Shown here one piece after another: positions 1 through 64,000 of a stretch of 64,000 nucleotides of DNA. The stretch covers positions 6,510,001 to 6,574,000 of the forward strand of contig NZ_LT607412.1 of the NCBI RefSeq assembly GCF_900091455.1. The letters run 5' to 3'. Each line of letters opens with the position of its first letter. Within the stretch, counting starts at the first letter, position 1. The notes beneath the pieces are model-generated. The model worked only from the letters and a program-made list of their open reading frames with translations. It was not told where the DNA came from and did no database searches. Source of the stretch: Micromonospora coriariae. Its GTDB lineage: Bacteria; Actinomycetota; Actinomycetes; Mycobacteriales; Micromonosporaceae. Position numbers and translations under genes: made by a program.

Positions 1-56
1 TCGCCGGCGCGGTGATCCTGTTCCGCCGGCGCCGTCCGGTGTCCGCCGTCGCCTGA
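1..56 (+). CDS. C-terminal end of a membrane-anchored protein (partial)
   Basis: Only the last 17 codons are inside the window; the reading frame ends at the TGA at 54-56. The residues read AGAVILFRRRRPVSAVA, a short hydrophobic stretch followed by four arginines. Such a tail is typical of the stop-transfer end of a surface protein, and a sortase gene follows 86 bases later, so a sortase substrate is a reasonable guess. No LPXTG-type motif can be checked because it would lie upstream of the window. Confidence 0.45.
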   Translation, partial: AGAVILFRRRRPVSAVA

Positions 57-142
57 CCGGCGACGAGCTCCATCCCTGAGGACGGGTGCCCGCGCCGTGT
101 CACGGCGCGGGCACCCCGACGATCCCGTACGGAGGTCGGCAC

Positions 143-754
143 GTGTGGAGACGGCGGACCCTACCGGCCGTGGTCGCCCTGCTCGCCGTGAGCGGCCTGG
201 GGCTGATCACCGTCGGCGTCACCGCCGACCCGCCGCGGCCGCCCCGGCCGCCGGCCGACACGCCGACCCGCACCCACCCCGCGCCGGACCTGGCGCCGCT
301 GCCCCGCGCCGCGCCCGTCCGGGTCCAGATCCCCGCCATCGACGTACGCGCCGAGGTCGTCCCGGTCGGCGCGGACGCCGCCGGGGTGCTGGAGGTGCCG
401 CCACTGGACCGACCGACCCTCGCCGGCTGGTACCGGCACGGCGTCAGCCCGGGCGAGACCGGCAACGCCGTCCTGGTCGGACACGTCGACTCCCCGGCCG
501 GCCCGGCCGTCTTCTTCGACCTCGGGCGGCTACGCGCCGGCCAGGAGATCCGGATCACCCGCGCCGACGCGCGCGTCACGACGTTCACCGTGGACGGCGT
601 GCGGTCGTACCCCAAGGAACACTTCCCCACCACGCTGGTCTACGGCCCGGCGGACAGCGCCGGGCTGCGCCTGATCACCTGCGGCGGCCGGTTCGACGCC
701 GGGACCGGCAACTACGTGGACAACATCGTCGTCTTCGCCACCCGCACGACCTGA
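143..754 (+). CDS. Class E/F sortase, membrane-anchored transpeptidase
   Basis: A 203-residue sortase that should act outside the membrane, joining surface proteins to the wall or processing them. An N-terminal arginine-rich stretch and one transmembrane helix (about residues 5-25) are followed by a proline-rich linker and the sortase barrel. The catalytic set is visible: His in GHVDS (about residue 114), Cys in LITCGG (about 180) and Arg shortly after (about 183). The GTG at 143 is chosen because GGAGG (131-135) lies 7 bases upstream; a longer frame from 86 adds 19 unlikely residues. The preceding partial gene ends in a membrane anchor and may be its substrate. Confidence 0.85.
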   Translation: MWRRRTLPAVVALLAVSGLGLITVGVTADPPRPPRPPADTPTRTHPAPDLAPLPRAAPVRVQIPAIDVRAEVVPVGADAAGVLEVPPLDRPTLAGWYRHGVSPGETGNAVLVGHVDSPAGPAVFFDLGRLRAGQEIRITRADARVTTFTVDGVRSYPKEHFPTTLVYGPADSAGLRLITCGGRFDAGTGNYVDNIVVFATRTT

Positions 755-860
755 GCCGGCCCGCCCGGCTGTCGGGAGCCGGACCCTGCTCGGCAGAATG
801 CGGTGGCACCATCCCCTGCGGGCATCGTGAGGCGGTGCGCCGGCGACGGGGAGGCACGCT

Positions 861-1967
861 GTGGACCAGCAATCCGTACGGGACCGGGCCGGCCGAGGCG
901 TACGCGCCCTGACCCGTCGGCTCCTCGGTCGGGTCGAGGAGCAGTTGCCCGCTCCGCGCCGGTCCAACCCGGACGCCGTGGTCGACTGCGCCGTCTACGT
1001 CAACGGCCGGCGCGAGCCCGGCCGCCCGCACTACGCCGACGCGTACGCCCACGCCCGGCGCGGCCGCGACGCCTTCGTCTGGCTGGGCCTGCACGAACCC
1101 GGGCCGGCGGTGCTCGCCGCGGTGGGCCGGACCTTCGGGCTCGACGAGCTGACCGTCGAGCAGGCGCTCGCCGACGGGCACCGGCCGACCGTGCAGCGCC
1201 ACGGGCCGGTCACCCTGCTGGTGCTGCGCACCGCCGGGTACGTGGAGCACGACGAGCTGACCGACACCTCCGAGGTGATCGACACCGGGGACGTGATGGT
1301 GCTGCTGGGTGACCGGTTCGCCATCACCGTGCGGCACGGCGCCGCCGGGGCGCTGCGCAGCGTCCGCGCCGACATCGAACGCCGACCGGCGCTGCTGGCC
1401 GCGGGACCGTGGGCGGTGGCGTACGCGGTCTGCGCCCGGATGGTCGACTCCTACCTGGAGGTGGCCGGGCACGTGGAGCGGGACCTGGAACGCGTCGAGG
1501 AGTCCGTGTTCGCCCGTGACCGCTCCGCCGACATCCAGCACATCTACCAGCTCAAGCGGGAGGTGGTGGAGTTCAAGCGGGCGGTGCTGCCCTTGCAGGC
1601 GCCCCTGCGTACGCTGCTCGACCCGGGCCCGGACGGGCCGCCGCGCGCACTGCACCGCTGGTTCGTCGACATGGACGGCCGGTTGAGCCGGGCGGTGGAC
1701 CGGGTGGCCGCGTACGACGACCTGCTCACCTCGATCGTCCAGTCCCGGCTGGCGCAGCTCGCCGTGGAGCAGAACAACGACATGCGCAAGATCGCGGCGT
1801 GGGCGGCCATCGCGGCCACCCAGACCGGCATCGCCGGCGTGTACGGCATGAACTTCTCGCACATGCCGGAGCTGGCCTGGCGCTACGGCTACGCCGGCGC
1901 GCTCACCCTGATGGCGGTGGCCGCCCTCGCCCTGTACCGGCTGTTCCGCCGCTCGGGCTGGCTGTGA
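861..1967 (+). CDS. corA: CorA-type magnesium/cobalt channel
   Basis: A 368-residue member of the CorA metal ion transporter family, which forms pentameric divalent-cation channels in the membrane. The large N-terminal cytoplasmic domain is followed by a long helix and two C-terminal transmembrane segments. The family signature YGMNF is present near residue 335, and a basic tail follows the last helix. The GTG start at 861 is supported by GGGGAGG at 848-854. The next gene begins about 35 bases later with its own apparent -10 element, so co-transcription is uncertain. Whether the ion is Mg, Co or another divalent metal cannot be read from the sequence. Confidence 0.9.
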   Translation: MDQQSVRDRAGRGVRALTRRLLGRVEEQLPAPRRSNPDAVVDCAVYVNGRREPGRPHYADAYAHARRGRDAFVWLGLHEPGPAVLAAVGRTFGLDELTVEQALADGHRPTVQRHGPVTLLVLRTAGYVEHDELTDTSEVIDTGDVMVLLGDRFAITVRHGAAGALRSVRADIERRPALLAAGPWAVAYAVCARMVDSYLEVAGHVERDLERVEESVFARDRSADIQHIYQLKREVVEFKRAVLPLQAPLRTLLDPGPDGPPRALHRWFVDMDGRLSRAVDRVAAYDDLLTSIVQSRLAQLAVEQNNDMRKIAAWAAIAATQTGIAGVYGMNFSHMPELAWRYGYAGALTLMAVAALALYRLFRRSGWL

Positions 1968-1990
1968 GCCCCGCGTCCACCGCCGTCCGC

Positions 1991-1996
1991 TAACCT
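1991..1996 (+). promoter_or_regulatory. -10 element TAACCT for a leaderless transcript
   Basis: TAACCT fits the actinobacterial TANNNT -10 pattern and ends six bases before the GTG at 2003. That spacing would put the transcription start on or beside the start codon. There is no Shine-Dalgarno sequence in between, which agrees with leaderless translation. Confidence 0.5.
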
Positions 1997-2002
1997 CGCG
2001 CC

Positions 2003-2771
2003 GTGATGTGGCATCGGTACGTGGCGATCGGCGACAGCACCACCGAGGGGCTCGACGACCCGGACGGCGCTGGCGGCTACCGGGGCTGGGCCGACCGGTT
2101 CGCCCTGGCGGTGGCCCGCGCCCAGGGTGGCCTGGAGTACGCGAACCTGGCGATCCGTGGCCGGACCACCGCGCGGATCCGCGCCGAGCAGCTCCAGCCC
2201 GCCCTCGACCTGGCCCCCGACCTGGCCACCGTGGTCGCCGGCATGAACGACGTGCTGCGACCCTCGTTCGACGCCGACCAGGTCGCCGAGGACGTCGCGG
2301 CGATGCAGCGGGCGCTGGTCGGGCAGGGCGCCACGGTGCTGACCTTCACGATGCCGGACCCGGCGCCGGTGATGCCGCTGGCCCGGCCGCTGCGGGGTCG
2401 GATGCTCGCCCTCAACGAGGCGCTGCGGGCCGCCACCGCCCGGACCGGCGCCACCCTGCTCGACCTGGGCGTCCACCCGGTCTCCTCCGATCCCCGGCTG
2501 GAGCGACGACCGGCTGCACGCCAACAGCGCCGGGCACGAGCGGATCGCCGCCGCGCTGGCGTACACGGCGGGTCTGCCCGGGTTCGACGACTCATGGACG
2601 CGGCCGCTGCCGCCGCCGCCCCGGCGTCGGCGGGGCGAGGTGTTCGGCGCCGAGCTGGCGTGGACCCGACGGCATCTGCTGCCCTGGCTGGCCCGGCACC
2701 TGCGCGGGCAGTCGTCGGGCGACGACCGGGTCGCGAAGCGGCCGGTCCCGCTGCCGGTGCCGGTGGACTAG
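2003..2771 (+). pseudogene. SGNH/GDSL-type hydrolase with an internal frameshift
   Basis: The N-terminal part is a clear SGNH hydrolase: block I AIGDSTTEG, block II near NLAIRGRTT and block III GMNDV. The frame goes wrong after VSSDPRL at 2500. The frame in which translation should continue (WSDDRLHANSAGHER, block V with catalytic Asp and His, starting at 2499) is shifted and runs to TAG at 2769-2771. The switch fits loss of two bases from a CTGTGG-like string at about 2497-2502. As written, the first frame runs on to 3112 as unrelated arginine-rich sequence. It is either a recent pseudogene or a sequencing error, since both halves are otherwise well conserved. Confidence 0.75.
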
Positions 2772-2846
2772 CTTCTGTGCGTGGGCGCCAATTTCTCCAC
2801 AGCGGCGCGAAGGGTCTTGGAGAATCACGACACGGGCTGTCAGCGT

Positions 2847-2867
2847 GGCGAAAGCCCCGGTTTCGCC
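2847..2867 (-). terminator. Hairpin after the small membrane protein gene
   Basis: GGCGAAA (2847-2853) pairs with TTTCGCC (2861-2867) around a seven-base loop. It lies just beyond the stop codon of the minus-strand gene at 2878, where a terminator would be expected. There is no clear T run. Confidence 0.4.
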
Positions 2868-2877
2868 GGTCGCCGCG

Positions 2878-3033
2878 TCAGCGGCGGTCGCGCGGGTGCT
2901 GCGGCGGATCCAGCACGTCCGATGGTGGCGGTGGCTCCTTTGGGCCGCGCCCGTACCGCACCACCCAGAGCGCGATGACCGCCACGATGACGACGACCAG
3001 AAAGAAGCATGCGATGCCCCCGGTGATGCCCAT
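2878..3033 (-). CDS. Small single-pass membrane protein, 51 residues
   Basis: This short frame encodes MGITGGIACFFLVVVIVAVI, continuing into a hydrophobic helix that ends at a WVVRYGRG boundary, and then a proline-rich acidic/basic tail (residues 32-51). The design is one N-terminal transmembrane helix with a short cytoplasmic tail. TAATTT (complement of 3040-3045) sits six bases before the ATG, as expected for a leaderless transcript, and a hairpin follows the stop codon. I do not recognise a named family. Support comes from the protein-like composition and the fitting promoter and terminator, so it remains a prediction. Confidence 0.55.
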   Translation of the reverse strand: MGITGGIACFFLVVVIVAVIALWVVRYGRGPKEPPPPSDVLDPPQHPRDRR

Positions 3034-3219
3034 ATCGAGAAATTATCGTGTTGCGCACAGCGGGGACCCGGTTTCGAGGACCTACGTGGTTACTCCGGCG
3101 ACCCGGGCCTGATCGTTTGGCGCCCCGCCGGCGGGCTGCGACCGACGCGCTGACGTCTGAAACACGCCCCCGCTCCGGTCGGTGCCCGGTGCCGTCAGGT
3201 GGTGCGGCAGGATGGCGGG

Positions 3220-3639
3220 GTGGGCAAGGGTGCGGGGCGCCGGCGGGCGGACGCGACGACGGGACGGGCCTGCCCGTGTGGCTCCGGTCCGGCCTACGCC
3301 GACTGCTGCGCACCGGTACACGGCGGCGTGGCGCAGGCGCCGACCGCCGAGGCGCTGATGCGCTCCCGGTTCAGCGCCTTCGCCCTCGGCGACAGCGGCT
3401 ACCTGCTGCGCAGCTGGCACTCCTCGACCCGCCCGGCGAGGCTGGAGCTGGAGCCCGGGCAGCGGTGGACCCGGCTGGAGATCGTCGAGACGGAGCGGGG
3501 CGGGCTGCTCGACACCGCCGGCACGGTGACCTTCCACGCCCATTACCGGGAGGCGGGGCGCCCGGGCACGATGACCGAACGCAGCCGGTTCGCCCGGGAG
3601 AACGGCCGGTGGGTCTACCTCGACGGCGAACAGTCCTGA
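3220..3639 (+). CDS. YchJ family protein with SEC-C zinc motif
   Basis: A 139-residue UPF0225/YchJ-type protein. Near the N-terminus it has a SEC-C zinc-binding motif, CPCGSGPAYADCC, followed by the NTF2-like body with the typical stretch ALMRSRFSAFALGD. The family's function is not established. The start is placed at the GTG at 3220 because CAGGAT lies six bases upstream as a weak leaderless -10; a frame extension to 3199 is possible. No operon partner is evident. Confidence 0.8.
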   Translation: MGKGAGRRRADATTGRACPCGSGPAYADCCAPVHGGVAQAPTAEALMRSRFSAFALGDSGYLLRSWHSSTRPARLELEPGQRWTRLEIVETERGGLLDTAGTVTFHAHYREAGRPGTMTERSRFARENGRWVYLDGEQS

Positions 3640-3749
3640 CGACCGCCCCGGCGGCCGGTTCGGTCGTAGGATGACTGTGGCGTAGTTCTGCGCCGCACCT
3701 CGGTCAGCGGCGTGGCGGCGGGTCCGCCGGAGTCGGACGGAGACCACGG

Positions 3750-4136
3750 ATGACCATGACGTTCATCAACCTTCCGGTGCGTGACCTGACGACCGCCGCC
3801 GAGTTCTACCGGTCGCTCGGCTTCACCAGCGAGCAGGCCGAGCTGGACGGGGACAGCCTGGCGCTCACCATCTCCGACAGCACCCGGCTGATGCTGCACC
3901 TCCGCTCGGCCTTCGAGGAGTACACCGGGGTCGCCGTGACGGACACGCAGACCAGCCGGGAGGTCATCGTGGGGCTGACGGCCGAGAGCCGGGAGCAGGT
4001 CGACGAGCTGGTCGACCGGGCGGCGGTGGCGGGCGGGGAGTCGCTCGGGCCGGGGACCACCGACGGCCGGCTGTACATGCGCGGCTTCCGGGACCTCGAC
4101 GGCCACCAGTGGTCGTTCCTGCACATGCACGCTTGA
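3750..4136 (+). CDS. VOC (glyoxalase/bleomycin resistance) family protein
   Basis: A 128-residue vicinal-oxygen-chelate fold protein with the usual opening INLPVRDLTTAAEFYRSLGF and the closing RDLDGHQWSFLHM. VOC proteins of this size work as small metalloenzymes or drug-binding proteins, and the substrate cannot be told here. GGAGA at 3739-3743 is well spaced from the ATG at 3750. The gene converges with the MFS gene that ends at 4193. Confidence 0.85.
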   Translation: MTMTFINLPVRDLTTAAEFYRSLGFTSEQAELDGDSLALTISDSTRLMLHLRSAFEEYTGVAVTDTQTSREVIVGLTAESREQVDELVDRAAVAGGESLGPGTTDGRLYMRGFRDLDGHQWSFLHMHA

Positions 4137-4192
4137 CCCAGGGGTCCGGCGACCGGTGCGACCGCGCCGGCTCGTGCCGCACGTCGCCCCGG

Positions 4193-5488
4193 TCACTCCG
4201 GGCCGGGTGCGCCGAGCGCCGCGACGTCGCCGCGCGCGCCCACGCTGGCCGTACGACGCCTGCGGTGGGCCACCAACACCAGCGCCACGATGAGGTACGG
4301 CCCGGCCGCCACCGCGAACGCCACAGCGTTGCCCGCCGCCGTGGCGACGAGGCCGTAGCCGATGTAGGTCGCGATGACCAGCACGTCGGTGGCCATCCCG
4401 GCCAGCGAGGTGACGGTGGCGCGGCTGCTCCCGGTGATCCGCGCCTGAAGCCGCGCGTCGGCCAGCACGGTGGCCAGCTGCGCGGCCCCGAACGCCACCG
4501 CGAGCAGCACGAACCCTGCCGGGTGCGCGATGAGCGCTCCCCCGGCCAGCGCACCGGCGACGACGACCAGCAGGGCGGCGTAGCCGAGCGCGCCCAGCCG
4601 CTCCCCCGCCGGCGCGAGCAGCCCGCCGGTGGTCACCCCGGCCCAGAGCAGCAGGAGCAGCAGCGGCACGACCTGCGCCCCGACGCCGGTGTCCAGGGCC
4701 AGCAACGGGGTGTACTCGTCGAGGGCGCCCCAGTCGGCCGTCACCACCGCGACCAGCAGCACGGTGGCCCGTACCGGCGGATGCGTACGGACCTGCGCCA
4801 CCCCCGCCCGCAGCGTGTCCCACCAACCCGGATCGGTGTCGTGCACACCGGACGGTGGTGTCAGGTCGGGCTCCCCGGCCACGGCGGGCGCGGTTGGCGG
4901 CCTGCGGTGCTCGGGGAAGCGGGCGGCGACAACGGTGGCGAGCAGACAGGCGAGCACGCTGGCCGCGCCGACCGCCGGGTAGCCGCCGGCGGCGAGCACC
5001 GGGCCGGCGAGCACTCCGGAGACCAGCACCCCCAGGACACCCGCCGTCCGGGCGCGGCCGAGCACCCGGGGATACCGGCCGGCCGCGCCGAGCCGATCCA
5101 GTTCGGTCCAGACCAGAGCCTCCAGGGCGCCGGAGACCAACGCACCACCGGCACCCCAGAGCAGGAACCCGACAGCGAACGCCGGGTACGACGGGACCAG
5201 CACCCAGAGGGCGTACGCGGCGGCGGTCACCAGCGGAGCGAGGCGCAGCAGCAGCCGGCGGGACACCGCGTCGGCCCAGGCGCCGGAGGGCACCTCGAAC
5301 AGGATGCCGGCGGCCGACCAGATGACGAAGAGCGAGGAGATCTGCCCCACCGACAGCCCGGTGTCGGCGAAGAGCAGCGCGTACACCGGGTAGAGCAGAA
5401 CGAGGTCACTGAGGAACGCGTACCCGTAGAGGGTGGTCGTCAGCCGGCGGACCGGCGGGTCGGGCACGCGTGCGGCGATGCGGGTCAT
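4193..5488 (-). CDS. MFS transporter
   Basis: A 431-residue integral membrane protein with about twelve hydrophobic segments, consistent with the major facilitator superfamily. The first half holds a GAWADAVSRR loop between helices 2 and 3, equivalent to MFS motif A. Residues about 200-225 form the central cytoplasmic loop. GGGAAGG lies just upstream of the ATG at 5488. No neighbouring regulator or enzyme indicates the substrate. Confidence 0.8.
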   Translation of the reverse strand: MTRIAARVPDPPVRRLTTTLYGYAFLSDLVLLYPVYALLFADTGLSVGQISSLFVIWSAAGILFEVPSGAWADAVSRRLLLRLAPLVTAAAYALWVLVPSYPAFAVGFLLWGAGGALVSGALEALVWTELDRLGAAGRYPRVLGRARTAGVLGVLVSGVLAGPVLAAGGYPAVGAASVLACLLATVVAARFPEHRRPPTAPAVAGEPDLTPPSGVHDTDPGWWDTLRAGVAQVRTHPPVRATVLLVAVVTADWGALDEYTPLLALDTGVGAQVVPLLLLLLWAGVTTGGLLAPAGERLGALGYAALLVVVAGALAGGALIAHPAGFVLLAVAFGAAQLATVLADARLQARITGSSRATVTSLAGMATDVLVIATYIGYGLVATAAGNAVAFAVAAGPYLIVALVLVAHRRRRTASVGARGDVAALGAPGPE

Positions 5489-5651
5489 GAGGCCTTCCCG
5501 TGGGAGTGGAGACGGACACCGGACGTGCGGTGCCCGCGGTGGCCCACGGATTCGGCCTACGGCGTTGGATCAATGTCGCCAGGTCATGTCGGAGATGCTA
5601 GACCCGCCTCGGGGCGCCGGCCAGCGCTTTCGGCGCGCCGGACGACGCGAC

Positions 5652-5682
5652 GCGGGGCGGGACCTCCACGGACCCGCCCCGC
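5652..5682 (-). terminator. Hairpin terminator after the mechanosensitive-channel-like gene
   Basis: GCGGGGCGGG (5652-5661) is perfectly complementary to CCCGCCCCGC (5673-5682) with an 11-base loop. It lies 15 bases past the stop codon of the gene ending at 5697 on the minus strand. Confidence 0.55.
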
Positions 5683-5696
5683 CGTCCGGTGCGGTG

Positions 5697-6632
5697 TCAG
5701 CGACGGTTCTCCTCGACCGGCGGAATGACGGTGGTGGTCTCGCTGTCGTCGCTGGCCCGCTGGTCGGGCACGGCGCGGTCGGCGCCGGCGGTGACCACCT
5801 GGGTCGCGTCCGGGTCGGCCGGCCGCGTGACCACCTGGGTGGCGTCCGGGTCGACTGAGGGACGCACCACCTGCGTGGCCTCCGGGTCGGTGCCGGCGGT
5901 CGACTGCCGAGCCACTTCGGCCTCGGCGTCCCGCCGGCCGGCCCGGTAGGCGCGGGCGTGCGTGGCGATCAGCTGCGACTCCTGCTCCGCACGGCTCAGC
6001 CAGGTCTCCCAGCGGCTCTGCATGGGACGGATCAGGCCGCCGCCGACCCCGACGACGAGGATGCCGCCGACGGTGGCCAGCACGGCGATCAGCACGGGAG
6101 TGGTGACCGCGGTGGCCACGCCGATCTGGTTCAGCGCGGCGATGACACCGAGGCCGAGGATGAACACCGAGGCGATGCCGGCCAGGACCCGGCCGTACGA
6201 CAGCCCGCCGAGCGCGCCACTGATGATGTCCTTGACGGCGCTGGCGATGGCGGCGGCGACCACGACAATCACGATCGCGACGAAGGCGCGGGGCAACCAC
6301 GAGACCACCGCGGCGATCAGGTCGGAGATCGGGTTCGGGCCCCAGATGCCGAAGGCGAGCTGGAGGGTGAGCAGCAGCACCGCGTAGTAGACGAGCTTCG
6401 CCACGATGTCGCTGGCGTCGTACCGGGAGCGGCTCAGTGCCCGGCGGACGCCGCCGCGCTCGACGGCGCGGTCGAAGCCCACCCGTTCCAGCACCTTCTC
6501 GACAATCTTCAGCACGGCCTTGGCGATCAGCCATCCCGCCACCAGGATCGCCAGGAAGGCGACGGCCTTGGGCAGGAAGAGCATCACCGAGCGGAGGGCG
6601 TCGCCCACCGCGTCGCTGACGTTGTCACTCAT
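5697..6632 (-). CDS. CmpX/MscS-like membrane protein with TQVV-repeat tail
   Basis: A 311-residue protein with four to five transmembrane helices (residues about 15-205), of the conserved TM-helix/CmpX type related to small-conductance mechanosensitive channels. The stretch VKDIISGALGG resembles pore-lining helices of that group. The cytoplasmic tail holds three near-identical units, DPEATQVV, DPDATQVV and DPDATQVV, and then ETTTVIPP. Such Thr-x-x-Val strings are the kind bound by FHA domains once phosphorylated. The start at 6632 is chosen because GGAGGAAAA lies just upstream. The stomatin-like gene lies immediately upstream on the same strand, 80 bases away, so an operon is likely. Confidence 0.8.
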   Translation of the reverse strand: MSDNVSDAVGDALRSVMLFLPKAVAFLAILVAGWLIAKAVLKIVEKVLERVGFDRAVERGGVRRALSRSRYDASDIVAKLVYYAVLLLTLQLAFGIWGPNPISDLIAAVVSWLPRAFVAIVIVVVAAAIASAVKDIISGALGGLSYGRVLAGIASVFILGLGVIAALNQIGVATAVTTPVLIAVLATVGGILVVGVGGGLIRPMQSRWETWLSRAEQESQLIATHARAYRAGRRDAEAEVARQSTAGTDPEATQVVRPSVDPDATQVVTRPADPDATQVVTAGADRAVPDQRASDDSETTTVIPPVEENRR

Positions 6633-6712
6633 CGGGTTTTCCTCCATGCGGGGCAGCCGGGACGGTCGGCCCCGGACCTACCCCCGGCGACACGCGCGGA
6701 AACGCCGGCGGC

Positions 6713-7585
6713 TCAACCCGGTGCCGCCGACCCGGGGTCGTCCTGCTCGGCGGCGGTGGCCACCTGCTCCGTCACCGGCCCCAGATCGGGCACGGCGGCT
6801 GTCGTCGGCCGACCCGACCCGGCGGTGTGCGGGGCCAACTGGTCGAAGAAGCGCAGCAGCTCGACCGGGAACGGCATGACCAGCGTGCTGTTCTTCTCCG
6901 CGGCCACGTCCACCACCGTCTGCAACAGGCGCAGTTGGTACGCGCCGGGGGTGGCCTCCATCGCCCGCGACGCGTCGGCGAGGCGCCGCGACGCCTGGAA
7001 CTCGCCGTCCGCGGCGATCACCCGGGCCCGCCGTTCCCGTTCGGCCTCGGCCTGCCGGGACATCGACCGCTTCATCCCTTCCGGCAGCGAGACGTCCTTG
7101 ACCTCCACCCGCTCGATGAGCAGGCCCCACGGCTTCTCGGTGGGCGCGTCGATGACGGACTTCAGCTCGGCGTTGACCCGTTCCCGGTCGCCCAGCACGG
7201 TGTCCAGGTCGGCCCGCCCGATCACCGAGCGCAGCGCGGTCTGGGCGACCTGGAGCACCGCCGAGGGGTAGTCGTGCACGTTCACCAGCGCCTTCACCGG
7301 GTCCACCACCCGGTAGTAGACCACCGCGTCGACGGTGAGCGTGACGTTGTCCCGGGTGATCGCGCCCTGCGGCGGTACGCCGATCACGGTGGTCTGCATG
7401 CTGACCCGCACCATCCGGTCGGCGACCGGGACGATCAGTTGCAGGCCCGGCTGGCGGACCCGCTCCAGGACCCGGCCGAACCGGAACACGATGCCGCGCT
7501 GGTACTGCTGCACCAGTCGGACGCTGAGCGACAACGCCAGCACCACGACCACGGCCACGGCGACCAGGCCGACGACAGCTCCCAT
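6713..7585 (-). CDS. SPFH-domain protein, stomatin/slipin type
   Basis: A 290-residue slipin. One N-terminal transmembrane helix (about residues 2-22) is followed by the stomatin core, including GIVFRFGRV, VDAVVYYRV and the alanine/glutamate-rich stretch RQAEAERERRARVIAADGE. Proteins of this family form oligomers in membrane microdomains and influence channels and proteases. The ATG at 7585 is preceded by GGGGGAG. A mechanosensitive-channel-like gene follows in the same direction, and stomatins are known to modulate ion channels, so the two may work together. The C-terminal 50 residues are low-complexity and acidic. Confidence 0.85.
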   Translation of the reverse strand: MGAVVGLVAVAVVVVLALSLSVRLVQQYQRGIVFRFGRVLERVRQPGLQLIVPVADRMVRVSMQTTVIGVPPQGAITRDNVTLTVDAVVYYRVVDPVKALVNVHDYPSAVLQVAQTALRSVIGRADLDTVLGDRERVNAELKSVIDAPTEKPWGLLIERVEVKDVSLPEGMKRSMSRQAEAERERRARVIAADGEFQASRRLADASRAMEATPGAYQLRLLQTVVDVAAEKNSTLVMPFPVELLRFFDQLAPHTAGSGRPTTAAVPDLGPVTEQVATAAEQDDPGSAAPG

Positions 7586-7918
7586 GACATCCGCGCTCCC
7601 CCGGAGGCGCCCGCCTCCCGGAGCGCCGGGTACCCGTTCCGATCCCCGCCATGCCGCCCCGATCGCAACACCGGAGCCCTGCTCAAGGACGTGCGCCGCG
7701 ACCACGTCAGCAACGTGCTGACCAAGCTCGGCCTCCGAGAGCGCCCAGGCGGTGAGCTGCGCCTATGAGGCCGGCCTGATCACCGCTGGCGAGAACCGAG
7801 CGCGGAGCATCAACCGACTGAGCTCGGCCGTGGGCCAGGTACTTCTCATTGGCCGTCGTCGGAGCGGGGGGTGCGCTCCCTACGATGACGGCTCGTCGGA
7901 GTGCGCAGGGGGTCGTGG
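7586..7918. other. Intergenic region holding a regulator remnant
   Basis: This 333-base stretch separates the divergent slipin and RraA-like genes. It contains the decayed response-regulator fragment (7667-7793) and a TACGAT (7881-7886) that may be a -10 element for the RraA-like gene. Nothing else coding was recognised. Confidence 0.6.
7667..7793 (+). pseudogene. Remnant of a NarL/LuxR-family response regulator
   Basis: The frame from 7667 reads NTGALLKDVRRD, which matches the end of a receiver domain, and runs directly into HVSNVLTKLGLRER, the recognition helix region of a LuxR-type HTH. From 7743 the continuation AQAVSCAYEAGLITAGE, the usual end of these regulators, is in another frame. 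The remnant has therefore lost an internal block of about 70-80 codons between receiver and HTH, plus about two bases near 7744. It cannot make a working regulator. Confidence 0.7.
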
Positions 7919-8608
7919 GTGGACGGGTTCGGTGAGTTGTCGACGGCGCTGGTGGCGGACGCGTGCGTGCGGCTGGGGGTGCCGGTGCGGGTGGCGCCAC
8001 CGGGCATCCGGCCGGTCGTGTCCGGTCAGCGGGTGGCGGGGCGGGTGCTTCCGGCACGGCACTACGGCAGTGTGGACGTGTTCCTGGAGGCGTTCGAGCG
8101 GGCCGAGCCGGGCGACGTGCTGGTGATCGACAACGGCGGGCGGTCGGACGAGGCCTGCGTGGGCGACCTCGCGGTGCTGGAGGCGGGCGCGGCCGGGGTG
8201 TCCGGTGTGGTGATCTGGGGGCTGCACCGGGACACGGCGGAGCTGATCGAGATCGGGCTGCCGGTGTTCAGCTACGGCAGCTGCCCGCCCGGACCGTCCC
8301 GCCTGGAGGACCGGGAGCCGGCGGCGTTGGCCAGTGCCCGGTTCGGCGGATACGAGGTGGGCCGGGACGACCTGGTGTTCGGCGACGACGACGGGGTGCT
8401 GTTCGTGCCCGCCGACCGGGGCGGGGAGGTGCTGGCCACGGCCGCGGAGATCCGGCGGGTAGAGCGGCAGCAGGCCGCCCGGATCCGGGCCGGGGACACA
8501 CTGCGGCGGCAGACCGGATTCGCCGACTACCTGGGGCGGCGCGAGGCCGACCCGAGCTACACCTTCCGCCGGCACCTGCGACGGATCGGCGGCGCCATCG
8601 AGGAGTGA
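7919..8608 (+). CDS. RraA-like protein
   Basis: A protein of about 229 residues in the RraA/demethylmenaquinone methyltransferase-like family, which includes RNase E regulators and HMG/oxaloacetate aldolases. The core VIDNGGRSDEACVGDLAVLE and VIWGLHRDTAEL resembles the conserved glycine-rich loop and the RD pair that binds the carboxylate in aldolase members. The true reaction is not clear. The GTG at 7919 has AGGGGG (7907-7912) at good spacing; a GTG at 7901 in the same frame is the alternative. Confidence 0.75.
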   Translation: MDGFGELSTALVADACVRLGVPVRVAPPGIRPVVSGQRVAGRVLPARHYGSVDVFLEAFERAEPGDVLVIDNGGRSDEACVGDLAVLEAGAAGVSGVVIWGLHRDTAELIEIGLPVFSYGSCPPGPSRLEDREPAALASARFGGYEVGRDDLVFGDDDGVLFVPADRGGEVLATAAEIRRVERQQAARIRAGDTLRRQTGFADYLGRREADPSYTFRRHLRRIGGAIEE

Positions 8609-8718
8609 CGTGGGGTGCAGAACCTCTAGCGCGCGGGCGAGTCTTGGCAATATCCTCCGGGGAACGTGCGGCCACTGGAGCTACTTTTCATTCACCGCCG
8701 GCCGCAGGAGGAGAGAAC

Positions 8719-9849
8719 ATGCACGTCGACCCTTCCGAAGTGGACCGCCGGACGCTGCTGCGTGCCGGTCTCGGCGCGGCCACGGTCGCCGTGGTCGGGA
8801 GCGAGCTCGCCTTCCCGGGCGCCGCGCAGGCCGCCCCCGGCGGCGACCTGGACTGGATCATCAGTTGTGACGAGTGGGCGGCACGGCCGCCGAAGGACCC
8901 GCTGTCGGTCAGCGCCATCGCCACCAACAAGATCATCGTGCACCACATGGCGTTCCCGAACGTCACCGACTACTCCCAGGAGCAGGCGGTCAAGCTGGCC
9001 CACGACTGCCAGGACCTGCACATGGACGGCAACGGCTGGTCCGACACCGGCCAGCACTTCACTGTGAGTCGGGGCGGCTACGTGCTGGAGGGTCGGCGGG
9101 GCAGCCTGGAGCGCCTCGAGGCCGGCGACCGGCAGATGATCTCGGCGCACTGCCCGGGCGAGAACGGCCGGGCCATCGGGATCGAGAACGAGGGCACCTA
9201 CGTCACCGAGACCCCGCCGAAGGCGCTGACCGACTCGCTGGTCAAGCTCTGCGTCGCCGTCTGCCGGCAGTACGGGCTGCACGCGCACGACATCTTCGGC
9301 CACTGGGACTTCCGCACCACGCAGTGCCCCGGCGCCGCCTTCTACCGCGAGTTCCCGGCGCTGCGCCGGCGGGTGTTCGCCGCCCTCGGCACCGACCTGG
9401 CCGACGTTCCGGCACGCCGGTGGCCGGACCTGTGGCGCTTCGTCAACTCCCCGTCGGTCCGGGTGGTGCAGTACCTGCTCGCCTTCCGCGGCTACCCGGT
9501 GACGGTCAGCGGCACGTTCGACGCCGCGACCGTGACCGCCGTGCAGGACTGGCAGGCACGCAACGGCATACCGGTGGACGTGGACGCCACCCTCACCACG
9601 CCGACCTGGGAGACCCTGGCGCCCGAGTTGGACCAGCACGCCAGCGGCCTGCCGGTGACCGCGGTGCAGGAGATCCTCGCCACCAAGGGGTACGCCGTCA
9701 CAGTCACCGGGGCGTACGACCACGCCACCCGTGCGGCCGTGCAGGACCTGCAGGAGCTGCACGGGCTGCCCCGCAACGGCAAGCTCAGCACGAGCACGTG
9801 GTGCGCGATCGTCGGCGGAAACGTCCGCCAGTCGTTCCGGCACCGCTGA
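8719..9849 (+). CDS. Tat-exported N-acetylmuramoyl-L-alanine amidase (PGRP type) with two peptidoglycan-binding repeats
   Basis: A 376-residue secreted cell-wall hydrolase that should cut the bond between muramic acid and the stem peptide. It starts with a twin-arginine signal (DRRTLLRAGLGAAT, cleavage near AQAAP, residue 36). The amidase_2/PGRP domain follows, with zinc-ligand regions IIVHHMAF and FGHWDFRTTQCPG. Two tandem peptidoglycan-binding repeats occupy about residues 235-360. AGGAGGAGAG at 8706-8715 fixes the start. The gene stands alone and ends at a strong hairpin. Confidence 0.9.
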   Translation: MHVDPSEVDRRTLLRAGLGAATVAVVGSELAFPGAAQAAPGGDLDWIISCDEWAARPPKDPLSVSAIATNKIIVHHMAFPNVTDYSQEQAVKLAHDCQDLHMDGNGWSDTGQHFTVSRGGYVLEGRRGSLERLEAGDRQMISAHCPGENGRAIGIENEGTYVTETPPKALTDSLVKLCVAVCRQYGLHAHDIFGHWDFRTTQCPGAAFYREFPALRRRVFAALGTDLADVPARRWPDLWRFVNSPSVRVVQYLLAFRGYPVTVSGTFDAATVTAVQDWQARNGIPVDVDATLTTPTWETLAPELDQHASGLPVTAVQEILATKGYAVTVTGAYDHATRAAVQDLQELHGLPRNGKLSTSTWCAIVGGNVRQSFRHR

Positions 9850-9864
9850 TCCTCCGGAGCGCCA

Positions 9865-9896
9865 GCGGCGGCACGGGCTCGCACCCGTGCCGCCGC
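9865..9896 (+). terminator. Hairpin terminator after the amidase gene
   Basis: GCGGCGGCACGGG (9865-9877) pairs perfectly with CCCGTGCCGCCGC (9884-9896) around a six-base loop, 15 bases after the amidase stop codon. Confidence 0.7.
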
Positions 9897-9992
9897 CGGG
9901 CCCGGCGACCAGCGCGAACGCGGGCGCGCCTCGTTGGTCGCCCTCCCGGGGTCTGCGACGATGACGCTGACCAGAACCCAGGAGGGTGCGCT

Positions 9993-10406
9993 GTGCAGAC
10001 GCGACTCAACCCGTACCTCAACTTCCCGGGCACGGCCCGGGCGGCGATGGAGTTCTACCACCGCGTGTTCGGCGGCGAGCTGACGATGAACACCTTCGGC
10101 GAGTTCGGCAGCACCGAGCCGGGCCTGACCGACCAGATCATGCACGCGCGGCTGGAGTCCCCCAACGGGTTCACCCTGATGGCGTCGGACACCGCGCCCG
10201 GGATGAACCATGTGCCCGGCACCAACATCGCGATCAGCCTCAGCGGCGACAACGCCGACGAGCTGCGCGGCTACTGGGCGCAGCTCTCCGAAAGCGGATC
10301 GGTGACCGTCCCGCTGGAGAAGCAGATGTGGGGCGACGAGTACGGCCAGTGCGTCGACCCGTACGGCATCGACTGGATGGTCAACATCACCCAACCCCGG
10401 ACCTGA
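9993..10406 (+). CDS. PhnB-like VOC family protein
   Basis: A 137-residue VOC protein of the PhnB/3-demethylubiquinone-like subgroup, recognised by PYLNFPGTARAAMEFYHRVF, MASDTAPGM and the ending CVDPYGIDWMVNI. Proteins of this subgroup are common in actinomycetes and mostly uncharacterised. GGAGGG at 9981-9986 supports the GTG at 9993. The gene lies about 60 bases before the glutamate synthase-like gene on the same strand. Confidence 0.85.
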   Translation: MQTRLNPYLNFPGTARAAMEFYHRVFGGELTMNTFGEFGSTEPGLTDQIMHARLESPNGFTLMASDTAPGMNHVPGTNIAISLSGDNADELRGYWAQLSESGSVTVPLEKQMWGDEYGQCVDPYGIDWMVNITQPRT

Positions 10407-10467
10407 CCAGCGCAGCGTCGCCGGTCAGCCGGTTTGGCCGACGGCGCGGGCGGAAAGAGTGCCGGGC

Positions 10468-12042
10468 ATGAGATGGGCCCGTCGAGCCGTACCCGCCGTC
10501 GCCGCCGCCGTCGCCGCGCTCGCCGCGCGGGACCTGATCCAGCGCGACCACGCGCTGCTGCGCAACTTCCCGGTGCTCGGGCGCGCCCGATATCTGCTGG
10601 AGGCGGTCGGGCCGGAGCTTCGGCAGTACATCGTGGCCGGCAACAACGAGGAGCGGCCGTTCACCCGGGACCAGCGCCGCTGGGTGTACGCGTCGGCGAA
10701 GCAGCAGAACAACTACTTCGGCTTCGGCACGGACAACGACATCGAGTACACCCCCGGCTATCCGATCATCAAGCACCGTACCTTCGGCCGGGCCGTGCCG
10801 CCGTCGACGCCGACCGCCGGGCACGACGTGCGACTGCCCTGCGCCAAGGTGCTCGGTGCGGCCCGGGGTCGGGCCCGCGCGTTCCGACCGGAGTCGGTGG
10901 TCAACGTCTCTGGGATGAGCTTCGGCTCGCTCTCCGGCAACGCCGTCGCGGCCCTGAACAGGGGTGCCGCGCTCGCCGGCTGCCTGCAGAACACCGGCGA
11001 GGGTGGCCTGTCGCCGTACCACCGCAACGGTGGTGAGCTGGTCTTCCAGCTCGGTACGGCGTACTTCGGCTGCCGCGACGAGCACGGCCGGTTCAGCCTG
11101 GACCGGCTGAAGGACCTGGTCGCCAGGGCGCCGGTGAAGGCGCTGGAGATCAAGCTGAGCCAGGGCGCCAAACCCAGCCTCGGCGGGTTGCTGCCCGGCG
11201 CGAAGGTGTCCGCCGAGATCGCAACCATCCGGGGCATCCCGGCCGGTCAGGACTGCGTCAGCCCCTCTCGGCACGCCGAGTTCTCCGACTGCGACAGCCT
11301 GCTCGACTGGGTGGAGCTGCTGGCCGCCGAGACCGGCCTGCCGGTCGGCATCAAGTCGGCGGTCGGCGATCTGGGCTTCTGGCAGGAGCTGGCCACCCTG
11401 ATGCGGGACACCGGCCGGGGTGTCGACTTCGTGACGATCGACGGCGGCGAGGGCGGCACCGGCGCCGCGCCGCTGATCTTCACGGACTCGGTGTCGCTCC
11501 CGTTCCAGCAGGGCTTCTCCCGGGTGTACAAGGTCTTCGCCCAGCACGACCTGCACGAACAGGTGGTCTTCGTGGGCGGCGGCAAACTCGGCCTGCCGGA
11601 CAACGCCATCGTGGCCTTCGCGCTCGGCTGCGACCTGGTAAACGTCGGTCGGGAGGCGATGCTGTCTGTAGGCTGCATCCAGGCGCAGAAGTGCCACACC
11701 GACACCTGCCCCACCGGCGTGGCGACCCAGAACGCCTGGCTGGCCCGGGGACTGGACCCGACGGTGAAGTCGGTGCGCGCGGCCAACTACCTGCGGACGC
11801 TGCGCCGCGACCTGGTGAAGGTCGCCGAGGCGTGCGGCGTGGAGCACCCCGGCCTGATCGGCACCGACGCGGTGGAGATCCTGGACGGCCGCACCGGCTC
11901 CACTGCCCTGCACGAGGTGTACGGCTACCGGCCGGAGTGGGGCCTGCCCTCGCCGGCCGACCGGGCGGAGATCGTCCGGCTGATGGCACCCGAGGCGCCG
12001 CAGGGCGGCAGTGCGACGCCCTCCCCCACCGCCGTCGGCTGA
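10468..12042 (+). CDS. FMN-binding glutamate synthase family protein
   Basis: A 524-residue protein matching the synthase (alpha/beta barrel) domain of glutamate synthase, standing alone without the amidotransferase domain. A hydrophobic N-terminal segment (about residues 7-22) suggests a membrane anchor. Barrel features include VNVSGMSFGSLSG, QNTGEGGLSPYH, the FMN/Fe-S region IDGGEGGTGAAPL and a cysteine-rich patch CIQAQKCHTDTCPTGVA that would hold the 3Fe-4S cluster. The physiological reaction of such single-domain members is unclear. GGAAAGAG precedes the ATG at 10468; a GTG nine bases earlier is possible. Confidence 0.85.
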   Translation: MRWARRAVPAVAAAVAALAARDLIQRDHALLRNFPVLGRARYLLEAVGPELRQYIVAGNNEERPFTRDQRRWVYASAKQQNNYFGFGTDNDIEYTPGYPIIKHRTFGRAVPPSTPTAGHDVRLPCAKVLGAARGRARAFRPESVVNVSGMSFGSLSGNAVAALNRGAALAGCLQNTGEGGLSPYHRNGGELVFQLGTAYFGCRDEHGRFSLDRLKDLVARAPVKALEIKLSQGAKPSLGGLLPGAKVSAEIATIRGIPAGQDCVSPSRHAEFSDCDSLLDWVELLAAETGLPVGIKSAVGDLGFWQELATLMRDTGRGVDFVTIDGGEGGTGAAPLIFTDSVSLPFQQGFSRVYKVFAQHDLHEQVVFVGGGKLGLPDNAIVAFALGCDLVNVGREAMLSVGCIQAQKCHTDTCPTGVATQNAWLARGLDPTVKSVRAANYLRTLRRDLVKVAEACGVEHPGLIGTDAVEILDGRTGSTALHEVYGYRPEWGLPSPADRAEIVRLMAPEAPQGGSATPSPTAVG

Positions 12043-12086
12043 CCGGCGCTCGCCGATAACCCGTGGAGCCGGACGCCGGGGCCCCG

Positions 12087-12092
12087 TATCGT
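12087..12092 (+). promoter_or_regulatory. -10 element TATCGT for a leaderless acetyltransferase transcript
   Basis: TATCGT ends six bases before the GTG at 12099, the spacing expected for a leaderless start. It argues for 12099 over the more distant in-frame GTG at 12063. Confidence 0.5.
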
Positions 12093-12098
12093 GGCGCG

Positions 12099-12617
12099 GT
12101 GCTGATCAGACGCGAGACGCCCGCCGATGTCGACGCCATCCGCGCGGTGCACGCCGCCGCGTTCACCGCGCCGGACGGTGGCGTACCGGTCGAGGCGACG
12201 CTTGTCGACGCGTTGCGCGCCGACGAGGGCTGGCTGCCCGCGTACTCAGTGGTGGCGACCGCCCCGGACGGGCAGGTGGTGGGGCACGTGGTGGCCACCC
12301 GCGCCCGGGTGGCCGGCCAACCGGTCGCGCTCGGCATCGGGCCGCTCGGCGTGCTTCCCGACTGGCAGCGACGCGGGGTCGGCTCGGCGCTGATGCACGC
12401 GGTGCTCGGCGCGGCCGACGCCCGGGACGAGCCGCTTGTGGTGCTGCTCGGCCACCCCGACTACTACCCGCGATTCGGGTTCCGACCGGCCGTCGAGCTG
12501 GGCGTCACTCCGCCGCAGCCGTGGGGCCCGCAGTACTTCCAGGCCCGCCCGTTGAGCGCCTGGCGGGAGTCGATCCGGGGCGAGTTCCGGTACGCCGCCC
12601 CGTTCGACGAGCTGTGA
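12099..12617 (+). CDS. GNAT family N-acetyltransferase
   Basis: A 172-residue acetyltransferase of the YhbS-like group. The acetyl-CoA loop is seen as LGVLPDWQRRGVGSALM, followed by HPDYYPRFGF, the typical beta-bulge and helix of this subgroup. The substrate is unknown. The start is set at 12099 because it directly follows a leaderless -10. Its stop codon overlaps the start of the next acetyltransferase by four bases (GTGA), so the two are translationally coupled. Confidence 0.85.
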   Translation: MLIRRETPADVDAIRAVHAAAFTAPDGGVPVEATLVDALRADEGWLPAYSVVATAPDGQVVGHVVATRARVAGQPVALGIGPLGVLPDWQRRGVGSALMHAVLGAADARDEPLVVLLGHPDYYPRFGFRPAVELGVTPPQPWGPQYFQARPLSAWRESIRGEFRYAAPFDEL

Positions 12618-13126
12618 CGCCACCGCGGATCCGGCGGCGCCGGGCCACCGACCTCGACGGATGCGTGGCGGCGCTCGCCCTCGTCCACCGGGCCGACCGG
12701 TACCCGCTGAACTGGCCCGCCGACCCACACCAGTGGCTACGCGAGCCCCGTCCGGCGCGCGCGTGGGTCGCCGTGGACGCCGACTCGGCGATCGTCGGGC
12801 ACGTGGCGGTGCACCGGCTGCCCGACCCGCCGGACGGGTCGCTCGCCCGGCCGACCGCCGAGGTGGCTCGCCTCTTCGTGGTGCCGGCCGCCCGCGGAAC
12901 CGGGCTCGGCGGTGCCCTGCTGAACCGGGCCCGGCGGTGGGCGAGCGAGCGCGGGATCGACCTGGTGCTCGAGGTGGCAGGCAGCGACACCGCGGCCGCC
13001 GCGCTCTACGAGCGCACCGGGTGGCGGTGCACCGGCACCAGCACGGCGCAGTGGACCGCCCCCGACGGTGGCGCGGTGTCGCTGCACCGGTACACCCTGC
13101 GCACCGATGCCGCACCGGGGTACTAG
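12614..13126 (+). CDS. GNAT family N-acetyltransferase, coupled to the previous gene
   Basis: A 170-residue acetyltransferase with the acetyl-CoA binding motif VVPAARGTGLGGALL and the ending AAALYERTGWRCTGT, both standard for the family. The GTG at 12614 lies inside the stop codon of the previous gene, so expression is likely linked. The two proteins are different GNAT subgroups and not tandem duplicates. The acceptor substrate is unknown. Confidence 0.85.
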   Translation: MTPPRIRRRRATDLDGCVAALALVHRADRYPLNWPADPHQWLREPRPARAWVAVDADSAIVGHVAVHRLPDPPDGSLARPTAEVARLFVVPAARGTGLGGALLNRARRWASERGIDLVLEVAGSDTAAAALYERTGWRCTGTSTAQWTAPDGGAVSLHRYTLRTDAAPGY

Positions 13127-13178
13127 ACACCGCCTGGGCGCGTTCCCCCAGCTCACTGCAGTGATCGCGGACGCCATG

Positions 13179-13192
13179 CGAACATATGTACG
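13179..13192 (+). promoter_or_regulatory. LexA-like SOS box overlapping the dinB start
   Basis: CGAACATATGTACG resembles the actinobacterial LexA site CGAAC-N4-GTTCG, with one mismatch in the right half (GTACG). It overlaps the ATG at 13186 and the GTG at 13192 of the DNA polymerase IV gene. Damage-inducible control of dinB would make sense. Confidence 0.45.
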
Positions 13193-14379
13193 TGTCGCCC
13201 GGCGCCAGCATCCTGCACGCCGACCTGGACGCCTTCTACGCGTCGGTCGAGCAGCGCGACGACCCGCGCCTACGGGGGCGGCCGGTGATCGTCGGCGGCG
13301 GCGTGGTGCTGGCGGCCAGCTACGAGGCGAAGGCGCGGGGCGTACGCAGCGCGATGGGTGGTCAGCAGGCGCGCCGGCTCTGCCCGGACGCGATCGTCGT
13401 ACCGCCCCGGATGTCGGCGTACACGGCCGCCAGCCGGGCGGTGTTCGAGATCTTCCGGCAGACCACGCCGCTGGTCGAGGGGCTCTCCATCGACGAGGCG
13501 TTCCTGGACGTGAGCGGTCTGCGCCGGCTGGCCGGGTCGCCGGCCGACATCGCCGCGCGGCTGCGCCGGGAGGTCCGGGATCGTGTCCACCTGCCGATCA
13601 CCGTGGGCGTGGCCCGGACGAAGTTCCTGGCGAAGGTGGCCAGCGGGGTGGCGAAGCCGGACGGGTTGCTGGTCGTCGCGCCCGACGCCGAGCTGGCGTT
13701 CCTGCACCCGCTGCCGGTGGAGCGGCTCTGGGGCGTCGGCCCGATCACCGCCGCGAAGCTGCGGGAACGGCGGATCCGCACCGTCGGCGAGGTGTCCCGC
13801 CTCGGCGAGGCGGCCCTGGTGTCACTGCTCGGCGCCGGCGCCGGTCGACACCTGCACGCCCTGGCGCACAACCACGACCCCCGTGCCGTGCAGGTCGGCC
13901 GCCGGCGCGGCTCAATGGGCGCGCAGCACGCGCTGAGCCGTACGCCACACGCGCCGGCGGAACTGGACGCCGTCCTGGCCGGCCTGGTCGACCGGGTCAC
14001 CCGACGGATGCGGGCGGCCGGCCGGTCCGGGCGCACGGTGATGCTGCGGCTCCGCTTCGGCGACTACACCCGGGCCACCCGCTCACACACCGTCCGCAAG
14101 GCGACCGCGGACACCACGCCGCTGCTCGCCGCCGCGCGGGCGCTGCTGCGGGCCGCCCTGCCCGAGATCGACAGGCGGGGCGTCACGCTGATCGGCGTCT
14201 CGGTCGGCAACCTGGACGACAACCCGGTCCAGCCGGAGCTGCCGTTCCACCACGATCCGGGCGTCGAGCTGGACGCCGCGGTGGACGCGGTCCGCGACCG
14301 GTTCGGATCGGCGGCACTCACCCGCGCGGCGCTGCTCGGCCGGGACCCGGGCTTCGAGATGCCGCTGCTGCCGGACTGA
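13186..14379 (+). CDS. dinB: DNA polymerase IV (Y-family translesion polymerase)
   Basis: A 397-residue Y-family polymerase that copies past damaged bases. Catalytic acidic residues are visible in HADLDAFYASVEQ near the N-terminus and SIDEAFLDVSG near residue 105. The thumb helix-hairpin-helix region LWGVGPITAAKL is near residue 185, and a little-finger domain follows. The C-terminus has no obvious beta-clamp motif other than the QPELPF string near residue 350, which resembles a clamp-binding QxxLxF. Either the ATG at 13186 or the GTG at 13192 could be the start. A LexA-like box covers this position. Confidence 0.92.
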   Translation: MYVSPGASILHADLDAFYASVEQRDDPRLRGRPVIVGGGVVLAASYEAKARGVRSAMGGQQARRLCPDAIVVPPRMSAYTAASRAVFEIFRQTTPLVEGLSIDEAFLDVSGLRRLAGSPADIAARLRREVRDRVHLPITVGVARTKFLAKVASGVAKPDGLLVVAPDAELAFLHPLPVERLWGVGPITAAKLRERRIRTVGEVSRLGEAALVSLLGAGAGRHLHALAHNHDPRAVQVGRRRGSMGAQHALSRTPHAPAELDAVLAGLVDRVTRRMRAAGRSGRTVMLRLRFGDYTRATRSHTVRKATADTTPLLAAARALLRAALPEIDRRGVTLIGVSVGNLDDNPVQPELPFHHDPGVELDAAVDAVRDRFGSAALTRAALLGRDPGFEMPLLPD

Positions 14380-14481
14380 CCGCACCCGGTGGCCGCGGGC
14401 GGACATCACACGCGCTGGAGGGTTTAGCGACGGCCACAGCGGTCAACGTAGTAAAGATCAGCCTTACCAGGGGGGACCACC

Positions 14482-14829
14482 ATGTCCGACGACACCAGCA
14501 ACCGTCCGAGCCGGCGCGAGCAGCGTCCCGACGATGTGACCGACCCGCTGCTCTGGCAGCTCGCGATCGACGTGCTCAGCGCACATGAGCCGGACGAGGA
14601 CGGCGCCTGCCGCAACCTGCTCTGCGCCGGCCAGCCGTGGCCGTGCGCAGCCCGCAGCTCCGCTGAACAGTCGCTGCGGCTGGCCCGTGGCGCGGCCGGC
14701 ACACCGTCCACAGTCGCCGTTGAGCGGGGCGAGGACGTGACCACACCCGCCGACCGGTCCGCTGAGGGCGTTCCGGCCGCGCGCCGGACCTGGTCGGCCC
14801 GCCCCGAGGCTGCCGCGTCGGCCGCCTGA
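14482..14829 (+). CDS. Small hypothetical protein with a histidine/cysteine cluster
   Basis: A 115-residue hydrophilic protein. Residues about 35-56 contain HEPDEDGACRNLLCAGQPWP followed by a Cys, giving one His and three Cys spaced like a small metal site; similar short actinobacterial proteins share a His-...-Cys-...-WPC pattern. The remainder is low-complexity Ala/Arg/Ser. AGGGGGG lies upstream of the ATG at 14482. No function is known. It converges with the Rpf gene across a strong hairpin. Confidence 0.7.
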   Translation: MSDDTSNRPSRREQRPDDVTDPLLWQLAIDVLSAHEPDEDGACRNLLCAGQPWPCAARSSAEQSLRLARGAAGTPSTVAVERGEDVTTPADRSAEGVPAARRTWSARPEAAASAA

Positions 14830-14852
14830 CGCCCCACCCTTCTCGACACGCC

Positions 14853-14891
14853 CGCGGGCGCCCGACCGGAGTCCCCGGTCGGGCGCCCGCG
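14853..14891. terminator. Bidirectional hairpin terminator
   Basis: A perfect 17-base-pair stem (14853-14869 with 14875-14891) and a five-base loop lies between convergent genes ending at 14829 (+) and 14901 (-). Confidence 0.75.
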
Positions 14892-14900
14892 CGTCGTGTG

Positions 14901-15720
<820 letters not shown>

Positions 15721-15867
15721 CGGTGTCCGCATTGGCGAACCCGACCGACGTTAGGCACGGCCGGTGACGGTCGCCCACCCCCTGTGAACTTCTTCACCGG
15801 GGCACACGGGGCGGCCCGCGCAGCGGTTGCGGATGTCGCGTGACTGTGCGGTGACCACGATGGACCG

Positions 15868-17043
15868 TTACCGATCAGGTCGGTCACAACAGCCGCCGGG
15901 GGGCGCGGCACGGCGGATCCGGGCGGCCGTCATCTGCCACGCCTGCGCCTCGTCGACCAGGCAGCCGGCGAGCAGCTCGCGGCCCCGGGCGAGGACCGCG
16001 AGGGCGTCGGGGTGGCCCGGCAGCCACTGCTCGGCGTCTCCGACGGTCAACTCGGCCCGCCGGCCGGGCAGCGGCTTCGCCCCGGGTGGCAGGCCGCCGA
16101 GCCGGTCGAGGTGCCCGGCGGAGAGGATCTGGTACCACATGGCGTCGGGGATGAGCACGTCGGCGAGCATCTCCACCCCGGGCCGCCGGGTCACCGTCTC
16201 TTCGTCGCTCGGGAGCCGCTGCGACCACTGTGGCGTGCTCACCCGACGGCTGTCCGGCGCGGCGTCCACTCCGGCCCAGACCAGCGATCCGCTGTGCGCG
16301 CGCAGCTTGTCGCGCAGCCGGTGCATCGGCCCGGCCAGGTCGGCAGGGTCGTCGCGCGGCCGCGCGACGGAGAACGCCGCCGCCGGTAACACATCGTGGT
16401 AGCCGCCGACGGTCGCGGCCACCAGCCGGTTGGTGAGGTCGCCGGCGAGCAGGGTCACCGTGATGGCGGTGGGCAGGGTGGACAATACGGCGGCAGTGGC
16501 CGGGCCGGCCGCCTCGGCGGTAAGGGGAACCTGCACGCCGAGCACGACAGCGCTCAGCTCGTCCGCGCGTCCTCGCTCGGCGTGCAACCAGTCGAGCGCC
16601 ACGTTCAGCAGGGGCGGGGGCAGTTGGCACGGGGCGTCGCCGAACGGCGCGCCGAGTGGCCCGCGCAGGTAGGCCCGGGCGGACACGCCGAACTCCTCGA
16701 TGTCGTGGCTCGGGCCGCGCCGGGCCACCGAGACCAGAGCGTCGCGCACACCGGCATCGCGCAGTTGCCGGACCAGCAGCTCCGGTATGGCGAGGACATG
16801 CTCGGCGGGGAGCGGGCCGAGGTCGATCACGAGGAGCTGCGCGCCGGGCAGGATGATCGGTGACGAGACGACGGCCAGGCCCACCCGCTCCCCGCCGGCT
16901 CCCGTCGCTTCGAGTCGGAGCAGAGCCTGCCGGAGCGCGGCCACCGCGACGGGCACAGCGACGTCGTCCGAGCGGACTTCGATCGTCAGGCTGTGCTGCT
17001 CGCGCAGAGTTTCATCGATATCAAGCACTACGACGACGGCCAT
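15868..17043 (-). CDS. Hypothetical protein, 391 residues, no recognised domain
   Basis: I do not recognise this protein. It begins MAVVVVLDIDETLREQHSLT and has no signal peptide or clear membrane helix. It has alternating hydrophobic beta-like strands, a run LLNVALDWLHAERGR near residue 145, and a C-terminal stretch QAWQMTAARIRRAAPPGGCC. Codon use is host-like. GGGGGA precedes the ATG at 17043. Its upstream region is unusually AT-rich for this genome. The DIDET string resembles a HAD-type motif by chance only; the other HAD motifs are not evident. Confidence 0.65.
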   Translation of the reverse strand: MAVVVVLDIDETLREQHSLTIEVRSDDVAVPVAVAALRQALLRLEATGAGGERVGLAVVSSPIILPGAQLLVIDLGPLPAEHVLAIPELLVRQLRDAGVRDALVSVARRGPSHDIEEFGVSARAYLRGPLGAPFGDAPCQLPPPLLNVALDWLHAERGRADELSAVVLGVQVPLTAEAAGPATAAVLSTLPTAITVTLLAGDLTNRLVAATVGGYHDVLPAAAFSVARPRDDPADLAGPMHRLRDKLRAHSGSLVWAGVDAAPDSRRVSTPQWSQRLPSDEETVTRRPGVEMLADVLIPDAMWYQILSAGHLDRLGGLPPGAKPLPGRRAELTVGDAEQWLPGHPDALAVLARGRELLAGCLVDEAQAWQMTAARIRRAAPPGGCCDRPDR

Positions 17044-17777
17044 GTGTCCCCCAATAGTGGCGCATCCGCACGCTGCGACAGCCCATTCCTAAACTCTGCT
17101 TCGCACGTGGACCGGAGTGGAGAATGGGATATTTGCTTTTGTCTATTGACAGCGGAAGGGGCTCGTCGGGAGCATATTGCCGGCGCCATTTTCTGGAAGC
17201 CCCACCAGGTGCGGAGCGCTCCAAACTGGCCAATCTGTCTCATTAGCGCGAATGCGCGCAGCATGAAATAGCGCGGCCCGGACTCCAGATGTAACAAAAT
17301 CGAAGCGGTCAGCGCTATTCGCGAATGCCAATGACTATCGCCGCACTTTTCCCCACCCTTCGGTAACGGCCGATGCCCGCAATCGCCGTAAGGGGTGCCG
17401 GCTGCCTCGGTGATGTCACCCGCAGCCGGGCAGCGGCCCGCCGGTCCGGTGCGACGGGGGTGCGCGTCGTGGCCGGCTCGGGCGGTCCGGGGGGCGGGCA
17501 GGGGCAGTGCGTTCAGCCGAGCTGGTAGCGGCCCGCAGCGTGCGGGTGTCGGGCACACGTAGTCCACAAAGAGACGCCGGATGCGCGTGCTCCGCCGACC
17601 TCGACGCGTCGTGGACGTTGTCCGTCCGCTCCTCGGACAGCGCCGTGATCTGGTTCAGCGGCGTCGGGTGGGCTCGGCGTAGCCATCGGAGCAGTGAAGC
17701 TTCTGGATACCCGATCGACGCTGCGCGATCCAGAAAGCGACGCCGCCCACCCGACGTCAGGGTCAGTCCTCCTCCGG
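17044..17777. other. Long non-coding region, AT-rich in its left half
   Basis: About 730 bases without a convincing gene. Roughly 17050-17370 is clearly poorer in GC than the surroundings and contains the palindrome ATTCGCGAAT (17320-17329). Short frames exist but none has host-like codon use or a recognisable product. Near htpG, GTCGGGTGGGC (about 17665) and its complement GCCCACCCGAC (about 17745) enclose a smaller pair TCTGGAT/ATCCAGA. On the minus strand this could fold beyond the htpG stop as a terminator. Confidence 0.5.
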
Positions 17778-19694
17778 CTACAGGGTGCGGGCCAGCCGGT
17801 CAGCGAGCGCCCGGGTGAACCGTGCCGGGTCGGCCAACTCGCCACCCTCGGCGAGCACCGCCAGCCCGTACAGCAGCTCGGCCGTCTCGGTCAGGGCTTC
17901 GGAGCCCCCGCTCTGCTCGTGGGCCTTGCGCAGCCCGGCAACCAGCGGGTGACCGGGATTGATCTCCAGGATCCGCTTCGCCGACGGAACCTCGTGCCCC
18001 ATCGCCCGGTACATCTTCTCCAGCGTCGGGGTGAGATCGTGCGCGTCGCCGACGACGCAGGCCGGTGAGGTGGTCAGCCGCGACGACAGGCGGACCTCCC
18101 GGACGCTGTCCGCAAGGGTGGTGCCGAGCCAGTCGAGTAGCGCGGCGAACTCCTGTCGCTGCTGCTCGCGCTCGGCCTCGGCCTGCTGCTTCTCGTCGTC
18201 GGTGTCCAGGTCGACCTCGCCCTTGGCGATGGACCGCAGCGGACGGCCGTCGTACTGGCCGACCCGCTCGACCCACACCTCGTCGACCGGGTCGGTGAGC
18301 AGCAGCACCTCGTGGCCCTTGGCCCGGAACGCCTCCAGGTGCGGGGAGTTCTCGATGGTGGCCCGGGAGTCGCCGGTGGCGTACCAGATGTCGCTCTGGC
18401 CGTCCTTCATCCGTGCCACGTAGCCGGCCAGGTCGGTGGGCTCGGCCGGGTCGTGGGTGGAGCCCACCGACAGGATCTCCAGCAGGGTGTCGCGGTTGTC
18501 GGTGTCGTCGATCAACCCCTCCTTGACCACCGCGCCGAACTCGGTCCAGAAGGTGCGGTAGCGCTCGGGGTGGTTGGCCTTGAGGCCCCGGACCGTGGCG
18601 AGGATCTTGCGGACCAGCCGACGGCGGACGATCTGGATCTGCCGGTCCTGTTGGAGGATCTCCCGGGAGATGTTCAGCGACAGGTCGTGCGCGTCGACCA
18701 CGCCCTTGACGAAGCGCAGGTAGGTGGGGACCAGCGCCTCGCAGTCGTCCATGATGAACACACGCTTGACGTAGAGCTGGACGCCCCGGCGGCCCTGCGG
18801 GGCGAACATGTCCAGCGGGGCGTGGCTGGGCAGGAACAGCAGCGCCTCGTACTCGAAGGTGCCTTCGCCCTTCATGTGCACGACCTCGAGCGGGTCGGCC
18901 CAGTCGTGGCTGACGTGCTTGTAGAACTCGTGGTACTCGGTGGCGTCGACCTCGTCGCGGGGCCGCGCCCAGAGCGCCTTCATCGAGTTGAGCGTCTGCA
19001 CCTCGCTGGTGGGTGCCGCGCCGTCGGCGCCCGGGCGCTCGACGCGCATCCGGATGGGCCACGCGATGAAGTCGGAGTATCGCTTGACGATCTCCCGGAT
19101 GGTCCACTCGGCGGTGTAGTCGTGCAGGTTGTCCTCGGTGTCGGCCGGCTTGAGGTGCAGGGTCACCGCGGTGCCCTGTGGTGCCTCTTCGACGGTCTCG
19201 ATCGAGTACGTGCCCTCGCCGGCGGACTCCCAACGGGTGCCGCCGGTCTCGCCGGCCTTTCGGGTCAGCAGGGTGACCCGGTCGGCGACCATGAACGCGG
19301 CGTAGAAGCCGACGCCGAACTGGCCGATCAGGTCCTGCGAGGCACGGGCGTCGGCGGACTCGCGCAGCTGGCGCAGCAGCTCGGCGGTGCCCGACTTGGC
19401 GATCGTGCCGATCAGCCCGACGACCTCGTCGCGGGTCATCCCGATGCCGTTGTCCCGCACGGTCAGGGTGCGGGCGTCCCGGTCGACCTCGATGGCGACG
19501 TGCAGGTCGTCGGTGTCGGCGACGAGGTCCTTGTCGACAAGCGTCGCCAGCCGCAGCTTGTCCAGCGCGTCGGACGCGTTCGAGATGAGTTCCCGCAGGA
19601 AGACGTCCTTGTTCGAATAGATCGAGTGGACGACCAACTGGAGGAGCTGACGCGCCTCGGCCTGGAACTCCAACGTCTCGGCCTGGTTGCTCAC
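17778..19694 (-). CDS. htpG: Molecular chaperone HtpG (Hsp90)
   Basis: A 638-residue bacterial Hsp90, cytoplasmic and ATP-dependent. The N-terminal GHKL ATPase domain shows ELISNASDALDKLRL, VRDNGIGMT and GQFGVGFYAAFMV. The middle and C-terminal dimerisation domains follow at normal length. The start is the GTG at 19692-19694, with GGGAG upstream. The leader contains TATCCT as a possible -10. No CIRCE or HAIR element was noticed. Confidence 0.95.
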   Translation of the reverse strand: MSNQAETLEFQAEARQLLQLVVHSIYSNKDVFLRELISNASDALDKLRLATLVDKDLVADTDDLHVAIEVDRDARTLTVRDNGIGMTRDEVVGLIGTIAKSGTAELLRQLRESADARASQDLIGQFGVGFYAAFMVADRVTLLTRKAGETGGTRWESAGEGTYSIETVEEAPQGTAVTLHLKPADTEDNLHDYTAEWTIREIVKRYSDFIAWPIRMRVERPGADGAAPTSEVQTLNSMKALWARPRDEVDATEYHEFYKHVSHDWADPLEVVHMKGEGTFEYEALLFLPSHAPLDMFAPQGRRGVQLYVKRVFIMDDCEALVPTYLRFVKGVVDAHDLSLNISREILQQDRQIQIVRRRLVRKILATVRGLKANHPERYRTFWTEFGAVVKEGLIDDTDNRDTLLEILSVGSTHDPAEPTDLAGYVARMKDGQSDIWYATGDSRATIENSPHLEAFRAKGHEVLLLTDPVDEVWVERVGQYDGRPLRSIAKGEVDLDTDDEKQQAEAEREQQRQEFAALLDWLGTTLADSVREVRLSSRLTTSPACVVGDAHDLTPTLEKMYRAMGHEVPSAKRILEINPGHPLVAGLRKAHEQSGGSEALTETAELLYGLAVLAEGGELADPARFTRALADRLARTL

Positions 19695-19809
19695 ACCGTC
19701 TCCCTTCTCGGCTCGTGCGGAGGTTCGCGGAAAGGATACGAGCCGTCACCGGTGGGGTCGTGCCCGCGTCCCGGTCGTATTCCCGATCCGGTGGCGCCGC
19801 TTCGTGAGT

Positions 19810-19847
19810 TAGCTGACTTTGCCTGCCAGAAGTCAGCTAGGTAACGT
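19810..19847 (+). promoter_or_regulatory. Promoter with palindromic operator for the SDR gene
   Basis: TTGCCT (19819-19824) and TAACGT (19842-19847) are separated by 17 bases and form a plausible vegetative promoter. A perfect inverted repeat, TAGCTGACTT (19810-19819) and AAGTCAGCTA (19830-19839), covers the -35 and spacer. That is where a repressor of the TetR or HxlR kind would sit. No regulator gene is adjacent. Confidence 0.6.
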
Positions 19848-19925
19848 CGGGGCCGGCAAGAACCGACCGAGCCCGACCACCCACCGTTCCGCCCGAGCAG
19901 CGGCGCGCGACCCCTGGAGCACCCC

Positions 19926-20624
19926 ATGAAGATCGCTGGAAGCACCGCCCTCGTCACCGGCGCCAACCGGGGCTTCGGCCGGCACCTGGCATCCGAACTC
20001 CTCTCCCGGGGCGCGACGGTGTACGCCGGCGCCCGCAACCCGGACAGCGTCGACCTGCCCGGCGTGACGCCGGTCCGGCTGAACATCACCGACCCCGCCT
20101 CGGTGGCCGCCGCCGCCGCGCTGGCCGGAGACGTCAACCTGCTGATCAACAACGCCGGCATCGACACCGGAACGAACCTGCTCGACGGCGACCTCGACCT
20201 GGTCCGGCTGGAACTGGAGACCCACTACCTCGGCACCCTGTCGATGGTCCGGGCGTTCGCTCCGATCATCGCGGGCAACGGCGGCGGGACGGTCCTCAAC
20301 GTGCTCTCCGCGCTGTCCTGGGTGACCTTCCCGAGCGTCGGGGCGTACGGCGCCGCGAAGGCGGCCGAGTGGTCGATGACCAACGCGCTGCGCGTCCAGC
20401 TCGCCGAGCGGGGGGTTCGGGTCGCCGGCCTGCACGTCGGTTACATGGACACCGACATGACCGCCGCGGTCACCGCGCCGAAGTCGGAGCCGGCGGCGAT
20501 CGCGCGGATCGGAGTGGACGGCATCGAGGCCGACGCGTACGAGATCGTGACCGACGAGACCAGCCGGCAGGTCCAGGCCGGGCTTGCCGGCGGCGTGGCC
20601 GCGCTCTACCCGCAGCTGCCCTGA
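19926..20624 (+). CDS. SDR family NAD(P)-dependent oxidoreductase
   Basis: A 232-residue classical short-chain dehydrogenase. The cofactor loop TGANRGFG (residues 11-18), the NNAG motif, a Ser in NVLSALSW and the catalytic YGAAK are all present. Cofactor and substrate cannot be decided; the Arg after the glycine-rich loop (GARNPD) leans toward NADP. A promoter with an overlapping inverted repeat lies about 80 bases upstream, so the gene is probably repressor-controlled. It ends at a strong convergent terminator. Confidence 0.88.
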   Translation: MKIAGSTALVTGANRGFGRHLASELLSRGATVYAGARNPDSVDLPGVTPVRLNITDPASVAAAAALAGDVNLLINNAGIDTGTNLLDGDLDLVRLELETHYLGTLSMVRAFAPIIAGNGGGTVLNVLSALSWVTFPSVGAYGAAKAAEWSMTNALRVQLAERGVRVAGLHVGYMDTDMTAAVTAPKSEPAAIARIGVDGIEADAYEIVTDETSRQVQAGLAGGVAALYPQLP

Positions 20625-20644
20625 GCTGCGACACCACGGCCGTG

Positions 20645-20680
20645 GACGGGCCGCCGCCGGGTCCCCGGCGGCGGCCCGTC
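20645..20680. terminator. Bidirectional hairpin terminator
   Basis: GACGGGCCGCCGCCGGG (20645-20661) and its perfect complement (20664-20680) lie between the convergent SDR gene and the secreted protein gene ending at 20727. Confidence 0.75.
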
Positions 20681-20726
20681 CTCGGTACGCGGTCAGCTCC
20701 GTCCGCGTACCCGCCTCAGCTACCGG

Positions 20727-21233
20727 TCAGCAACCGCCACAGCTGTAGAAGAGGATGTCCCAGTGACTGCCCTCCTTGGTGTAGAGGTTGCCGGAGGGGG
20801 CCCGGTACTGGTAGCCGAAGCCGGCGATGTAGCCGACGTAGGTGTAGTTCGCGGAGATGTAGTTCTGGATGCAGGTGCTCAGCGCGATGTCGAGCTTGTA
20901 GCCATTCCAGTGGCTGTACGTCCCGCCGGCATGCCCGACCTCGGTACCGGCGGTGATGGTCACCGCGCAGCCGCTGGCCCGCTTGAAGGTGATGATCCCG
21001 CTGATCGTCGCCTGCCGGACACCGTCGAACGAGGTGCAGGTGGCGACGTTGCGGTTGCTGCAGTTGCCGCTGGAGGTCCAGGAGACGTTGGCGGCGCGCA
21101 GCTGCGAGGTGGCGCTGGAGTGGCTGATGGCGAAGGCCGGGGCGGCGAGACCGAGCGCGGCGCCGACCGTGGCGACTGTGGCCACCAGCAGTGTGAGCAC
21201 GCGGCGGCGCAGGGTGGATCGGGTGGAAGACAT
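20727..21233 (-). CDS. Secreted protein, possible M15-like peptidase
   Basis: A 168-residue exported protein with a signal peptide (residues 1-36, AFA cleavage). The mature part has HAGGTYSHWNGYKLDIAL, which fits the SxHxxGxxxD zinc-ligand pattern of M15 (VanY/VanX-type) peptidases, and GSHWDILFY near the end, where the last zinc histidine would be expected. Several cysteines (CSNRNVATC, CAV, CIQ, CGGC) suggest disulphides. The assignment to M15 is an inference from this motif pair only. GGGAG precedes the ATG at 21233. It lies downstream of the M28 protease on the same strand. Confidence 0.7.
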   Translation of the reverse strand: MSSTRSTLRRRVLTLLVATVATVGAALGLAAPAFAISHSSATSQLRAANVSWTSSGNCSNRNVATCTSFDGVRQATISGIITFKRASGCAVTITAGTEVGHAGGTYSHWNGYKLDIALSTCIQNYISANYTYVGYIAGFGYQYRAPSGNLYTKEGSHWDILFYSCGGC

Positions 21234-21324
21234 GGCACTCCCGTTCGCGTCAGGGGTGGAATTTTTGCGAACCAGGGGCCGGCCTTGAAGGATTTCTACC
21301 AGAGATAGACGGGCATGACTAGAT

Positions 21325-21358
21325 GCCGGGTGGAGGCGGTCGCCCGGCTCCACCCGGC
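21325..21358 (-). terminator. Hairpin terminator after the M28 peptidase gene
   Basis: GCCGGGTGGAG (21325-21335) pairs perfectly with CTCCACCCGGC (21348-21358), a few bases beyond the stop codon at 21367 on the minus strand. Confidence 0.65.
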
Positions 21359-21366
21359 GACCCACG

Positions 21367-23124
21367 TCAGCTCGCCTGCAGCGTCACGTCGTCGATCACG
21401 AAGCTGGTCTGCAACGAGGAGTCCTCGGTACCGGTGAACCTCAGCGTCACCGTCTGCCCGGCGTACGCGGCGACGTTGAAGGTGCGCTGGGCGTAGCCGG
21501 CGGCGGCGTTGAGGTTCGAGTACGTCGCCAGCGCGGCCGAGCCCACCTGCACCGTGAGCCTGTCGTACGCCGTCGAGGCGGTGGTCTCGGCGGTGTCGAT
21601 GTGCAGCCAGAACGACAGCGTGTAGCTGGCGCAGCCGGCCGGCACGGTCACCGACTGGGACAGGGTGTCGGTGTGGGTGCTGCCGTACCCGTCGAGCCAC
21701 GCCTTGTACGACCCGGTCCGCGCCGGCTGACCGCTGGAGCTGGTGATCACGCCGGAGGACGCCGTCCACGGCGTGCTGCCGCTCTCGAAGCCACCGTTGC
21801 CGATCACCTGGCCGCCGGCGCAGCCTCCGGCGCCGGTCACCGTGAGCGTGAGGCTGGCGCTGCGGGTGACCGAGCCGGTGCCGGTGACCGTGATGGTGAA
21901 GGTGCCGGTCGCCGCGCCGGCCGACGCGGTCAGGGTCATCGTGGCCGAGCCCCCCGAGGTCACCGAGGACGGGCTGAACGAGACGCTCACCCCGGTGGGC
22001 GCGCCGGAGGCGGAGAGGCTGACCGACTGCGCCGAGCCGGCGGTGGTGGCGGTGACGACCGTGGCGGTGGTGCTGGCACCCCGCGCGACCGAGCGCGCGG
22101 TGGGGTTGACGGCCACGGAGAAGTCGTTTGTCGGGGTGCCGCCGCCCACGGCGAGCTGCCACAGCGCGTACGCGACGCCGTCCGCGGCCCGGTTCAGCAC
22201 TGTGGCGCTGACGTTGGCGGTGGTGTCGCAGGCCCGGTGGTAGCAGGTGTCGTAGGCGGAGTTGGCGGTGCCGCCCCACTTGGCCGCCTGGGCGCTGGTC
22301 TTGCGGGCGCTGGCGCCCGCGGCGTAGCCGGAGGTGGGGATGCCGGCCTGCTGGAAGTAGTAGTCGTCGGAGCGGCCCTGACCCTCGACGTTCTCCTCGG
22401 GTTGCAGGCCCAACGAGTCCCAGTACGCCTTCAGCGGCGCCGCAGTGGTGGAGGTGACCCGGTTGATGAAGTAGCCACCGTTGGTCGAGCCGACCATGTC
22501 GAAGTTGTAGTACCCCTTGATGTAGCCGCGCTGGGTGGCGTTGAGCGAGTTGACGTAGAAGCGGGAGCCGTTGAGCCCCTGCTCCTCGTCGGTCCACCAG
22601 GCGAACCGGACCCGCTTGGTCATGGTCGGGCTCTGCGCCGCCAGGACCAGCGCGTTCTCCAGCAGGGTCGCCGAACCGGTGGCGTTGTCGTTGATGCCCG
22701 GGCCGGCCGAGACTCCGTCGAGGTGGGCGCCGAACATGACCACCTGGTCGGCCGGACCGCCGGGCCACTCCGCGATCAGGTTGTTCGAGGGGTACGTGCA
22801 GCTTGAGCAGTACTGCTCGCTGACCGTGTAGCCGGCCGCCTGGAGCCTGGTCTTGACGTAGGTGAGCGAGGCGGTGTAGCCGGCCGAGCCGGCCCGTCGG
22901 TTGCCGCCGTTGCTGCTGGCGATGGAGTTGAACTGGGTCAGGTGCGCCTGGACGTTGCTGACGGAGATGTCCGGCGCCGCCAGGACGGCGGCGGGTGCGG
23001 CGATCGGCCGGGCCACTGCCGTTCCGGCGATGGGTGACGCGGTCACCGGCTGGGCGGCCAGCGTCACCGTCATCCCGGTGAACACGGCGAGCGCGATGCC
23101 CGCGCTCAGCGTTCTGCCTCTCAT
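21367..23124 (-). CDS. Secreted M28 family aminopeptidase with C-terminal beta-sandwich domains
   Basis: A 585-residue exported zinc aminopeptidase. A signal peptide (about residues 1-30) is followed by the M28 catalytic domain, with ligand regions [37 protein letters not shown] and a late CYHRACD. After about residue 335 come an Ig-like repeat domain ([14 protein letters not shown] onward) and a jelly-roll domain ([12 protein letters not shown] onward), both typical of secreted actinobacterial proteases. The ATG at 23124 follows GAGGAG. The leader has an AT-rich promoter with TTGATA. Confidence 0.9.
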
Positions 23125-23444
23125 GGGGGCTCCTCGGGGGTTGGAGAGATAACCGAGACACTTACAGATATCAATGTCTGGGGCATCGGTCGTTCGTCCG
23201 GAACGCCCACCGGTTCGGTGGCCGCCGCCTCGCTGCCCAGCGAGTCGCTCACACCGGCACGACGGGGGCGCAAGGGTACGTTTCGCCGTCGCCGCCCCGT
23301 ACGCCGAGCGCACCGCGACCCGGGCGGGCGGCATCGGCGGGTGCCGGCGTCGGCACAGGTGAGTGAAGGTGCCAGGATGGGTAGGTAACGCCAGCAGGGG
23401 TCGTCGGGCCCGGAACGGGGGCTTGCGATGGAGCCGGGTCGAGC
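23125..23444. other. Intergenic region between divergent protease and kinase genes
   Basis: About 320 bases. The left 60 bases hold the protease leader and an AT-rich promoter candidate on the minus strand (TTGATA near 23171-23176 with TTATC about 18 bases further). The rest is GC-rich, and neither a gene nor a clear promoter for the kinase was seen. Confidence 0.4.
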
Positions 23445-26237
23445 GTGAGACGACCCAGCACGGACCTGTTCACCGACGGCGGTGACACCGGGCGGTTGAT
23501 GGCGGAACTCGACTGGACCGCCACCCCGCTCGGCCCGGTGACCGGCTGGCCGCAGAGCCTGCGGGCAGCGGTGCGGATGGTGCTCAGCTCCCGCTACCCC
23601 ATGCTGCTGCTGTGGGGTGACAACTTCTCCCAGCTCTACAACGACGCCTACTCCGCGCTGATCGGCGACAAGCACCCGGCCGCGCTCGGCGCTGACGTGC
23701 GGGTGACCCTCGCCGAGGGCTGGGACGTGCTCGCCCCGCTGATCCAGCAGGCCATGGCGACCGGGGTGGCCAGCTGGGTGCCCGCCCTGCAACTGCTGCT
23801 GGAGCGGGCCGGCTACCGCGAGGAGGCGTACTTCAGCGTCTCGCACGCCCCGGCCCGCGATGACGAGGGCCGCACCGTCGGCGTACTGACCGTGTGCAGC
23901 GAGGTCACCCAGCAGGTGGTCGGCGAACGGCGGCTACGACTGCTGCGTGATCTGGCCGTACGCGGCGACGGGCGCACCGTCGACGTGGACGCCACCGGCG
24001 CCCGGTTGATCGACGCCATCGACGTCCACCCGCTGGACGTGCCGTTCGCCGCGATCTACCTGCGCGACGGCACGGTGCTGCGCCGGGTCGCCTGGGCCGG
24101 CGGCGACCCGGGTGACGCCACCGTGGCGGGGGCGCTGCCGGAGGCCACCGAACTGACCGACCCGAGCAGGGCCGCCCGCGCCTGGGGTCTGCCGGCCGCC
24201 GCCGAGGGCCGACCCACCGAGGTGACCGGCGTCGCCGATTGGCTGCCACTGCCGGCCGGCCCGTGGAAGGACCCTGTCGACACCGCGCTGGCGCTGCCGC
24301 TGCCCTCGGCCGCCGCGGACCAGCCGCTCGGCGTCCTGCTGGTCGGGGTCAGCCCCAGCCGGGGGCTGGACGAGGCGTACCGCTCCTTCTACCACCTACT
24401 GGCCCAGCAGGTCTCGGTGGCGCTGCGCAACGCGCGGGCGTACGAGGAGGAGCGGCGCCGGGCCGAGGCGCTGGCCGAACTGGACCGGGTGAAGACCGGC
24501 TTCTTCACCAACGTCAGCCACGAGTTCCGCACCCCCCTCACCCTCATGCTCGGTCCGTTGGCCGACGCGCTCACCGACGCCACCGCGCCACTGGCACCGG
24601 TGCAGCGGGAGCGGGTGGAGACCGCTTGGCGCAACGCCACCCGCCTGCTGACCCTGGTCAACAGCCTGCTCACCTTCTCCAGCCTGGAGGCGGGACAGGC
24701 CCGCAGCGATGCGCACGTGGTCGATCTCGCCGCCCTCACCGCCGAGCTGGCCGGCGTCTTCCGGGCCGCCATCGAGCGGGCCGGTCTGACCCTGGAGGTC
24801 GACTGCCCGCCGCTGCCCCGGCCGGTCACGGTGGACCCGGTCAACTGGGAACGCATCGTCACAAACCTGCTGTCCAACGCCCTGAAGTACACGTTCATCG
24901 GCCGGATCCGGGTCAGCCTGGAGGCCGACGAGGAGGAGGTGCGGCTCACCATCACGGACACCGGCATCGGCATCGCCGAGCAGGAGCTGCCGAAGCTCTT
25001 CGAACGCTTCCACCGGGTGCAGGGCGCCCTCTCGCGCAGTCACGAGGGCACCGGCATCGGCCTGGCCCTGGTGCACGAGCTGGCCCGCCTCGAGGGTGGC
25101 GAGGTCCGGGTGAGCAGCCGGGTCGGCGCCGGCAGCACCTTCACCGTGGCGCTGCCGTGGTCGGCGGCGCGCCGCGTGGCGACCGGAGCACCGCCCGACG
25201 GGCGGGGCGACGCGGCCCGTGCCGCCGTCCAGGAGGCGGTGACCTGGCTGGCCGACCCGGGCGGTGGCGTCGCGGAGCCCGGTCCGGCGTCCGGTTCCGC
25301 AGGGGACGAGCTGACCGGGGCGCGGATCCTGGTGGCCGACGACAACAGCGACATGCGGGCGTACCTGAGCCGGCTGCTCACCGGGCAGGGCTGGCGGGTG
25401 CGGACCGTCACCGACGGCCGGCAGGCCCTCGACGCGGTCCACCGCGATCCACCGGACCTGCTCCTCACCGACGTGATGATGCCGGTGCTGGACGGCTTCG
25501 AGCTGGTCCGCCGGCTCCGCGCGGACCCGGCGGCCCGGGCGTTGCCGGTGCTGGTGCTCTCCGCCCGCGCCGGTGGGGACGCCAGCGTGGCGGGCCTGAG
25601 CCTGGGCGCCGACGACTACCTGGTGAAGCCGTTCGCCGCAGCCGAGCTGATCGCGCGGATCCGCGCCGTCATCCGCCGGTCCCGCGCCAGCGCGGCACCC
25701 CGGTCCGACGCGGCGCAGGCCTGGTCCGACGACATCCCACCGGCATTCGACGCCACCCCGGCGGCGGCGCGACCGGCCATGGCCACCACCGTCGCGCCGG
25801 CTCCGACGGCCGTGGAGCCGACCTCGCCCGGCCCCGCCACGGCCAGCGACGGACCGGCCGGCGATGCCGTCGACGTCGGATGGACGTACCCCTCCGCGCC
25901 CACGTCGGCGGCGGCGATGCGTCGCGACGTCCGGCTGGCGCTGAGCGGCCTGCACGTCGATCCGGACGTGCGGGAGGACCTGCTGCTCGCCGCGTCCGAG
26001 GCGGTGAACAACGCCGTCGAGCACGCCCAGCGACCCAGCCGTCCGGAGGTGCGGGTCCGGCTCCAGGCTGGCGGTGGCCTGGTCCGGATCTCGGTGCGCG
26101 ACTTCGGCACCTGGCGGGACCGCCGGCCGGCGATGGACCGGGGACGGGGTGCGCTGCTGATGAACGCCTACGGCGACGTGCGGCTGGTCTCCACCAGCGA
26201 GGGGACGACGGTGACCATCGAGGGTCGGCTGGCCTGA
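23445..26237 (+). CDS. Hybrid sensor histidine kinase/response regulator with a second C-terminal ATPase domain
   Basis: A 930-residue cytoplasmic signalling protein with no transmembrane helix. Domains in order: a PAS-like region (about 20-160), a GAF-like region (160-340), the HisKA dimerisation domain with [11 protein letters not shown] (His near 360), an HATPase_c with [18 protein letters not shown] and GTGIGLAL, a receiver with [13 protein letters not shown] (Asp near 675) and YLVKPF, and a final RsbW-like ATPase domain (about 825-930) with [13 protein letters not shown]. The last module resembles anti-sigma-factor kinases, so the protein may feed into sigma-factor partner switching. The GTG start lacks a strong ribosome site. 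Confidence 0.85.
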
Positions 26238-26265
26238 GCCGGCCTTGCGCGCGACGACCAGCGCG

Positions 26266-27027
26266 TCACAGCCGATGGTTGCCGGCGTCGCGGGCGACGA
26301 TGCCGTCCAGCCGATCGCCCGGCGCCAGTTCGGCGGGGTCGAACCAGAAGATCACCACCTGCTTGTCGGCGCTCCACCGGGTCAGCCGGGCAGTGACCTG
26401 CCGGCCGTCCACCGTGCCGGTGATCCGCTGCGCCGGTCCGACGAAGTAGCCGAACGTGGGCACCGGCGCGGCCGCTCCCCCGCTGTCGTAGCCGATCTGG
26501 TGGAACCCGGGGCTGCGGTCCGCCCCCTCGACGTCGTTGACCAGCAGATCCGTGGTCAGTGTGCCGTCCGGGGCGCGGCGTCCGGCGGCCAACCCGATCT
26601 TCACCCGGGGCTGGCCGGGCACCGACACCTGAACGACGTAGTACACCCGCTGGTCGCCACCGTGCCGAATCCCGCTGTCGACGACCTGGCCCAGTGGCGA
26701 GGGCGGCGGCTCCCCACGGCCCACAGTGGTCGCCGGCGTGGGTCCGGGGCCACCCGGCGGCGTCGGAGAGACGCCGACCGGCGGCGTGGGGGCGACCGCG
26801 ACCTGCGGCGGCCGCTCGACCGTACGCGGATCGCCCGGTAGCGCGCCGACCACCACCGCGACGACGGCGGCGACCAGCGCGGCCGCCAGCGTCGTCGCCC
26901 CGGCTCCGGCGACCCGGCGGCGAATCCGCAACCGCCGCCCGTCACGCATGACGGCCGCCAGGTCGAGGGTGGCCTCGGGACGCTCGGTGGCCCGCATGGC
27001 GTGGCGGAGCCGGTCCAGCTCGCTCAT
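26266..27027 (-). CDS. Probable anti-sigma factor, single-pass membrane protein
   Basis: A 253-residue protein whose short cytoplasmic N-terminus (residues 1-38, MSELDRLRHAMRATERPEAT) is followed by a transmembrane helix at about 40-63, a proline/threonine-rich linker and an extracytoplasmic domain. Its ATG overlaps the stop codon of the ECF sigma gene by four bases (ATGA), with AGGAGG upstream, so the two are produced together. Location and topology fit an anti-sigma or sigma-signal protein of SigE-family operons; no zinc-binding HxxxCxxC motif is present. The outer domain is unrecognised. Confidence 0.75.
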   Translation of the reverse strand: MSELDRLRHAMRATERPEATLDLAAVMRDGRRLRIRRRVAGAGATTLAAALVAAVVAVVVGALPGDPRTVERPPQVAVAPTPPVGVSPTPPGGPGPTPATTVGRGEPPPSPLGQVVDSGIRHGGDQRVYYVVQVSVPGQPRVKIGLAAGRRAPDGTLTTDLLVNDVEGADRSPGFHQIGYDSGGAAAPVPTFGYFVGPAQRITGTVDGRQVTARLTRWSADKQVVIFWFDPAELAPGDRLDGIVARDAGNHRL

Positions 27028-27527
27028 CGGCACGCCTCCTGACTGTCGAACGCGCTCGGTCCGGCCGCGCGCAGCTTCTCCAGCGCCCGAGAACTGGTGC
27101 TCTTGACCGTGCCCACCGAGATGGCGAGTTCCCGGGCCACCTGCGCCTCCGGGAGATCGAAGTAGTAGCGCAGCACGACGATGGCGCGCTCGCGTGGGCT
27201 GAGCGCGCCGAGGATCGCGGTCAACCAGCGCCGGGTGGCCACCTCGTCGGCCACGTCGGCCCGCCGTTGTTCCGGGACCTCCTCGGTCGGATACTCCCGG
27301 ATCGGGCGCCGCCACCCGTCCACCAGATGGTTGACCAGGATGCGGCGGGCGTAGCCGTACGCGTCGTCGTCGCGGATCCGGGACCAGGACGCGTAGGTGC
27401 GGGCCAGGGCGGTCTGCGCGGCATCCTCGGCCTGGTGATGATCCCCGGTCAGCAGGAACGCGGCGTGCACCAGCCGCGCGGACGCCGCCCGCGCGAACTC
27501 GACGAACTCCTCGTCACCCCGCGCCAC
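27024..27527 (-). CDS. SigE family ECF RNA polymerase sigma factor
   Basis: A 167-residue extracytoplasmic-function sigma factor of the actinobacterial SigE subfamily. Region 2 is seen in RLVHAAFLLTGDHHQAEDAAQ and the following YARRILVNHLVDGWRR. Region 4 is seen in LSPRERAIVVLRYYFDLPEAQ and SVGTVKSTSSRALEKLR. The GTG at 27527 has GGGAGGG six bases upstream. It is translationally coupled to the membrane protein downstream, its likely regulator. An inverted repeat lies in the divergent promoter region shared with the DUF3152 gene. Confidence 0.88.
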   Translation of the reverse strand: MARGDEEFVEFARAASARLVHAAFLLTGDHHQAEDAAQTALARTYASWSRIRDDDAYGYARRILVNHLVDGWRRPIREYPTEEVPEQRRADVADEVATRRWLTAILGALSPRERAIVVLRYYFDLPEAQVARELAISVGTVKSTSSRALEKLRAAGPSAFDSQEACR

Positions 27528-27575
27528 GCCGAACCCTCCCCCGTGCCACACCGTTACGGACGGGCGAGGACCACG

Positions 27576-27605
27576 AAAGGTTGAGTCTTCTTGAGATCAA
27601 CTTTT
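27576..27605. promoter_or_regulatory. Imperfect inverted repeat between sigma factor and DUF3152 genes
   Basis: AAAGGTTGA (27576-27584) and TCAACTTTT (27597-27605) are inverted copies with one mismatch and a 12-base spacer. They lie in the 138-base gap between divergent genes and could bind a shared regulator or contain sigma-specific promoter elements. Confidence 0.35.
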
Positions 27606-27665
27606 CGGCGGCGTCACCCGTCTCCTCCCCTGCGGCGCCGCAGACCGGCGCGCGAGGGGAGAGAG

Positions 27666-28508
27666 ATGTCGACGAAGGCTACCCGTCGAGGCCAGGCCGC
27701 CTCTGCGGCCTTGGTGCTGGTGGTGGCACTGCTCACCGGCTGCGGCCTGCCGGCGGCCGGGCAACCCGCCACCGGCCCGCCCACGACCGGGCCGGAACGC
27801 GTTGGGCAACCCCCGGCGGGGCGGGCCACGACCGGCCGACCGGCGGGAGCCGCCGGGAGCACCGATGTCACGCCCTCCCCGGCCGCCGCGATCAGCTATC
27901 CCGCGACCGGCGGCAACCGCTGGTCGACGGCCCCCGCAGAGACGGCCTCCGGGCACGGCGACAGCGGGCGGCTGCTGCGGTACCGGGTCTCCGTGGAGCG
28001 CGACATCCGCGGCCTGCCGGTGGCCGACGTCGCCGCGGCGATCTCCGCGACACTCAACGACCCGCGCGGGTGGACGGGCGGCGGCACCTGGCGGCTACGC
28101 AGGGTGGGCGCCGGCACGCCGGCCGACTTCACCATCTACCTGGCGACCCCCGGCACCCGTGACGAACTGTGCCAGGACGTTCCGGACGGCTACACCTCGT
28201 GCCGCAATGGCCAGCGGGTGGTGCTGAACGTGGCCCGCTGGGTCGAGGCGGTGCCGGGATACGGCGCCGGCCTGGCCACGTACCGGCAGTACATGGTCAA
28301 CCACGAGGTCGGGCACCGGCTCGGCCTGGGTCACGAGCGGTGCCCGGGGCGGGGTCGGCCGGCACCGGTGATGCAGCAGCAGACGCTGGGCCTGCACGGG
28401 TGCGTCGCGAACGCCTGGCCGTACCCGGACGGGGTTCGCTACCGCGGGCCGATCGGGGCGTACCACGACGAGATCCCGCCGCGCGAGGGCGCTCGGCCGG
28501 CTCGCTGA
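27666..28508 (+). CDS. DUF3152 lipoprotein with a zinc-metalloprotease motif
   Basis: A 280-residue exported lipoprotein: the signal sequence ends in a lipobox LLTGC (Cys near residue 29), followed by a low-complexity Pro/Thr/Gly linker and the DUF3152 domain. The domain contains HEVGHRLGLGH, the HExxHxxGxxH zinc motif of metzincin-like peptidases, and conserved CQDVPDGYTSC and VMQQQT, where a metzincin Met-turn would be. A proteolytic role is plausible but unproven for the family. GGGGAGAG precedes the ATG at 27666. It is divergent from the ECF sigma factor. Confidence 0.85.
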   Translation: MSTKATRRGQAASAALVLVVALLTGCGLPAAGQPATGPPTTGPERVGQPPAGRATTGRPAGAAGSTDVTPSPAAAISYPATGGNRWSTAPAETASGHGDSGRLLRYRVSVERDIRGLPVADVAAAISATLNDPRGWTGGGTWRLRRVGAGTPADFTIYLATPGTRDELCQDVPDGYTSCRNGQRVVLNVARWVEAVPGYGAGLATYRQYMVNHEVGHRLGLGHERCPGRGRPAPVMQQQTLGLHGCVANAWPYPDGVRYRGPIGAYHDEIPPREGARPAR

Positions 28509-28531
28509 GGCCGGCGGCCGGGCGCCGCGCG

Positions 28532-29229
28532 TCAGGACCGGTGACGGCGTTCCTGTTCGAGCCGCTCGTCCAGCCGGCCCAGCTCGTAGATGGCGTTGAG
28601 GTTGGTGGGAAGTCGGCTGACATTGTCCGGCGCAGGGCCGGGATCGGGCGCAGGAGTCGGTGCCGGCGCCGGGGCGGGGGCACCGGCGGCGCCGGCCGCG
28701 CGGGCCGCGCGGGCCGCCCGGCGAGGACGCAGGAGCAGCAGCGCCAGCACCGCGAGGGCACCCGCGACCAGCAGGTAGTACGCCGGCAGCACCGGCCAGC
28801 CGCCCCGGTCCGGGGCGGCGAGCGTCGGCGGGGCGACCGGGTCGCCACCGTTCGGCAGCGGCACGGCCGCCTCACGCTGGCCCCGACCGCCGGCCGTGCG
28901 GTCGGGCGCTGCGGGCGCGGCCGGCTGCCGGAGACCGGTCGACGATCCGGTGAGCGTGGGGGTCGATGCCGGCACCATCGGGGCAGGCGTCACCGGTGCG
29001 GGCGTCACCGGGGCCGACGGCCCGGCGGACGCCGGCGGAGTCTGGCTCGGGTTCGGGTTCGGGCTCGGGTTCGGGTTCGGGGAACCACTCGGGGTGCTGC
29101 CGCCACCGAGCAGATCGTCGACGATCTGGCCGACGCCGCCGAGCAGGCCACCGACCGGGCCCGGGGGGCCGAGGGCGACGGCGCGGGCGACAGTGCGAGG
29201 GTCAGCACGAGTGCGACGACGGCAGGCAT
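28532..29229 (-). CDS. Membrane-anchored proline-rich hypothetical protein, probably frameshifted near its start
   Basis: The body has a Gly-rich start (GGLLGGVGQIVDDLLGG), a Pro/Ser/Asn-rich linker, a transmembrane helix (LPAYYLLVAGALAVLALLLL) followed by arginines, and a short cytoplasmic tail ending NAIYELGRLDERLEQE. In the body frame the open frame reaches back to 29263 but has no signal peptide. In another frame the ATG at 29229, with GAGGTGG ahead of it, encodes a good signal peptide (MPAVVALVLTLALSPAP). One base missing near 29176-29182 would join the two. Function unknown. Confidence 0.55.
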
Positions 29230-29302
29230 GAGACCACCTCGGATGGGTCGATGTGCCAGGCACGCTACCCCAGCGCGCGACACCTGGGCGACCCGGCTAC
29301 GC

Positions 29303-29335
29303 GAGGCGGGCACGCGTGTCGCGCGTACCCGCCTC
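29303..29335 (-). terminator. Hairpin terminator after the snapalysin-trypsin gene
   Basis: GAGGCGGG-x-ACGCG (29303-29316) pairs with CGCGT-x-CCCGCCTC (29322-29335) with one mismatch, 15 bases past the stop codon at 29351. Confidence 0.6.
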
Positions 29336-29350
29336 GGGTGTCCGAAGTGA

Positions 29351-30535
29351 TCAGACGGGCAGACCACCGACCTGGGTGGACATCCAGGACCGGATGGACG
29401 GCAGATCGACGTAGATGGACGGGCCGGTGGCGCAGGTGGAGTTGTTGTTGCCGGCCCGACTGGTCGCGCCGATCAGGTTCCACACCCCGTTGACCCGGCG
29501 CACCTGGGGACCACCGGAGTCGCCGTAGCAGGCTCCGGAGGTGCCGTTCGTGTTGTTGGTGCAGATCTCGTAGGGGCCGTTGATGCCCGAGCACCGGCTG
29601 TCGGCCACGATGGACGTGTCCAGCTCGTTGGCCACCGTGGGGGCCGAGCCGCAGCCCGGCCGGGGGCAGGTCTGGCCCCAACCGATGATCCGGGTGGCGG
29701 TGCCGACCGCGCCGGAGGTCGTCGGGATAGGGGCCGGGGCGTAGCTGACCGAGCTGGCCAGCTGCAGCAGCTTGACGTCGACGCTCGGGTGGTTGACCGC
29801 GCGGGTCACCCGGACGACTGTCCCGCCGCTGGTGCGGTTGACGCTGCCCACCCGGACCGAGGACGGCGTCGAGCAGTGCTTGGCGGTGACCGCCCAGTTG
29901 GCCTTGATCAGCGTGCCGGTGCAGCCGGAGACGTACACCATGAACGGGTAGTTCTCGGAGGCCGGCCGGCCGCCGACCACCGTCGGTCCGATGTCCCCGG
30001 CGCCGTCCCAGGTGTACGTCGCGCCGGTGACCGGCGCGGCGAGTGTGCCGGCGAACAGCGAGTTCACCCGGGACGCCTCGGCCGAGCTGGGGTTCGCGTT
30101 GCGGCAGGAGACCGGGGCACTGCTGCCGGACATCAGGTCGGAGCAGAGGCCGGTGCGCCGGTCCGGCAGACCCAGGATGTGGCCCAGCTCGTGGGCGGCG
30201 ATCCGGTTGCGGTCGTAGCCCTGGTTGACTGCCGTGCGGCCCATCCAGATCCGGCCCGAGCCGAGCCCGGTCGGTTGCGCCCGGGGCCAGCCGTCGTCGA
30301 CGTAGATGGTGATGCTGGCCGGGGTGCCGGGTTGCAGCCGGACGGTGCTGACCCGGCTGTTCCAGATCTGCGCGGCCTGGTCGAAGTTGGTGCGGAACTC
30401 GCCGGTCCGGCTCGCGTCGTAGTAGACGGTCCGTACGGCGGCGGCCGGAGCCCCGGTGGCGAGCTGCACCCCGGCCGCCGCCAGCACGGCCACCAGTACG
30501 GCCTGCGCCGCACGCAGCACTTGTCGTCGGAACAT
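29351..30535 (-). CDS. Secreted fusion protease: snapalysin (M7) plus trypsin-like (S1) domains
   Basis: A 394-residue exported protein with a signal peptide (about 1-33). Residues about 35-165 match snapalysin, the small neutral metalloprotease of actinomycetes: AHELGHILGLPD gives the HExxHxxGxxD zinc site, followed by SDLMSGSSAPVSC. From about 185 a chymotrypsin-fold serine protease domain begins at VVGGRPA, with TAKHC (His), a central DVKLLQL (Asp) and GDSGGP (Ser). Each domain is normally a separate enzyme. GGGGAG precedes the ATG at 30535. Both active sites appear intact. Confidence 0.88.
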   Translation of the reverse strand: MFRRQVLRAAQAVLVAVLAAAGVQLATGAPAAAVRTVYYDASRTGEFRTNFDQAAQIWNSRVSTVRLQPGTPASITIYVDDGWPRAQPTGLGSGRIWMGRTAVNQGYDRNRIAAHELGHILGLPDRRTGLCSDLMSGSSAPVSCRNANPSSAEASRVNSLFAGTLAAPVTGATYTWDGAGDIGPTVVGGRPASENYPFMVYVSGCTGTLIKANWAVTAKHCSTPSSVRVGSVNRTSGGTVVRVTRAVNHPSVDVKLLQLASSVSYAPAPIPTTSGAVGTATRIIGWGQTCPRPGCGSAPTVANELDTSIVADSRCSGINGPYEICTNNTNGTSGACYGDSGGPQVRRVNGVWNLIGATSRAGNNNSTCATGPSIYVDLPSIRSWMSTQVGGLPV

Positions 30536-30675
30536 CACGCACTCCCCTGCGGTCGTCCGGCGACCCTCGGCCACCGGTCATCGAAATACGTCAATGTTAA
30601 GACGACGATGGTCGATGTCCGGCATAGCGGAAGAGTCATAGCGGTGAGGTCGACGGGTGTTGACCGGCCGTTACG

Positions 30676-30719
30676 CCGCGGTGCGGCCTCCGCATGGCCG
30701 TGCGGAGGCCGCACCGCGG
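30676..30719 (-). terminator. Strong hairpin terminator after the NlpC/P60 repeat gene
   Basis: A perfect 19-base-pair stem (30676-30694 with 30701-30719) and a six-base loop, 20 bases beyond the stop codon at 30739. Confidence 0.75.
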
Positions 30720-30738
30720 GCATTGCCCGGGTCAGTCG

Positions 30739-32664
30739 CTACCAGTTGCCCAGCACCAGGCGGCCGGCGACGTTGCCGAGGTTGAACGGCCCGCTGTCAT
30801 ACCAGACACGGGCAGACGAGTTGCCGTTGCGCCAGACGTAGTAGGAGAACGTTCCGCCCGGCTGCTGGTACGCCATGACGATGTCGTCCTTGCCGTCACC
30901 GTCCACGTCACCAGAGGCCATCCGGTCACCGACGACGCTCAGCCGGAAGGCTCCCGAGTCGTAGTCGCTGGTGCGGTTGAAGGAATCACCGTCGGACAAC
31001 CAGCGGTAGATCCGCATGGTGCCGTCACCCTGGTCGTACGCCAAAGCCGGCTCGGCCTTGCGATCACCGTTGAAATCACCGAGCACGAGGCGGCCGCCGG
31101 CCCTGCTCAGGCTGAACGGCCCACTGTCGTACCAGACACGGGCAGACGAGTTGCCGTTGCGCCAGACGTAGTAGGAGAACGTGCCATCCGGCTGCTGGTA
31201 CGCCATGACGATGTCGTCCTTGCCGTCACCGTCCACGTCACCGGAAGCCATCCGGTCACCGACGACGCTCAGCCGGAAGGCTCCCGAGTCGTAGTCGCTG
31301 GTGCGGTTGAAGGAATCACCGTCGGACAACCAGCGGTAGATCCGCATGGTGCCGTCACCCTGGTCGTACGCCAAAGCCGGCTCGGCTTTGCGATCACCGT
31401 TGAAGTCACCGAGCACGAGACGGCCGGCAACGTTGCCGAGGTTGAACGGCCCACTGTCGTACCAGACACGGGCAGCGGAACTGCCGTTGCGCCAGACGTA
31501 GTAGGAGAACGTGCCGCCCGGCTGCTGGTACGCCATGACGATGTCGTCCTTGCCGTCACCGTCCACGTCACCGGAGGCCATCCGGCCACCGACGGCACTG
31601 AGCCGGAAGGCCCCGGAGTCGTAGTCGGTGGTGCGGTTGAACGAATCACCGTCGGACAACCAGCGGTACATCCGCATCGTGCCGTCACCCTGGTCGTACG
31701 CGACGGTCGGGGCGGCACGCCCGGTCGGCTTCGGCGGTGCCGGCGGCGTGGAGGGTTTCGCGATCTTCGTGTATCGCCGCGCGACATAGCTGGTAGCCCG
31801 GTGGCTGTCGATGTTCCCGGCGTCGATCGCCGCCGTTTTGATCCTCACCGGCGTCGAACCGAAGGTGTAGTAGGTGAAGTGCCGACGGTCGGTCTTCCAG
31901 CTCTTGAAGAGGACGACGTGCCTCGCGGCGAGGTTGAGGATGTCGCCGGGCTGCAGGTCCGCCTTGTTGATCTCGGTGGAGAACTTGTCCAGCGTGTGCG
32001 TGCTGGGGTCGGCGTTCAGATGCCAGGCCATGTCCACGAGGCCCGAGCAGTCACGCCGGTATTTGCGGGTGTGAGTGGGATCCCAGGAGAACGCTTTCTT
32101 GCTGTACGGGCCGGGCTGATGGTCCACCCAACCCTGGGCACGCTGCAGGACCTCGGCTCGCGTGATCGTCCCACCGATCGCGGAGGCCAACGTCGACATC
32201 TGGCCACCGTCGGAGCCCTGGGGCGCCGCGGGATCCTCGGTCTCGTCGACCGGATCGTCGTCGGGCAGCTCGTCGCCCGGGTCGTTCAGCTGGCAACCGT
32301 CGAGCTGGGCCGCGATCTCGGCCGGAACCGTCTCGTCGCAGACCCCACCCGAACCGACGTTGAGCGGCTTCCACTGCTGTGCCACATCCTCGTAGCGGAA
32401 CAGCACGAACGACGCGTCGTACTCACCTTCCGCCGGCACGACAGCGGTGGCCCAGGGCAGGGCACAGCTCACGCTCTCCAGCAGAGCGGGATTCCCGGCC
32501 GCCTCGTCGGTGAGCGGATCGGCCCGCAGGCCCGCCAGCAGGGTGTCCGGCGCCGGACAGGCCGGAGCCGCCGCGGCGGCCTGCGCCGGGACCCCTCCCG
32601 GAACAGCAAGAACACCAGTCATCAGCAGTACTGTCGCGAGCTTTCGCCCGCCTGATTCACGCAC
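30739..32664 (-). CDS. Secreted NlpC/P60-like protein with FG-GAP/VCBS-type repeats
   Basis: A 641-residue exported protein. After the signal peptide (about 1-32) and an unrecognised N-terminal region, residues about 165-315 form an NlpC/P60-like domain with the catalytic Cys in RRDCSGLVDMAWH and His in AARHVVLFKSW. The rest is a beta-propeller-like array with calcium-type motifs GDVDGDGKDD and GDFNGDRKAE, repeated every 110 residues. The repeats are nearly identical at DNA level. GGAGGAAG precedes the GTG at 32664. It likely acts on peptidoglycan or another amide substrate outside the cell. Confidence 0.85.
   Translation of the reverse strand: MRESGGRKLATVLLMTGVLAVPGGVPAQAAAAAPACPAPDTLLAGLRADPLTDEAAGNPALLESVSCALPWATAVVPAEGEYDASFVLFRYEDVAQQWKPLNVGSGGVCDETVPAEIAAQLDGCQLNDPGDELPDDDPVDETEDPAAPQGSDGGQMSTLASAIGGTITRAEVLQRAQGWVDHQPGPYSKKAFSWDPTHTRKYRRDCSGLVDMAWHLNADPSTHTLDKFSTEINKADLQPGDILNLAARHVVLFKSWKTDRRHFTYYTFGSTPVRIKTAAIDAGNIDSHRATSYVARRYTKIAKPSTPPAPPKPTGRAAPTVAYDQGDGTMRMYRWLSDGDSFNRTTDYDSGAFRLSAVGGRMASGDVDGDGKDDIVMAYQQPGGTFSYYVWRNGSSAARVWYDSGPFNLGNVAGRLVLGDFNGDRKAEPALAYDQGDGTMRIYRWLSDGDSFNRTSDYDSGAFRLSVVGDRMASGDVDGDGKDDIVMAYQQPDGTFSYYVWRNGNSSARVWYDSGPFSLSRAGGRLVLGDFNGDRKAEPALAYDQGDGTMRIYRWLSDGDSFNRTSDYDSGAFRLSVVGDRMASGDVDGDGKDDIVMAYQQPGGTFSYYVWRNGNSSARVWYDSGPFNLGNVAGRLVLGNW
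30752..31702. repeat. Tandem 330-bp coding repeats, nearly three copies
   Basis: The string gtccacgtca recurs at 30901, 31231 and 31561, exactly 330 bases apart, and long stretches around each are identical or differ by single bases. Each unit encodes 110 residues holding two FG-GAP-like blades. Such similarity implies recent duplication or gene conversion, and copy number may vary between strains. Confidence 0.9.
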
Positions 32665-33256
32665 AGTCTTCCTCCCCGTTCGTCATTGATGGATGTCCGC
32701 ACCATGGATGATCGAGGGCGACTCAGGGTCGTCGAGCGCTCGACGCACGTGTCGCCCCGGACGCATCCGGAGCGCGCCTCCCGACGTTGGCCAAGCGCCG
32801 GGCGTCCGAAGTGGAGATTACGGCGGGAGGGGGGCGTCGTCTGTCCCGCGATCCGGCGGCCAGACCCGTGAAGTTGCGGGCATGAATTAGGGTGGTCGGC
32901 CGCCCCGCACCGGCACGGAAGACGTCGATTCGTTGTCGGGGGTGGGCCGGAGCACCTGCTACCCACACCGGATCGTTGGCCGGCGCGCGCACGCCGGGAT
33001 GCTCGAGGCCGCCGAGACGGCACACGATCAGGGACTGGGCCTCGTACCCGCAGTCGGAAGCCCGACTTCGCGCCCGAGTCCAACGACAACAGGCCGATCT
33101 GGTGGGGGCAGCCCGCTGCTGGACCGTGGTCGGGGCTGTTACCCAGCGGTTACGCCGCAGCGAAGTGCCTGTGCCGAGGCGGGACGACGGTGGCGGCAGA
33201 GGGTCACCGGCAACGCCGCCGCGGCGTGGCCCCGAGCATCAGACGGAGGCACCACG
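32665..33256. other. Intergenic region between divergent secreted-protein genes
   Basis: About 590 bases. It must carry the promoters for both flanking genes, but no gene product in any frame was recognised. A TTAGGGT near 32885-32891 could be a -10 on the plus strand. Frames through 32930-33200 have some helical character (for example ARLRARVQRQQADLVGAARC), but no start or domain supports them. Confidence 0.4.
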
Positions 33257-33835
33257 ATGAGGATCAGGAGCGCACTGACGGCGCTGGCGGTCGTGCTCGT
33301 CGGGCTGGTCGCCGGCGCGGGCAACGGCGCCGCGGCGGGAACCACCACGGCGACGACCATGGCGCCGTACTGCGGTATCACCTGGGGCAGCGCCGAGAAG
33401 TCGGCCGGCGCGCTGAGCACCGCCCCGCTGGTCGACGTGCGGACCGGACGGCACGACTGCTACGACCGGGTGGTGTTCGAGTTCGCCGGGTCGGTCAACG
33501 GGTACGCGATCGCCTACGGCGAGACGTGGACCGAGGGCGAGGGGTTGGCGCTGTCGCCGTACACCGCCGGAGGCGCGCTGCTGCGGGTCTCGCTGCGGGC
33601 CCCCGCGTACGACGACTCCCGCCTGGGCACCGTGCCGTACCGGGTCGGTGAGCACGCCGCGAACCTGCTGCGGTACCCGACGCTGCGCGACGTCGTCTTC
33701 GGCGGCAGCTTCGAGGGCTACACGACCTTCGCCGTCGGCGTGCGGGCCCGGCTGCCGTTCCGCACGTTCGTACTAGCCGGCCCCGGCGGGCACAGCCGGA
33801 TCGTCCTCGACGTAGCCCACCAGTGGCAGCAGTGA
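33257..33835 (+). CDS. Secreted AMIN-like domain protein
   Basis: A 192-residue exported protein with a signal peptide (about 1-28). The mature part reads ITWGSAEKSAGALSTAPLVD, then CYDRVVFEFAG and ends with GPGGHSRIVLDVAH. This corresponds to the AMIN-like domain found in actinobacterial secreted proteins and lipoproteins. It probably binds cell-wall or surface components, but no activity is known. GGAGG at 33245-33249 lies seven bases before the ATG. Two cysteines may form a disulphide. Confidence 0.8.
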   Translation: MRIRSALTALAVVLVGLVAGAGNGAAAGTTTATTMAPYCGITWGSAEKSAGALSTAPLVDVRTGRHDCYDRVVFEFAGSVNGYAIAYGETWTEGEGLALSPYTAGGALLRVSLRAPAYDDSRLGTVPYRVGEHAANLLRYPTLRDVVFGGSFEGYTTFAVGVRARLPFRTFVLAGPGGHSRIVLDVAHQWQQ

Positions 33836-33922
33836 CCGACACGGTCTCCTCGGGGGGAAATGGCCGGCTGCGCCCATCGTCGGTCACGCTCGGCAGGACG
33901 TTGAGGCACCCGCAGGGCTAGA

Positions 33923-33963
33923 TCCTGGTGACCTTTTCGGTGCAACCGAAGAGGTCACCAGGA
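33923..33963. terminator. Long hairpin at the left edge of the low-GC island
   Basis: TCCTGGTGACCTTTTCGGT (33923-33941) and ACCGAAGAGGTCACCAGGA (33945-33963) are inverted copies with one mismatch and a three-base loop. It lies between convergent genes ending at 33835 and 34020, so a terminator is the simplest reading. Confidence 0.5.
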
Positions 33964-33972
33964 GAGGACGGC

Positions 33973-34059
33973 ATGGTCGGCACTGCTCATGGGATCGGAA
34001 TCGCGACCAATTTCGCCGCTCACCGTGACAGCCCCGTGATTACCCAGCCCCGTCGGTGA
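33973..34059 (+). CDS. Possible 28-residue open frame at the island edge
   Basis: AGGAGAGG lies at good spacing ahead of the ATG at 33973, and the frame reads MVGTAHGIGIATNFAAHRDS and ends at 34059, overlapping the 3' end of the NACHT-LRR gene on the other strand. It may be a small gene or the 5' stub of a gene cut by insertion of the island. I do not recognise the sequence. Confidence 0.25.
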   Translation: MVGTAHGIGIATNFAAHRDSPVITQPRR

Positions 34060-37000
34060 TCCCAGGAAGGCACCACGTTCCACAGCCTGCGTACTTGAAC
34101 ACCGGTAGGCAGACCGCCAACTTCCGCGGGAACAAGCTGCTGGCCGCCGACGAGATGAACCCGGACAGGTTGTTGTCGCGGGCCTAACACCGTCGGATCG
34201 AACGGGTCGTCCAGCCGAAGGTAGAGATCTCGCAGTCGGGGTAGCCGGGCAAGGAAGTCGAGATCCGACACGCCACAGTCGATCAGAGCCAGGCTCTCGA
34301 GCGTCGTGATCGAGCCGATGGTGGACACTTCGGCGACCTTGTCGCAGTCGCGAAGGACCAATTCCGTCAGTTTGAGCGTTGCCAGTGGAGCAACAGACCG
34401 CAGCCCATCGCTTTGAAGAACACGAACGCGACGGAGCTCCGTGAGGGCACTGAGGCTCTGGCCTAGTCCTGTCCCGTAATACTCGACGAGCGTCAGGTCC
34501 TCAAGCCCTCGAGCCAGCCGATCCAGACGAATCGAACTATCCTCCGCCAAGTGCCAGAGCGACAGCTCGCGGAGCTTGTCCAGATCCTCGAGCGCCGCAA
34601 GGTCGGTAACCTGCCGCAGCGACTTCATGGTAAGCGCTTCCAACTTGGGAAGCCCGTTCAAGAATGAAAGATCGGAAGGCGAGTCGGCGAACGTGACATG
34701 GAGCCTCCGCAGCGAGGGCAGATCCGCCAGGTACGCCACCGCTTCGGCTGGCACCGGGGTTTCCATCACCAGACTGTGGAGCGCGTCGAGCGACGGCAGC
34801 TGCGCCAGCCTCTCCACCGGGAACTGTCGCGTGGACCTGCCCCTGACCACGAGGGTAGTCAGTTGCGGAAGCTTGGTCGCCTCCTCAACGCTGTCCAGGT
34901 CCACGATCGCGGTGAGCGTACGCAGGTTTCTGAGGTGTCGGAGCGCGCGTACCTGGCGGGGGTCCGAAGACTCAATCCCCCCATCGATCAAGGGCGAGTC
35001 GGCCAAGATTTCCTTGGCGTACTCCTCAGCGTCGAAGTAGTCCCAGCCCGAAATCAGCTGCGCGACGACCGCCGGCCGGCTGTCGCGGCGGTAAAGCTTC
35101 AGCTTGGCAATCGCGTGTTCGCCCCCGATATGCACCACGGTCCGAATCACGGCTGCCGCCGAGGTCGGTGCATTCTCGGCTAGTGAATTGGGCAGGCGTG
35201 TGAGCAGATGCTCTCCCGCAGAGGACAGCGATCTCGCTTCTGCTGCGTTCCGGGGTGGCAAAATCTGGCCGAGGCACTCCTCAAGTCGCTTGCGGCGCCC
35301 CTCCGTGAGAGAAGTCGCGGTCTCCATGCACGAGATCGCGAGAAGGCGCAGCGTCCGCGCCCGTCGCGGTTCCCGCTCAGCGCGGTCCAGGATCCCATCG
35401 AGCAGTTCGCCCTGCAGTTTTGGCCCACCATGCCCTGCGGTCATGATGACGATCTCACGCCATTGGTCCAGGTGTGCTTTGTCGACGAGGAGGTCGAGGT
35501 GCTCTTCCTCGGCGGCCTCCTTGCCGGCGAGAAATTCGAGAAAAGATCTGTGAATGAAGTCGATCCGCCCGGGAACAGGTTCGCGTAACAACCCGCTCCG
35601 CGCAACGAAGTCACCGATTATCGAGGAGGCTGAAGGCAGGTCGCCAGCTACGGGAAGACGGCGCAGCCTGCTCTCTGTCCAGGCGATCGCCCTCTCCTTG
35701 GACACCTCCGAATTTGCTCTTTCCGCAAGCCGCCAAGCCAACCCTTGCAGCAGGTACTGCCGCTGCCGCATGGTCAAGGAAGAGATTGCGGACCTGGGCA
35801 GCTCCCGTTCTGTCTCCCGCAGCTCAAGCATGTCGAGAGCCGCCCGGTATATCTCCATCCGGTCTGGAGGCAGGAAACCTCTTCGGGTGAAATTCAGAGC
35901 ACACAAAAGAGCACAGAGCAGCGGTGTGGTGGCCAGGTTCCTCAGGTGAGGGCGAGCGTCGAGTTGGCCCATGATTCGCCGTTCCGCCGCTTCGACGAGC
36001 CCTCGGTCCGGTTCTCGTCCCCGTACACGACTGGCGTGCCATACCGCCTGGTGCCACTGTCGAATGAACACGCGCACGTCCAGGCGATTCATGGGCTCAA
36101 GCATCACGGTCTTGAACCCGAATTCTTCGAGCCAGTCAACCGGAACCGCCGCAGGACGGGTCGTGACGAGGACATGCGCGTCGTAGAGTCGAGCCAGCTG
36201 CCCCAGCCATGCGGCAATGGTTCGACGTCGGCTCGCCGCCAGTTCGTCCACCCCGTCGACTAGGATTAGCAGGCGGCCTGCCCGAAGTTGGCGGGCCGCC
36301 CAGTCCGCCGGTTCTTCGGCGGCGATGGCTGGCACGGCTGCGCGGACCAGGCCCGAAGGATCAGGCAGGTCCTTGCTGTCGAATCGACGAAGAGTCAGTA
36401 GGACGGGAACCAAGCTGTTCCATCCGACCAGGGAGTCGACAAAGCTCGACCTCGCGGCAGTGACCGCCAGCCATTTGAGCAGCGTCGTCTTGCCTGAGCC
36501 GGCTTCGCCTCGGATCACCGTCAAGCGGTTCTTGCCGAGGGCGTCCTCTATCCGGGACCGCTGGTGCTCACCGCCTTTACCCTGCGACCCGAACCAGTGC
36601 CGTCCCGTCCCACTCTCTCGGGCGGGTCTCGGCCGGCTGGCCGAGACCGTCAGGCCGAGGTAGGCGACACTGAGGGTTGCCCTCTTGGGATCGTCCGGTG
36701 CGTCAACACCGATAAGGTCCAATGTGTCCAAATCCTCGCTGATGAACGACAGGTAACTCTGCAGGAATGATGCGTCCTCGTCGACGGTGTTCGTGCGTAC
36801 CGACCGGGGCATCCGGGCAAGGACCTGGCGAACTTCATCCGACAACGCGGTGAGGCGTCCCAAAATCTCCACATCAACCCGTGGACCAAAGTCCGGCAGC
36901 AGCTGTGCGACTCGGATGAGATAGTCGCACGAGTCGACGAGCAGGCGGTCGAAGAACGCTTCCCCTTCGTCACTCAGGCCGTGAGGCGACAGCGACCCGT

Positions 37001-37364
37001 AGGCTCGTCGCAGGTTCTGCGCGAGCTTGACCGCGTCCATGTCGGCCTCGAAGAGATCTCGGTCGGAGGTGCGACGGAGTGTGATATGCGCAATCACAGC
37101 CTGGATGCACGCCTTGCGTTCCTCTTTATCCAGATAGCGGAACTTGCCGTCCCATGTCTTGATGAGTCGTTGTTCGATCTGATCGCAGACCGACTCGACC
37201 TGACGGCTGAACTCCCGGCGGACAAATCTGTCCGCAAAGCTCACTTCGATGAGCTCTACCAGGCCCTTTGCAGGCCTAGTTTTCGCGGACCGATGTCTGA
37301 GCCAATCGCCTGCCACTCGCGTGACGATGGCCTTGGCTAAGCCCCCGAGGGCCACGTCAATCAT
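34020..37364 (-). CDS. NACHT-LRR STAND NTPase (bacterial NLR-like protein)
   Basis: A 1114-residue protein with the layout of an animal NLR. The helical N-terminal region (about 1-280) has no recognised effector domain. The NACHT NTPase follows with Walker A GEAGSGKTT (286-294), Walker B LLILVDGVDE (365-374) and VLVTTRP (398-404). A winged/helical segment with FIHRSFLEFLAGKEA (about 602-616) comes next, then leucine-rich repeats (about 810-1050). Bacterial NACHT proteins of this design are known anti-phage sensors. GC is clearly lower than in the flanks, pointing to acquisition by transfer. AGGAG lies six bases before the ATG at 37364. It is divergent from an FHA gene. Confidence 0.88.
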   Translation of the reverse strand: MIDVALGGLAKAIVTRVAGDWLRHRSAKTRPAKGLVELIEVSFADRFVRREFSRQVESVCDQIEQRLIKTWDGKFRYLDKEERKACIQAVIAHITLRRTSDRDLFEADMDAVKLAQNLRRAYGSLSPHGLSDEGEAFFDRLLVDSCDYLIRVAQLLPDFGPRVDVEILGRLTALSDEVRQVLARMPRSVRTNTVDEDASFLQSYLSFISEDLDTLDLIGVDAPDDPKRATLSVAYLGLTVSASRPRPARESGTGRHWFGSQGKGGEHQRSRIEDALGKNRLTVIRGEAGSGKTTLLKWLAVTAARSSFVDSLVGWNSLVPVLLTLRRFDSKDLPDPSGLVRAAVPAIAAEEPADWAARQLRAGRLLILVDGVDELAASRRRTIAAWLGQLARLYDAHVLVTTRPAAVPVDWLEEFGFKTVMLEPMNRLDVRVFIRQWHQAVWHASRVRGREPDRGLVEAAERRIMGQLDARPHLRNLATTPLLCALLCALNFTRRGFLPPDRMEIYRAALDMLELRETERELPRSAISSLTMRQRQYLLQGLAWRLAERANSEVSKERAIAWTESRLRRLPVAGDLPSASSIIGDFVARSGLLREPVPGRIDFIHRSFLEFLAGKEAAEEEHLDLLVDKAHLDQWREIVIMTAGHGGPKLQGELLDGILDRAEREPRRARTLRLLAISCMETATSLTEGRRKRLEECLGQILPPRNAAEARSLSSAGEHLLTRLPNSLAENAPTSAAAVIRTVVHIGGEHAIAKLKLYRRDSRPAVVAQLISGWDYFDAEEYAKEILADSPLIDGGIESSDPRQVRALRHLRNLRTLTAIVDLDSVEEATKLPQLTTLVVRGRSTRQFPVERLAQLPSLDALHSLVMETPVPAEAVAYLADLPSLRRLHVTFADSPSDLSFLNGLPKLEALTMKSLRQVTDLAALEDLDKLRELSLWHLAEDSSIRLDRLARGLEDLTLVEYYGTGLGQSLSALTELRRVRVLQSDGLRSVAPLATLKLTELVLRDCDKVAEVSTIGSITTLESLALIDCGVSDLDFLARLPRLRDLYLRLDDPFDPTVLGPRQQPVRVHLVGGQQLVPAEVGGLPTGVQVRRLWNVVPSWDHRRGWVITGLSR

Positions 37365-37438
37365 CCGCATCTCCTGGAAGCCAGTCTGGACGCACGGAAC
37401 CAGCCGGACGCTCCCGGTCGCCTCTCCGGCACCCACAC

Positions 37439-37456
37439 TAGTATGCTTCGCATACT
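37439..37456. promoter_or_regulatory. Palindrome in the shared NACHT/FHA promoter region
   Basis: AGTATGC-TTC-GCATACT (37440-37456) is a perfect seven-base inverted repeat. TAGTAT (37439-37444) is a -10 candidate for the FHA gene, and TAGTGT on the other strand is one for the NACHT gene, so a protein bound here could control both. Confidence 0.5.
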
Positions 37457-37487
37457 TGTCGATCCGTCGCTACGGCAAGGGGGGGTC

Positions 37488-38210
37488 GTGCCAAATCCGT
37501 CCGCGCTCCCTCCGATCGGAGAGGTCGCCGAGCACCTGCGAGACTTCACCTCGGAGCTGCGGAACCTCCATCGCCAGGCAGGTTCACCCGGTTTGGAGTT
37601 GCTCAATCTGTCGCTTTCGGACCAAAAGGATCCATTCGCCACAGTTGTTATCGACCTCGCCAGCCAGGCGATGCGCGGTCAGGTACTGCTTCCGTGGCCC
37701 AAGGTACAGACGCTGGTGCGGCGGCTCGCCGAATGGGTCGGGGCGCCCGACCCGGACGAAATAGTTGACCGCCTCCACGTGAAGTGGACGACAGCGGACG
37801 CGAGTCAGATGCTCCATCGCCTGCCGACGAAGGTCCAGCCGGTCGACGGCGACCCCTCCTCGGGAGGAGCGTCCCCGCCGTGCGGATTCCTCGAGGCAAG
37901 GCGCGGCGGAGCCAGGGGCCAGATATGGGAGTTGCCGGACGGACCGGTGATGATCGGGCGCAGCTCCACCTGCTTCGTCACCCTGCCCGACTCATCGGTG
38001 TCACGTGAGCACGCGGTGATTTCGAGGACCGGGATCAACTTCACCGTACGGGACCTGGGCAGCACCAACGGGACGTATCTGAACGCCGAGAGGCTGGACC
38101 ACTCGGTTGAGTACCTTCTAGAACACAATGATCAACTCAGTGTCGGAGTGGTCCTGCTGACGTTTCTGCTCGACGCGGCCGTGTACATATCGAAGCGGCG
38201 ACAGCCGTAG
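37488..38210 (+). CDS. FHA-domain protein with a degenerate HTH-like N-terminal domain
   Basis: A 240-residue protein. The N-terminal 105 residues (IGEVAEHLRDFTSELRNLHR onward to DRLHVKW) follow the spacing of the Xre-type HTH domain common at the start of actinobacterial STAND proteins, though the helices are degenerate. Residues about 130-230 form a forkhead-associated domain with the phosphothreonine-binding residues GRSSTC, SVSREHAVI and LGSTNGTYLN. FHA domains read protein phosphorylation by Ser/Thr kinases. The GTG at 37488 is preferred because AGGGGGGG lies just upstream; the frame extends to 37443. It shares the low GC of the divergent NACHT-LRR gene. Confidence 0.82.
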   Translation: MPNPSALPPIGEVAEHLRDFTSELRNLHRQAGSPGLELLNLSLSDQKDPFATVVIDLASQAMRGQVLLPWPKVQTLVRRLAEWVGAPDPDEIVDRLHVKWTTADASQMLHRLPTKVQPVDGDPSSGGASPPCGFLEARRGGARGQIWELPDGPVMIGRSSTCFVTLPDSSVSREHAVISRTGINFTVRDLGSTNGTYLNAERLDHSVEYLLEHNDQLSVGVVLLTFLLDAAVYISKRRQP

Positions 38211-38303
38211 TGGCCACCGCAACGGATAGCGGCTCACGATAGGTGCCAGGCCGACCGCCGACTCCGACCGTTTCGCCAGGGCTGCGTACCGTCGCGGCGG
38301 GTC

Positions 38304-38309
38304 TACCCT
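38304..38309 (+). promoter_or_regulatory. -10 element TACCCT for a leaderless response-regulator transcript
   Basis: TACCCT ends six bases before the ATG at 38316, and no ribosome-binding site lies between, fitting leaderless expression of the operon. Confidence 0.55.
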
Positions 38310-38315
38310 CAGCTC

Positions 38316-38996
38316 ATGGAGGGCCGCGTGCTGGTGGTCGAGGACGATGCCTCCATCCGGGAGGTCACCGCCCTCGGTCTGCGCCGCGCCGGCTTCCGGG
38401 TCGACACCGCCGTCGACGGGCGGCAGGCCCTCGCGGCGTGGCGGGCCCGCCCGGTCGATCTGATCGTGCTCGACGTCATGCTGCCCGGTCTGGACGGCTT
38501 GGAGGTCTGCCGGGAGATCCGGCGCAGCAGCCAGGTGCCGATCCTGATGCTGACCGCGCGCACCGACACGCTCGACGTGGTGGTCGGGCTGGAGTGCGGA
38601 GCGGACGACTACCTGCGCAAGCCGTTCGACCTGCCTGAACTGGTGGCCCGGGTTCGCTCGGTGCTGCGCCGGGCGAGCGCGCCGGTCACGTCGAGCATCA
38701 TCGAGGTCGGCGGCCTGGAGATCGACCCGGGCAGCTTCGTGGTCCGGCGGGACGGCCGGGAGGTGGCGCTGACCGCCACCGAGTTCCGCCTGCTGCTGGA
38801 GTTGGCCCGCCGCCCCGGGCAGGTCTTCACCCGGGAACTGCTGCTGGATCTGGTCTGGAACCACAGCTTTCTGGGCGACTCGCGGCTGGTCGACGTGGCG
38901 GTGCAGCGGCTGCGCGCCAAGGTCGAGGACGACCCGGCGCACCCTCGGCTGGTACGCACAGTCCGCGGCGCCGGCTACAAGCTCTCCACGGGCTGA
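38316..38996 (+). CDS. OmpR-family response regulator
   Basis: A 226-residue two-component regulator. The receiver has the acidic pocket VVEDD, the phosphorylated Asp53 in LIVLDVMLPG, and Lys in LRKPFD. The winged-helix output domain carries ATEFRLLLELARRPGQVFTR and VDVAVQRLRAKVEDD. It is 13 bases ahead of its cognate kinase gene. With the downstream GerMN lipoprotein the operon resembles MtrA-MtrB-LpqB or CseB-CseC-CseA arrangements that watch the cell envelope. Confidence 0.92.
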   Translation: MEGRVLVVEDDASIREVTALGLRRAGFRVDTAVDGRQALAAWRARPVDLIVLDVMLPGLDGLEVCREIRRSSQVPILMLTARTDTLDVVVGLECGADDYLRKPFDLPELVARVRSVLRRASAPVTSSIIEVGGLEIDPGSFVVRRDGREVALTATEFRLLLELARRPGQVFTRELLLDLVWNHSFLGDSRLVDVAVQRLRAKVEDDPAHPRLVRTVRGAGYKLSTG

Positions 38997-39009
38997 CAGG
39001 AGGTCCGCG

Positions 39010-40503
39010 ATGGCCGGACGCGCGGTACCCCCGGGCCGGCTGCGGCGCCGGCTGACGATCGCCTTCGTGCTGGTCGCCGGGGTCTCCGCCGGCCTGCTCG
39101 CCGGGGGCACGGGGCTGCTGCTGCGGCAGTCCTGGTTGGACGCCTCACTGCACCAGGCCGCCGCCGACGCCCGCTACCAACTCGTCCTCGCCGGACAGTT
39201 CCTGCCGTTGTCCGACCAGCGCAGCACCGAACTGCTCACCAGTTTCGAGGGCAGCGGCCGGCACGTGGTGCTCGTCGACGGTCCAGCGCGCCCCTCGCAC
39301 CCGTCGTACGCCCCGACGCTCGGCACCCGGCTGCGGGCCACTGTCGCGGACGGGCAGCTCGGCTACCAGCGGTCCGCGCCAGCGGAGCGCCCACGGTTGC
39401 TGGTGGTCGGCGGACGCATCCCCGGCTCGACCGCCGAGCTGTACGTGATCACCGTCGAGGACGACATCGCCGCCGACCTGGGTCAGCTGCGCACCGCGCT
39501 GCTGGCCGGCTGGGTGCTGGTGGTGCTGCTCGCCGCCGGGGTGGGACACCTGCTGGCCCGCCGCACGCTGGAGCCGGTGGGACGGGCCAGCCGGGCCGCC
39601 CGGGCGCTCACCGAGGGCCTGCTCGCCACCCGTCTGCCGGTACGCGGGCGGGACGAGTTCAGCGTCTGGGCGGCGTCGTTCAACGAGATGGCCGAGGCGC
39701 TGGAGTCGAAGATCGCCGCGCTCTCCGCGGCGCAGGCACGGGAGCGGCGGTTCACCGCCGACGTCGCGCACGAGCTGCGTACCCCGGTCACCGCCCTGGT
39801 GGCCGCGGCCTCGTTGCTGCGCGAGCACCTGGACCAGCTGCCCGACGACGCCCGACCGGCCGCACGGCTGCTGGTCGGTGACGTGGTCCGGCTTCGCCGG
39901 CTGGTCGAGGACCTGATGGAGATCTCCCGGCTGGATGCCGGCCAGGAGCGGCCGACCATGGAGCCGGTGGACGCGCCGGCGCTCCTGCGCGGGATCGTCG
40001 CGGCACGCGGCTGGTCGGAGCGGGTGCTGGTCATTGGTGATCCGGTCGCGCTGCGCACCGACCCGCGCCGGCTGGAACGGGTGCTGGCCAACCTCGTCGC
40101 GAACGCGGTCGAGCACGGCGGCGGCGAGATCCGGGCCACCGTGGCCGGGGAAGGCCCGCTGGTCGTCTTCGAGGTCACCGACCAGGGACCGGGCATCCCG
40201 CCCGAGCACCTGCCCCGCCTGTTCGACCGGTTCCACAAGGTCGACCCGTCCCGTTCGGCGCCGGGCAGTGGGCTGGGGCTGGCCATCGCCCGGGAACACG
40301 CCGTCCTGCTCGGTGGGGTGCTGACCGCGCACAGCGAGCCGGGCGTGGGCAGCCGATTCCGGTTGGAGCTGCCCGCCCCGGGCCCCGCCCGGTCGCGCGA
40401 GGGCGCCCCGCGCCAGATCGAGCACCCCGACGACCAGGCCTCGGCGCGTCCGCCCGGTGGCGGGCGCGCGGCCCGCACCGCGCCGTCGGGCGGTGCGGGG
40501 TGA
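39010..40503 (+). CDS. Membrane sensor histidine kinase
   Basis: A 497-residue kinase with transmembrane helices at about 14-37 and 162-182 enclosing an extracytoplasmic sensor of about 120 residues, then HAMP, the HisKA box FTADVAHELRTPVT (His254), N-box NLVANAVEHGG, and glycine boxes DQGPGIPP and GSGLGLAI. A low-complexity basic/proline tail follows the ATPase domain. AGGAGG precedes the ATG. Its stop codon overlaps the start of the lipoprotein gene by four bases, so the lipoprotein is probably part of the signal input. Confidence 0.92.
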   Translation: MAGRAVPPGRLRRRLTIAFVLVAGVSAGLLAGGTGLLLRQSWLDASLHQAAADARYQLVLAGQFLPLSDQRSTELLTSFEGSGRHVVLVDGPARPSHPSYAPTLGTRLRATVADGQLGYQRSAPAERPRLLVVGGRIPGSTAELYVITVEDDIAADLGQLRTALLAGWVLVVLLAAGVGHLLARRTLEPVGRASRAARALTEGLLATRLPVRGRDEFSVWAASFNEMAEALESKIAALSAAQARERRFTADVAHELRTPVTALVAAASLLREHLDQLPDDARPAARLLVGDVVRLRRLVEDLMEISRLDAGQERPTMEPVDAPALLRGIVAARGWSERVLVIGDPVALRTDPRRLERVLANLVANAVEHGGGEIRATVAGEGPLVVFEVTDQGPGIPPEHLPRLFDRFHKVDPSRSAPGSGLGLAIAREHAVLLGGVLTAHSEPGVGSRFRLELPAPGPARSREGAPRQIEHPDDQASARPPGGGRAARTAPSGGAG

Positions 40504-41411
40504 GCCCGCGGAGTGCTGCCCGGCTGGCGGCGCCGGTGCTCATCGCCGCGGTGCTCGTCGGCGGGTGCGGCACCCCACGGTCCGGCGTCCTCGGGCCCGC
40601 GCCCACCGCCGCGCCGTCGAGCGCCCCCGCGCCCACCGAACGTCCCGACCCGACCCCCACGCCATCCGCGGAACCGCGACCGTCGCGCACCGGCACCCCG
40701 ACCCTCCCGCCGGCGCCGTCCGCCACCGGTACGCGCCCCCGGGCGGCCACGGTGACCATCGAGCTGTGGTACGTCCGTTCCGGCCGGCTCGTCCCGACCC
40801 ACCGGACCCGGCCGGCCACAGTGGCGACGTCCCGGCTGGCGCTGACCGAGCTGGCCGCCGGGCCCACGCCGGCGGAGGCCGCGACCGGGCTGGCCACCCT
40901 CCTGCCGACCGGCGTCGAGGTGACCCGGATCACCGACGGCGTGGCGACGCTCGGGACCGTCCCGTCCACCGGCGACCGGGTGGAGCGCCGGCTGCGCGAG
41001 GCACAGGTGGTGTGGACCCTCACCCAGTTCCCCACCGTGCGGCAGGTCCGCTTCGGCGGGGGCGGCCCGGTCGGCCGGGCCGACTACGCGGATCTCCTAC
41101 CGCCGATCGTGGTCTCCGGCCCGCGTGTCGGCGAACGCGTCACCGCCCCGCTCACCGTCACCGGCACCGCCGACGTGTTCGAGGCCACGGTGAGCGTCCG
41201 GGTCCTGGACGCCGCCGGCCGGGAGGTGGCCACCGGCTTCGGCACCGCGAGCTGCGGGAGCGGCTGCCGGGGCGGGTACCGGGTGGTGGTCGGCTGGCAC
41301 ACGGCCCGCGAGCAGCGCGGGACCATCGAGGTGTACGAGGTGTCCGCCCGGGACGGTTCCCGGATCAACACGGTCGTCGTCCCGGTGCTCCTCGCCCCTT
41401 CCGGAGGCTGA
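40500..41411 (+). CDS. GerMN/Gmad2-domain lipoprotein
   Basis: A 303-residue lipoprotein with lipobox VGGC (Cys near 23), a long Pro/Thr linker, a GerMN domain (about 85-185, including LALTELAAGPTPAEAATGL) and a C-terminal Gmad2 immunoglobulin-like domain (about 200-300, PIVVSGPRVGERVTAPLTVT onward). GerMN domains also occur in LpqB, the partner of the MtrAB system. The GTG at 40500 overlaps the kinase stop codon. It likely modulates the kinase in the envelope. Confidence 0.85.
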   Translation: MSPRSAARLAAPVLIAAVLVGGCGTPRSGVLGPAPTAAPSSAPAPTERPDPTPTPSAEPRPSRTGTPTLPPAPSATGTRPRAATVTIELWYVRSGRLVPTHRTRPATVATSRLALTELAAGPTPAEAATGLATLLPTGVEVTRITDGVATLGTVPSTGDRVERRLREAQVVWTLTQFPTVRQVRFGGGGPVGRADYADLLPPIVVSGPRVGERVTAPLTVTGTADVFEATVSVRVLDAAGREVATGFGTASCGSGCRGGYRVVVGWHTAREQRGTIEVYEVSARDGSRINTVVVPVLLAPSGG

Positions 41412-41441
41412 GCACCCGGTTCACCTGCCGGCCATCGGATG

Positions 41442-41457
41442 GAAACGTAATCGTTTC
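41442..41457. promoter_or_regulatory. Candidate TetR operator GAAACG-TAAT-CGTTTC
   Basis: A perfect six-base inverted repeat with a four-base spacer lies about 90 bases ahead of the TetR gene. A weaker copy of the same pattern (TACGACATCGTTTC, about 41522-41535) lies near the likely transcription start, which suggests autoregulation. Confidence 0.5.
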
Positions 41458-41549
41458 GTCGACCCGGTGCGACGCAACTCATAAAAGCCTGCACGATCTC
41501 CAGAACGCGAACTAGGGTCAGTACGACATCGTTTCGCGGGGGGGTCGAG

Positions 41550-42179
41550 ATGCTGGGTGGTCAGCAGGTGGGCGCGGGTGCCGGGGTGCCGGCTGCCCGG
41601 GCCGCTCGGTGCACCGCGGCAGACCTCTTCGCCGTCGTCATCGACCTGCTGCGCGAGGTCGGCTACGACCGGATGACCATCGACGCCATCGCCGCCCGGG
41701 CCCACGTCAGCAAGGCCACCATCTACCGGCGCTGGGACGGCAAGGCCGAGTTGGTCGTCGCCGCCCTGCGCGACCGGCACGTGGGCGTACACAACCCGCC
41801 CGACACGGGCTCCCTGCGCGGCGACCTGATCGAGTTGCTGCGCGCCACGGCCGCCATCTGCGTGGCCGACTGTGACCTGATGCAGGCGTTGACCTTCGCC
41901 ATGCGGACCAACCCCGAGCTGGAACGACTGGTACGCCACCAGGTCCTACCGGCCGGGCGGGTGGCCAGCACCGCCATCCTCGTCCGTGCGGCCGCCCGCG
42001 GCGAGATCCCGCCGGAGGCCGGTGAACGCGATCTGTTCCACGACCTGGCGCCCGCGCTCACCATGTCCCGAATCGTCGCGCACGGCCTACCCGCCGATGA
42101 CGCGTTCCTCATCCAGGTCGTCGACCAGGTGCTGATCCCGGTGCTCCGCTACCAGCCCAACCGCCAGGCCCAGCCCTGA
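41550..42179 (+). CDS. TetR family transcriptional regulator
   Basis: A 209-residue repressor with the N-terminal TetR HTH (DRMTIDAIAARAHVSKATIY followed by RRW, about residues 48-70) and a C-terminal ligand domain of the TetR_C_11-like type. GGGGGG lies five bases before the ATG. It is 47 bases upstream of a DHA2-type exporter on the same strand, so it most likely represses itself and the exporter through the inverted repeats upstream. Confidence 0.9.
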   Translation: MLGGQQVGAGAGVPAARAARCTAADLFAVVIDLLREVGYDRMTIDAIAARAHVSKATIYRRWDGKAELVVAALRDRHVGVHNPPDTGSLRGDLIELLRATAAICVADCDLMQALTFAMRTNPELERLVRHQVLPAGRVASTAILVRAAARGEIPPEAGERDLFHDLAPALTMSRIVAHGLPADDAFLIQVVDQVLIPVLRYQPNRQAQP

Positions 42180-42226
42180 CCTGACCGGCTCCGCTCCTGA
42201 CCTACCGAAACACGGAAGGCTTCATC

Positions 42227-43720
42227 ATGCCCGGAACTACCTCGACAGCTCCCGGCGCGCCCGGCGCCGAGACGTCGACGAACGCGCCGCACCCGCGGCG
42301 CTGGATCGCGCTGGCCGTTATCGCGGTCTCGCAGCTCATGGTGGTCCTGGACGCCACGATCGTGAACATCGCACTCCCCCAGGCCCAGTCCGACCTGGGC
42401 ATCACCGACGCGAACCGGCAGTGGGTGATCACCGCCTACACGCTGGCCTTCGGCGGCCTGCTCCTGCTCGGCGGCCGGATCGCCGACTTCTGGGGCCGCA
42501 AGCGCACCTTCCTGGTCGGCATGACCGGCTTCGCGCTGGCCTCCGCGCTGGGCGGTCTGGCCACCACCGGCGGGATGCTCTTCGCCGCCCGCGCGTTGCA
42601 GGGCGCCTTCGGCGCGCTGCTCGCCCCGGCCGCGCTGGCGCTGCTCACCGTGCTGTTCACCGAGGCCACCGAGCGGGCCAAGGCGTTCGCCGTGTACGGC
42701 GCGATCGCCGGCGGCGGGTCCGCGGTCGGCCTGCTGCTCGGCGGGGTGCTCACCGAGTACGCCGACTGGCGCTGGTGCCTGCTGGTCAACATCCCGGTCG
42801 CCGCCATCGCGATCGCCTTCGCCCTGCCGCTGGTGCCGGAGAGCCGGGCGCACGGCAACACCCGCTACGACGTGCCCGGCGCGGTCGTCGTCACCGCCGG
42901 TCTGGTCTCCCTGGTGTACGGCTTCACCAAGGCCGCCGAGGACGGCTGGGACGCCACCGCGACGCTCGGTTTCATCGCCGCCGGCGTGGTGCTGCTCGCC
43001 GCCTTCGTGGCGATCGAACTGCGCTCCAACCACCCGCTGCTGCCGCTGCGGATCATCCTGGACCGCAACCGGGGCGGGGCGTACCTCGCGTCGACGCTGA
43101 TCGGCGCCGGCCTGTTCGGCGCGTTCCTCTTCCTGACCTTCTACTTCCAGGTGGTGCTGCAGTACAAGCCGCTGGAGGCCGGGCTCGCCTCGCTGCCGGT
43201 CACCGCCGGCGTGCTGATCGCGGCGGGCGGCGCCAGCCAGTTGATGCCACGGTTGGGCGCCAAGCCGCTGATGGTCGGCGGTGCCGTGCTCGCCGCCGTG
43301 GCCATGCTGTTGCTGACCCAGATCGACGTGGACACGTCGTTCCTCACCCACCTGCTGCCGGCCCAGGTCATCCTCGGCATGGGTCTCGGCTTCACCTTCG
43401 TGCCGCTGTCCAGTCTCGCCCTGGTCGGGGTGCCGGAGCACGACGCGGGCGCGGCCAGCGCGACGCTCAACGCCACCCAGCAGATCGGCGGCTCGCTGGG
43501 CACCGCGCTGCTGAACACCATGTACACCAGCGCGGTGGCCACCTACCTGGTCTCGCACGTGCCGAACCCGGCCAACCAGATCGAGGCGCTGGTGCACGGC
43601 TACAGCGTGGCGTTCGCCTGGGGCGCGGCCCTGATCGTGCTCGCCGGGCTGGCCACCCTGATCCTGATCAAGGTGCGCAGGGAGGACATCCCGGCCGGCA
43701 ACGCTGTGCACATGGGCTGA
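42227..43720 (+). CDS. DHA2 family MFS drug exporter (14 TM)
   Basis: A 497-residue proton-driven exporter of the EmrB/QacA group with about fourteen hydrophobic segments. Signature regions are VVLDATIVNIALPQ in helix 1, LGGRIADFWGRKR (motif A) and GGVLTEYADWRWCLLVNIPV (motif C and after). Such pumps expel antibiotics and toxic compounds; the substrate is unknown. GGAAGG precedes the ATG. It forms an operon with the upstream TetR regulator. Confidence 0.9.
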   Translation: MPGTTSTAPGAPGAETSTNAPHPRRWIALAVIAVSQLMVVLDATIVNIALPQAQSDLGITDANRQWVITAYTLAFGGLLLLGGRIADFWGRKRTFLVGMTGFALASALGGLATTGGMLFAARALQGAFGALLAPAALALLTVLFTEATERAKAFAVYGAIAGGGSAVGLLLGGVLTEYADWRWCLLVNIPVAAIAIAFALPLVPESRAHGNTRYDVPGAVVVTAGLVSLVYGFTKAAEDGWDATATLGFIAAGVVLLAAFVAIELRSNHPLLPLRIILDRNRGGAYLASTLIGAGLFGAFLFLTFYFQVVLQYKPLEAGLASLPVTAGVLIAAGGASQLMPRLGAKPLMVGGAVLAAVAMLLLTQIDVDTSFLTHLLPAQVILGMGLGFTFVPLSSLALVGVPEHDAGAASATLNATQQIGGSLGTALLNTMYTSAVATYLVSHVPNPANQIEALVHGYSVAFAWGAALIVLAGLATLILIKVRREDIPAGNAVHMG

Positions 43721-43830
43721 GCCGACCGACGCGTCCGCCGGCCGGTCCGCTCCCCACCCGGGGATGGGCCGGCCGGCGGCCGCGTCCGGTAACGTCCCGA
43801 CCACCGTCGAAAAATCCATTGAGGAGACAT

Positions 43831-44622
43831 ATGTCCACGGCTGCCGACCAGATCATCAGTGCTCTGCGCGCGGGCCACGAGGAGCTCGCCGCGCTCGTCC
43901 GGGACCTCAAGGAGGACGACCTCCTTCTGCCGTCGGGGGCCAGTGAGTGGCAGGTGTCCCAGGTGCTCAGCCACCTGGGCAGCGGCGCGGAGATCAACCT
44001 CGCGACGCTGACCGCCGCCCGCACCGGCGCGCCCGCACCGGACGGCGACTTCAACCGCGGCGTCTGGCAACGCTGGGACGCGATGCCCCCGGCCGAGCAC
44101 GCCGCCGGCTTCCTCGAGGCCAACCAGCGGCTCGTCGAGGCGTACGAGGCGTTGGACGCCGAGAGCCGGGCCTCGCTGCGGATCGACCTCGGCTTCCTGC
44201 CGGACCCGGTCGACGTGGCCACCGCGGGCCGGTTCCGGCTCAGCGAGTTCGCGCTGCACCAGTGGGACGTCGAGGTCGCGTTCAACCCGTTCGCGGCGGT
44301 GACGCCGGGGGCGGTGCCGTTGCTGCTCGACCAGATCGGCGGCATGCTGGCGTGGACCGGCCGGCCGCAGGAACTCGCCGGCCGGGAGGCCACCCTGCTG
44401 GTCCGGCTGCACGAGCCCGAGCAGACGTACGGGCTGCGGCTGGGCGAGCACATCGAGTTGACCGACGCGCCGGAGCGGCCGGACGGCGAACTGATCGCCC
44501 CGGCCGAGGCGTGGCTGCGCCTCGCCACCGGACGGCTGGGCCCCCAGCACACCCCGGACGGTGTGCGGGTGACCGGCGCGGTGAGCCTGGACGACCTGCG
44601 GCGGGTCTTCGCCGGCTTCTGA
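43831..44622 (+). CDS. Maleylpyruvate isomerase family mycothiol-dependent enzyme
   Basis: A 263-residue protein with the DinB-like four-helix N-terminal domain (SEWQVSQVLSHLGSGAEI, where the metal-binding His lies, and SEFALHQWDVEVAF, holding the other ligand) and a C-terminal SCP2-like domain. Members of the family use mycothiol, the actinobacterial thiol, in isomerisation or transfer reactions. GAGGAG lies four bases before the ATG. It follows the exporter by 110 bases and may help detoxify the same compounds. A strong terminator follows. Confidence 0.85.
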   Translation: MSTAADQIISALRAGHEELAALVRDLKEDDLLLPSGASEWQVSQVLSHLGSGAEINLATLTAARTGAPAPDGDFNRGVWQRWDAMPPAEHAAGFLEANQRLVEAYEALDAESRASLRIDLGFLPDPVDVATAGRFRLSEFALHQWDVEVAFNPFAAVTPGAVPLLLDQIGGMLAWTGRPQELAGREATLLVRLHEPEQTYGLRLGEHIELTDAPERPDGELIAPAEAWLRLATGRLGPQHTPDGVRVTGAVSLDDLRRVFAGF

Positions 44623-44626
44623 GCTG

Positions 44627-44662
44627 GTGCCGCGCGGGCCGGTCACCCGGCCCGCGCGGCAC
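44627..44662. terminator. Bidirectional hairpin terminator
   Basis: A perfect 16-base-pair stem (44627-44642 with 44647-44662) and a four-base loop, between convergent genes ending at 44622 and 44669. Confidence 0.75.
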
Positions 44663-44668
44663 ACCCGG

Positions 44669-46666
44669 CTACCGGCCGACGACCCGGCGGGCGACCGCCA
44701 GCAGGTACTCCTTGCGGTCCAGCGGGTTGTGGTCCCAGCGTGCCCGGGTGGGGGCCGGGCCCCGCACCGGCCGGTACCTGTCGAACGCGGTTTCGAGCAC
44801 ACCCTCACCCCGGGTCAGGGACGGCAGGCGACGCTCCAGCGCGTGCACCCGACCCGCCGGAATCTCCCCCTCCACCAGGTACGACGTGCCCTGCCCGGTG
44901 GTGTCGGTCGGCACCGCGTCGAGCCGGGCGAGCGCCGGCAGCAGGGTGCCGAGGACATCGCCCGGCACCTCCAGCCGGAACCGGTGCACCGGCTCGTGCA
45001 CCCGGGTGCCGGCCCGGGTGAGCGCGGTCATCAGCACCAGCGGGGTGAGGTTACGAAAGTCCCCGGCGGTGCTGGACATGCTCTTGTCGAAGGTGCCGTG
45101 GGAGTGGCTCTGCCGGGCCCAGTAGCCGGCGTGGGTCATCGTCACCTCGCAGTCGGGGATCTGCCAGCCGTGCGGCCCCTGGCGCAGCGTCCGGTGCACG
45201 GTCTCCTCGACGGCCGCGAAGAACGCCTGTGGCATCGAGCCCAGCTCAACGCCGAGCCGGAAGCTCACGCCCGCGCCGACCGGCGCCGGGGCCACCCGCA
45301 GCCCGACGGTCGCCAGGAACGGGTTGGGCGCCACGGCGATCACCTCGACCGCCTCGCCCACGCCGCAGACCCGCTCCACGTGCACCGTGCTGGTCTCCCG
45401 GAAGGTCACCGCCACCCCGAAGTCGTCGGCCAGGGTGGCCTGGATGACCTCCTTCTGCACCTCGCCGTAGAGCGAGACGGTGATCTCGTGCTGCCGGTCG
45501 TCCTGCCGGAGGTTGATCAGCGGATCCTGCTCGGCGAGCTGGCTCAGGGCGGCGTGCATCGTGACCCGCTCCGCGGCGCGGGCCGGGACCACGACGGTCT
45601 CCAGGGTGGGCGGTGCGAACTGGCGGTCAGTGCCGGCACGCTCCGGGGGTACGCCGACCGGGTCACCGATCCGCGCCTGGGTGAGGCCCCACAGCCGGGC
45701 GATGTGGCCCGCGCCGACCGACGACGCCGCGACGTCCGCCCCGTCGGCGACGACGCGTACCGCGGTGACCACCGCAGCGCCGCTCGCACCGACCCGGATC
45801 CGGTCCCGGACCCGGATGGTGCCGGCGAAGAGCCGGACCAGCGCGATCTTCTCCCCCGCCGGGCCGCGCTCGATGGCGAACACGGTGCCGGAGACCGGGG
45901 CCTCGGCGTCGCCCTGGGCCGTGGGCAGCAGTTCGGTGATCCCGGCGATCAGCGCGTCCACTCCGGCGCCGGTGATGGCCGAGCCGGCGAACACCGGCTC
46001 GACCAGCGCCCGGCCGGTGCGGTCGGCCAGCGCCCGGCGCAGCCGGGGGTACGGCAGCGTCGCGGGGTCGGCCACCCAGTCGGCGAGCAGCGCGTCGTCC
46101 TGACCGGCGAGCAGGTCGAGCAGCCGGTCGGTGAAGCCGACGTCGGCGGGGCCGTACGGCGTGCAGCGGGCGTCCCGCCTGCCGGGCCCCGCGACCGACC
46201 CCATCGCCACCACGGACGGGGTCAGTTTCTCCGCGACGGCCCGCATCACCCGCTCGGGGTCAGCCCCCGCCCGGTCGACCTTGTTCACGAAGATGAGCGT
46301 GGGAATGCGCAACCGGCGCAGCGTACGCATCAGCACCCGGGTCTGCGGCTGGACACCCTCGACCGCGGAGATCACCAGCACCGCGCCGTCGAGCACGCCG
46401 AGCACCCGCTCGACCTCGGCGATGAAATCCGGGTGACCGGGCGTGTCGATCAGGTTGACTGTCACGTCGTCCAGCACGAAGGAGACGACGGCGGAGCGGA
46501 TGGTGATGCCGCGTTGCCGCTCCAGTGCCAGGGAGTCGGTGCGGGTGCTGCCCGCGTCGACGCTGCCGAGCCGGTCGGTCACGCCGACGGCGTACAGCAG
46601 TCGCTCGGTCAGGCTGGTCTTACCGGCATCGACGTGCGCCAGGATGCCGAGGTTGAGGGTCTTCAC
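44669..46666 (-). CDS. Tetracycline-resistance ribosome protection GTPase, Otr(A)/Tet(M) family
   Basis: A 665-residue translational GTPase related to EF-G. GTP-binding motifs are AHVDAGKTS (10-18), DTPGHPDF (about 74-81) and NKVD (about 128-131). The EF-G-like domains II-V follow, and the length fits ribosome protection proteins rather than EF-G. Such proteins release tetracycline from the ribosome; here it may be a self-protection or intrinsic resistance factor. The start is the GTG at 46666. A short upstream frame overlaps this start and may regulate it. The gene is divergent from a WYL regulator. Confidence 0.88.
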   Translation of the reverse strand: MKTLNLGILAHVDAGKTSLTERLLYAVGVTDRLGSVDAGSTRTDSLALERQRGITIRSAVVSFVLDDVTVNLIDTPGHPDFIAEVERVLGVLDGAVLVISAVEGVQPQTRVLMRTLRRLRIPTLIFVNKVDRAGADPERVMRAVAEKLTPSVVAMGSVAGPGRRDARCTPYGPADVGFTDRLLDLLAGQDDALLADWVADPATLPYPRLRRALADRTGRALVEPVFAGSAITGAGVDALIAGITELLPTAQGDAEAPVSGTVFAIERGPAGEKIALVRLFAGTIRVRDRIRVGASGAAVVTAVRVVADGADVAASSVGAGHIARLWGLTQARIGDPVGVPPERAGTDRQFAPPTLETVVVPARAAERVTMHAALSQLAEQDPLINLRQDDRQHEITVSLYGEVQKEVIQATLADDFGVAVTFRETSTVHVERVCGVGEAVEVIAVAPNPFLATVGLRVAPAPVGAGVSFRLGVELGSMPQAFFAAVEETVHRTLRQGPHGWQIPDCEVTMTHAGYWARQSHSHGTFDKSMSSTAGDFRNLTPLVLMTALTRAGTRVHEPVHRFRLEVPGDVLGTLLPALARLDAVPTDTTGQGTSYLVEGEIPAGRVHALERRLPSLTRGEGVLETAFDRYRPVRGPAPTRARWDHNPLDRKEYLLAVARRVVGR

Positions 46667-46730
46667 GAAGCGTCGTGTCCTTCAGGTAGGTGACAGGTCC
46701 CTTCTGGCCGGACATCGACGCAGCGCGCAT
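46620..46730 (-). CDS. Possible leader ORF overlapping the ribosome-protection gene start
   Basis: A 36-codon frame starts at the ATG at 46730 with GGGAGAAGCA just upstream, a better ribosome site than the main gene has. It reads MRAASMSGQKGPVTYLKD and ends at the TAA at 46620, inside the main gene in another frame. CTTCAGG and CCTGAAG, which could pair, flank its first part. Translation of this frame could gate the main start when ribosomes are slowed by drug. Confidence 0.35.
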   Translation of the reverse strand: MRAASMSGQKGPVTYLKDTTLREDPQPRHPGARRCR

Positions 46731-46844
46731 TGCTTCTCCCTGAAGTTGGTGGCGGTTTCGGGTAGTTCATCAGCCCCTCGTCGGGACGAGCAACCGATTA
46801 ACGGGGCGTCGGAGGTCGAGCTGATCTCCGGCAGACTGGGCGAC

Positions 46845-47804
46845 ATGGTGGAGACCTCCGTGCGGCTGCTGAGGCTGCTCGCCCTCCTGCAGGGCCACCG
46901 TGACTGGTCCGGCGCTGAGCTGGCCGACCGGCTGGCGGTCACCGCCCGCACCGTGCGCGCCGACGTCGAGCGGCTACGGGTGCTCGGCTACCGGATCGAG
47001 TCCCGACCCGGTGTGGCCGGCGGCTATCGACTCGGCGCAGGGTCCGCCCTGCCGCCGCTGCTGCTCGACGACGACGAGGCGGTGGCGGTGGCCGTCGGCC
47101 TGCGGGCGGCCGCGTCCGGCTCGGTACGCGGCATCGAGGAGACGTCACTGCGGGCGTTGGCCAAGCTCGAGCAGTCGCTGCCGTCGCGGCTGCGACACCG
47201 GGTCGACGCGCTGCGCGCTGCCACGGTCTCCGCCGCGGCCGGCGGCCCGACCGTGGACGCCGACACGCTCACCGCCGTCTCCACCGCTGTGCACCGCCGC
47301 GAGCGGCTGCGCTTCGACTACGCCGGGCACGACGGAACGGTGACCGTACGCGACGTCGAGCCGTACCGGCTGGTCTACACCGGGCGGCGCTGGTACCTGC
47401 TGGGCTGGGACACCGACCGGGCCGACTGGCGGACCTTCCGCGCCGACCGGATCCGGCCCCGGGTGCCGACCGGTCCGCGTTTCGCACCCCGGGAGCCGCC
47501 GGGTGGGGATGCGGTCGCGCACGTGCTGCGCGGCGTCGGCTCCACGGCGTGGCCACACCCCGCCCGGGTACGCCTGCACGCGCCGGCCGAGCGGATGGCG
47601 CAGCGCATCCCCAGCACTGCCGGCCTGCTCGAGGCCGTCGACGACCACACCTGCCTGCTGCACACCGGCGGGGAGTCACTGGCCAACCTGGCCGCCTTCC
47701 TCGGCACCCTGGAGGTGGACTTCGACGTGGTCGATCCACCGGAGTTGCGCGCCGTCATCCGGACCGTCGCCGCCCGGTTCGGCCGCGCTGGTCAGGCGTC
47801 GTAG
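46845..47804 (+). CDS. WYL-domain transcriptional regulator
   Basis: A 319-residue regulator with an N-terminal HTH_11 (SGAELADRLAVTARTVRADV, about 22-41), a WYL sensor domain containing LRFDYAGHDG and EPYRLVYTGRRWYLLGWD, and a C-terminal WCX domain. WYL proteins respond to nucleic acid or nucleotide ligands and often control stress or defence genes. It is divergent from the ribosome-protection GTPase with 178 bases between, so control of that gene is possible. The ATG at 46845 has no strong ribosome site and may be leaderless. Confidence 0.88.
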   Translation: MVETSVRLLRLLALLQGHRDWSGAELADRLAVTARTVRADVERLRVLGYRIESRPGVAGGYRLGAGSALPPLLLDDDEAVAVAVGLRAAASGSVRGIEETSLRALAKLEQSLPSRLRHRVDALRAATVSAAAGGPTVDADTLTAVSTAVHRRERLRFDYAGHDGTVTVRDVEPYRLVYTGRRWYLLGWDTDRADWRTFRADRIRPRVPTGPRFAPREPPGGDAVAHVLRGVGSTAWPHPARVRLHAPAERMAQRIPSTAGLLEAVDDHTCLLHTGGESLANLAAFLGTLEVDFDVVDPPELRAVIRTVAARFGRAGQAS

Positions 47805-47849
47805 CCGCCGTTGCAGAGCCGGCCGGACCGGAGGCGGCGCGAAGCGGGT

Positions 47850-49160
47850 CTACGGCTGCGGGACCAGCCGGAAGGACTGCGCCGCGGTGCCGTTGCAGGT
47901 GTACTGCACGAGCTGGACGCTGTCGGCGGTGGACGCTCCGGGCACGTCGAGGCACTTGCCGCTGTTGCGGTTGACCAGGCGGTAGTAGCCGCCGCCCTCC
48001 GACTCGGCCCGCCACTGCTGGTTGTTGCCGCCGCTGTACGACCACAGCTGGATGCGGGCCGAGTCGGCGGTCGACACGTTTGTCACGTCGAGCACCTGAG
48101 CGCTGTTGTTGCGGTTGTTGACCCGCAGGTAGCCGCCGCTGGTCGGCGGGAACTGGTACTGCTGCGCGGCGCTGCCGTTGCAGGCGTACTGCTGGATGGC
48201 GGTGCCGTTCGCGCTGGCGGCGGCCCGCGCGTCGACGCACTTGCCGCTGCCCCGGTTGACCACGGTGTGCCAGGCGGTCGGCGAGATCGGGCCGGCGGGC
48301 GGGGTGGGCGTCGGGGTGGGACTGGTGCCGGCTCCGGCGAGCCAGTGCAGGCCGTCGATCAGCAGCCGGTTCTGCGGTTCACTGTCGAAGGTGGAGGACA
48401 ACCCGGTGTTGGTGTCGTAGTTCATCGCGTTGTGGCCGAAGTTGGCGTACAGCATCTTGTACCGCTTGTTGCTCCACACGAGCGGGTAGTAGCCGCTGTA
48501 CCAGGACTGGTTGGGGTCGGTGCCGACCGGAAGGCTGGACGGGTCGATCGAGGCGAGGATGTCGATGTCCGGGTTCTGCCGCAGGTCGTTGCTCCAGGAG
48601 TACCACTCGCTGATCGACGACGGAAACGTCGCCGGGAGGTTGCGGGTGGCGGCGTGGGTGCGATTGTCGGCGCGCAACGTGACCCGGGTGGGGCCCCAGG
48701 TGTTCGTCTGGAACGAGCCGGTGCCCAGGAAGGTGTTGTAGTACCAGCTCCAGCTCGACGGGTTGTCGGTCCACGCGCTGACGTGGAAGCCCAGCCATGC
48801 CCCGCCGTTCTGCATGTACTGCTGGAACGCGGCCCGTTGCGCGGTCGGCGGCGCGTCGTCGAGGAACATGATGACCTTGTACTGGGCCAGGTTCGCGCTG
48901 TTCAGCAGGCCCCAGTTGGTGGTCGCCTCCCAGGAGAAGCCGTACTGGGCGGCCGCCTGCGGGAACCAGGCACGGGCGTCCCGGACGAAGTCGATGTGTG
49001 CCGGGTCCCAGGTGCCGTTGTAGAAGGCCAGGACCTTGAACGTCGGAGCGGCCTGCGCGGCACGTGCGGAGTTGACGGCGACGCCGACGCTCAGCGTGAC
49101 GACCAGCGCGGCCAGCAGTGCGATGATCCGGCTGGCACGGGTGGAGAGTTCTGCGATCAC
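47850..49160 (-). CDS. Secreted ThuA-domain protein with ricin-type lectin domain
   Basis: A 436-residue exported protein with a signal peptide (about 1-37), a ThuA-like (glutamine amidotransferase-fold) domain (about 38-285, KVLAFYNGTWDPAHIDFV through AMNYDTN), a Pro/Thr linker, and a C-terminal ricin-B lectin domain with three QxW-like repeats (AQQYQF, NNQQWRA, AQSFRLV). ThuA domains are linked to sugar (trehalose) use; the lectin part should bind plant polysaccharide. The GTG at 49160 follows AAGGGA. A palindrome upstream suggests carbohydrate-responsive control. Confidence 0.85.
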   Translation of the reverse strand: MIAELSTRASRIIALLAALVVTLSVGVAVNSARAAQAAPTFKVLAFYNGTWDPAHIDFVRDARAWFPQAAAQYGFSWEATTNWGLLNSANLAQYKVIMFLDDAPPTAQRAAFQQYMQNGGAWLGFHVSAWTDNPSSWSWYYNTFLGTGSFQTNTWGPTRVTLRADNRTHAATRNLPATFPSSISEWYSWSNDLRQNPDIDILASIDPSSLPVGTDPNQSWYSGYYPLVWSNKRYKMLYANFGHNAMNYDTNTGLSSTFDSEPQNRLLIDGLHWLAGAGTSPTPTPTPPAGPISPTAWHTVVNRGSGKCVDARAAASANGTAIQQYACNGSAAQQYQFPPTSGGYLRVNNRNNSAQVLDVTNVSTADSARIQLWSYSGGNNQQWRAESEGGGYYRLVNRNSGKCLDVPGASTADSVQLVQYTCNGTAAQSFRLVPQP

Positions 49161-49209
49161 CTGATCGTCCCTTCGGTGGTGGCCTGGGGACGCGCGCCGC
49201 CGCGTCGAC

Positions 49210-49225
49210 GTGAACGACTGTTCAC
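49210..49225. promoter_or_regulatory. Palindrome GTGAAC-GACT-GTTCAC upstream of the ThuA gene
   Basis: A perfect six-base inverted repeat with a four-base spacer, next to an AT-rich promoter-like stretch (49226-49252), 50 bases ahead of the ThuA-ricin start codon. It is probably a repressor site. Confidence 0.5.
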
Positions 49226-49270
49226 AATGTTTACAGATTGACGAAATGTTATGCGTTGGCCCGGTTGGCG

Positions 49271-50122
49271 TCAACCGACGGAGGAGCGGGCGACCGGCGC
49301 GGCGAAGTAGGTGTCCGGGTACGGCTCGTCGCGGTACCGGTAGTGCCACCACTCACGGTCGTAGTTGACGAACCCGGCGTCGGTCATCAGCCGCAGCAAC
49401 AGTCGCCGGTTGTCCCGGGCCTTGCCGGTGACGCGGGGGTCGGCGGTGTGCGCCCTCGCGTCGAAGCAGTCGAAGCCGGTGCCCATGTCGATGCTGTTGT
49501 CGGCGAAGCGCCGCCCCTGCGGCGCGGTGCAGGCGACCAGCGGCCGGCCGGGATCGTACGCGGGCTGGCTGGCGGCGGGTTCGTCGACCAGGGTCAGGTC
49601 CAGGGTGCTGCCCCGGCTGTGCGCTGTGGGTGCCCCGATGTAGCCGTCGGCGAAGAGCCGGCTCTTGGCCACGTCCGGATAGAACTCGGCCTTGCTCTGC
49701 TGCTCGCCGGGGCGCTTCGCCCAGGCCACGAAGTCGTCCACCGCCGGCTGCGGTCGGTAGCAGTCGTACACCTTGAGGCTGTGCCCGCCGGCGAGCGCGG
49801 CGTCCTGCACCCGCCGCAGCGCCTCGGCTGCCGGCCGGGTGAGCAGGCAGAGCGGTTCGGGGTAGCCGCTGATCGGCCGGCCGACGAAGTTGTGCGCGGT
49901 GGCGTACCGGATGTCGCTGTGGATGCGGGGGTCGAGGTCGGTCAGCACCACGAACCCCGGCAGCCGGGCGGCGGCGGACCGGGCCGGGCTGGACGGGACG
50001 GGGCTCGACGACGTCGGCGCCGTGATCGTGGGCGCCGGGCGGGGTTGCGGCCGCGAGCAGCCGCCGAGCAGCGCGACGAGCACCAGCGCGGCGGCGCCGC
50101 CCACCCGTCCTGACCTGCGCAC
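49271..50122 (-). CDS. VanX-like D-Ala-D-Ala dipeptidase lipoprotein (M15)
   Basis: A 283-residue lipoprotein (lipobox LLGGC, Cys near 22) with an M15D dipeptidase domain. Zinc ligands are visible in AHSRGSTLDLTL (SxHxxGxxxD pattern) and EWWHY, and the substrate-fixing Arg in DCYRPQ. VanX enzymes hydrolyse D-Ala-D-Ala, but lipid-anchored members more likely trim peptidoglycan peptides. The start is a GTG; a second in-frame GTG six codons on is equally possible. It lies 12 bases downstream of the esterase gene. Confidence 0.85.
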   Translation of the reverse strand: MRRSGRVGGAAALVLVALLGGCSRPQPRPAPTITAPTSSSPVPSSPARSAAARLPGFVVLTDLDPRIHSDIRYATAHNFVGRPISGYPEPLCLLTRPAAEALRRVQDAALAGGHSLKVYDCYRPQPAVDDFVAWAKRPGEQQSKAEFYPDVAKSRLFADGYIGAPTAHSRGSTLDLTLVDEPAASQPAYDPGRPLVACTAPQGRRFADNSIDMGTGFDCFDARAHTADPRVTGKARDNRRLLLRLMTDAGFVNYDREWWHYRYRDEPYPDTYFAAPVARSSVG

Positions 50123-50134
50123 CCGTCCTGTCTA

Positions 50135-51160
50135 TCAGGCCTGGCCGAGGCTCCGCGTCGGATCGGCGTCCGGCCGCCGGCGAAGCGGGCCGTCGCCCTC
50201 GCCCAGGTGCTCGCCGAGGAAGCGCAGCGCCGCCTCGTCGTCGTCGATGCCGCCGGCTTCGTGGCCGTTGTACCGCCAGACCGACAACTCGGTCGGCCCG
50301 GCGTGGGCGTTGACGGCGGCGTAGACCGTGGACGGCGGCACGATGTCGTCCATCAACGCCACCGAGTACCGCGCCGGCCGGCGGCAGCGCCGGGCGAAGT
50401 TCACCCCGTCGACGTACGCGAGGGTGGCCAGCACCCGATCCTCGGCGTCCCGGTGGATCGCCAGGTAGTCGCGGATCTCCCGGTACGGGCGGGCGTCGGT
50501 GACGACCACCGCACGCGGGATGTCACAGAGGAACGGCACGGAGGCCACCACCGCCCGCAGGCCGGGTGCCAGCGCGCCGGCCGCGAGCGCCAGCCCGCCG
50601 CCCTGGCTGTGCCCGAGCACCGCCACGCGGGTCGGGTCGACCACCGGCAGGGTCCGGACGGCGTCCACCGCCCGGACCGCGTCGGTGATCAGCCGCCGGT
50701 AGTAGTACGTGCGCGGGTCGGTGATGCCCCGGGTGGTGACCCCGGGCGCCTCCGGGCCGGCGGCGCCCGGATCCGGGGTGTCGCCCCGGCTCCAGCCCGA
50801 ACCCTGCCCCCGGGTGTCCATCTGCAGATGCACGAACCCGGCCGACGCCCAGAGCAGGTTCTCCAGCGGGTGCCCCCGCCCGCCGCCGTAACCGGCGTAC
50901 TGGACAAGGGTCGGCAGCGCCGTGCCGGCGCCGCGGGGCACCCGCAGCCAGGCCCGCACGGGCTGGCCGGCGAAGCCCGCGAACGTCACATCGAGCACGT
51001 CGATGCCGGCCAGCCCGCTCGCCACCGGCTCGGCCCGGACCGGCCATCCGGCGTCCCGAGCCTCCGCCAGGGTGCCGGCCCAGAACTGGTCGAAGTCCGT
51101 GGGTTCCCGCACCGCGCTGCGGTAGCCGCGCAGCTGCTCCTCGGGCAGGTCGGTGTACAC
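50135..51160 (-). CDS. Acetylxylan esterase/cephalosporin-C deacetylase family (CE7)
   Basis: A 341-residue alpha/beta hydrolase of family CE7, which removes acetyl groups from xylo-oligosaccharides. The oxyanion region QYAGYGGGRG, MDTRGQGSGWSRGDT, nucleophile GHSQGGG, acid MDDIVPPST and His in NGHEAGG are all in place. There is no signal peptide, so it acts in the cytoplasm on imported sugars. The GTG at 51160 lies seven bases after the GH3 gene stop, so the two are co-transcribed. Confidence 0.9.
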   Translation of the reverse strand: MYTDLPEEQLRGYRSAVREPTDFDQFWAGTLAEARDAGWPVRAEPVASGLAGIDVLDVTFAGFAGQPVRAWLRVPRGAGTALPTLVQYAGYGGGRGHPLENLLWASAGFVHLQMDTRGQGSGWSRGDTPDPGAAGPEAPGVTTRGITDPRTYYYRRLITDAVRAVDAVRTLPVVDPTRVAVLGHSQGGGLALAAGALAPGLRAVVASVPFLCDIPRAVVVTDARPYREIRDYLAIHRDAEDRVLATLAYVDGVNFARRCRRPARYSVALMDDIVPPSTVYAAVNAHAGPTELSVWRYNGHEAGGIDDDEAALRFLGEHLGEGDGPLRRRPDADPTRSLGQA

Positions 51161-51167
51161 GGCGCGC

Positions 51168-53543
51168 TCAGACGGTCGTCTGGACGGTGAACAGCGGATG
51201 CATCCGTCGGGTGTGGTCCACCTGCCGTGCCGGCCCGGTCAGCGCGACGGCCGCCACCAGCCGGGGTTGAGTGCTGGACGAGGCGAGGCGCAGCTCCAGC
51301 GCCCCGGGCTCGATCACCCTCCGGCCGTCCCGCCCGGTGAACGAGAACAGATCCGCCGGCACGCTCACCTGGATCCGGCGACCCGCGCCCGCGTCCAGCG
51401 GCACCCGCAGGTAGCCGATCAACCGCTGCACCGGCTGCACCACCGAGGCCACCGGGTCGTGCGCGTAGAGCTGCACCACCTCGCTGCCCCACCGGTCGCC
51501 GCTGTTGCGCAGCGTGAAGGCCAGCCGCAGCTCGCCATCGGTCTCCGCCGTCGCCTGTTCGACCGCCAGCTCCGACCAGTCGAACGTGGTGTAGCTCAAC
51601 CCGTGCCCGAAGCCGTACGCCGGGGTGGGGTCGAGGTTGGAGACGTCGCTGGCGTGCCCCAACCGGGCGGCGAGGTAGGTGGTGGGCTGGCCGCCGGGGC
51701 TGCGCGGCACGCTGACCGGCAGCCGCCCCTGCGGCTCGACCCGCCCGCTGAGCAGCCCGGCGATCGCCGCCGGCCCCTCCTCGCCCGGGAAGAAGGACTG
51801 CACGATGGCCGCGGCCTCGTCGACCGCCCGGCCCAGCGCGTACGGCCGGCCGGCGATCAGCGTGACCACCACCGGCGTGCCGGTGTCCAGCAGTGCGTCC
51901 AGCAGGTGTTGCTGTGCCCCGGGCAGGGCCAGCGATTCGGCGTCACAGCCCTCACCGCTGGTGCCCCGGCCGAACAGTCCCGCCCGGTCGCCGAGCGCCA
52001 CGATCACCACGTCGGCGTCCCGCGCCGCCTCGACGGCCGCGGCGACACCGCTGGTGTCGAGGTCGTCGATGCCCACACCGACCTCGACGACCACCTCGCT
52101 CGTCGGGAACTCGCCGACCAGCGCCTGTGCCAGCGTGGGCAGCTCGATGCCGACCGGCAGCTCCGGGTGGTGGGAACCGACGTGCACCGGGAACGAGTAG
52201 CAGCCGAGGGCCGCCGTCGGACTCCCGGCCTGCGGGCCGATCACCGCGATCCGCGCCGGCCCGGCGAGCGGCAGGGTGCCGTCGTTGCGCAGCAGCACGA
52301 TGGCCTGCTCGGCCACCTCCCGGGCGAGCGCCCGGTTCGCCGGCGAGTCCAGGTCGACGGTGCCGCGCACGGCGTCGGGGTCGGAGACGTCGACGCCGTC
52401 GAGCGCCGGCGGCACCGGGTTCCAGTCCGGGTCGAGGAGCCCGAGCTGCGCCTTTTGCAGCAGCACGCGGCGCACCGCCCGGTCCACCAGCGCCTCGGGC
52501 ACCTGCCCGGCGGCGATCGCCTCCCGCAGCGGCAGGCCGAACGTCTTCACAGTGGGCAGCTCGACGTCCACCCCGGCGGCGAGCGCGGCACCGGCCGCCT
52601 CGCCCCAGCTGCCGGCCACCCCGTGCAGGGTGTGCAGGAAGGCGATGCCGAAGTAGTCGGCGACCACCGTGCCGGTGAACCCCCAGGTCTCCCGGAGCAG
52701 GCCGGTGAGCAGCTCTTCGTCGGCCGCCGACGGGATCCCGTCGGTGTCGGTGTAGGCGTGCATCACCGATCGGGCGCCGCTCTCGCGGACCGCCATCTCG
52801 AACGGCAGCAGCATCACGTCCGCCCGCTCCCGGGGGCCCATGCCGACCGGCGCGTGGTTGCGCCCGGCCCGGGAGGCCGAGTAGCCCACGAAGTGTTTGA
52901 GGGTGGCCACCACACCGGTGGTCTCCAGCCCCTGGATGTACGCGGTGGCAACCGTGCCCACCAGGTACGGGTCCTCGCCGATGGTCTCCTCGACGCGCCC
53001 CCACCGGGCGTCACGGACCACGTCGAGCACCGGCGCGAGCCCCTGGTGCACACCCAGGCGGCGCATGTCCGCACCGATGAGGGTGGCCATCCGCCGGATC
53101 AGACCGGAGTCGAAGGTGGCCCCCCAGGACAGCGGCACCGGGTACGCGGTCGCGCCCCAGGTGGCGAAGCCTGCAAGACACTCCTCGTGGGCCAGGGCCG
53201 GAATGCCGAACCGGTTCGCGGCGGCGATGCGCTGCTGGGTCCGCAGCAGCGACAGCGCGCCCAACGCCGGGTCCACAGGTGCGGTGCCGAACGGCCGCGT
53301 CAGCTGCCCCAGCCCGGTGGCGAGCAGATCGTCGAGGTCGACCGGCTCCTCCATCTCGTGCTGGTGCGGGGCGACCTCACCGCCGTCGGCGGAGGCTCCG
53401 ACCCACACGCCGTAGAGCTGCGAAATCTTCTCCGCCAGGGTCATGGCGGCGACCAGGGCGTCGACACGGGTGGTCAACTCCTGCGTCGGGTCGTTCCAGG
53501 TCGCGGTGCTTCGTTCGATGTCCAGCGTCACGTTGTCGGTCAC
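51168..53543 (-). CDS. Glycoside hydrolase family 3, beta-glucosidase/beta-xylosidase
   Basis: A 791-residue GH3 enzyme with the N-terminal barrel (LKHFVGYSASRAGRNHAPV and the nucleophile Asp in VVADYFGI), the C-terminal sandwich (QAIVLLRNDGTLPL, SGEGCDAESL) and a fibronectin-like domain at the end. There is no signal peptide, so it should hydrolyse imported oligosaccharides. Pairing with a CE7 esterase points to xylo-oligosaccharides. GGAGG lies only three bases before the GTG at 53543, so a nearby alternative start is possible. It follows the permease genes by 97 bases. Confidence 0.9.
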   Translation of the reverse strand: MTDNVTLDIERSTATWNDPTQELTTRVDALVAAMTLAEKISQLYGVWVGASADGGEVAPHQHEMEEPVDLDDLLATGLGQLTRPFGTAPVDPALGALSLLRTQQRIAAANRFGIPALAHEECLAGFATWGATAYPVPLSWGATFDSGLIRRMATLIGADMRRLGVHQGLAPVLDVVRDARWGRVEETIGEDPYLVGTVATAYIQGLETTGVVATLKHFVGYSASRAGRNHAPVGMGPRERADVMLLPFEMAVRESGARSVMHAYTDTDGIPSAADEELLTGLLRETWGFTGTVVADYFGIAFLHTLHGVAGSWGEAAGAALAAGVDVELPTVKTFGLPLREAIAAGQVPEALVDRAVRRVLLQKAQLGLLDPDWNPVPPALDGVDVSDPDAVRGTVDLDSPANRALAREVAEQAIVLLRNDGTLPLAGPARIAVIGPQAGSPTAALGCYSFPVHVGSHHPELPVGIELPTLAQALVGEFPTSEVVVEVGVGIDDLDTSGVAAAVEAARDADVVIVALGDRAGLFGRGTSGEGCDAESLALPGAQQHLLDALLDTGTPVVVTLIAGRPYALGRAVDEAAAIVQSFFPGEEGPAAIAGLLSGRVEPQGRLPVSVPRSPGGQPTTYLAARLGHASDVSNLDPTPAYGFGHGLSYTTFDWSELAVEQATAETDGELRLAFTLRNSGDRWGSEVVQLYAHDPVASVVQPVQRLIGYLRVPLDAGAGRRIQVSVPADLFSFTGRDGRRVIEPGALELRLASSSTQPRLVAAVALTGPARQVDHTRRMHPLFTVQTTV

Positions 53544-53640
53544 TTTCCTCCGACGCCCAGCGGCCCCCGTACGAGGGACCACTGGGCGAACAGGTAGACG
53601 GTTATGCGGTGTTTCGGCTCTCTGCGCGTACCGGTGCTGC

Positions 53641-54504
53641 TCAGCCCTTCACCGCGCCCTGCAGGCCACCGACGATCTGCTTCTCGGCGAAGGTGAAGAA
53701 GAGAAGCGCCGGGAGCATCGCCAGCGAGGTGAACGCGAGGATTCCCGCGGTGTCGGAGGTGTACTGGCTGGAGAAGTTCTGCACGCCCAGCGGCAGGGTG
53801 TGCAGGCTGGCGTCGCCGAGCACGAGCAGCGGCAGGAGGAAGGCGTTCCAGCTCGCCACGAACGCGAGGACCCCGACGGTGACCAGCGCGGGCCGGGACA
53901 ACGGCAGCATGACGCGCCAGAGGAAACCGAGCCGGCCCGCGCCGTCGATCGCCGCGGCGTCCTCCAACTCGCGGGGTACGGCGGCCAGGAAGGGACGCAG
54001 GATCACGATCGTGAGCGGCAGCGAGAAGGCGACCTGCGGGAGGATCACCGCGTAGTAGGAGTTGATCAGGTTGAGGTCACGCAGCATCAGATAGAGCGGC
54101 AGGATCGCCGCCCCGGCCGGGAAGAGCAGACCGAGGGTGAAGAAGGTGTAGAGCGCCTCCCGGCCACGGAAGCTGTAGCGGGCGAGCACGAACGCGGCGC
54201 AGACGCCGAACAGCACGACGCTGAGCGTCGTACCCAGGGCGATCACCGCGCTGTTGAACGCCTGCTGCCAGAAGTCGCTGCGCGTCAGCACCCTGGCGTA
54301 GTTGTCGAACACCCACGGGTCGGGCAGCCCGGCCGGGTCCGCGACGATCTGCGGGGTGGTGCGGAAGCCGCCGACGATCACGTAGACCACCGGGGCGATG
54401 GAGACGGCGGCGACCGCGAGGGCCAGCCCGTAGGTCAGCGGACTGCCCCACGAGAACGGACGGCGGGGCGGCGACGAGGGGGACGTCAGCGCATTTTCGG
54501 CCAC
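53641..54504 (-). CDS. Carbohydrate ABC transporter permease (MalG type)
   Basis: A 287-residue permease with six transmembrane helices and the EAA loop ELEDAAAIDGAGRLGFLWRV that docks the ATPase. AGGAGGAA precedes the GTG at 54504, which comes two bases after the stop of the MalF-type gene. It is the last transport gene of the operon. No ATP-binding gene is present here, as in other actinobacterial sugar systems energised by a shared MsiK-type ATPase. Confidence 0.9.
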   Translation of the reverse strand: MAENALTSPSSPPRRPFSWGSPLTYGLALAVAAVSIAPVVYVIVGGFRTTPQIVADPAGLPDPWVFDNYARVLTRSDFWQQAFNSAVIALGTTLSVVLFGVCAAFVLARYSFRGREALYTFFTLGLLFPAGAAILPLYLMLRDLNLINSYYAVILPQVAFSLPLTIVILRPFLAAVPRELEDAAAIDGAGRLGFLWRVMLPLSRPALVTVGVLAFVASWNAFLLPLLVLGDASLHTLPLGVQNFSSQYTSDTAGILAFTSLAMLPALLFFTFAEKQIVGGLQGAVKG

Positions 54505-54506
54505 TG

Positions 54507-55505
54507 TCAGTTCCTCCTTCCGGTGACGGCGCCCTCGATGTCGCGCCGGAGGAGAAAGCGTTGGAACAGCAACGCCGCGATGAACGAGATGACGAACAGG
54601 ATCACGGCAACCGCGTTGCCGTAGCCCCAGAGCCGGGCGAAGAAGCCGTTGTCCACCATGTAGGTGGCCATGGTGGCCGAGGCTCCGAGCGACCGGACCG
54701 CGGGCACCGAGGTCACCCAGATCACGTCGAAGACCTGCAACGAGCCGATCATCGACAGGAACATCCAGATCCGGATCGTCGGGCCCAGCAGCGGGAGCGT
54801 GACGTGGCGCTGGGTCTGCCACCAGCTCGCGCCGTCGATCGCGGCGGCCTCGGTCAGCTCGGGCGGCACGTTCGACAGCCCGGCGAGCAGGAGAATGATC
54901 GCGAAGCCGACGTACTTCCAGGTGAGGACGACCAGCAGCGTCCAGATGACGATGTCGAGGTCGGCGAGCCACGCCTGCACCAGGCCGCCCAGGCCGATCT
55001 TCTGCAGCAGCACGTCGACGGTCCCGCCGCCGGTGAGGATCAGCTTCCACATGATGCCGACCGTGACTTCGGCGAGGACGTACGGCACGAACATCAGGAG
55101 CCGGAACGTGGTGCGGCCGCGGAAGCGACGGTTGAGCAGGAGAGCCACGGCCAGGGCGATGGGCCCCTGGAGCAGCAGCGACCCGAACACGATGATGGCG
55201 TTGTTGCGCAGGGCGTCCAGGAAGATGGGGTCCTGGAAGGCGAGGACGTAATTGTCGAATCCGACGAAGTCGGTGGGCGGTCCGACCCCGCGCCAGCGGA
55301 AGAGGCTGTAGTAGACAGCGAAGCCCATCGGCACCAGCACGAACATCACGTAGACGGCGACCGCCGGTGTGGTGAGCCCGATGATCTCGTACCACTTGCG
55401 TCTGGTCTCGGCAGCGCGGGACGACCGGCGTCGGGCGGCCGGGGGGCCCGCCGGCGGCGCGGACGCGCCGCCGGCGGGGCTGAGGGTCGGGTTGGTGGAG
55501 GTCAC
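54507..55505 (-). CDS. Carbohydrate ABC transporter permease (MalF type)
   Basis: A 332-residue permease: a Pro/Ala-rich cytoplasmic start, six or more transmembrane helices and the EAA loop ELTEAAAIDGASWWQTQRHV. Its GTG start overlaps the stop codon of the binding-protein gene (GTGA), so translation is coupled. With the MalG-type partner it forms the membrane channel for the imported sugar. Confidence 0.9.
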   Translation of the reverse strand: MTSTNPTLSPAGGASAPPAGPPAARRRSSRAAETRRKWYEIIGLTTPAVAVYVMFVLVPMGFAVYYSLFRWRGVGPPTDFVGFDNYVLAFQDPIFLDALRNNAIIVFGSLLLQGPIALAVALLLNRRFRGRTTFRLLMFVPYVLAEVTVGIMWKLILTGGGTVDVLLQKIGLGGLVQAWLADLDIVIWTLLVVLTWKYVGFAIILLLAGLSNVPPELTEAAAIDGASWWQTQRHVTLPLLGPTIRIWMFLSMIGSLQVFDVIWVTSVPAVRSLGASATMATYMVDNGFFARLWGYGNAVAVILFVISFIAALLFQRFLLRRDIEGAVTGRRN

Positions 55506-56809
55506 TTCTTCGCGGCCGCCTTCATCGCTTCGACGACCTTCTCCGGGCTGCCGCTGCCGGCGAAGATGGCGACGACCGCGTTGTTCATCGCGGTGCCGAC
55601 CGTGCTGCCGAAGGCCGTGTCCAGCCAGAGCTGCACGTACGTCGCACTGGAGGTGGCCTCCAGGATGGACTTCAGCGAGGGGTCGACCACGCCGGCCTCC
55701 GCACCCTTGGTCACGGGCAGGCCGGTGCCGGTCTCGGCATAGCCCTTCTGCACCTCGGGGCTCACGATGTACTTGAGGAACTCGACGCACTCGGCCGGGG
55801 CGTTCTTGGCGCAGGCGAACCCGTCGCCGCCACCGAGGGCCGCCTTCGGGTCACCGGCGGAGCCGGCGATCGCCGGTACGGGGAACCAGCCGAGGAACTT
55901 CGTGAGCGCCTTCGGGTCCTCCGCGACGGTCTCCAGGGTGCCCCTGTTCCAGTCGCCCATCAGTTCCATCGCGGCCTTGCCGTTGGCGACCAGCCCGTTG
56001 GCGCTGGTCGGGTCGTTCTGACCCGGCGTCGCGATGAAGTTCGGCTGGAACGGCTTGGTGTCGATGAAGGCCTTCAGGTCCTGGCCCGCCTTGACGAAGC
56101 ACGGGTCGTCGAAGACCGGTTCGACGGACGCCTTCTTGAGCGTGTCGACCGAGCAGGCACGCAGCGCGAAGTTGTACCACCAGTGCGCGGCGGGCCACTT
56201 GTCACCGGCGCCCACCGCGATCGGGATGACGTTGATGGCCTTGAGCTTCGTGACCGCCTGGTTGAGCTCCTCCAAGGTGGTCGGAGGAGCGGAGATGCCC
56301 GCCTTCGCGAACATGTCCTTGTTGTACCAGATTCCCTCGATTCCCATCCGGTACGGCAGGCCGTACTGCTTGCCGTTCACCTGCCAGATCTCGGTCGCGC
56401 TGCCGATGTTGGCCACTTCGTCCTTGACCTGATCGGTGATGTCCTTGAGGTAGTCGGCCTCCACCTGCTCACGCATCTCGCCGCCGCCCCACGCCTGGAA
56501 GATGTCCGGCGGGTCGTTGCTCAGCAGCGCGGCAGGGAGCCGGGTGCGCTGGAGTTGGTTGGTCTCGATCCCCTCGATCTGGATCGTGACGGTCGAGTGC
56601 AGTGCGGAGAAGTCCTTCGCGACCTTCTCCCAGTAGGTCTTGCCTGGGCCGTCCTGGGAGGCGTTGTGCCACCAGGTCAGGGTCACCGGGTTCTTGTAGA
56701 GCTCGTTCTCGGCGGGTGCTTCGCTGTCGCCGCCGTTACACCCGGCGACGAGCAAAGCGGTGGTCACTAACAGCGCCAGGGTGGCGCCCGCGCGGTGCTT
56801 CATCGCCAT
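55502..56809 (-). CDS. Extracellular sugar-binding lipoprotein of an ABC transporter
   Basis: A 435-residue family-1 solute-binding protein with lipobox LLVAGC (Cys near 24) and the typical opening PVTLTWWHNASQDGPGK. A conserved WYNKDMFAKAGI and late GGGDGFACAKNA follow. It delivers an oligosaccharide to the MalF/MalG pair; its companions suggest a xylo- or gluco-oligosaccharide. The ATG at 56809 is chosen because GAGGAG lies eight bases upstream; a GTG two codons earlier is closer than usual. It is divergent from lacI. Confidence 0.9.
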   Translation of the reverse strand: MAMKHRAGATLALLVTTALLVAGCNGGDSEAPAENELYKNPVTLTWWHNASQDGPGKTYWEKVAKDFSALHSTVTIQIEGIETNQLQRTRLPAALLSNDPPDIFQAWGGGEMREQVEADYLKDITDQVKDEVANIGSATEIWQVNGKQYGLPYRMGIEGIWYNKDMFAKAGISAPPTTLEELNQAVTKLKAINVIPIAVGAGDKWPAAHWWYNFALRACSVDTLKKASVEPVFDDPCFVKAGQDLKAFIDTKPFQPNFIATPGQNDPTSANGLVANGKAAMELMGDWNRGTLETVAEDPKALTKFLGWFPVPAIAGSAGDPKAALGGGDGFACAKNAPAECVEFLKYIVSPEVQKGYAETGTGLPVTKGAEAGVVDPSLKSILEATSSATYVQLWLDTAFGSTVGTAMNNAVVAIFAGSGSPEKVVEAMKAAAKK

Positions 56810-56887
56810 CGACACGTCTCCTCGACTAGCAGTGGCGGTACTTAGGTGCGGCGAGTTTTACAGTCCCGTAACGAGGTGTCAACCGTT

Positions 56888-56905
56888 GTCGATAACGTTT
56901 TCGAC
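56888..56905. promoter_or_regulatory. LacI-family operator
   Basis: GTCGATAACGTTTTCGAC is an 18-base palindrome centred on CG with one mismatched pair, the classic form of a LacI/GalR operator. It lies between the divergent binding-protein and lacI genes, placed to control both. Confidence 0.75.
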
Positions 56906-56934
56906 TCCCTTGCGAGGAGTCCCAGCTGGCCCTC

Positions 56935-56940
56935 TATCAT
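56935..56940 (+). promoter_or_regulatory. -10 element TATCAT for a leaderless lacI transcript
   Basis: TATCAT lies seven bases before the GTG at 56948, supporting that start and leaderless translation. TTGCGA about 19 bases further upstream may be the -35. Confidence 0.5.
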
Positions 56941-56947
56941 CGTCGGC

Positions 56948-58003
56948 GTGACCTTCCCCGAGCGTGTCAAGATGTCGGACGTGGCCCGTACGGCCGGCGT
57001 CTCGGTGGCGACTGTGTCGAAGGTCGTCAACGGTCGCTACGGCGTGGCGCAGGCGACCGTGCAGCGCGTCCGGGAGGTCATCCACCAGCTCGGCTACGAG
57101 GCCAGCCTGGGAGCGCAGAGCCTGCGCAGCCACCGGACGAACGTCCTGGGCATCCTGGTCGCCGAGTTCGAGCCGTTCTCGACCGAGCTGCTCAAGGGCG
57201 CGTCGAAGGAGGTCACCGGCACCGGCTACCAGCTGCTGGCCTACTCCGGCGGCGACGGCGACGGCACGGCCGTCGGCTGGGAGCGGCGCTCGCTGGCCCG
57301 CCTGTCCGGGACGCTCATCGACGGGGCCGTGATCGTCACGCCGACGGTGGTCGAGACCAAGCAGGGCTTCCATGTCGTGGCCGTCGACCCGCACACCGGC
57401 CCGTCCGGGCTGCCCACCGTCGACTCCGACAACTTCGCCGGCGCGGTGCTCGCGACCAACTACCTGCTGTCGCTCGGTCACCGCCGCATCGGCCACATCA
57501 GCGGTCGCCCCGACCTCGAGTCGGCGCGCCTTCGCGAGGCCGGCTTCCGCCGGGCGATGCTCGACGCGGGCGTCGCGGTCGACGAACGACTCGTCCGCGT
57601 CGGCGGTTTCCGGGTCGAGAGCGCCGCCGCCACGGCCGCGGAACTGCTGGCACTGCCCGACCGGCCGACCGCCGTCTTCGCCGGCAACGACCTCTCCGCG
57701 ATCTCCACGATGGACGTCGCCCGGACCATGGGCCTCACGGTGCCCGGCGACCTGTCCGTGATGGGCTTCGACAACATCCCCGAGTCGGCGCTGGTCACCC
57801 CGCAGCTCACCACGATCGCGCAACCCCTGCAGCGCATGGGCGCCGAGGCGATGCGGCTGCTCATCGACCTCGTCGGCGGCGTCGAACGCGACCCGCACGT
57901 CCGGCTGCCGACCGAACTGGTCGTCCGGTCTTCCTGCGCCCCGTACACGCCCTCCGCCGGGCCCGATCGGCCGCCGTCGGCCGCCGGTGCGACGAACGGC
58001 TGA
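56948..58003 (+). CDS. LacI family repressor of the sugar operon
   Basis: A 351-residue LacI/GalR regulator with the N-terminal HTH (SDVARTAGVSVATVSKVVNG) and hinge (LGAQSLRSHRT), then a periplasmic-binding-fold sensor ending in FDNIPESALVTPQLTT. The GTG at 56948 follows a leaderless -10. A LacI-type palindrome lies 40 bases upstream between it and the divergent transport operon, so it most likely represses sugar uptake and the GH3/CE7 enzymes until its sugar is bound. Confidence 0.92.
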   Translation: MTFPERVKMSDVARTAGVSVATVSKVVNGRYGVAQATVQRVREVIHQLGYEASLGAQSLRSHRTNVLGILVAEFEPFSTELLKGASKEVTGTGYQLLAYSGGDGDGTAVGWERRSLARLSGTLIDGAVIVTPTVVETKQGFHVVAVDPHTGPSGLPTVDSDNFAGAVLATNYLLSLGHRRIGHISGRPDLESARLREAGFRRAMLDAGVAVDERLVRVGGFRVESAAATAAELLALPDRPTAVFAGNDLSAISTMDVARTMGLTVPGDLSVMGFDNIPESALVTPQLTTIAQPLQRMGAEAMRLLIDLVGGVERDPHVRLPTELVVRSSCAPYTPSAGPDRPPSAAGATNG

Positions 58004-58223
58004 GCGGCGAGGTCCGGGGCTGCGCCGGGCCCGGTGACGCGCCGGTCCGTGCCGATCAGCCGGACTTCCGGGAATTCTCCGCAACTTCCCTGGACACGGC
58101 GCCGATACGCCCTGTCGCCAGCCCCCGGTCCGTGCGGCAAGATGACCGTGGGACGGGCACGCTGCTCCGGGGCATCCCGGTGCCGGCGTCCGGCCCGCCC
58201 CCGAAAGAACAAAGGAGACGCGG

Positions 58224-59261
58224 GTGGACGCGGACGACGGACGCAGGGTCACCATCAGCGCCATCGCGCGAGAGGCCGGAGTCTCGGTACCGACCGTGTC
58301 CCGGGTGCTCAACGGCCGCTCGGACGTGGCCCCCAGCACCCGGGAACGGGTCGAGGAGTTGCTGCGCCACCACGGCTACCGGCGTCGCGCCAGCCGCACG
58401 GTGCAGCCCGCCGGCCTGGTCGACCTGGTCTTCAACGACCTGGACAGCCCCTGGGCCGTGGAGATCATCCGCGGGGTCGAGGACGTCGGGCACGCCGCCG
58501 GCGTGGGCACAGTGGTCTCCGCGATACACCGACAGTCCACCGCCGCCCGGCAGTGGCTGCAGAACCTGCGCGCCCGGGCCACCGACGGCGTCATCTTCGT
58601 GACCTCGCACGTCAGCCCGCCGCTCTACGCCCAGCTGCGGCGGCTCAACGTGCCCGTGGTGGTGGTCGACCCGGCCGGCGTGCCCGCCATCGACGTGCCG
58701 ACCATAGGAGCCACCAACTGGGCCGGCGGGCTCGCCGCGACGGAGCACCTGCTCTCGCTCGGGCACCGGCGGATCGGGTTCGTGGCCGGGCCGACGCACC
58801 TGCTGTGCAGCCGAGCCCGGCTGGACGGCTACCGGGCCGGGCTGGAGGCCGCCGGCGTGCCACTGGAGGAACACCTGCTCCGGCCCGGCGACTTCTACCA
58901 CGCGTCCGGCTTCGCCGCCGGGTCCTCGCTGCTGGACCTGGACGAGCCGCCGACGGCGATCTTCGCGGCGAGCGACCAGATGGCGTTCGGCGTCTACGAG
59001 GCGATCCGGCAACGCGGCCTGCTGGTCCCCGGCGACGTCAGCGTGGTCGGCTTCGACGACCTGCCCGAGGCGCGGTGGGCGTCACCGCCACTGACCACTG
59101 TGCGGCAACCGCTGGTCGAGATGGGTCGGCTGGCCGCGCGTACCGTCCTGCGGCTCGCCCAGGGCGAGGCCATCGACTCCCCCCGGGTGGAACTCGCCAC
59201 CGAACTGGTGGTGCGCGACAGCACGGCCGCGCCGCCGGTCAGGTCGTCGCGGGCGTCGTGA
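58224..59261 (+). CDS. Second LacI family transcriptional regulator
   Basis: A 345-residue LacI/GalR regulator with HTH SAIAREAGVSVPTVSRVLNG and the sensor ending VVGFDDLPEARWASPPLTTV. It differs clearly from the preceding LacI protein. No sugar genes of its own are adjacent, so its targets are elsewhere or shared. AAAGGAGA precedes the GTG at 58224. Similar sequence blocks in inverse orientation lie before (58059-58079) and after (59311-59332) the gene. Confidence 0.9.
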   Translation: MDADDGRRVTISAIAREAGVSVPTVSRVLNGRSDVAPSTRERVEELLRHHGYRRRASRTVQPAGLVDLVFNDLDSPWAVEIIRGVEDVGHAAGVGTVVSAIHRQSTAARQWLQNLRARATDGVIFVTSHVSPPLYAQLRRLNVPVVVVDPAGVPAIDVPTIGATNWAGGLAATEHLLSLGHRRIGFVAGPTHLLCSRARLDGYRAGLEAAGVPLEEHLLRPGDFYHASGFAAGSSLLDLDEPPTAIFAASDQMAFGVYEAIRQRGLLVPGDVSVVGFDDLPEARWASPPLTTVRQPLVEMGRLAARTVLRLAQGEAIDSPRVELATELVVRDSTAAPPVRSSRAS

Positions 59262-59338
59262 CGGCCGACCCGCATCCGCGAGCGGCCCGAGCGCTTCCGG
59301 TCCGGGGTCCGAGAATTCCGGAGAAGTCCGGCCGCCGG

Positions 59339-59361
59339 CAGCTCCGCGCCGGCCGGAGCTG
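59339..59361. terminator. Hairpin between LacI and cyclophilin genes
   Basis: CAGCTCCG (59339-59346) pairs with CGGAGCTG (59354-59361) around a seven-base loop, between convergent genes. Confidence 0.55.
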
Positions 59362-59392
59362 TTCCCGGTCGGCGCGGCGCGCACGTGAGCCG

Positions 59393-60238
59393 TCAGCGGT
59401 GGTGGTGCCGCAGGGCCTTGCGGATGTCGACCGGTAGCGCGGGAGCGCCGTCAACGGGCGCCGGGTCCTCCTCGGTCGGGGCCACTCCCCCCGCCGCGAT
59501 CCGGTCGAGCGTGGCCAGCCCGGCCCGGTCCACCGAGCCGAAGACGGTGTAGTTCGGCCGCAGCGCCGAGTCGGCGTAGACCAGGAAGAACTGGCTGCCG
59601 TTGGTGTCCGGGCCGGCGTTGGCCATGGCGAGCGTGCCCCGGGCGTAGAGGCGGCGCTCGCCCGTCGGGTCGGTGGGCGCCGGCGGCAGGTCGGTCGGCA
59701 GCTCGTCGCGGTACCGGTAACCCGGGCCGCCCTCGCCGGTGCCGGACGGGTCGCCGCACTGCAGCACGCTCAGCGTCGGGTACGCGGTGAGCCGGTGGCA
59801 GATGGTGCGGTCGTAGAAGCGCTTGCGGACCAGGTGCAGGAAGCTCTGCACGGTGCACGGCGCGGATGCCCGGTCCAGGGTCAACCCGATCGGCCCGAGG
59901 TTGGTGGAGAGGGTCACCTGGACGGTGCCCCGGTCCGGCGTACGCCGTGGGTCGGGCGGCAGTGGCACGGGCCGGGCAGCCGGCTCGTCGGGCGTCTCGG
60001 TGTACGCGCACGGGCCGTGCGTGGTGCGCGGCGGTCGGGTGGCGGCATCGGTGGCGGCCGACGGCGCGGCGGACGCGGTGACCGCGTCGACGGTCGCGCG
60101 CGGGGCGGCGACGGCAGCGGCGGACGCACCGGCGACCAGCGCGCCGGCGAGCACCGTCACCCCCGCTAGGCGGTGCAGCGCGTGCACCGGACGGCGGGGT
60201 GCCGCCGCGCCGGACCGCGGTTCGAGTTCACTCGACAA
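59393..60238 (-). CDS. Membrane-anchored cyclophilin-type peptidyl-prolyl isomerase
   Basis: A 281-residue protein with an N-terminal transmembrane segment (about 22-45), an Ala/Thr-rich linker, and a cyclophilin domain from about residue 102 (GTVQVTLSTNLGPIGLTLDR, VQSFLHLVRKRFYD, and GTLAMANAGPDTNGSQFFLV, the conserved core). It probably helps folding of exported proteins. The start is a TTG, supported by AGGAGG five bases upstream. The active-site Arg/Phe region reads YDRTICHRL, slightly different from the usual FHR, so activity may be lowered. Confidence 0.88.
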   Translation of the reverse strand: MSSELEPRSGAAAPRRPVHALHRLAGVTVLAGALVAGASAAAVAAPRATVDAVTASAAPSAATDAATRPPRTTHGPCAYTETPDEPAARPVPLPPDPRRTPDRGTVQVTLSTNLGPIGLTLDRASAPCTVQSFLHLVRKRFYDRTICHRLTAYPTLSVLQCGDPSGTGEGGPGYRYRDELPTDLPPAPTDPTGERRLYARGTLAMANAGPDTNGSQFFLVYADSALRPNYTVFGSVDRAGLATLDRIAAGGVAPTEEDPAPVDGAPALPVDIRKALRHHHR

Positions 60239-60307
60239 GGGATCCTCCTGGACTCGTGGTGCCAGAAAGACCGGAGTCTATGGATGTCGAGGCTGGTTGT
60301 CGATCCG

Positions 60308-61522
60308 TCAGGGCAGCCGGCGACGGCGCCGCCACAGCAGCCCGCCCAGTAGCAGCAGCACGCCCACGCCGCTCAGCGCCGTCACCGACCAGGACCACGC
60401 CGATCCGGAGCGCACCGGACCGCTGGCCGCCGCCGGCCGCTGCCCGCGGGGCTCGGCCAGCTCGGACGGCGTGGCCGACGGCGTGGCCGTCAGCTCGCCC
60501 GGCCCGACCAGCCGGCCGACGGCGGCGTCGCGGGGCAGCGTGAAGCCCCAGTCCAGCAGGGCCGCGCCCTGCTCCCAGCCGCGCATCGGTGCCGGCTCGG
60601 CGCCCAGCAGGGTCACCACCAGCCGCCGCCCGTCACGCTGCGCCGCCCCGACGTAGGTGTGCCGGGCCAGATCAGTGAAGCCCGTCTTGCCGCCGAGCGC
60701 GCCCGGGTACCGGTAGATGAGCTGGTTCTCGTTCTGGATCTGGAAACCCTTGGTGCGCTGCGCCGGCTGGGCCGGGATCTGCGCCTGCTCGGTGAGCGCG
60801 TACCGGCGGAAGTTCGGCTCGGCGAAGCAGGCCCGGGCGATCAGCGCCAGGTCGTACGCGCTGGTGAACTGCCCCCTGCCGTCCAGCCCGGAGGGGGTGA
60901 CCGCGTGCGTCTGGAGTGCGCCGAGCCGGTGCGCCTGCTCGTTCATGGCGCGTACCCCGCCGGCCGCGCCGTCCGCCCCGCCGCCCAGCCGGGCCAGCAG
61001 GTTCGCCGCCTCGTTGCCCGAGTTGAGCAGCAGCCCCAGCCAGACCGTCTCGATGCTGTACCGGCCGCCCTCGACCAGGCCGACGGCGGAGGACCCGGGC
61101 TCGATGTCCATGTCCGCCGCGGTGACGGTGACCGTCTGCTTCGGATCCAGCCGGGGCAGCATAGTGGCCGCCAGCAGCAGCTTCTGCACGCTGGCCGGGG
61201 TGCCGTACTCGTGTGGGCCGCAGCCACCGAGCACCTGGCCGGTGTCCAGGTCGGCGACCAGCCACGAGGTGGCGGTGACCGCCGGTGGCGCGCCGACGCC
61301 GGCCGGCACGACCAGGCCGCTGGTGGCCAGCCCTGCGCCGCCGACCACCCGCTGCTCGGGCACGGCCGGCGGAGGCGACGGTCGGGGCGGCCGGGACACC
61401 GCGGGCGCCGGCACCCTGGGGCACCGCACGGTCGTCGCGGCGGCGGCGCCCGTGGCGGCGGCGACCGGCGCCGGAGCGAGCAGGACGGCGGACGCCGTGA
61501 CCGCCAGCAGCGCAGCTCTCAT
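60308..61522 (-). CDS. D-alanyl-D-alanine carboxypeptidase (serine-type, S11)
   Basis: A 404-residue penicillin-binding protein of the DacA/DacC group. A signal peptide (about 1-22) and Pro-rich linker precede the catalytic domain with PASVQKLLLAA (SxxK), LNSGNEAANLL (SGN) and GGKTGFTD (KTG). A C-terminal transmembrane helix with a terminal arginine cluster anchors it in the membrane. It trims the last D-Ala from peptidoglycan peptides. A leaderless -10 lies seven bases before the ATG at 61522. Confidence 0.92.
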   Translation of the reverse strand: MRAALLAVTASAVLLAPAPVAAATGAAAATTVRCPRVPAPAVSRPPRPSPPPAVPEQRVVGGAGLATSGLVVPAGVGAPPAVTATSWLVADLDTGQVLGGCGPHEYGTPASVQKLLLAATMLPRLDPKQTVTVTAADMDIEPGSSAVGLVEGGRYSIETVWLGLLLNSGNEAANLLARLGGGADGAAGGVRAMNEQAHRLGALQTHAVTPSGLDGRGQFTSAYDLALIARACFAEPNFRRYALTEQAQIPAQPAQRTKGFQIQNENQLIYRYPGALGGKTGFTDLARHTYVGAAQRDGRRLVVTLLGAEPAPMRGWEQGAALLDWGFTLPRDAAVGRLVGPGELTATPSATPSELAEPRGQRPAAASGPVRSGSAWSWSVTALSGVGVLLLLGGLLWRRRRRLP

Positions 61523-61529
61523 AGGCCCG

Positions 61530-61535
61530 ACCCTA
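61530..61535 (-). promoter_or_regulatory. -10 element TAGGGT for the carboxypeptidase gene
   Basis: On the minus strand TAGGGT is seven bases ahead of the ATG at 61522, with no ribosome site between, as for a leaderless transcript. Confidence 0.5.
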
Positions 61536-61574
61536 GCTAACAAGATCGCCCGGCGGGACCGGATGGCCCGCCGA

Positions 61575-62060
61575 CTACCTGGCCGCCCCCCGATCGCCCA
61601 GGTAGTCGTGCAGCGCGGCGCTCCCCCGCAGCCGACGCAGGCTGCGGGCGTGCAACTCCTGCTCGCGGCGGCCCAGCTCGGCGCGGACCCGCTGGGCACT
61701 GCCGGTGGTGCGCAGCTCGCCCAGCACCGCCTCGATGATCTCGAACGGGTAGGCGCCCCGGCGCAGCAGCGCCACGACCTGCGCGGCCCGCAGCTCGGCC
61801 TCGTCGTACACCCGGTACTTCGTGCCCGGCGTGCGGCCCGGACGGAGCAGGCCGCGCTCCTCCCACAGCCGTAGCTGCGAGGTCCGGACCCCGACCAGGG
61901 CGGCGACCTCGCCGATGCGGGCGCTTCGGCGTGGCGCCGGTCGGGCCGCCGGAGGGCTGGCCAGCACGGTCTCGAAGGCGCCGAGCACCCGGCGGATCTC
62001 GGCGCGCTCCCGGTCCAGTTCGGCATGGCCGCCGTCGAGCGCCGCGAGGGCCGCGCAGCA
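61575..62060 (-). pseudogene. MerR-type regulator gene truncated at its 5' end
   Basis: The frame ends at 61575 and carries a MerR HTH (RIGEVAALVGVRTSQLRLWE, then ERGLLRPGRTPGTKYRVYDE) and a helical tail. Upstream of the first possible start (GTG at 61988) the frame stays protein-like (AALAALDGGHAELDRERAEI) back to about 62050, where it meets truncated uvrA sequence on the other strand. The original 5' part, perhaps with another domain, is therefore missing. A shorter 137-residue product from 61988 might still be made and could bind DNA. Confidence 0.6.
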
Positions 62061-62788
62061 ACCCGGCCACCTACAGCGGGCTGCTCGACCCGATCCGCGC
62101 CGCCTTCGCCAAGGCCAACGGGGTCAAGGCTGCGCTTTTCAGCGCCAACTCCGACGGTGCCTGCCCGGCCTGCAAGGGGATCGGGCTGATCTACACGGAC
62201 CTGGCGATGATGGCCGGCGTGGCGAGCGTCTGCGAGCGGTGCGAGGGCCGGCGGTTCACCGACGAGGTGCTCACGTACACGTTGCGCGGCAAGAACATCA
62301 GCGAGGTGCTCGCGATGTCGGTCACCGAGGCGCACGCGTTCTTTCCCAGCGGGTCGGCGCACCTCATCCTCGGCCGGCTTGTGGACGTCGGGCTGGGCTA
62401 CCTCAGCCTCGGCCAGCCGCTGACCACCCTCTCCGGCGGGGAGCGGCAACGGCTCAAGCTCGCCATCCACCTGGCGGAGAAGACCAGCACGTACGTGCTG
62501 GACGAGCCGACGACCGGGCTGCACCTGGCCGACGTGGACCAGCTGCTGGCCCTGCTGGACCGGATGGTCGACGCCGGCAACACGGTGATCGTCATCGAGC
62601 ACCACCAGGCCGTCATGGCGCACGCGGACTGGCTCATCGACCTGGGACCGGGCGCCGGGCACGATGGCGGACGCATCGTCTTCACCGGCACGCCGGCCGA
62701 ACTGGTCGCCCGGGGCGACACGCTCACCGCCGACCACCTACGCAAGTACGCGTGGCCGGTCGGGGGGCGTGACGGTCGGCGGGCTTGA
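62053..62788 (+). pseudogene. uvrA: 3' fragment of a uvrA-like excinuclease subunit gene
   Basis: From about 62053 the frame matches the C-terminal third of the UvrA-like ABC ATPase: SNPATYSGLLDPIRAAFAKA, the zinc-finger-like CPACKGIG and CERCEGRRF, the ABC signature LSGGERQRLKLA, and Walker B YVLDEPTTGLHL. The first ATPase domain and the second Walker A are absent, and no start codon is suitable. It is a dead remnant whose 5' end was lost together with that of the divergent merR gene. Confidence 0.8.
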
Positions 62789-62796
62789 CAGTGTGA

Positions 62797-63219
62797 TCAG
62801 GCGATGCGGCGCAGCCAGCGCCGTTGCCACGGGGTCTCCACCGCCTTCGGGTGGTAGCCCGCCCGTACCCACGGCACCGCGCGGTCGGCCGGCAGGCCGT
62901 CGAGGATTGCCAGCGCGGCCAACGCCGTACCGGTGCGCCCCACCCCACCCCGGCAGGCCACCTCCACCCGCTCACCGTCGTGCGCCCGGCGCAGCGTCGC
63001 TCGCAAAGCGTCGAGCGCATCCGCCCGATCGAGCGGTACCCAGAAGTCGGGCCACCGGATCCGCCGGTGCGGGCACGCCGGTTCCGGGCCGGGGGCCAGC
63101 AACAGGGCGAAGTCGGCGGGTGAGGCGACCTCGGCGGCGATGCGCCGTCCGCGCACCGCGACCCCGCTGGGCAGTACGAGGACGCCTGACTGCTCCGACC
63201 AGGGCTGAGCGAGAGTCAC
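62797..63219 (-). CDS. Small protein-tyrosine phosphatase family protein
   Basis: A 140-residue protein with the CX5R phosphatase signature in VEVACRGGVGRTGTALA (about residues 91-107) and an upstream WVPLDRADA region. Dual-specificity or tyrosine phosphatases of this compact type are cytoplasmic, and the substrate is unknown. The general-acid Asp cannot be placed with confidence. The start is put at the GTG at 63219, just after CACAAT, which could be a leaderless -10. The frame extends further upstream, but that part is low-complexity. Confidence 0.78.
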   Translation of the reverse strand: MTLAQPWSEQSGVLVLPSGVAVRGRRIAAEVASPADFALLLAPGPEPACPHRRIRWPDFWVPLDRADALDALRATLRRAHDGERVEVACRGGVGRTGTALAALAILDGLPADRAVPWVRAGYHPKAVETPWQRRWLRRIA

Positions 63220-63556
63220 CCCGACATTGTGCCGGCACCGGCACCTGACCACCGTCCCCCGTCGATCACGGACGGGGTACAGACAGCGCCGCCCCCGGCT
63301 GGTGGGCTGGGGGCGGCGCTGGGTGTCGGTGTGCAGGTCGCCTCTCGGCGAGTGGCGCGTCGCGGCTCCAGCCGAACGGTGTTCCGCGACGGCAATATTA
63401 GGTGAGGCCCGGGGACACTGGATCACACCGACACTGTCCACAACCCGCCGTCGGCCGGTGTCATTCCCCGCCCGTCGCCGGCGCTCGCGCCGGTCCAGAC
63501 ATGCCGCTGGCCGGCACCCCGGGTGGGGTGCCGGCCAGCGGTCAATGTGTGGTGGG
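63220..63556. other. Intergenic region with two hairpins
   Basis: About 337 bases without a gene. It holds the terminator of the last gene (63505-63540) and a second stem, CAGCGCCGCCCCC (63284-63296) with GGGGGCGGCGCTG (63309-63321), which lies in the upstream region of the phosphatase gene. Nothing else was recognised. Confidence 0.5.
63505..63540 (-). terminator. Hairpin terminator after the lysozyme-like gene
   Basis: A perfect 16-base-pair stem (63505-63520 with 63525-63540) and a four-base loop, 17 bases past the stop codon at 63557. Confidence 0.7.
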
Positions 63557-64000
63557 TCAGCTGTTCCAGTGCTGGGCGACCAGGTCGGTGGCCTGCTGCT
63601 CCCACTGGGCGTAGGCATCGGGGTAGGCCGAGACCTGCACGGTCTGCGCGGCGTCGGTCAGCGCCATGTCCTGCCACCCGTCGACCTGCTTGAGGCCCTT
63701 GAGGAACGCGGTGGTCGAGTACTCGGGGTTGGTGATCTGCTCCGGGGTGCCCCAACCACTGGAGGGGCGCTGCTGGAACAGGCCCAGCGAGTCATGGTCG
63801 TTCATGTCGCCGAGGTGGCCCAGGTTCTCCAGCTTCGACTCCTGCAGGCTGGTGGCGATCGAGATGACCGCGGCCCGCTCGGGCAGGCCGGCCTTCTTCG
63901 TCGCGGCGATGATCGCCTTGACGTTCGCGGTCTGCTCGTCGTTCAGGTCGATGTGCGACTGCGCGCCCTGCACCTTGGCCACCGCCACGGCGGCCGGCTT
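63557..64000 (-). CDS. Lysozyme-like/transglycosylase-fold secreted protein (5' end outside the window)
   Basis: The C-terminal 147 residues are inside the window; the frame is open across the right edge, so the start and any signal peptide are missing. The visible part reads NVKAIIAATKKAGLPERAAV, SIATSLQESKLENLG (a Glu placed like the catalytic residue of lytic transglycosylases), SLGLFQQRPSSGWGTPEQI and a tail rich in Trp and Gln. Actinobacterial cell-wall hydrolases often carry this module. Residues near the edge (KPAAVAVAKVQ) may be just after a signal-peptide cleavage site. Confidence 0.7.
   Translation of the reverse strand, partial: KPAAVAVAKVQGAQSHIDLNDEQTANVKAIIAATKKAGLPERAAVISIATSLQESKLENLGHLGDMNDHDSLGLFQQRPSSGWGTPEQITNPEYSTTAFLKGLKQVDGWQDMALTDAAQTVQVSAYPDAYAQWEQQATDLVAQHWNS

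Follow-up and report, generated by a model that had tools for sequence, protein, structure and literature searches.

The locus described here raises the question of whether two adjacent accessory genes, one encoding a NACHT-LRR protein of the NLR type and the other a protein combining a helix-turn-helix (HTH) domain with an FHA domain, form a functional unit or only share a site. The window analysed is a stretch of 64,000 nucleotides from Micromonospora coriariae, whose genome is a single 6.93-Mb contig, and all coordinates are window positions unless stated otherwise. A preliminary description had interpreted the genes as a two-gene NLR and FHA module on a low-GC island.

Base composition and comparison with relatives were used to establish the origin of the segment. 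It has a GC content of 62.9% compared with 72.5% elsewhere in the window, and this difference is seen in both genes, with GC contents of 62.5 and 63.6% for the NACHT and FHA genes respectively, compared with 72.2% for the neighbouring response regulator and 75.8% for the kinase. GC3 values followed the same pattern (0.72 and 0.78 compared with 0.93 and 0.92). The response regulator was retained at E≤1e-80 in 9 of the 21 genomes searched, including the source genome, and all eight others could be aligned across both the response regulator and the flanking AMIN-like gene. Seven of these eight relatives have only 28–87 unaligned bases where the window has the segment, and the closest relative, with flanks about 91% identical, has about 60 bases in its place. 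The eighth carries a different cargo of 3.5 kb at the same site (8404–11927 of its locus), comprising a sigma-70 factor with DUF6596, YCII, DUF6069, rhamnose mutarotase and an ORF without a Pfam match. As the site is empty in seven relatives and differently occupied in the eighth, it has gained genes at least twice. The NACHT-LRR and HTH-FHA genes are a recent insertion, both within one segment, so that the island inferred from low GC can be demonstrated as an insertion by comparison with relatives. No tRNA was found in the window and no integrase was detected by Pfam among the seven neighbouring proteins (29351–42179) to which the PADLOC and Pfam neighbour scans were applied.

Table 1. Coordinates, strand and basis of the features of the inserted segment
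Feature	Coordinates	Strand	Basis
Inserted segment, ~4.43 kb, 62.9% GC, between AMIN-like-domain gene and response-regulator gene	33827..38255		Locus alignments
Inverted repeat, 19-nt arms, 95% complementary, 3-nt loop, terminator-like	33923..33963		Downstream of NACHT gene
NNH1-NACHT-LRR protein (bacterial NLR), 1114 aa	34020..37364	minus	ORF, Pfam, start matches aligned homologues
LRR region, presumed sensor, residues about 816–1060	34185..34919	minus	Pfam matches within 883–1052
NACHT NTPase domain, Walker A and B motifs	36045..36527	minus	Pfam residues 280–440, E 4.4e-21
NNH1 N-terminal helical domain (PF22733), presumed effector/adaptor end	36816..37343	minus	Pfam residues 8–183, E 4.3e-34
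Perfect palindrome AGTATGC-TTC-GCATACT, candidate operator	37440..37456		Repeat and pattern search
HTH-FHA protein, 240 aa, GTG start	37488..38210	plus	ORF, Pfam
Divergent XRE-type helix-turn-helix domain, residues about 10–111	37515..37820	plus	Sequence comparison and structure model
FHA phosphothreonine-binding domain (predicted)	37950..38147	plus	Pfam residues 155–220, E 1.3e-19

The NACHT-LRR frame is intact, and its ATG at 37364, with AGGAGA 5 bases to its 5' side, is consistent with the aligned homologues. The NACHT domain scored 75.9 bits against a Pfam cut-off of 26.7, LRR_14, LRR_R13L1 and LRR_4 all exceeded their cut-offs, and internalin LRR matches were also present, with the best stretches from residue 890 to about 1060. 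Walker A reads GEAGSGKTT (residues 286–294) and Walker B ILVDGVDE, and G286, G289, G291, K292, D370, D373 and E374 were invariant in all 20 aligned NACHT sequences, comprising the window protein and 19 homologues. Pfam and the alignment both uphold the initial reading of this 1114-residue protein as NLR-like, with Walker motifs and leucine-rich repeats. Mean pairwise identity in the 20-sequence set was 47% for NACHT, 34% for NNH1 and 26% for the LRR region (72% coverage), the last value being as expected if the LRRs sense variable ligands. The NNH1 domain had a single match in this genome; an AlphaFold2 model of this end (residues 1–233, pLDDT 76) consisted of helices throughout, and a structural search with it returned no convincing match. 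NNH1 is a domain without recognised activity or fold in this analysis.

Proteins of this architecture, NACHT plus LRR, are reportedly the bNACHT proteins or bacterial NLRs treated by Kibby et al. in 2023. Excerpts of PMC12169576 count a NACHT module as a bona fide bacterial NLR when its ORF also has leucine-rich repeats, and describe the class as having an N-terminal effector, a central oligomerizing NACHT and a C-terminal sensor. The window protein is like the bNACHT proteins in carrying an N-terminal domain, central NACHT and C-terminal LRR in one protein encoded by a single gene. It is unlike bNACHT25 at its N-terminus, which is a nuclease there and an NNH1 domain without a recognised enzyme here. 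Its NNH1 domain, above the cut-off at residues 8–183, is shared with the actinobacterial NNH1-NACHT proteins (PF22733), and relatives of this type, about 26–42% identical, occur in Streptomyces, Actinomadura, Amycolatopsis, Saccharothrix, Micromonospora and others. The NLR is a member of a known bacterial kind and would offer a compact single-gene test case for NNH1 function in the actinobacterial family.

The distribution of relatives was patchy. Matches to the NACHT-LRR protein at E≤1e-3 were found in 56 of 298 genomes of the order, many through only part of the protein, and at E≤1e-40 in 16 of 160 genomes of the genus, including its own. The best relatives are only ~40% identical, which marks this as an accessory gene with no close orthologue among the genomes sampled. 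Among 72,556 plasmid records 24 carried relatives (14 from Streptomyces or Embleya and 10 cyanobacterial), none reaching 80% query coverage; the cyanobacterial alignments, among the matches listed, were confined to residues 258–663. No relatives of the protein were found in phage records or IMG/VR. The source genome itself contains four further NACHT frames above the Pfam cut-off, in open frames of 960–1830 aa. At several homologous loci, the NACHT gene lies beside rph-, rdgB- and/or peroxiredoxin-like genes (named by reading the sequences), which suggests another recurrent insertion site.

The divergent partner was examined in the same way. GTG 37488 is favoured as its start by the alignment with one homologue, and ATG 37443 is a possible alternative that would give 255 aa. 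FHA domains are defined by Gly-Arg, Ser-x-x-His and Asn-Gly residues, and all of these are present, with a Pfam score of 70.8 bits against a cut-off of 20.7; G157, R158, S172, H175, N194 and G195 are shared by the window protein and its one homologue. The complete phosphothreonine-binding signature ascribed to the 240-residue protein is accordingly borne out. The N-terminus matched no HTH model in Pfam at E≤1 and a sequence profile of the domain matched no PDB chain at E≤1; its structure model has an XRE or lambda-repressor-like fold and so agrees with the degenerate HTH proposed initially. The top structural neighbours of the model were the restriction-modification controllers C.EcoT38I and C.Esp1396I, with which the window HTH would share the XRE-type fold. 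Such controllers are small HTH proteins encoded beside a dangerous defence gene, and we know of no FHA domain in C.EcoT38I or C.Esp1396I.

The combination of this HTH with FHA is rare and was met in one other genome only. A search with residues 1–125 against 5.8 billion proteins returned nothing beyond the protein itself, and a profile search with the N-terminus (best 7999 candidates scored) yielded one further full-length cluster of 290 aa, which is the other genome's HTH-FHA protein read from a second start and with two differences. A search with the FHA protein matched 297 of 298 genomes; among the matches listed, the non-self ones start at residue 57 or later and include the FHA domain. 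High-scoring proteins were rejected as homologues of the N-terminus, as their scores came from FHA domains, mostly two in each protein inspected. The HTH-FHA protein had no PADLOC match.

The same HTH-like module of ~100 residues was found at the front of other actinobacterial proteins, namely FxsT NB-ARC-TPR, NACHT, AAA_16, WD40, YbjN, L12-like and FHA proteins, and of a GIY-YIG-like protein whose match was below the cut-off. In an alignment of five sequences, 22 of 116 columns were invariant; the FxsT protein matched NF040586, and two relatives of the module gave HTH_31 scores of 25.0 and 24.5 bits (cut-off 27). Module-bearing loci include coordinates 6890–13471 and 7376–10216 of two fetched loci; the further ones span 1.5 kb each side of the match, with the ends of long frames cut, so that FHA domains there may be missed. 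FxsT, the NB-ARC-TPR protein of the FxSxx-COOH system (NF040586), has the N-terminal HTH-like domain in common with the window protein and differs in the fusion partner of this domain, a STAND NTPase there and FHA here. A module common to FHA, FxsT, NACHT, AAA and WD40 proteins offers a clue to the wiring of such genes.

Recurrence of the pair was assessed at 120 loci with NACHT homologues (115 distinct by their last 300 residues), comprising all 27 non-window matches of the order at E≤1e-60, 13 further matches of the genus and the best 80 of 375 loci from another search. Flanks were pieces of 6.7–20 kb for 40 loci and up to 6 kb on each side for 80, six of the 120 loci having less than 1.5 kb upstream, and flank ORFs of at least 60 aa were scored at profile E≤0.1. 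Neither an FHA ORF nor an ORF with the partner's N-terminal HTH domain was found in any of the 120 fetched flanks, so the divergent HTH-FHA neighbour separates the window locus from the other NNH1-NACHT loci. Conserved adjacency had been named beforehand as the test of the preliminary proposal, and 0 of 120 over three combined rounds is the strongest result against it; a conserved NLR and FHA module was rejected. The domain reading and the low-GC island as an insertion stand, and the two-gene module is unsupported. In 20 loci with neighbours listed (heuristic gene calls), the genes beside the NACHT homologue were varied, indicating an NLR without a constant partner there. Around the other HTH-FHA gene, nothing related to this NACHT protein was found at E≤1 in the 20 kb fetched, and literature searches limited to open-access papers listed no NLR described with an HTH-FHA-type partner.

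The absence of the pair elsewhere favours the two genes being passengers, that is, unrelated accessory genes at a shared site of gene gain with no functional link, and both the separate occurrence of the one HTH-FHA relative and the unrelated cargo at the same site in another relative are consistent with this. Opposed to it are a single insertion spanning just the two genes, their similar composition and the sequence between them. The two starts are separated by 123 bases (37365–37487), matching the promoter gap of about 120 bases that had been estimated. Within this gap lies the palindrome, at a distance of 31 bases from the FHA start and 75 from that of the NACHT gene, the sole such site in the 6.93-Mb genome at ≤1 mismatch and in the window at ≤2 mismatches (0.03 expected, a figure that overstates its weight as the palindrome was chosen after being seen). 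The 20 kb fetched around the other HTH-FHA gene lack it. A chance association of passengers is a serious possibility, short of probable. At the other end of the NACHT gene, the inverted repeat begins at 33923, the base at which the preliminary description also started, and its arm pattern matched only its own two arms within the window.

The reading that we prefer, with a probability of roughly 0.45, is a solitary NLR of a defence or abortive-infection type accompanied by an HTH-FHA protein that most likely regulates the shared promoter region. The layout, with divergent genes, an XRE-type HTH fold and a palindrome unique in the genome, fits regulation and suggests that the HTH-FHA protein may control NLR expression. 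According to excerpts of PMC13236601, an NLR-like system can be toxic when overproduced (lypABC), and the XRE-family repressor CdxB of Caulobacter restrains the CARD-NLR-like LypABC; local regulation is for these reasons the simplest role. The window locus would be like LypABC/CdxB in pairing an NLR-like killer with an HTH regulator that keeps its level low, the regulation here being suggested by layout; it is unlike them in that LypABC carries TPR-like repeats as well as peptidase domains and that those excerpts make no mention of an FHA domain in CdxB. From its family we infer a defence role for the NLR. The variable C-terminal LRRs would detect an invader or a host component that has been disturbed, the NACHT domain would bind NTP and oligomerize, and the helical N-terminal NNH1 would carry out a growth-arresting or killing response, with the XRE-type HTH-FHA protein as putative local regulator of the shared divergent promoter region; sensing, oligomerization, killing and DNA binding at this locus are steps that we infer. 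The locus combines a known kind of receptor, a recent insertion and a rare neighbour, and the two genes may be linked. Control of the NLR by the HTH-FHA protein would represent a rare direct link from Ser/Thr phospho-signalling to an NLR in bacteria.

A more specific form of this regulation, in which the HTH-FHA protein binds the palindrome and represses the NLR until a Ser/Thr-kinase signal of stress or phage reaches the FHA domain, is rather unlikely; if true, it would tie kinase signalling of the eukaryotic style to the arming of a bacterial NLR.

The NACHT-LRR protein could instead be a STAND regulator of development or metabolism, bacterial STAND NTPases having been studied mainly as transcription regulators according to excerpts of PMC7159879. 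No adjoining defence island was seen, none of the seven neighbouring proteins matching PADLOC at E≤1e-5, and the protein itself matched no PADLOC defence model over its full length, its matches being partial and lying around the P-loop (best mad8, E 1.1e-7, residues 258–393). Against such a role, no DNA-binding domain was found in it by Pfam, and its patchy spread and fast-varying LRR are unlike a core regulator, making this explanation improbable. Direct signalling, with the FHA domain reading phosphothreonine on the NLR or a kinase target and triggering the NLR, is very improbable given the 0/120 co-occurrence, the lack of a Ser/Thr kinase among the seven neighbours by Pfam (the adjoining kinase is a histidine kinase) and a partner N-terminus that models as an HTH fold and not a known adaptor, despite the complete FHA signature, the listing of FHA among possible N-terminal domains of STAND-type conflict proteins in excerpts of PMC8195603 and the occurrence of the same HTH-like module at the front of STAND NTPases, FxsT and a NACHT protein among them.

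A second lineage-specific segment (30657–33138) lies just upstream of the insertion. It encodes, on the minus strand at 30739–32664, a protein that has FG-GAP repeats and, below the cut-off, a weak match to NlpC/P60; the closest relative lacks it, and the flanks there abut within 6 bases. The window also encodes, at 29351–30574, a single protein joining an M7 metalloprotease domain to a trypsin domain.
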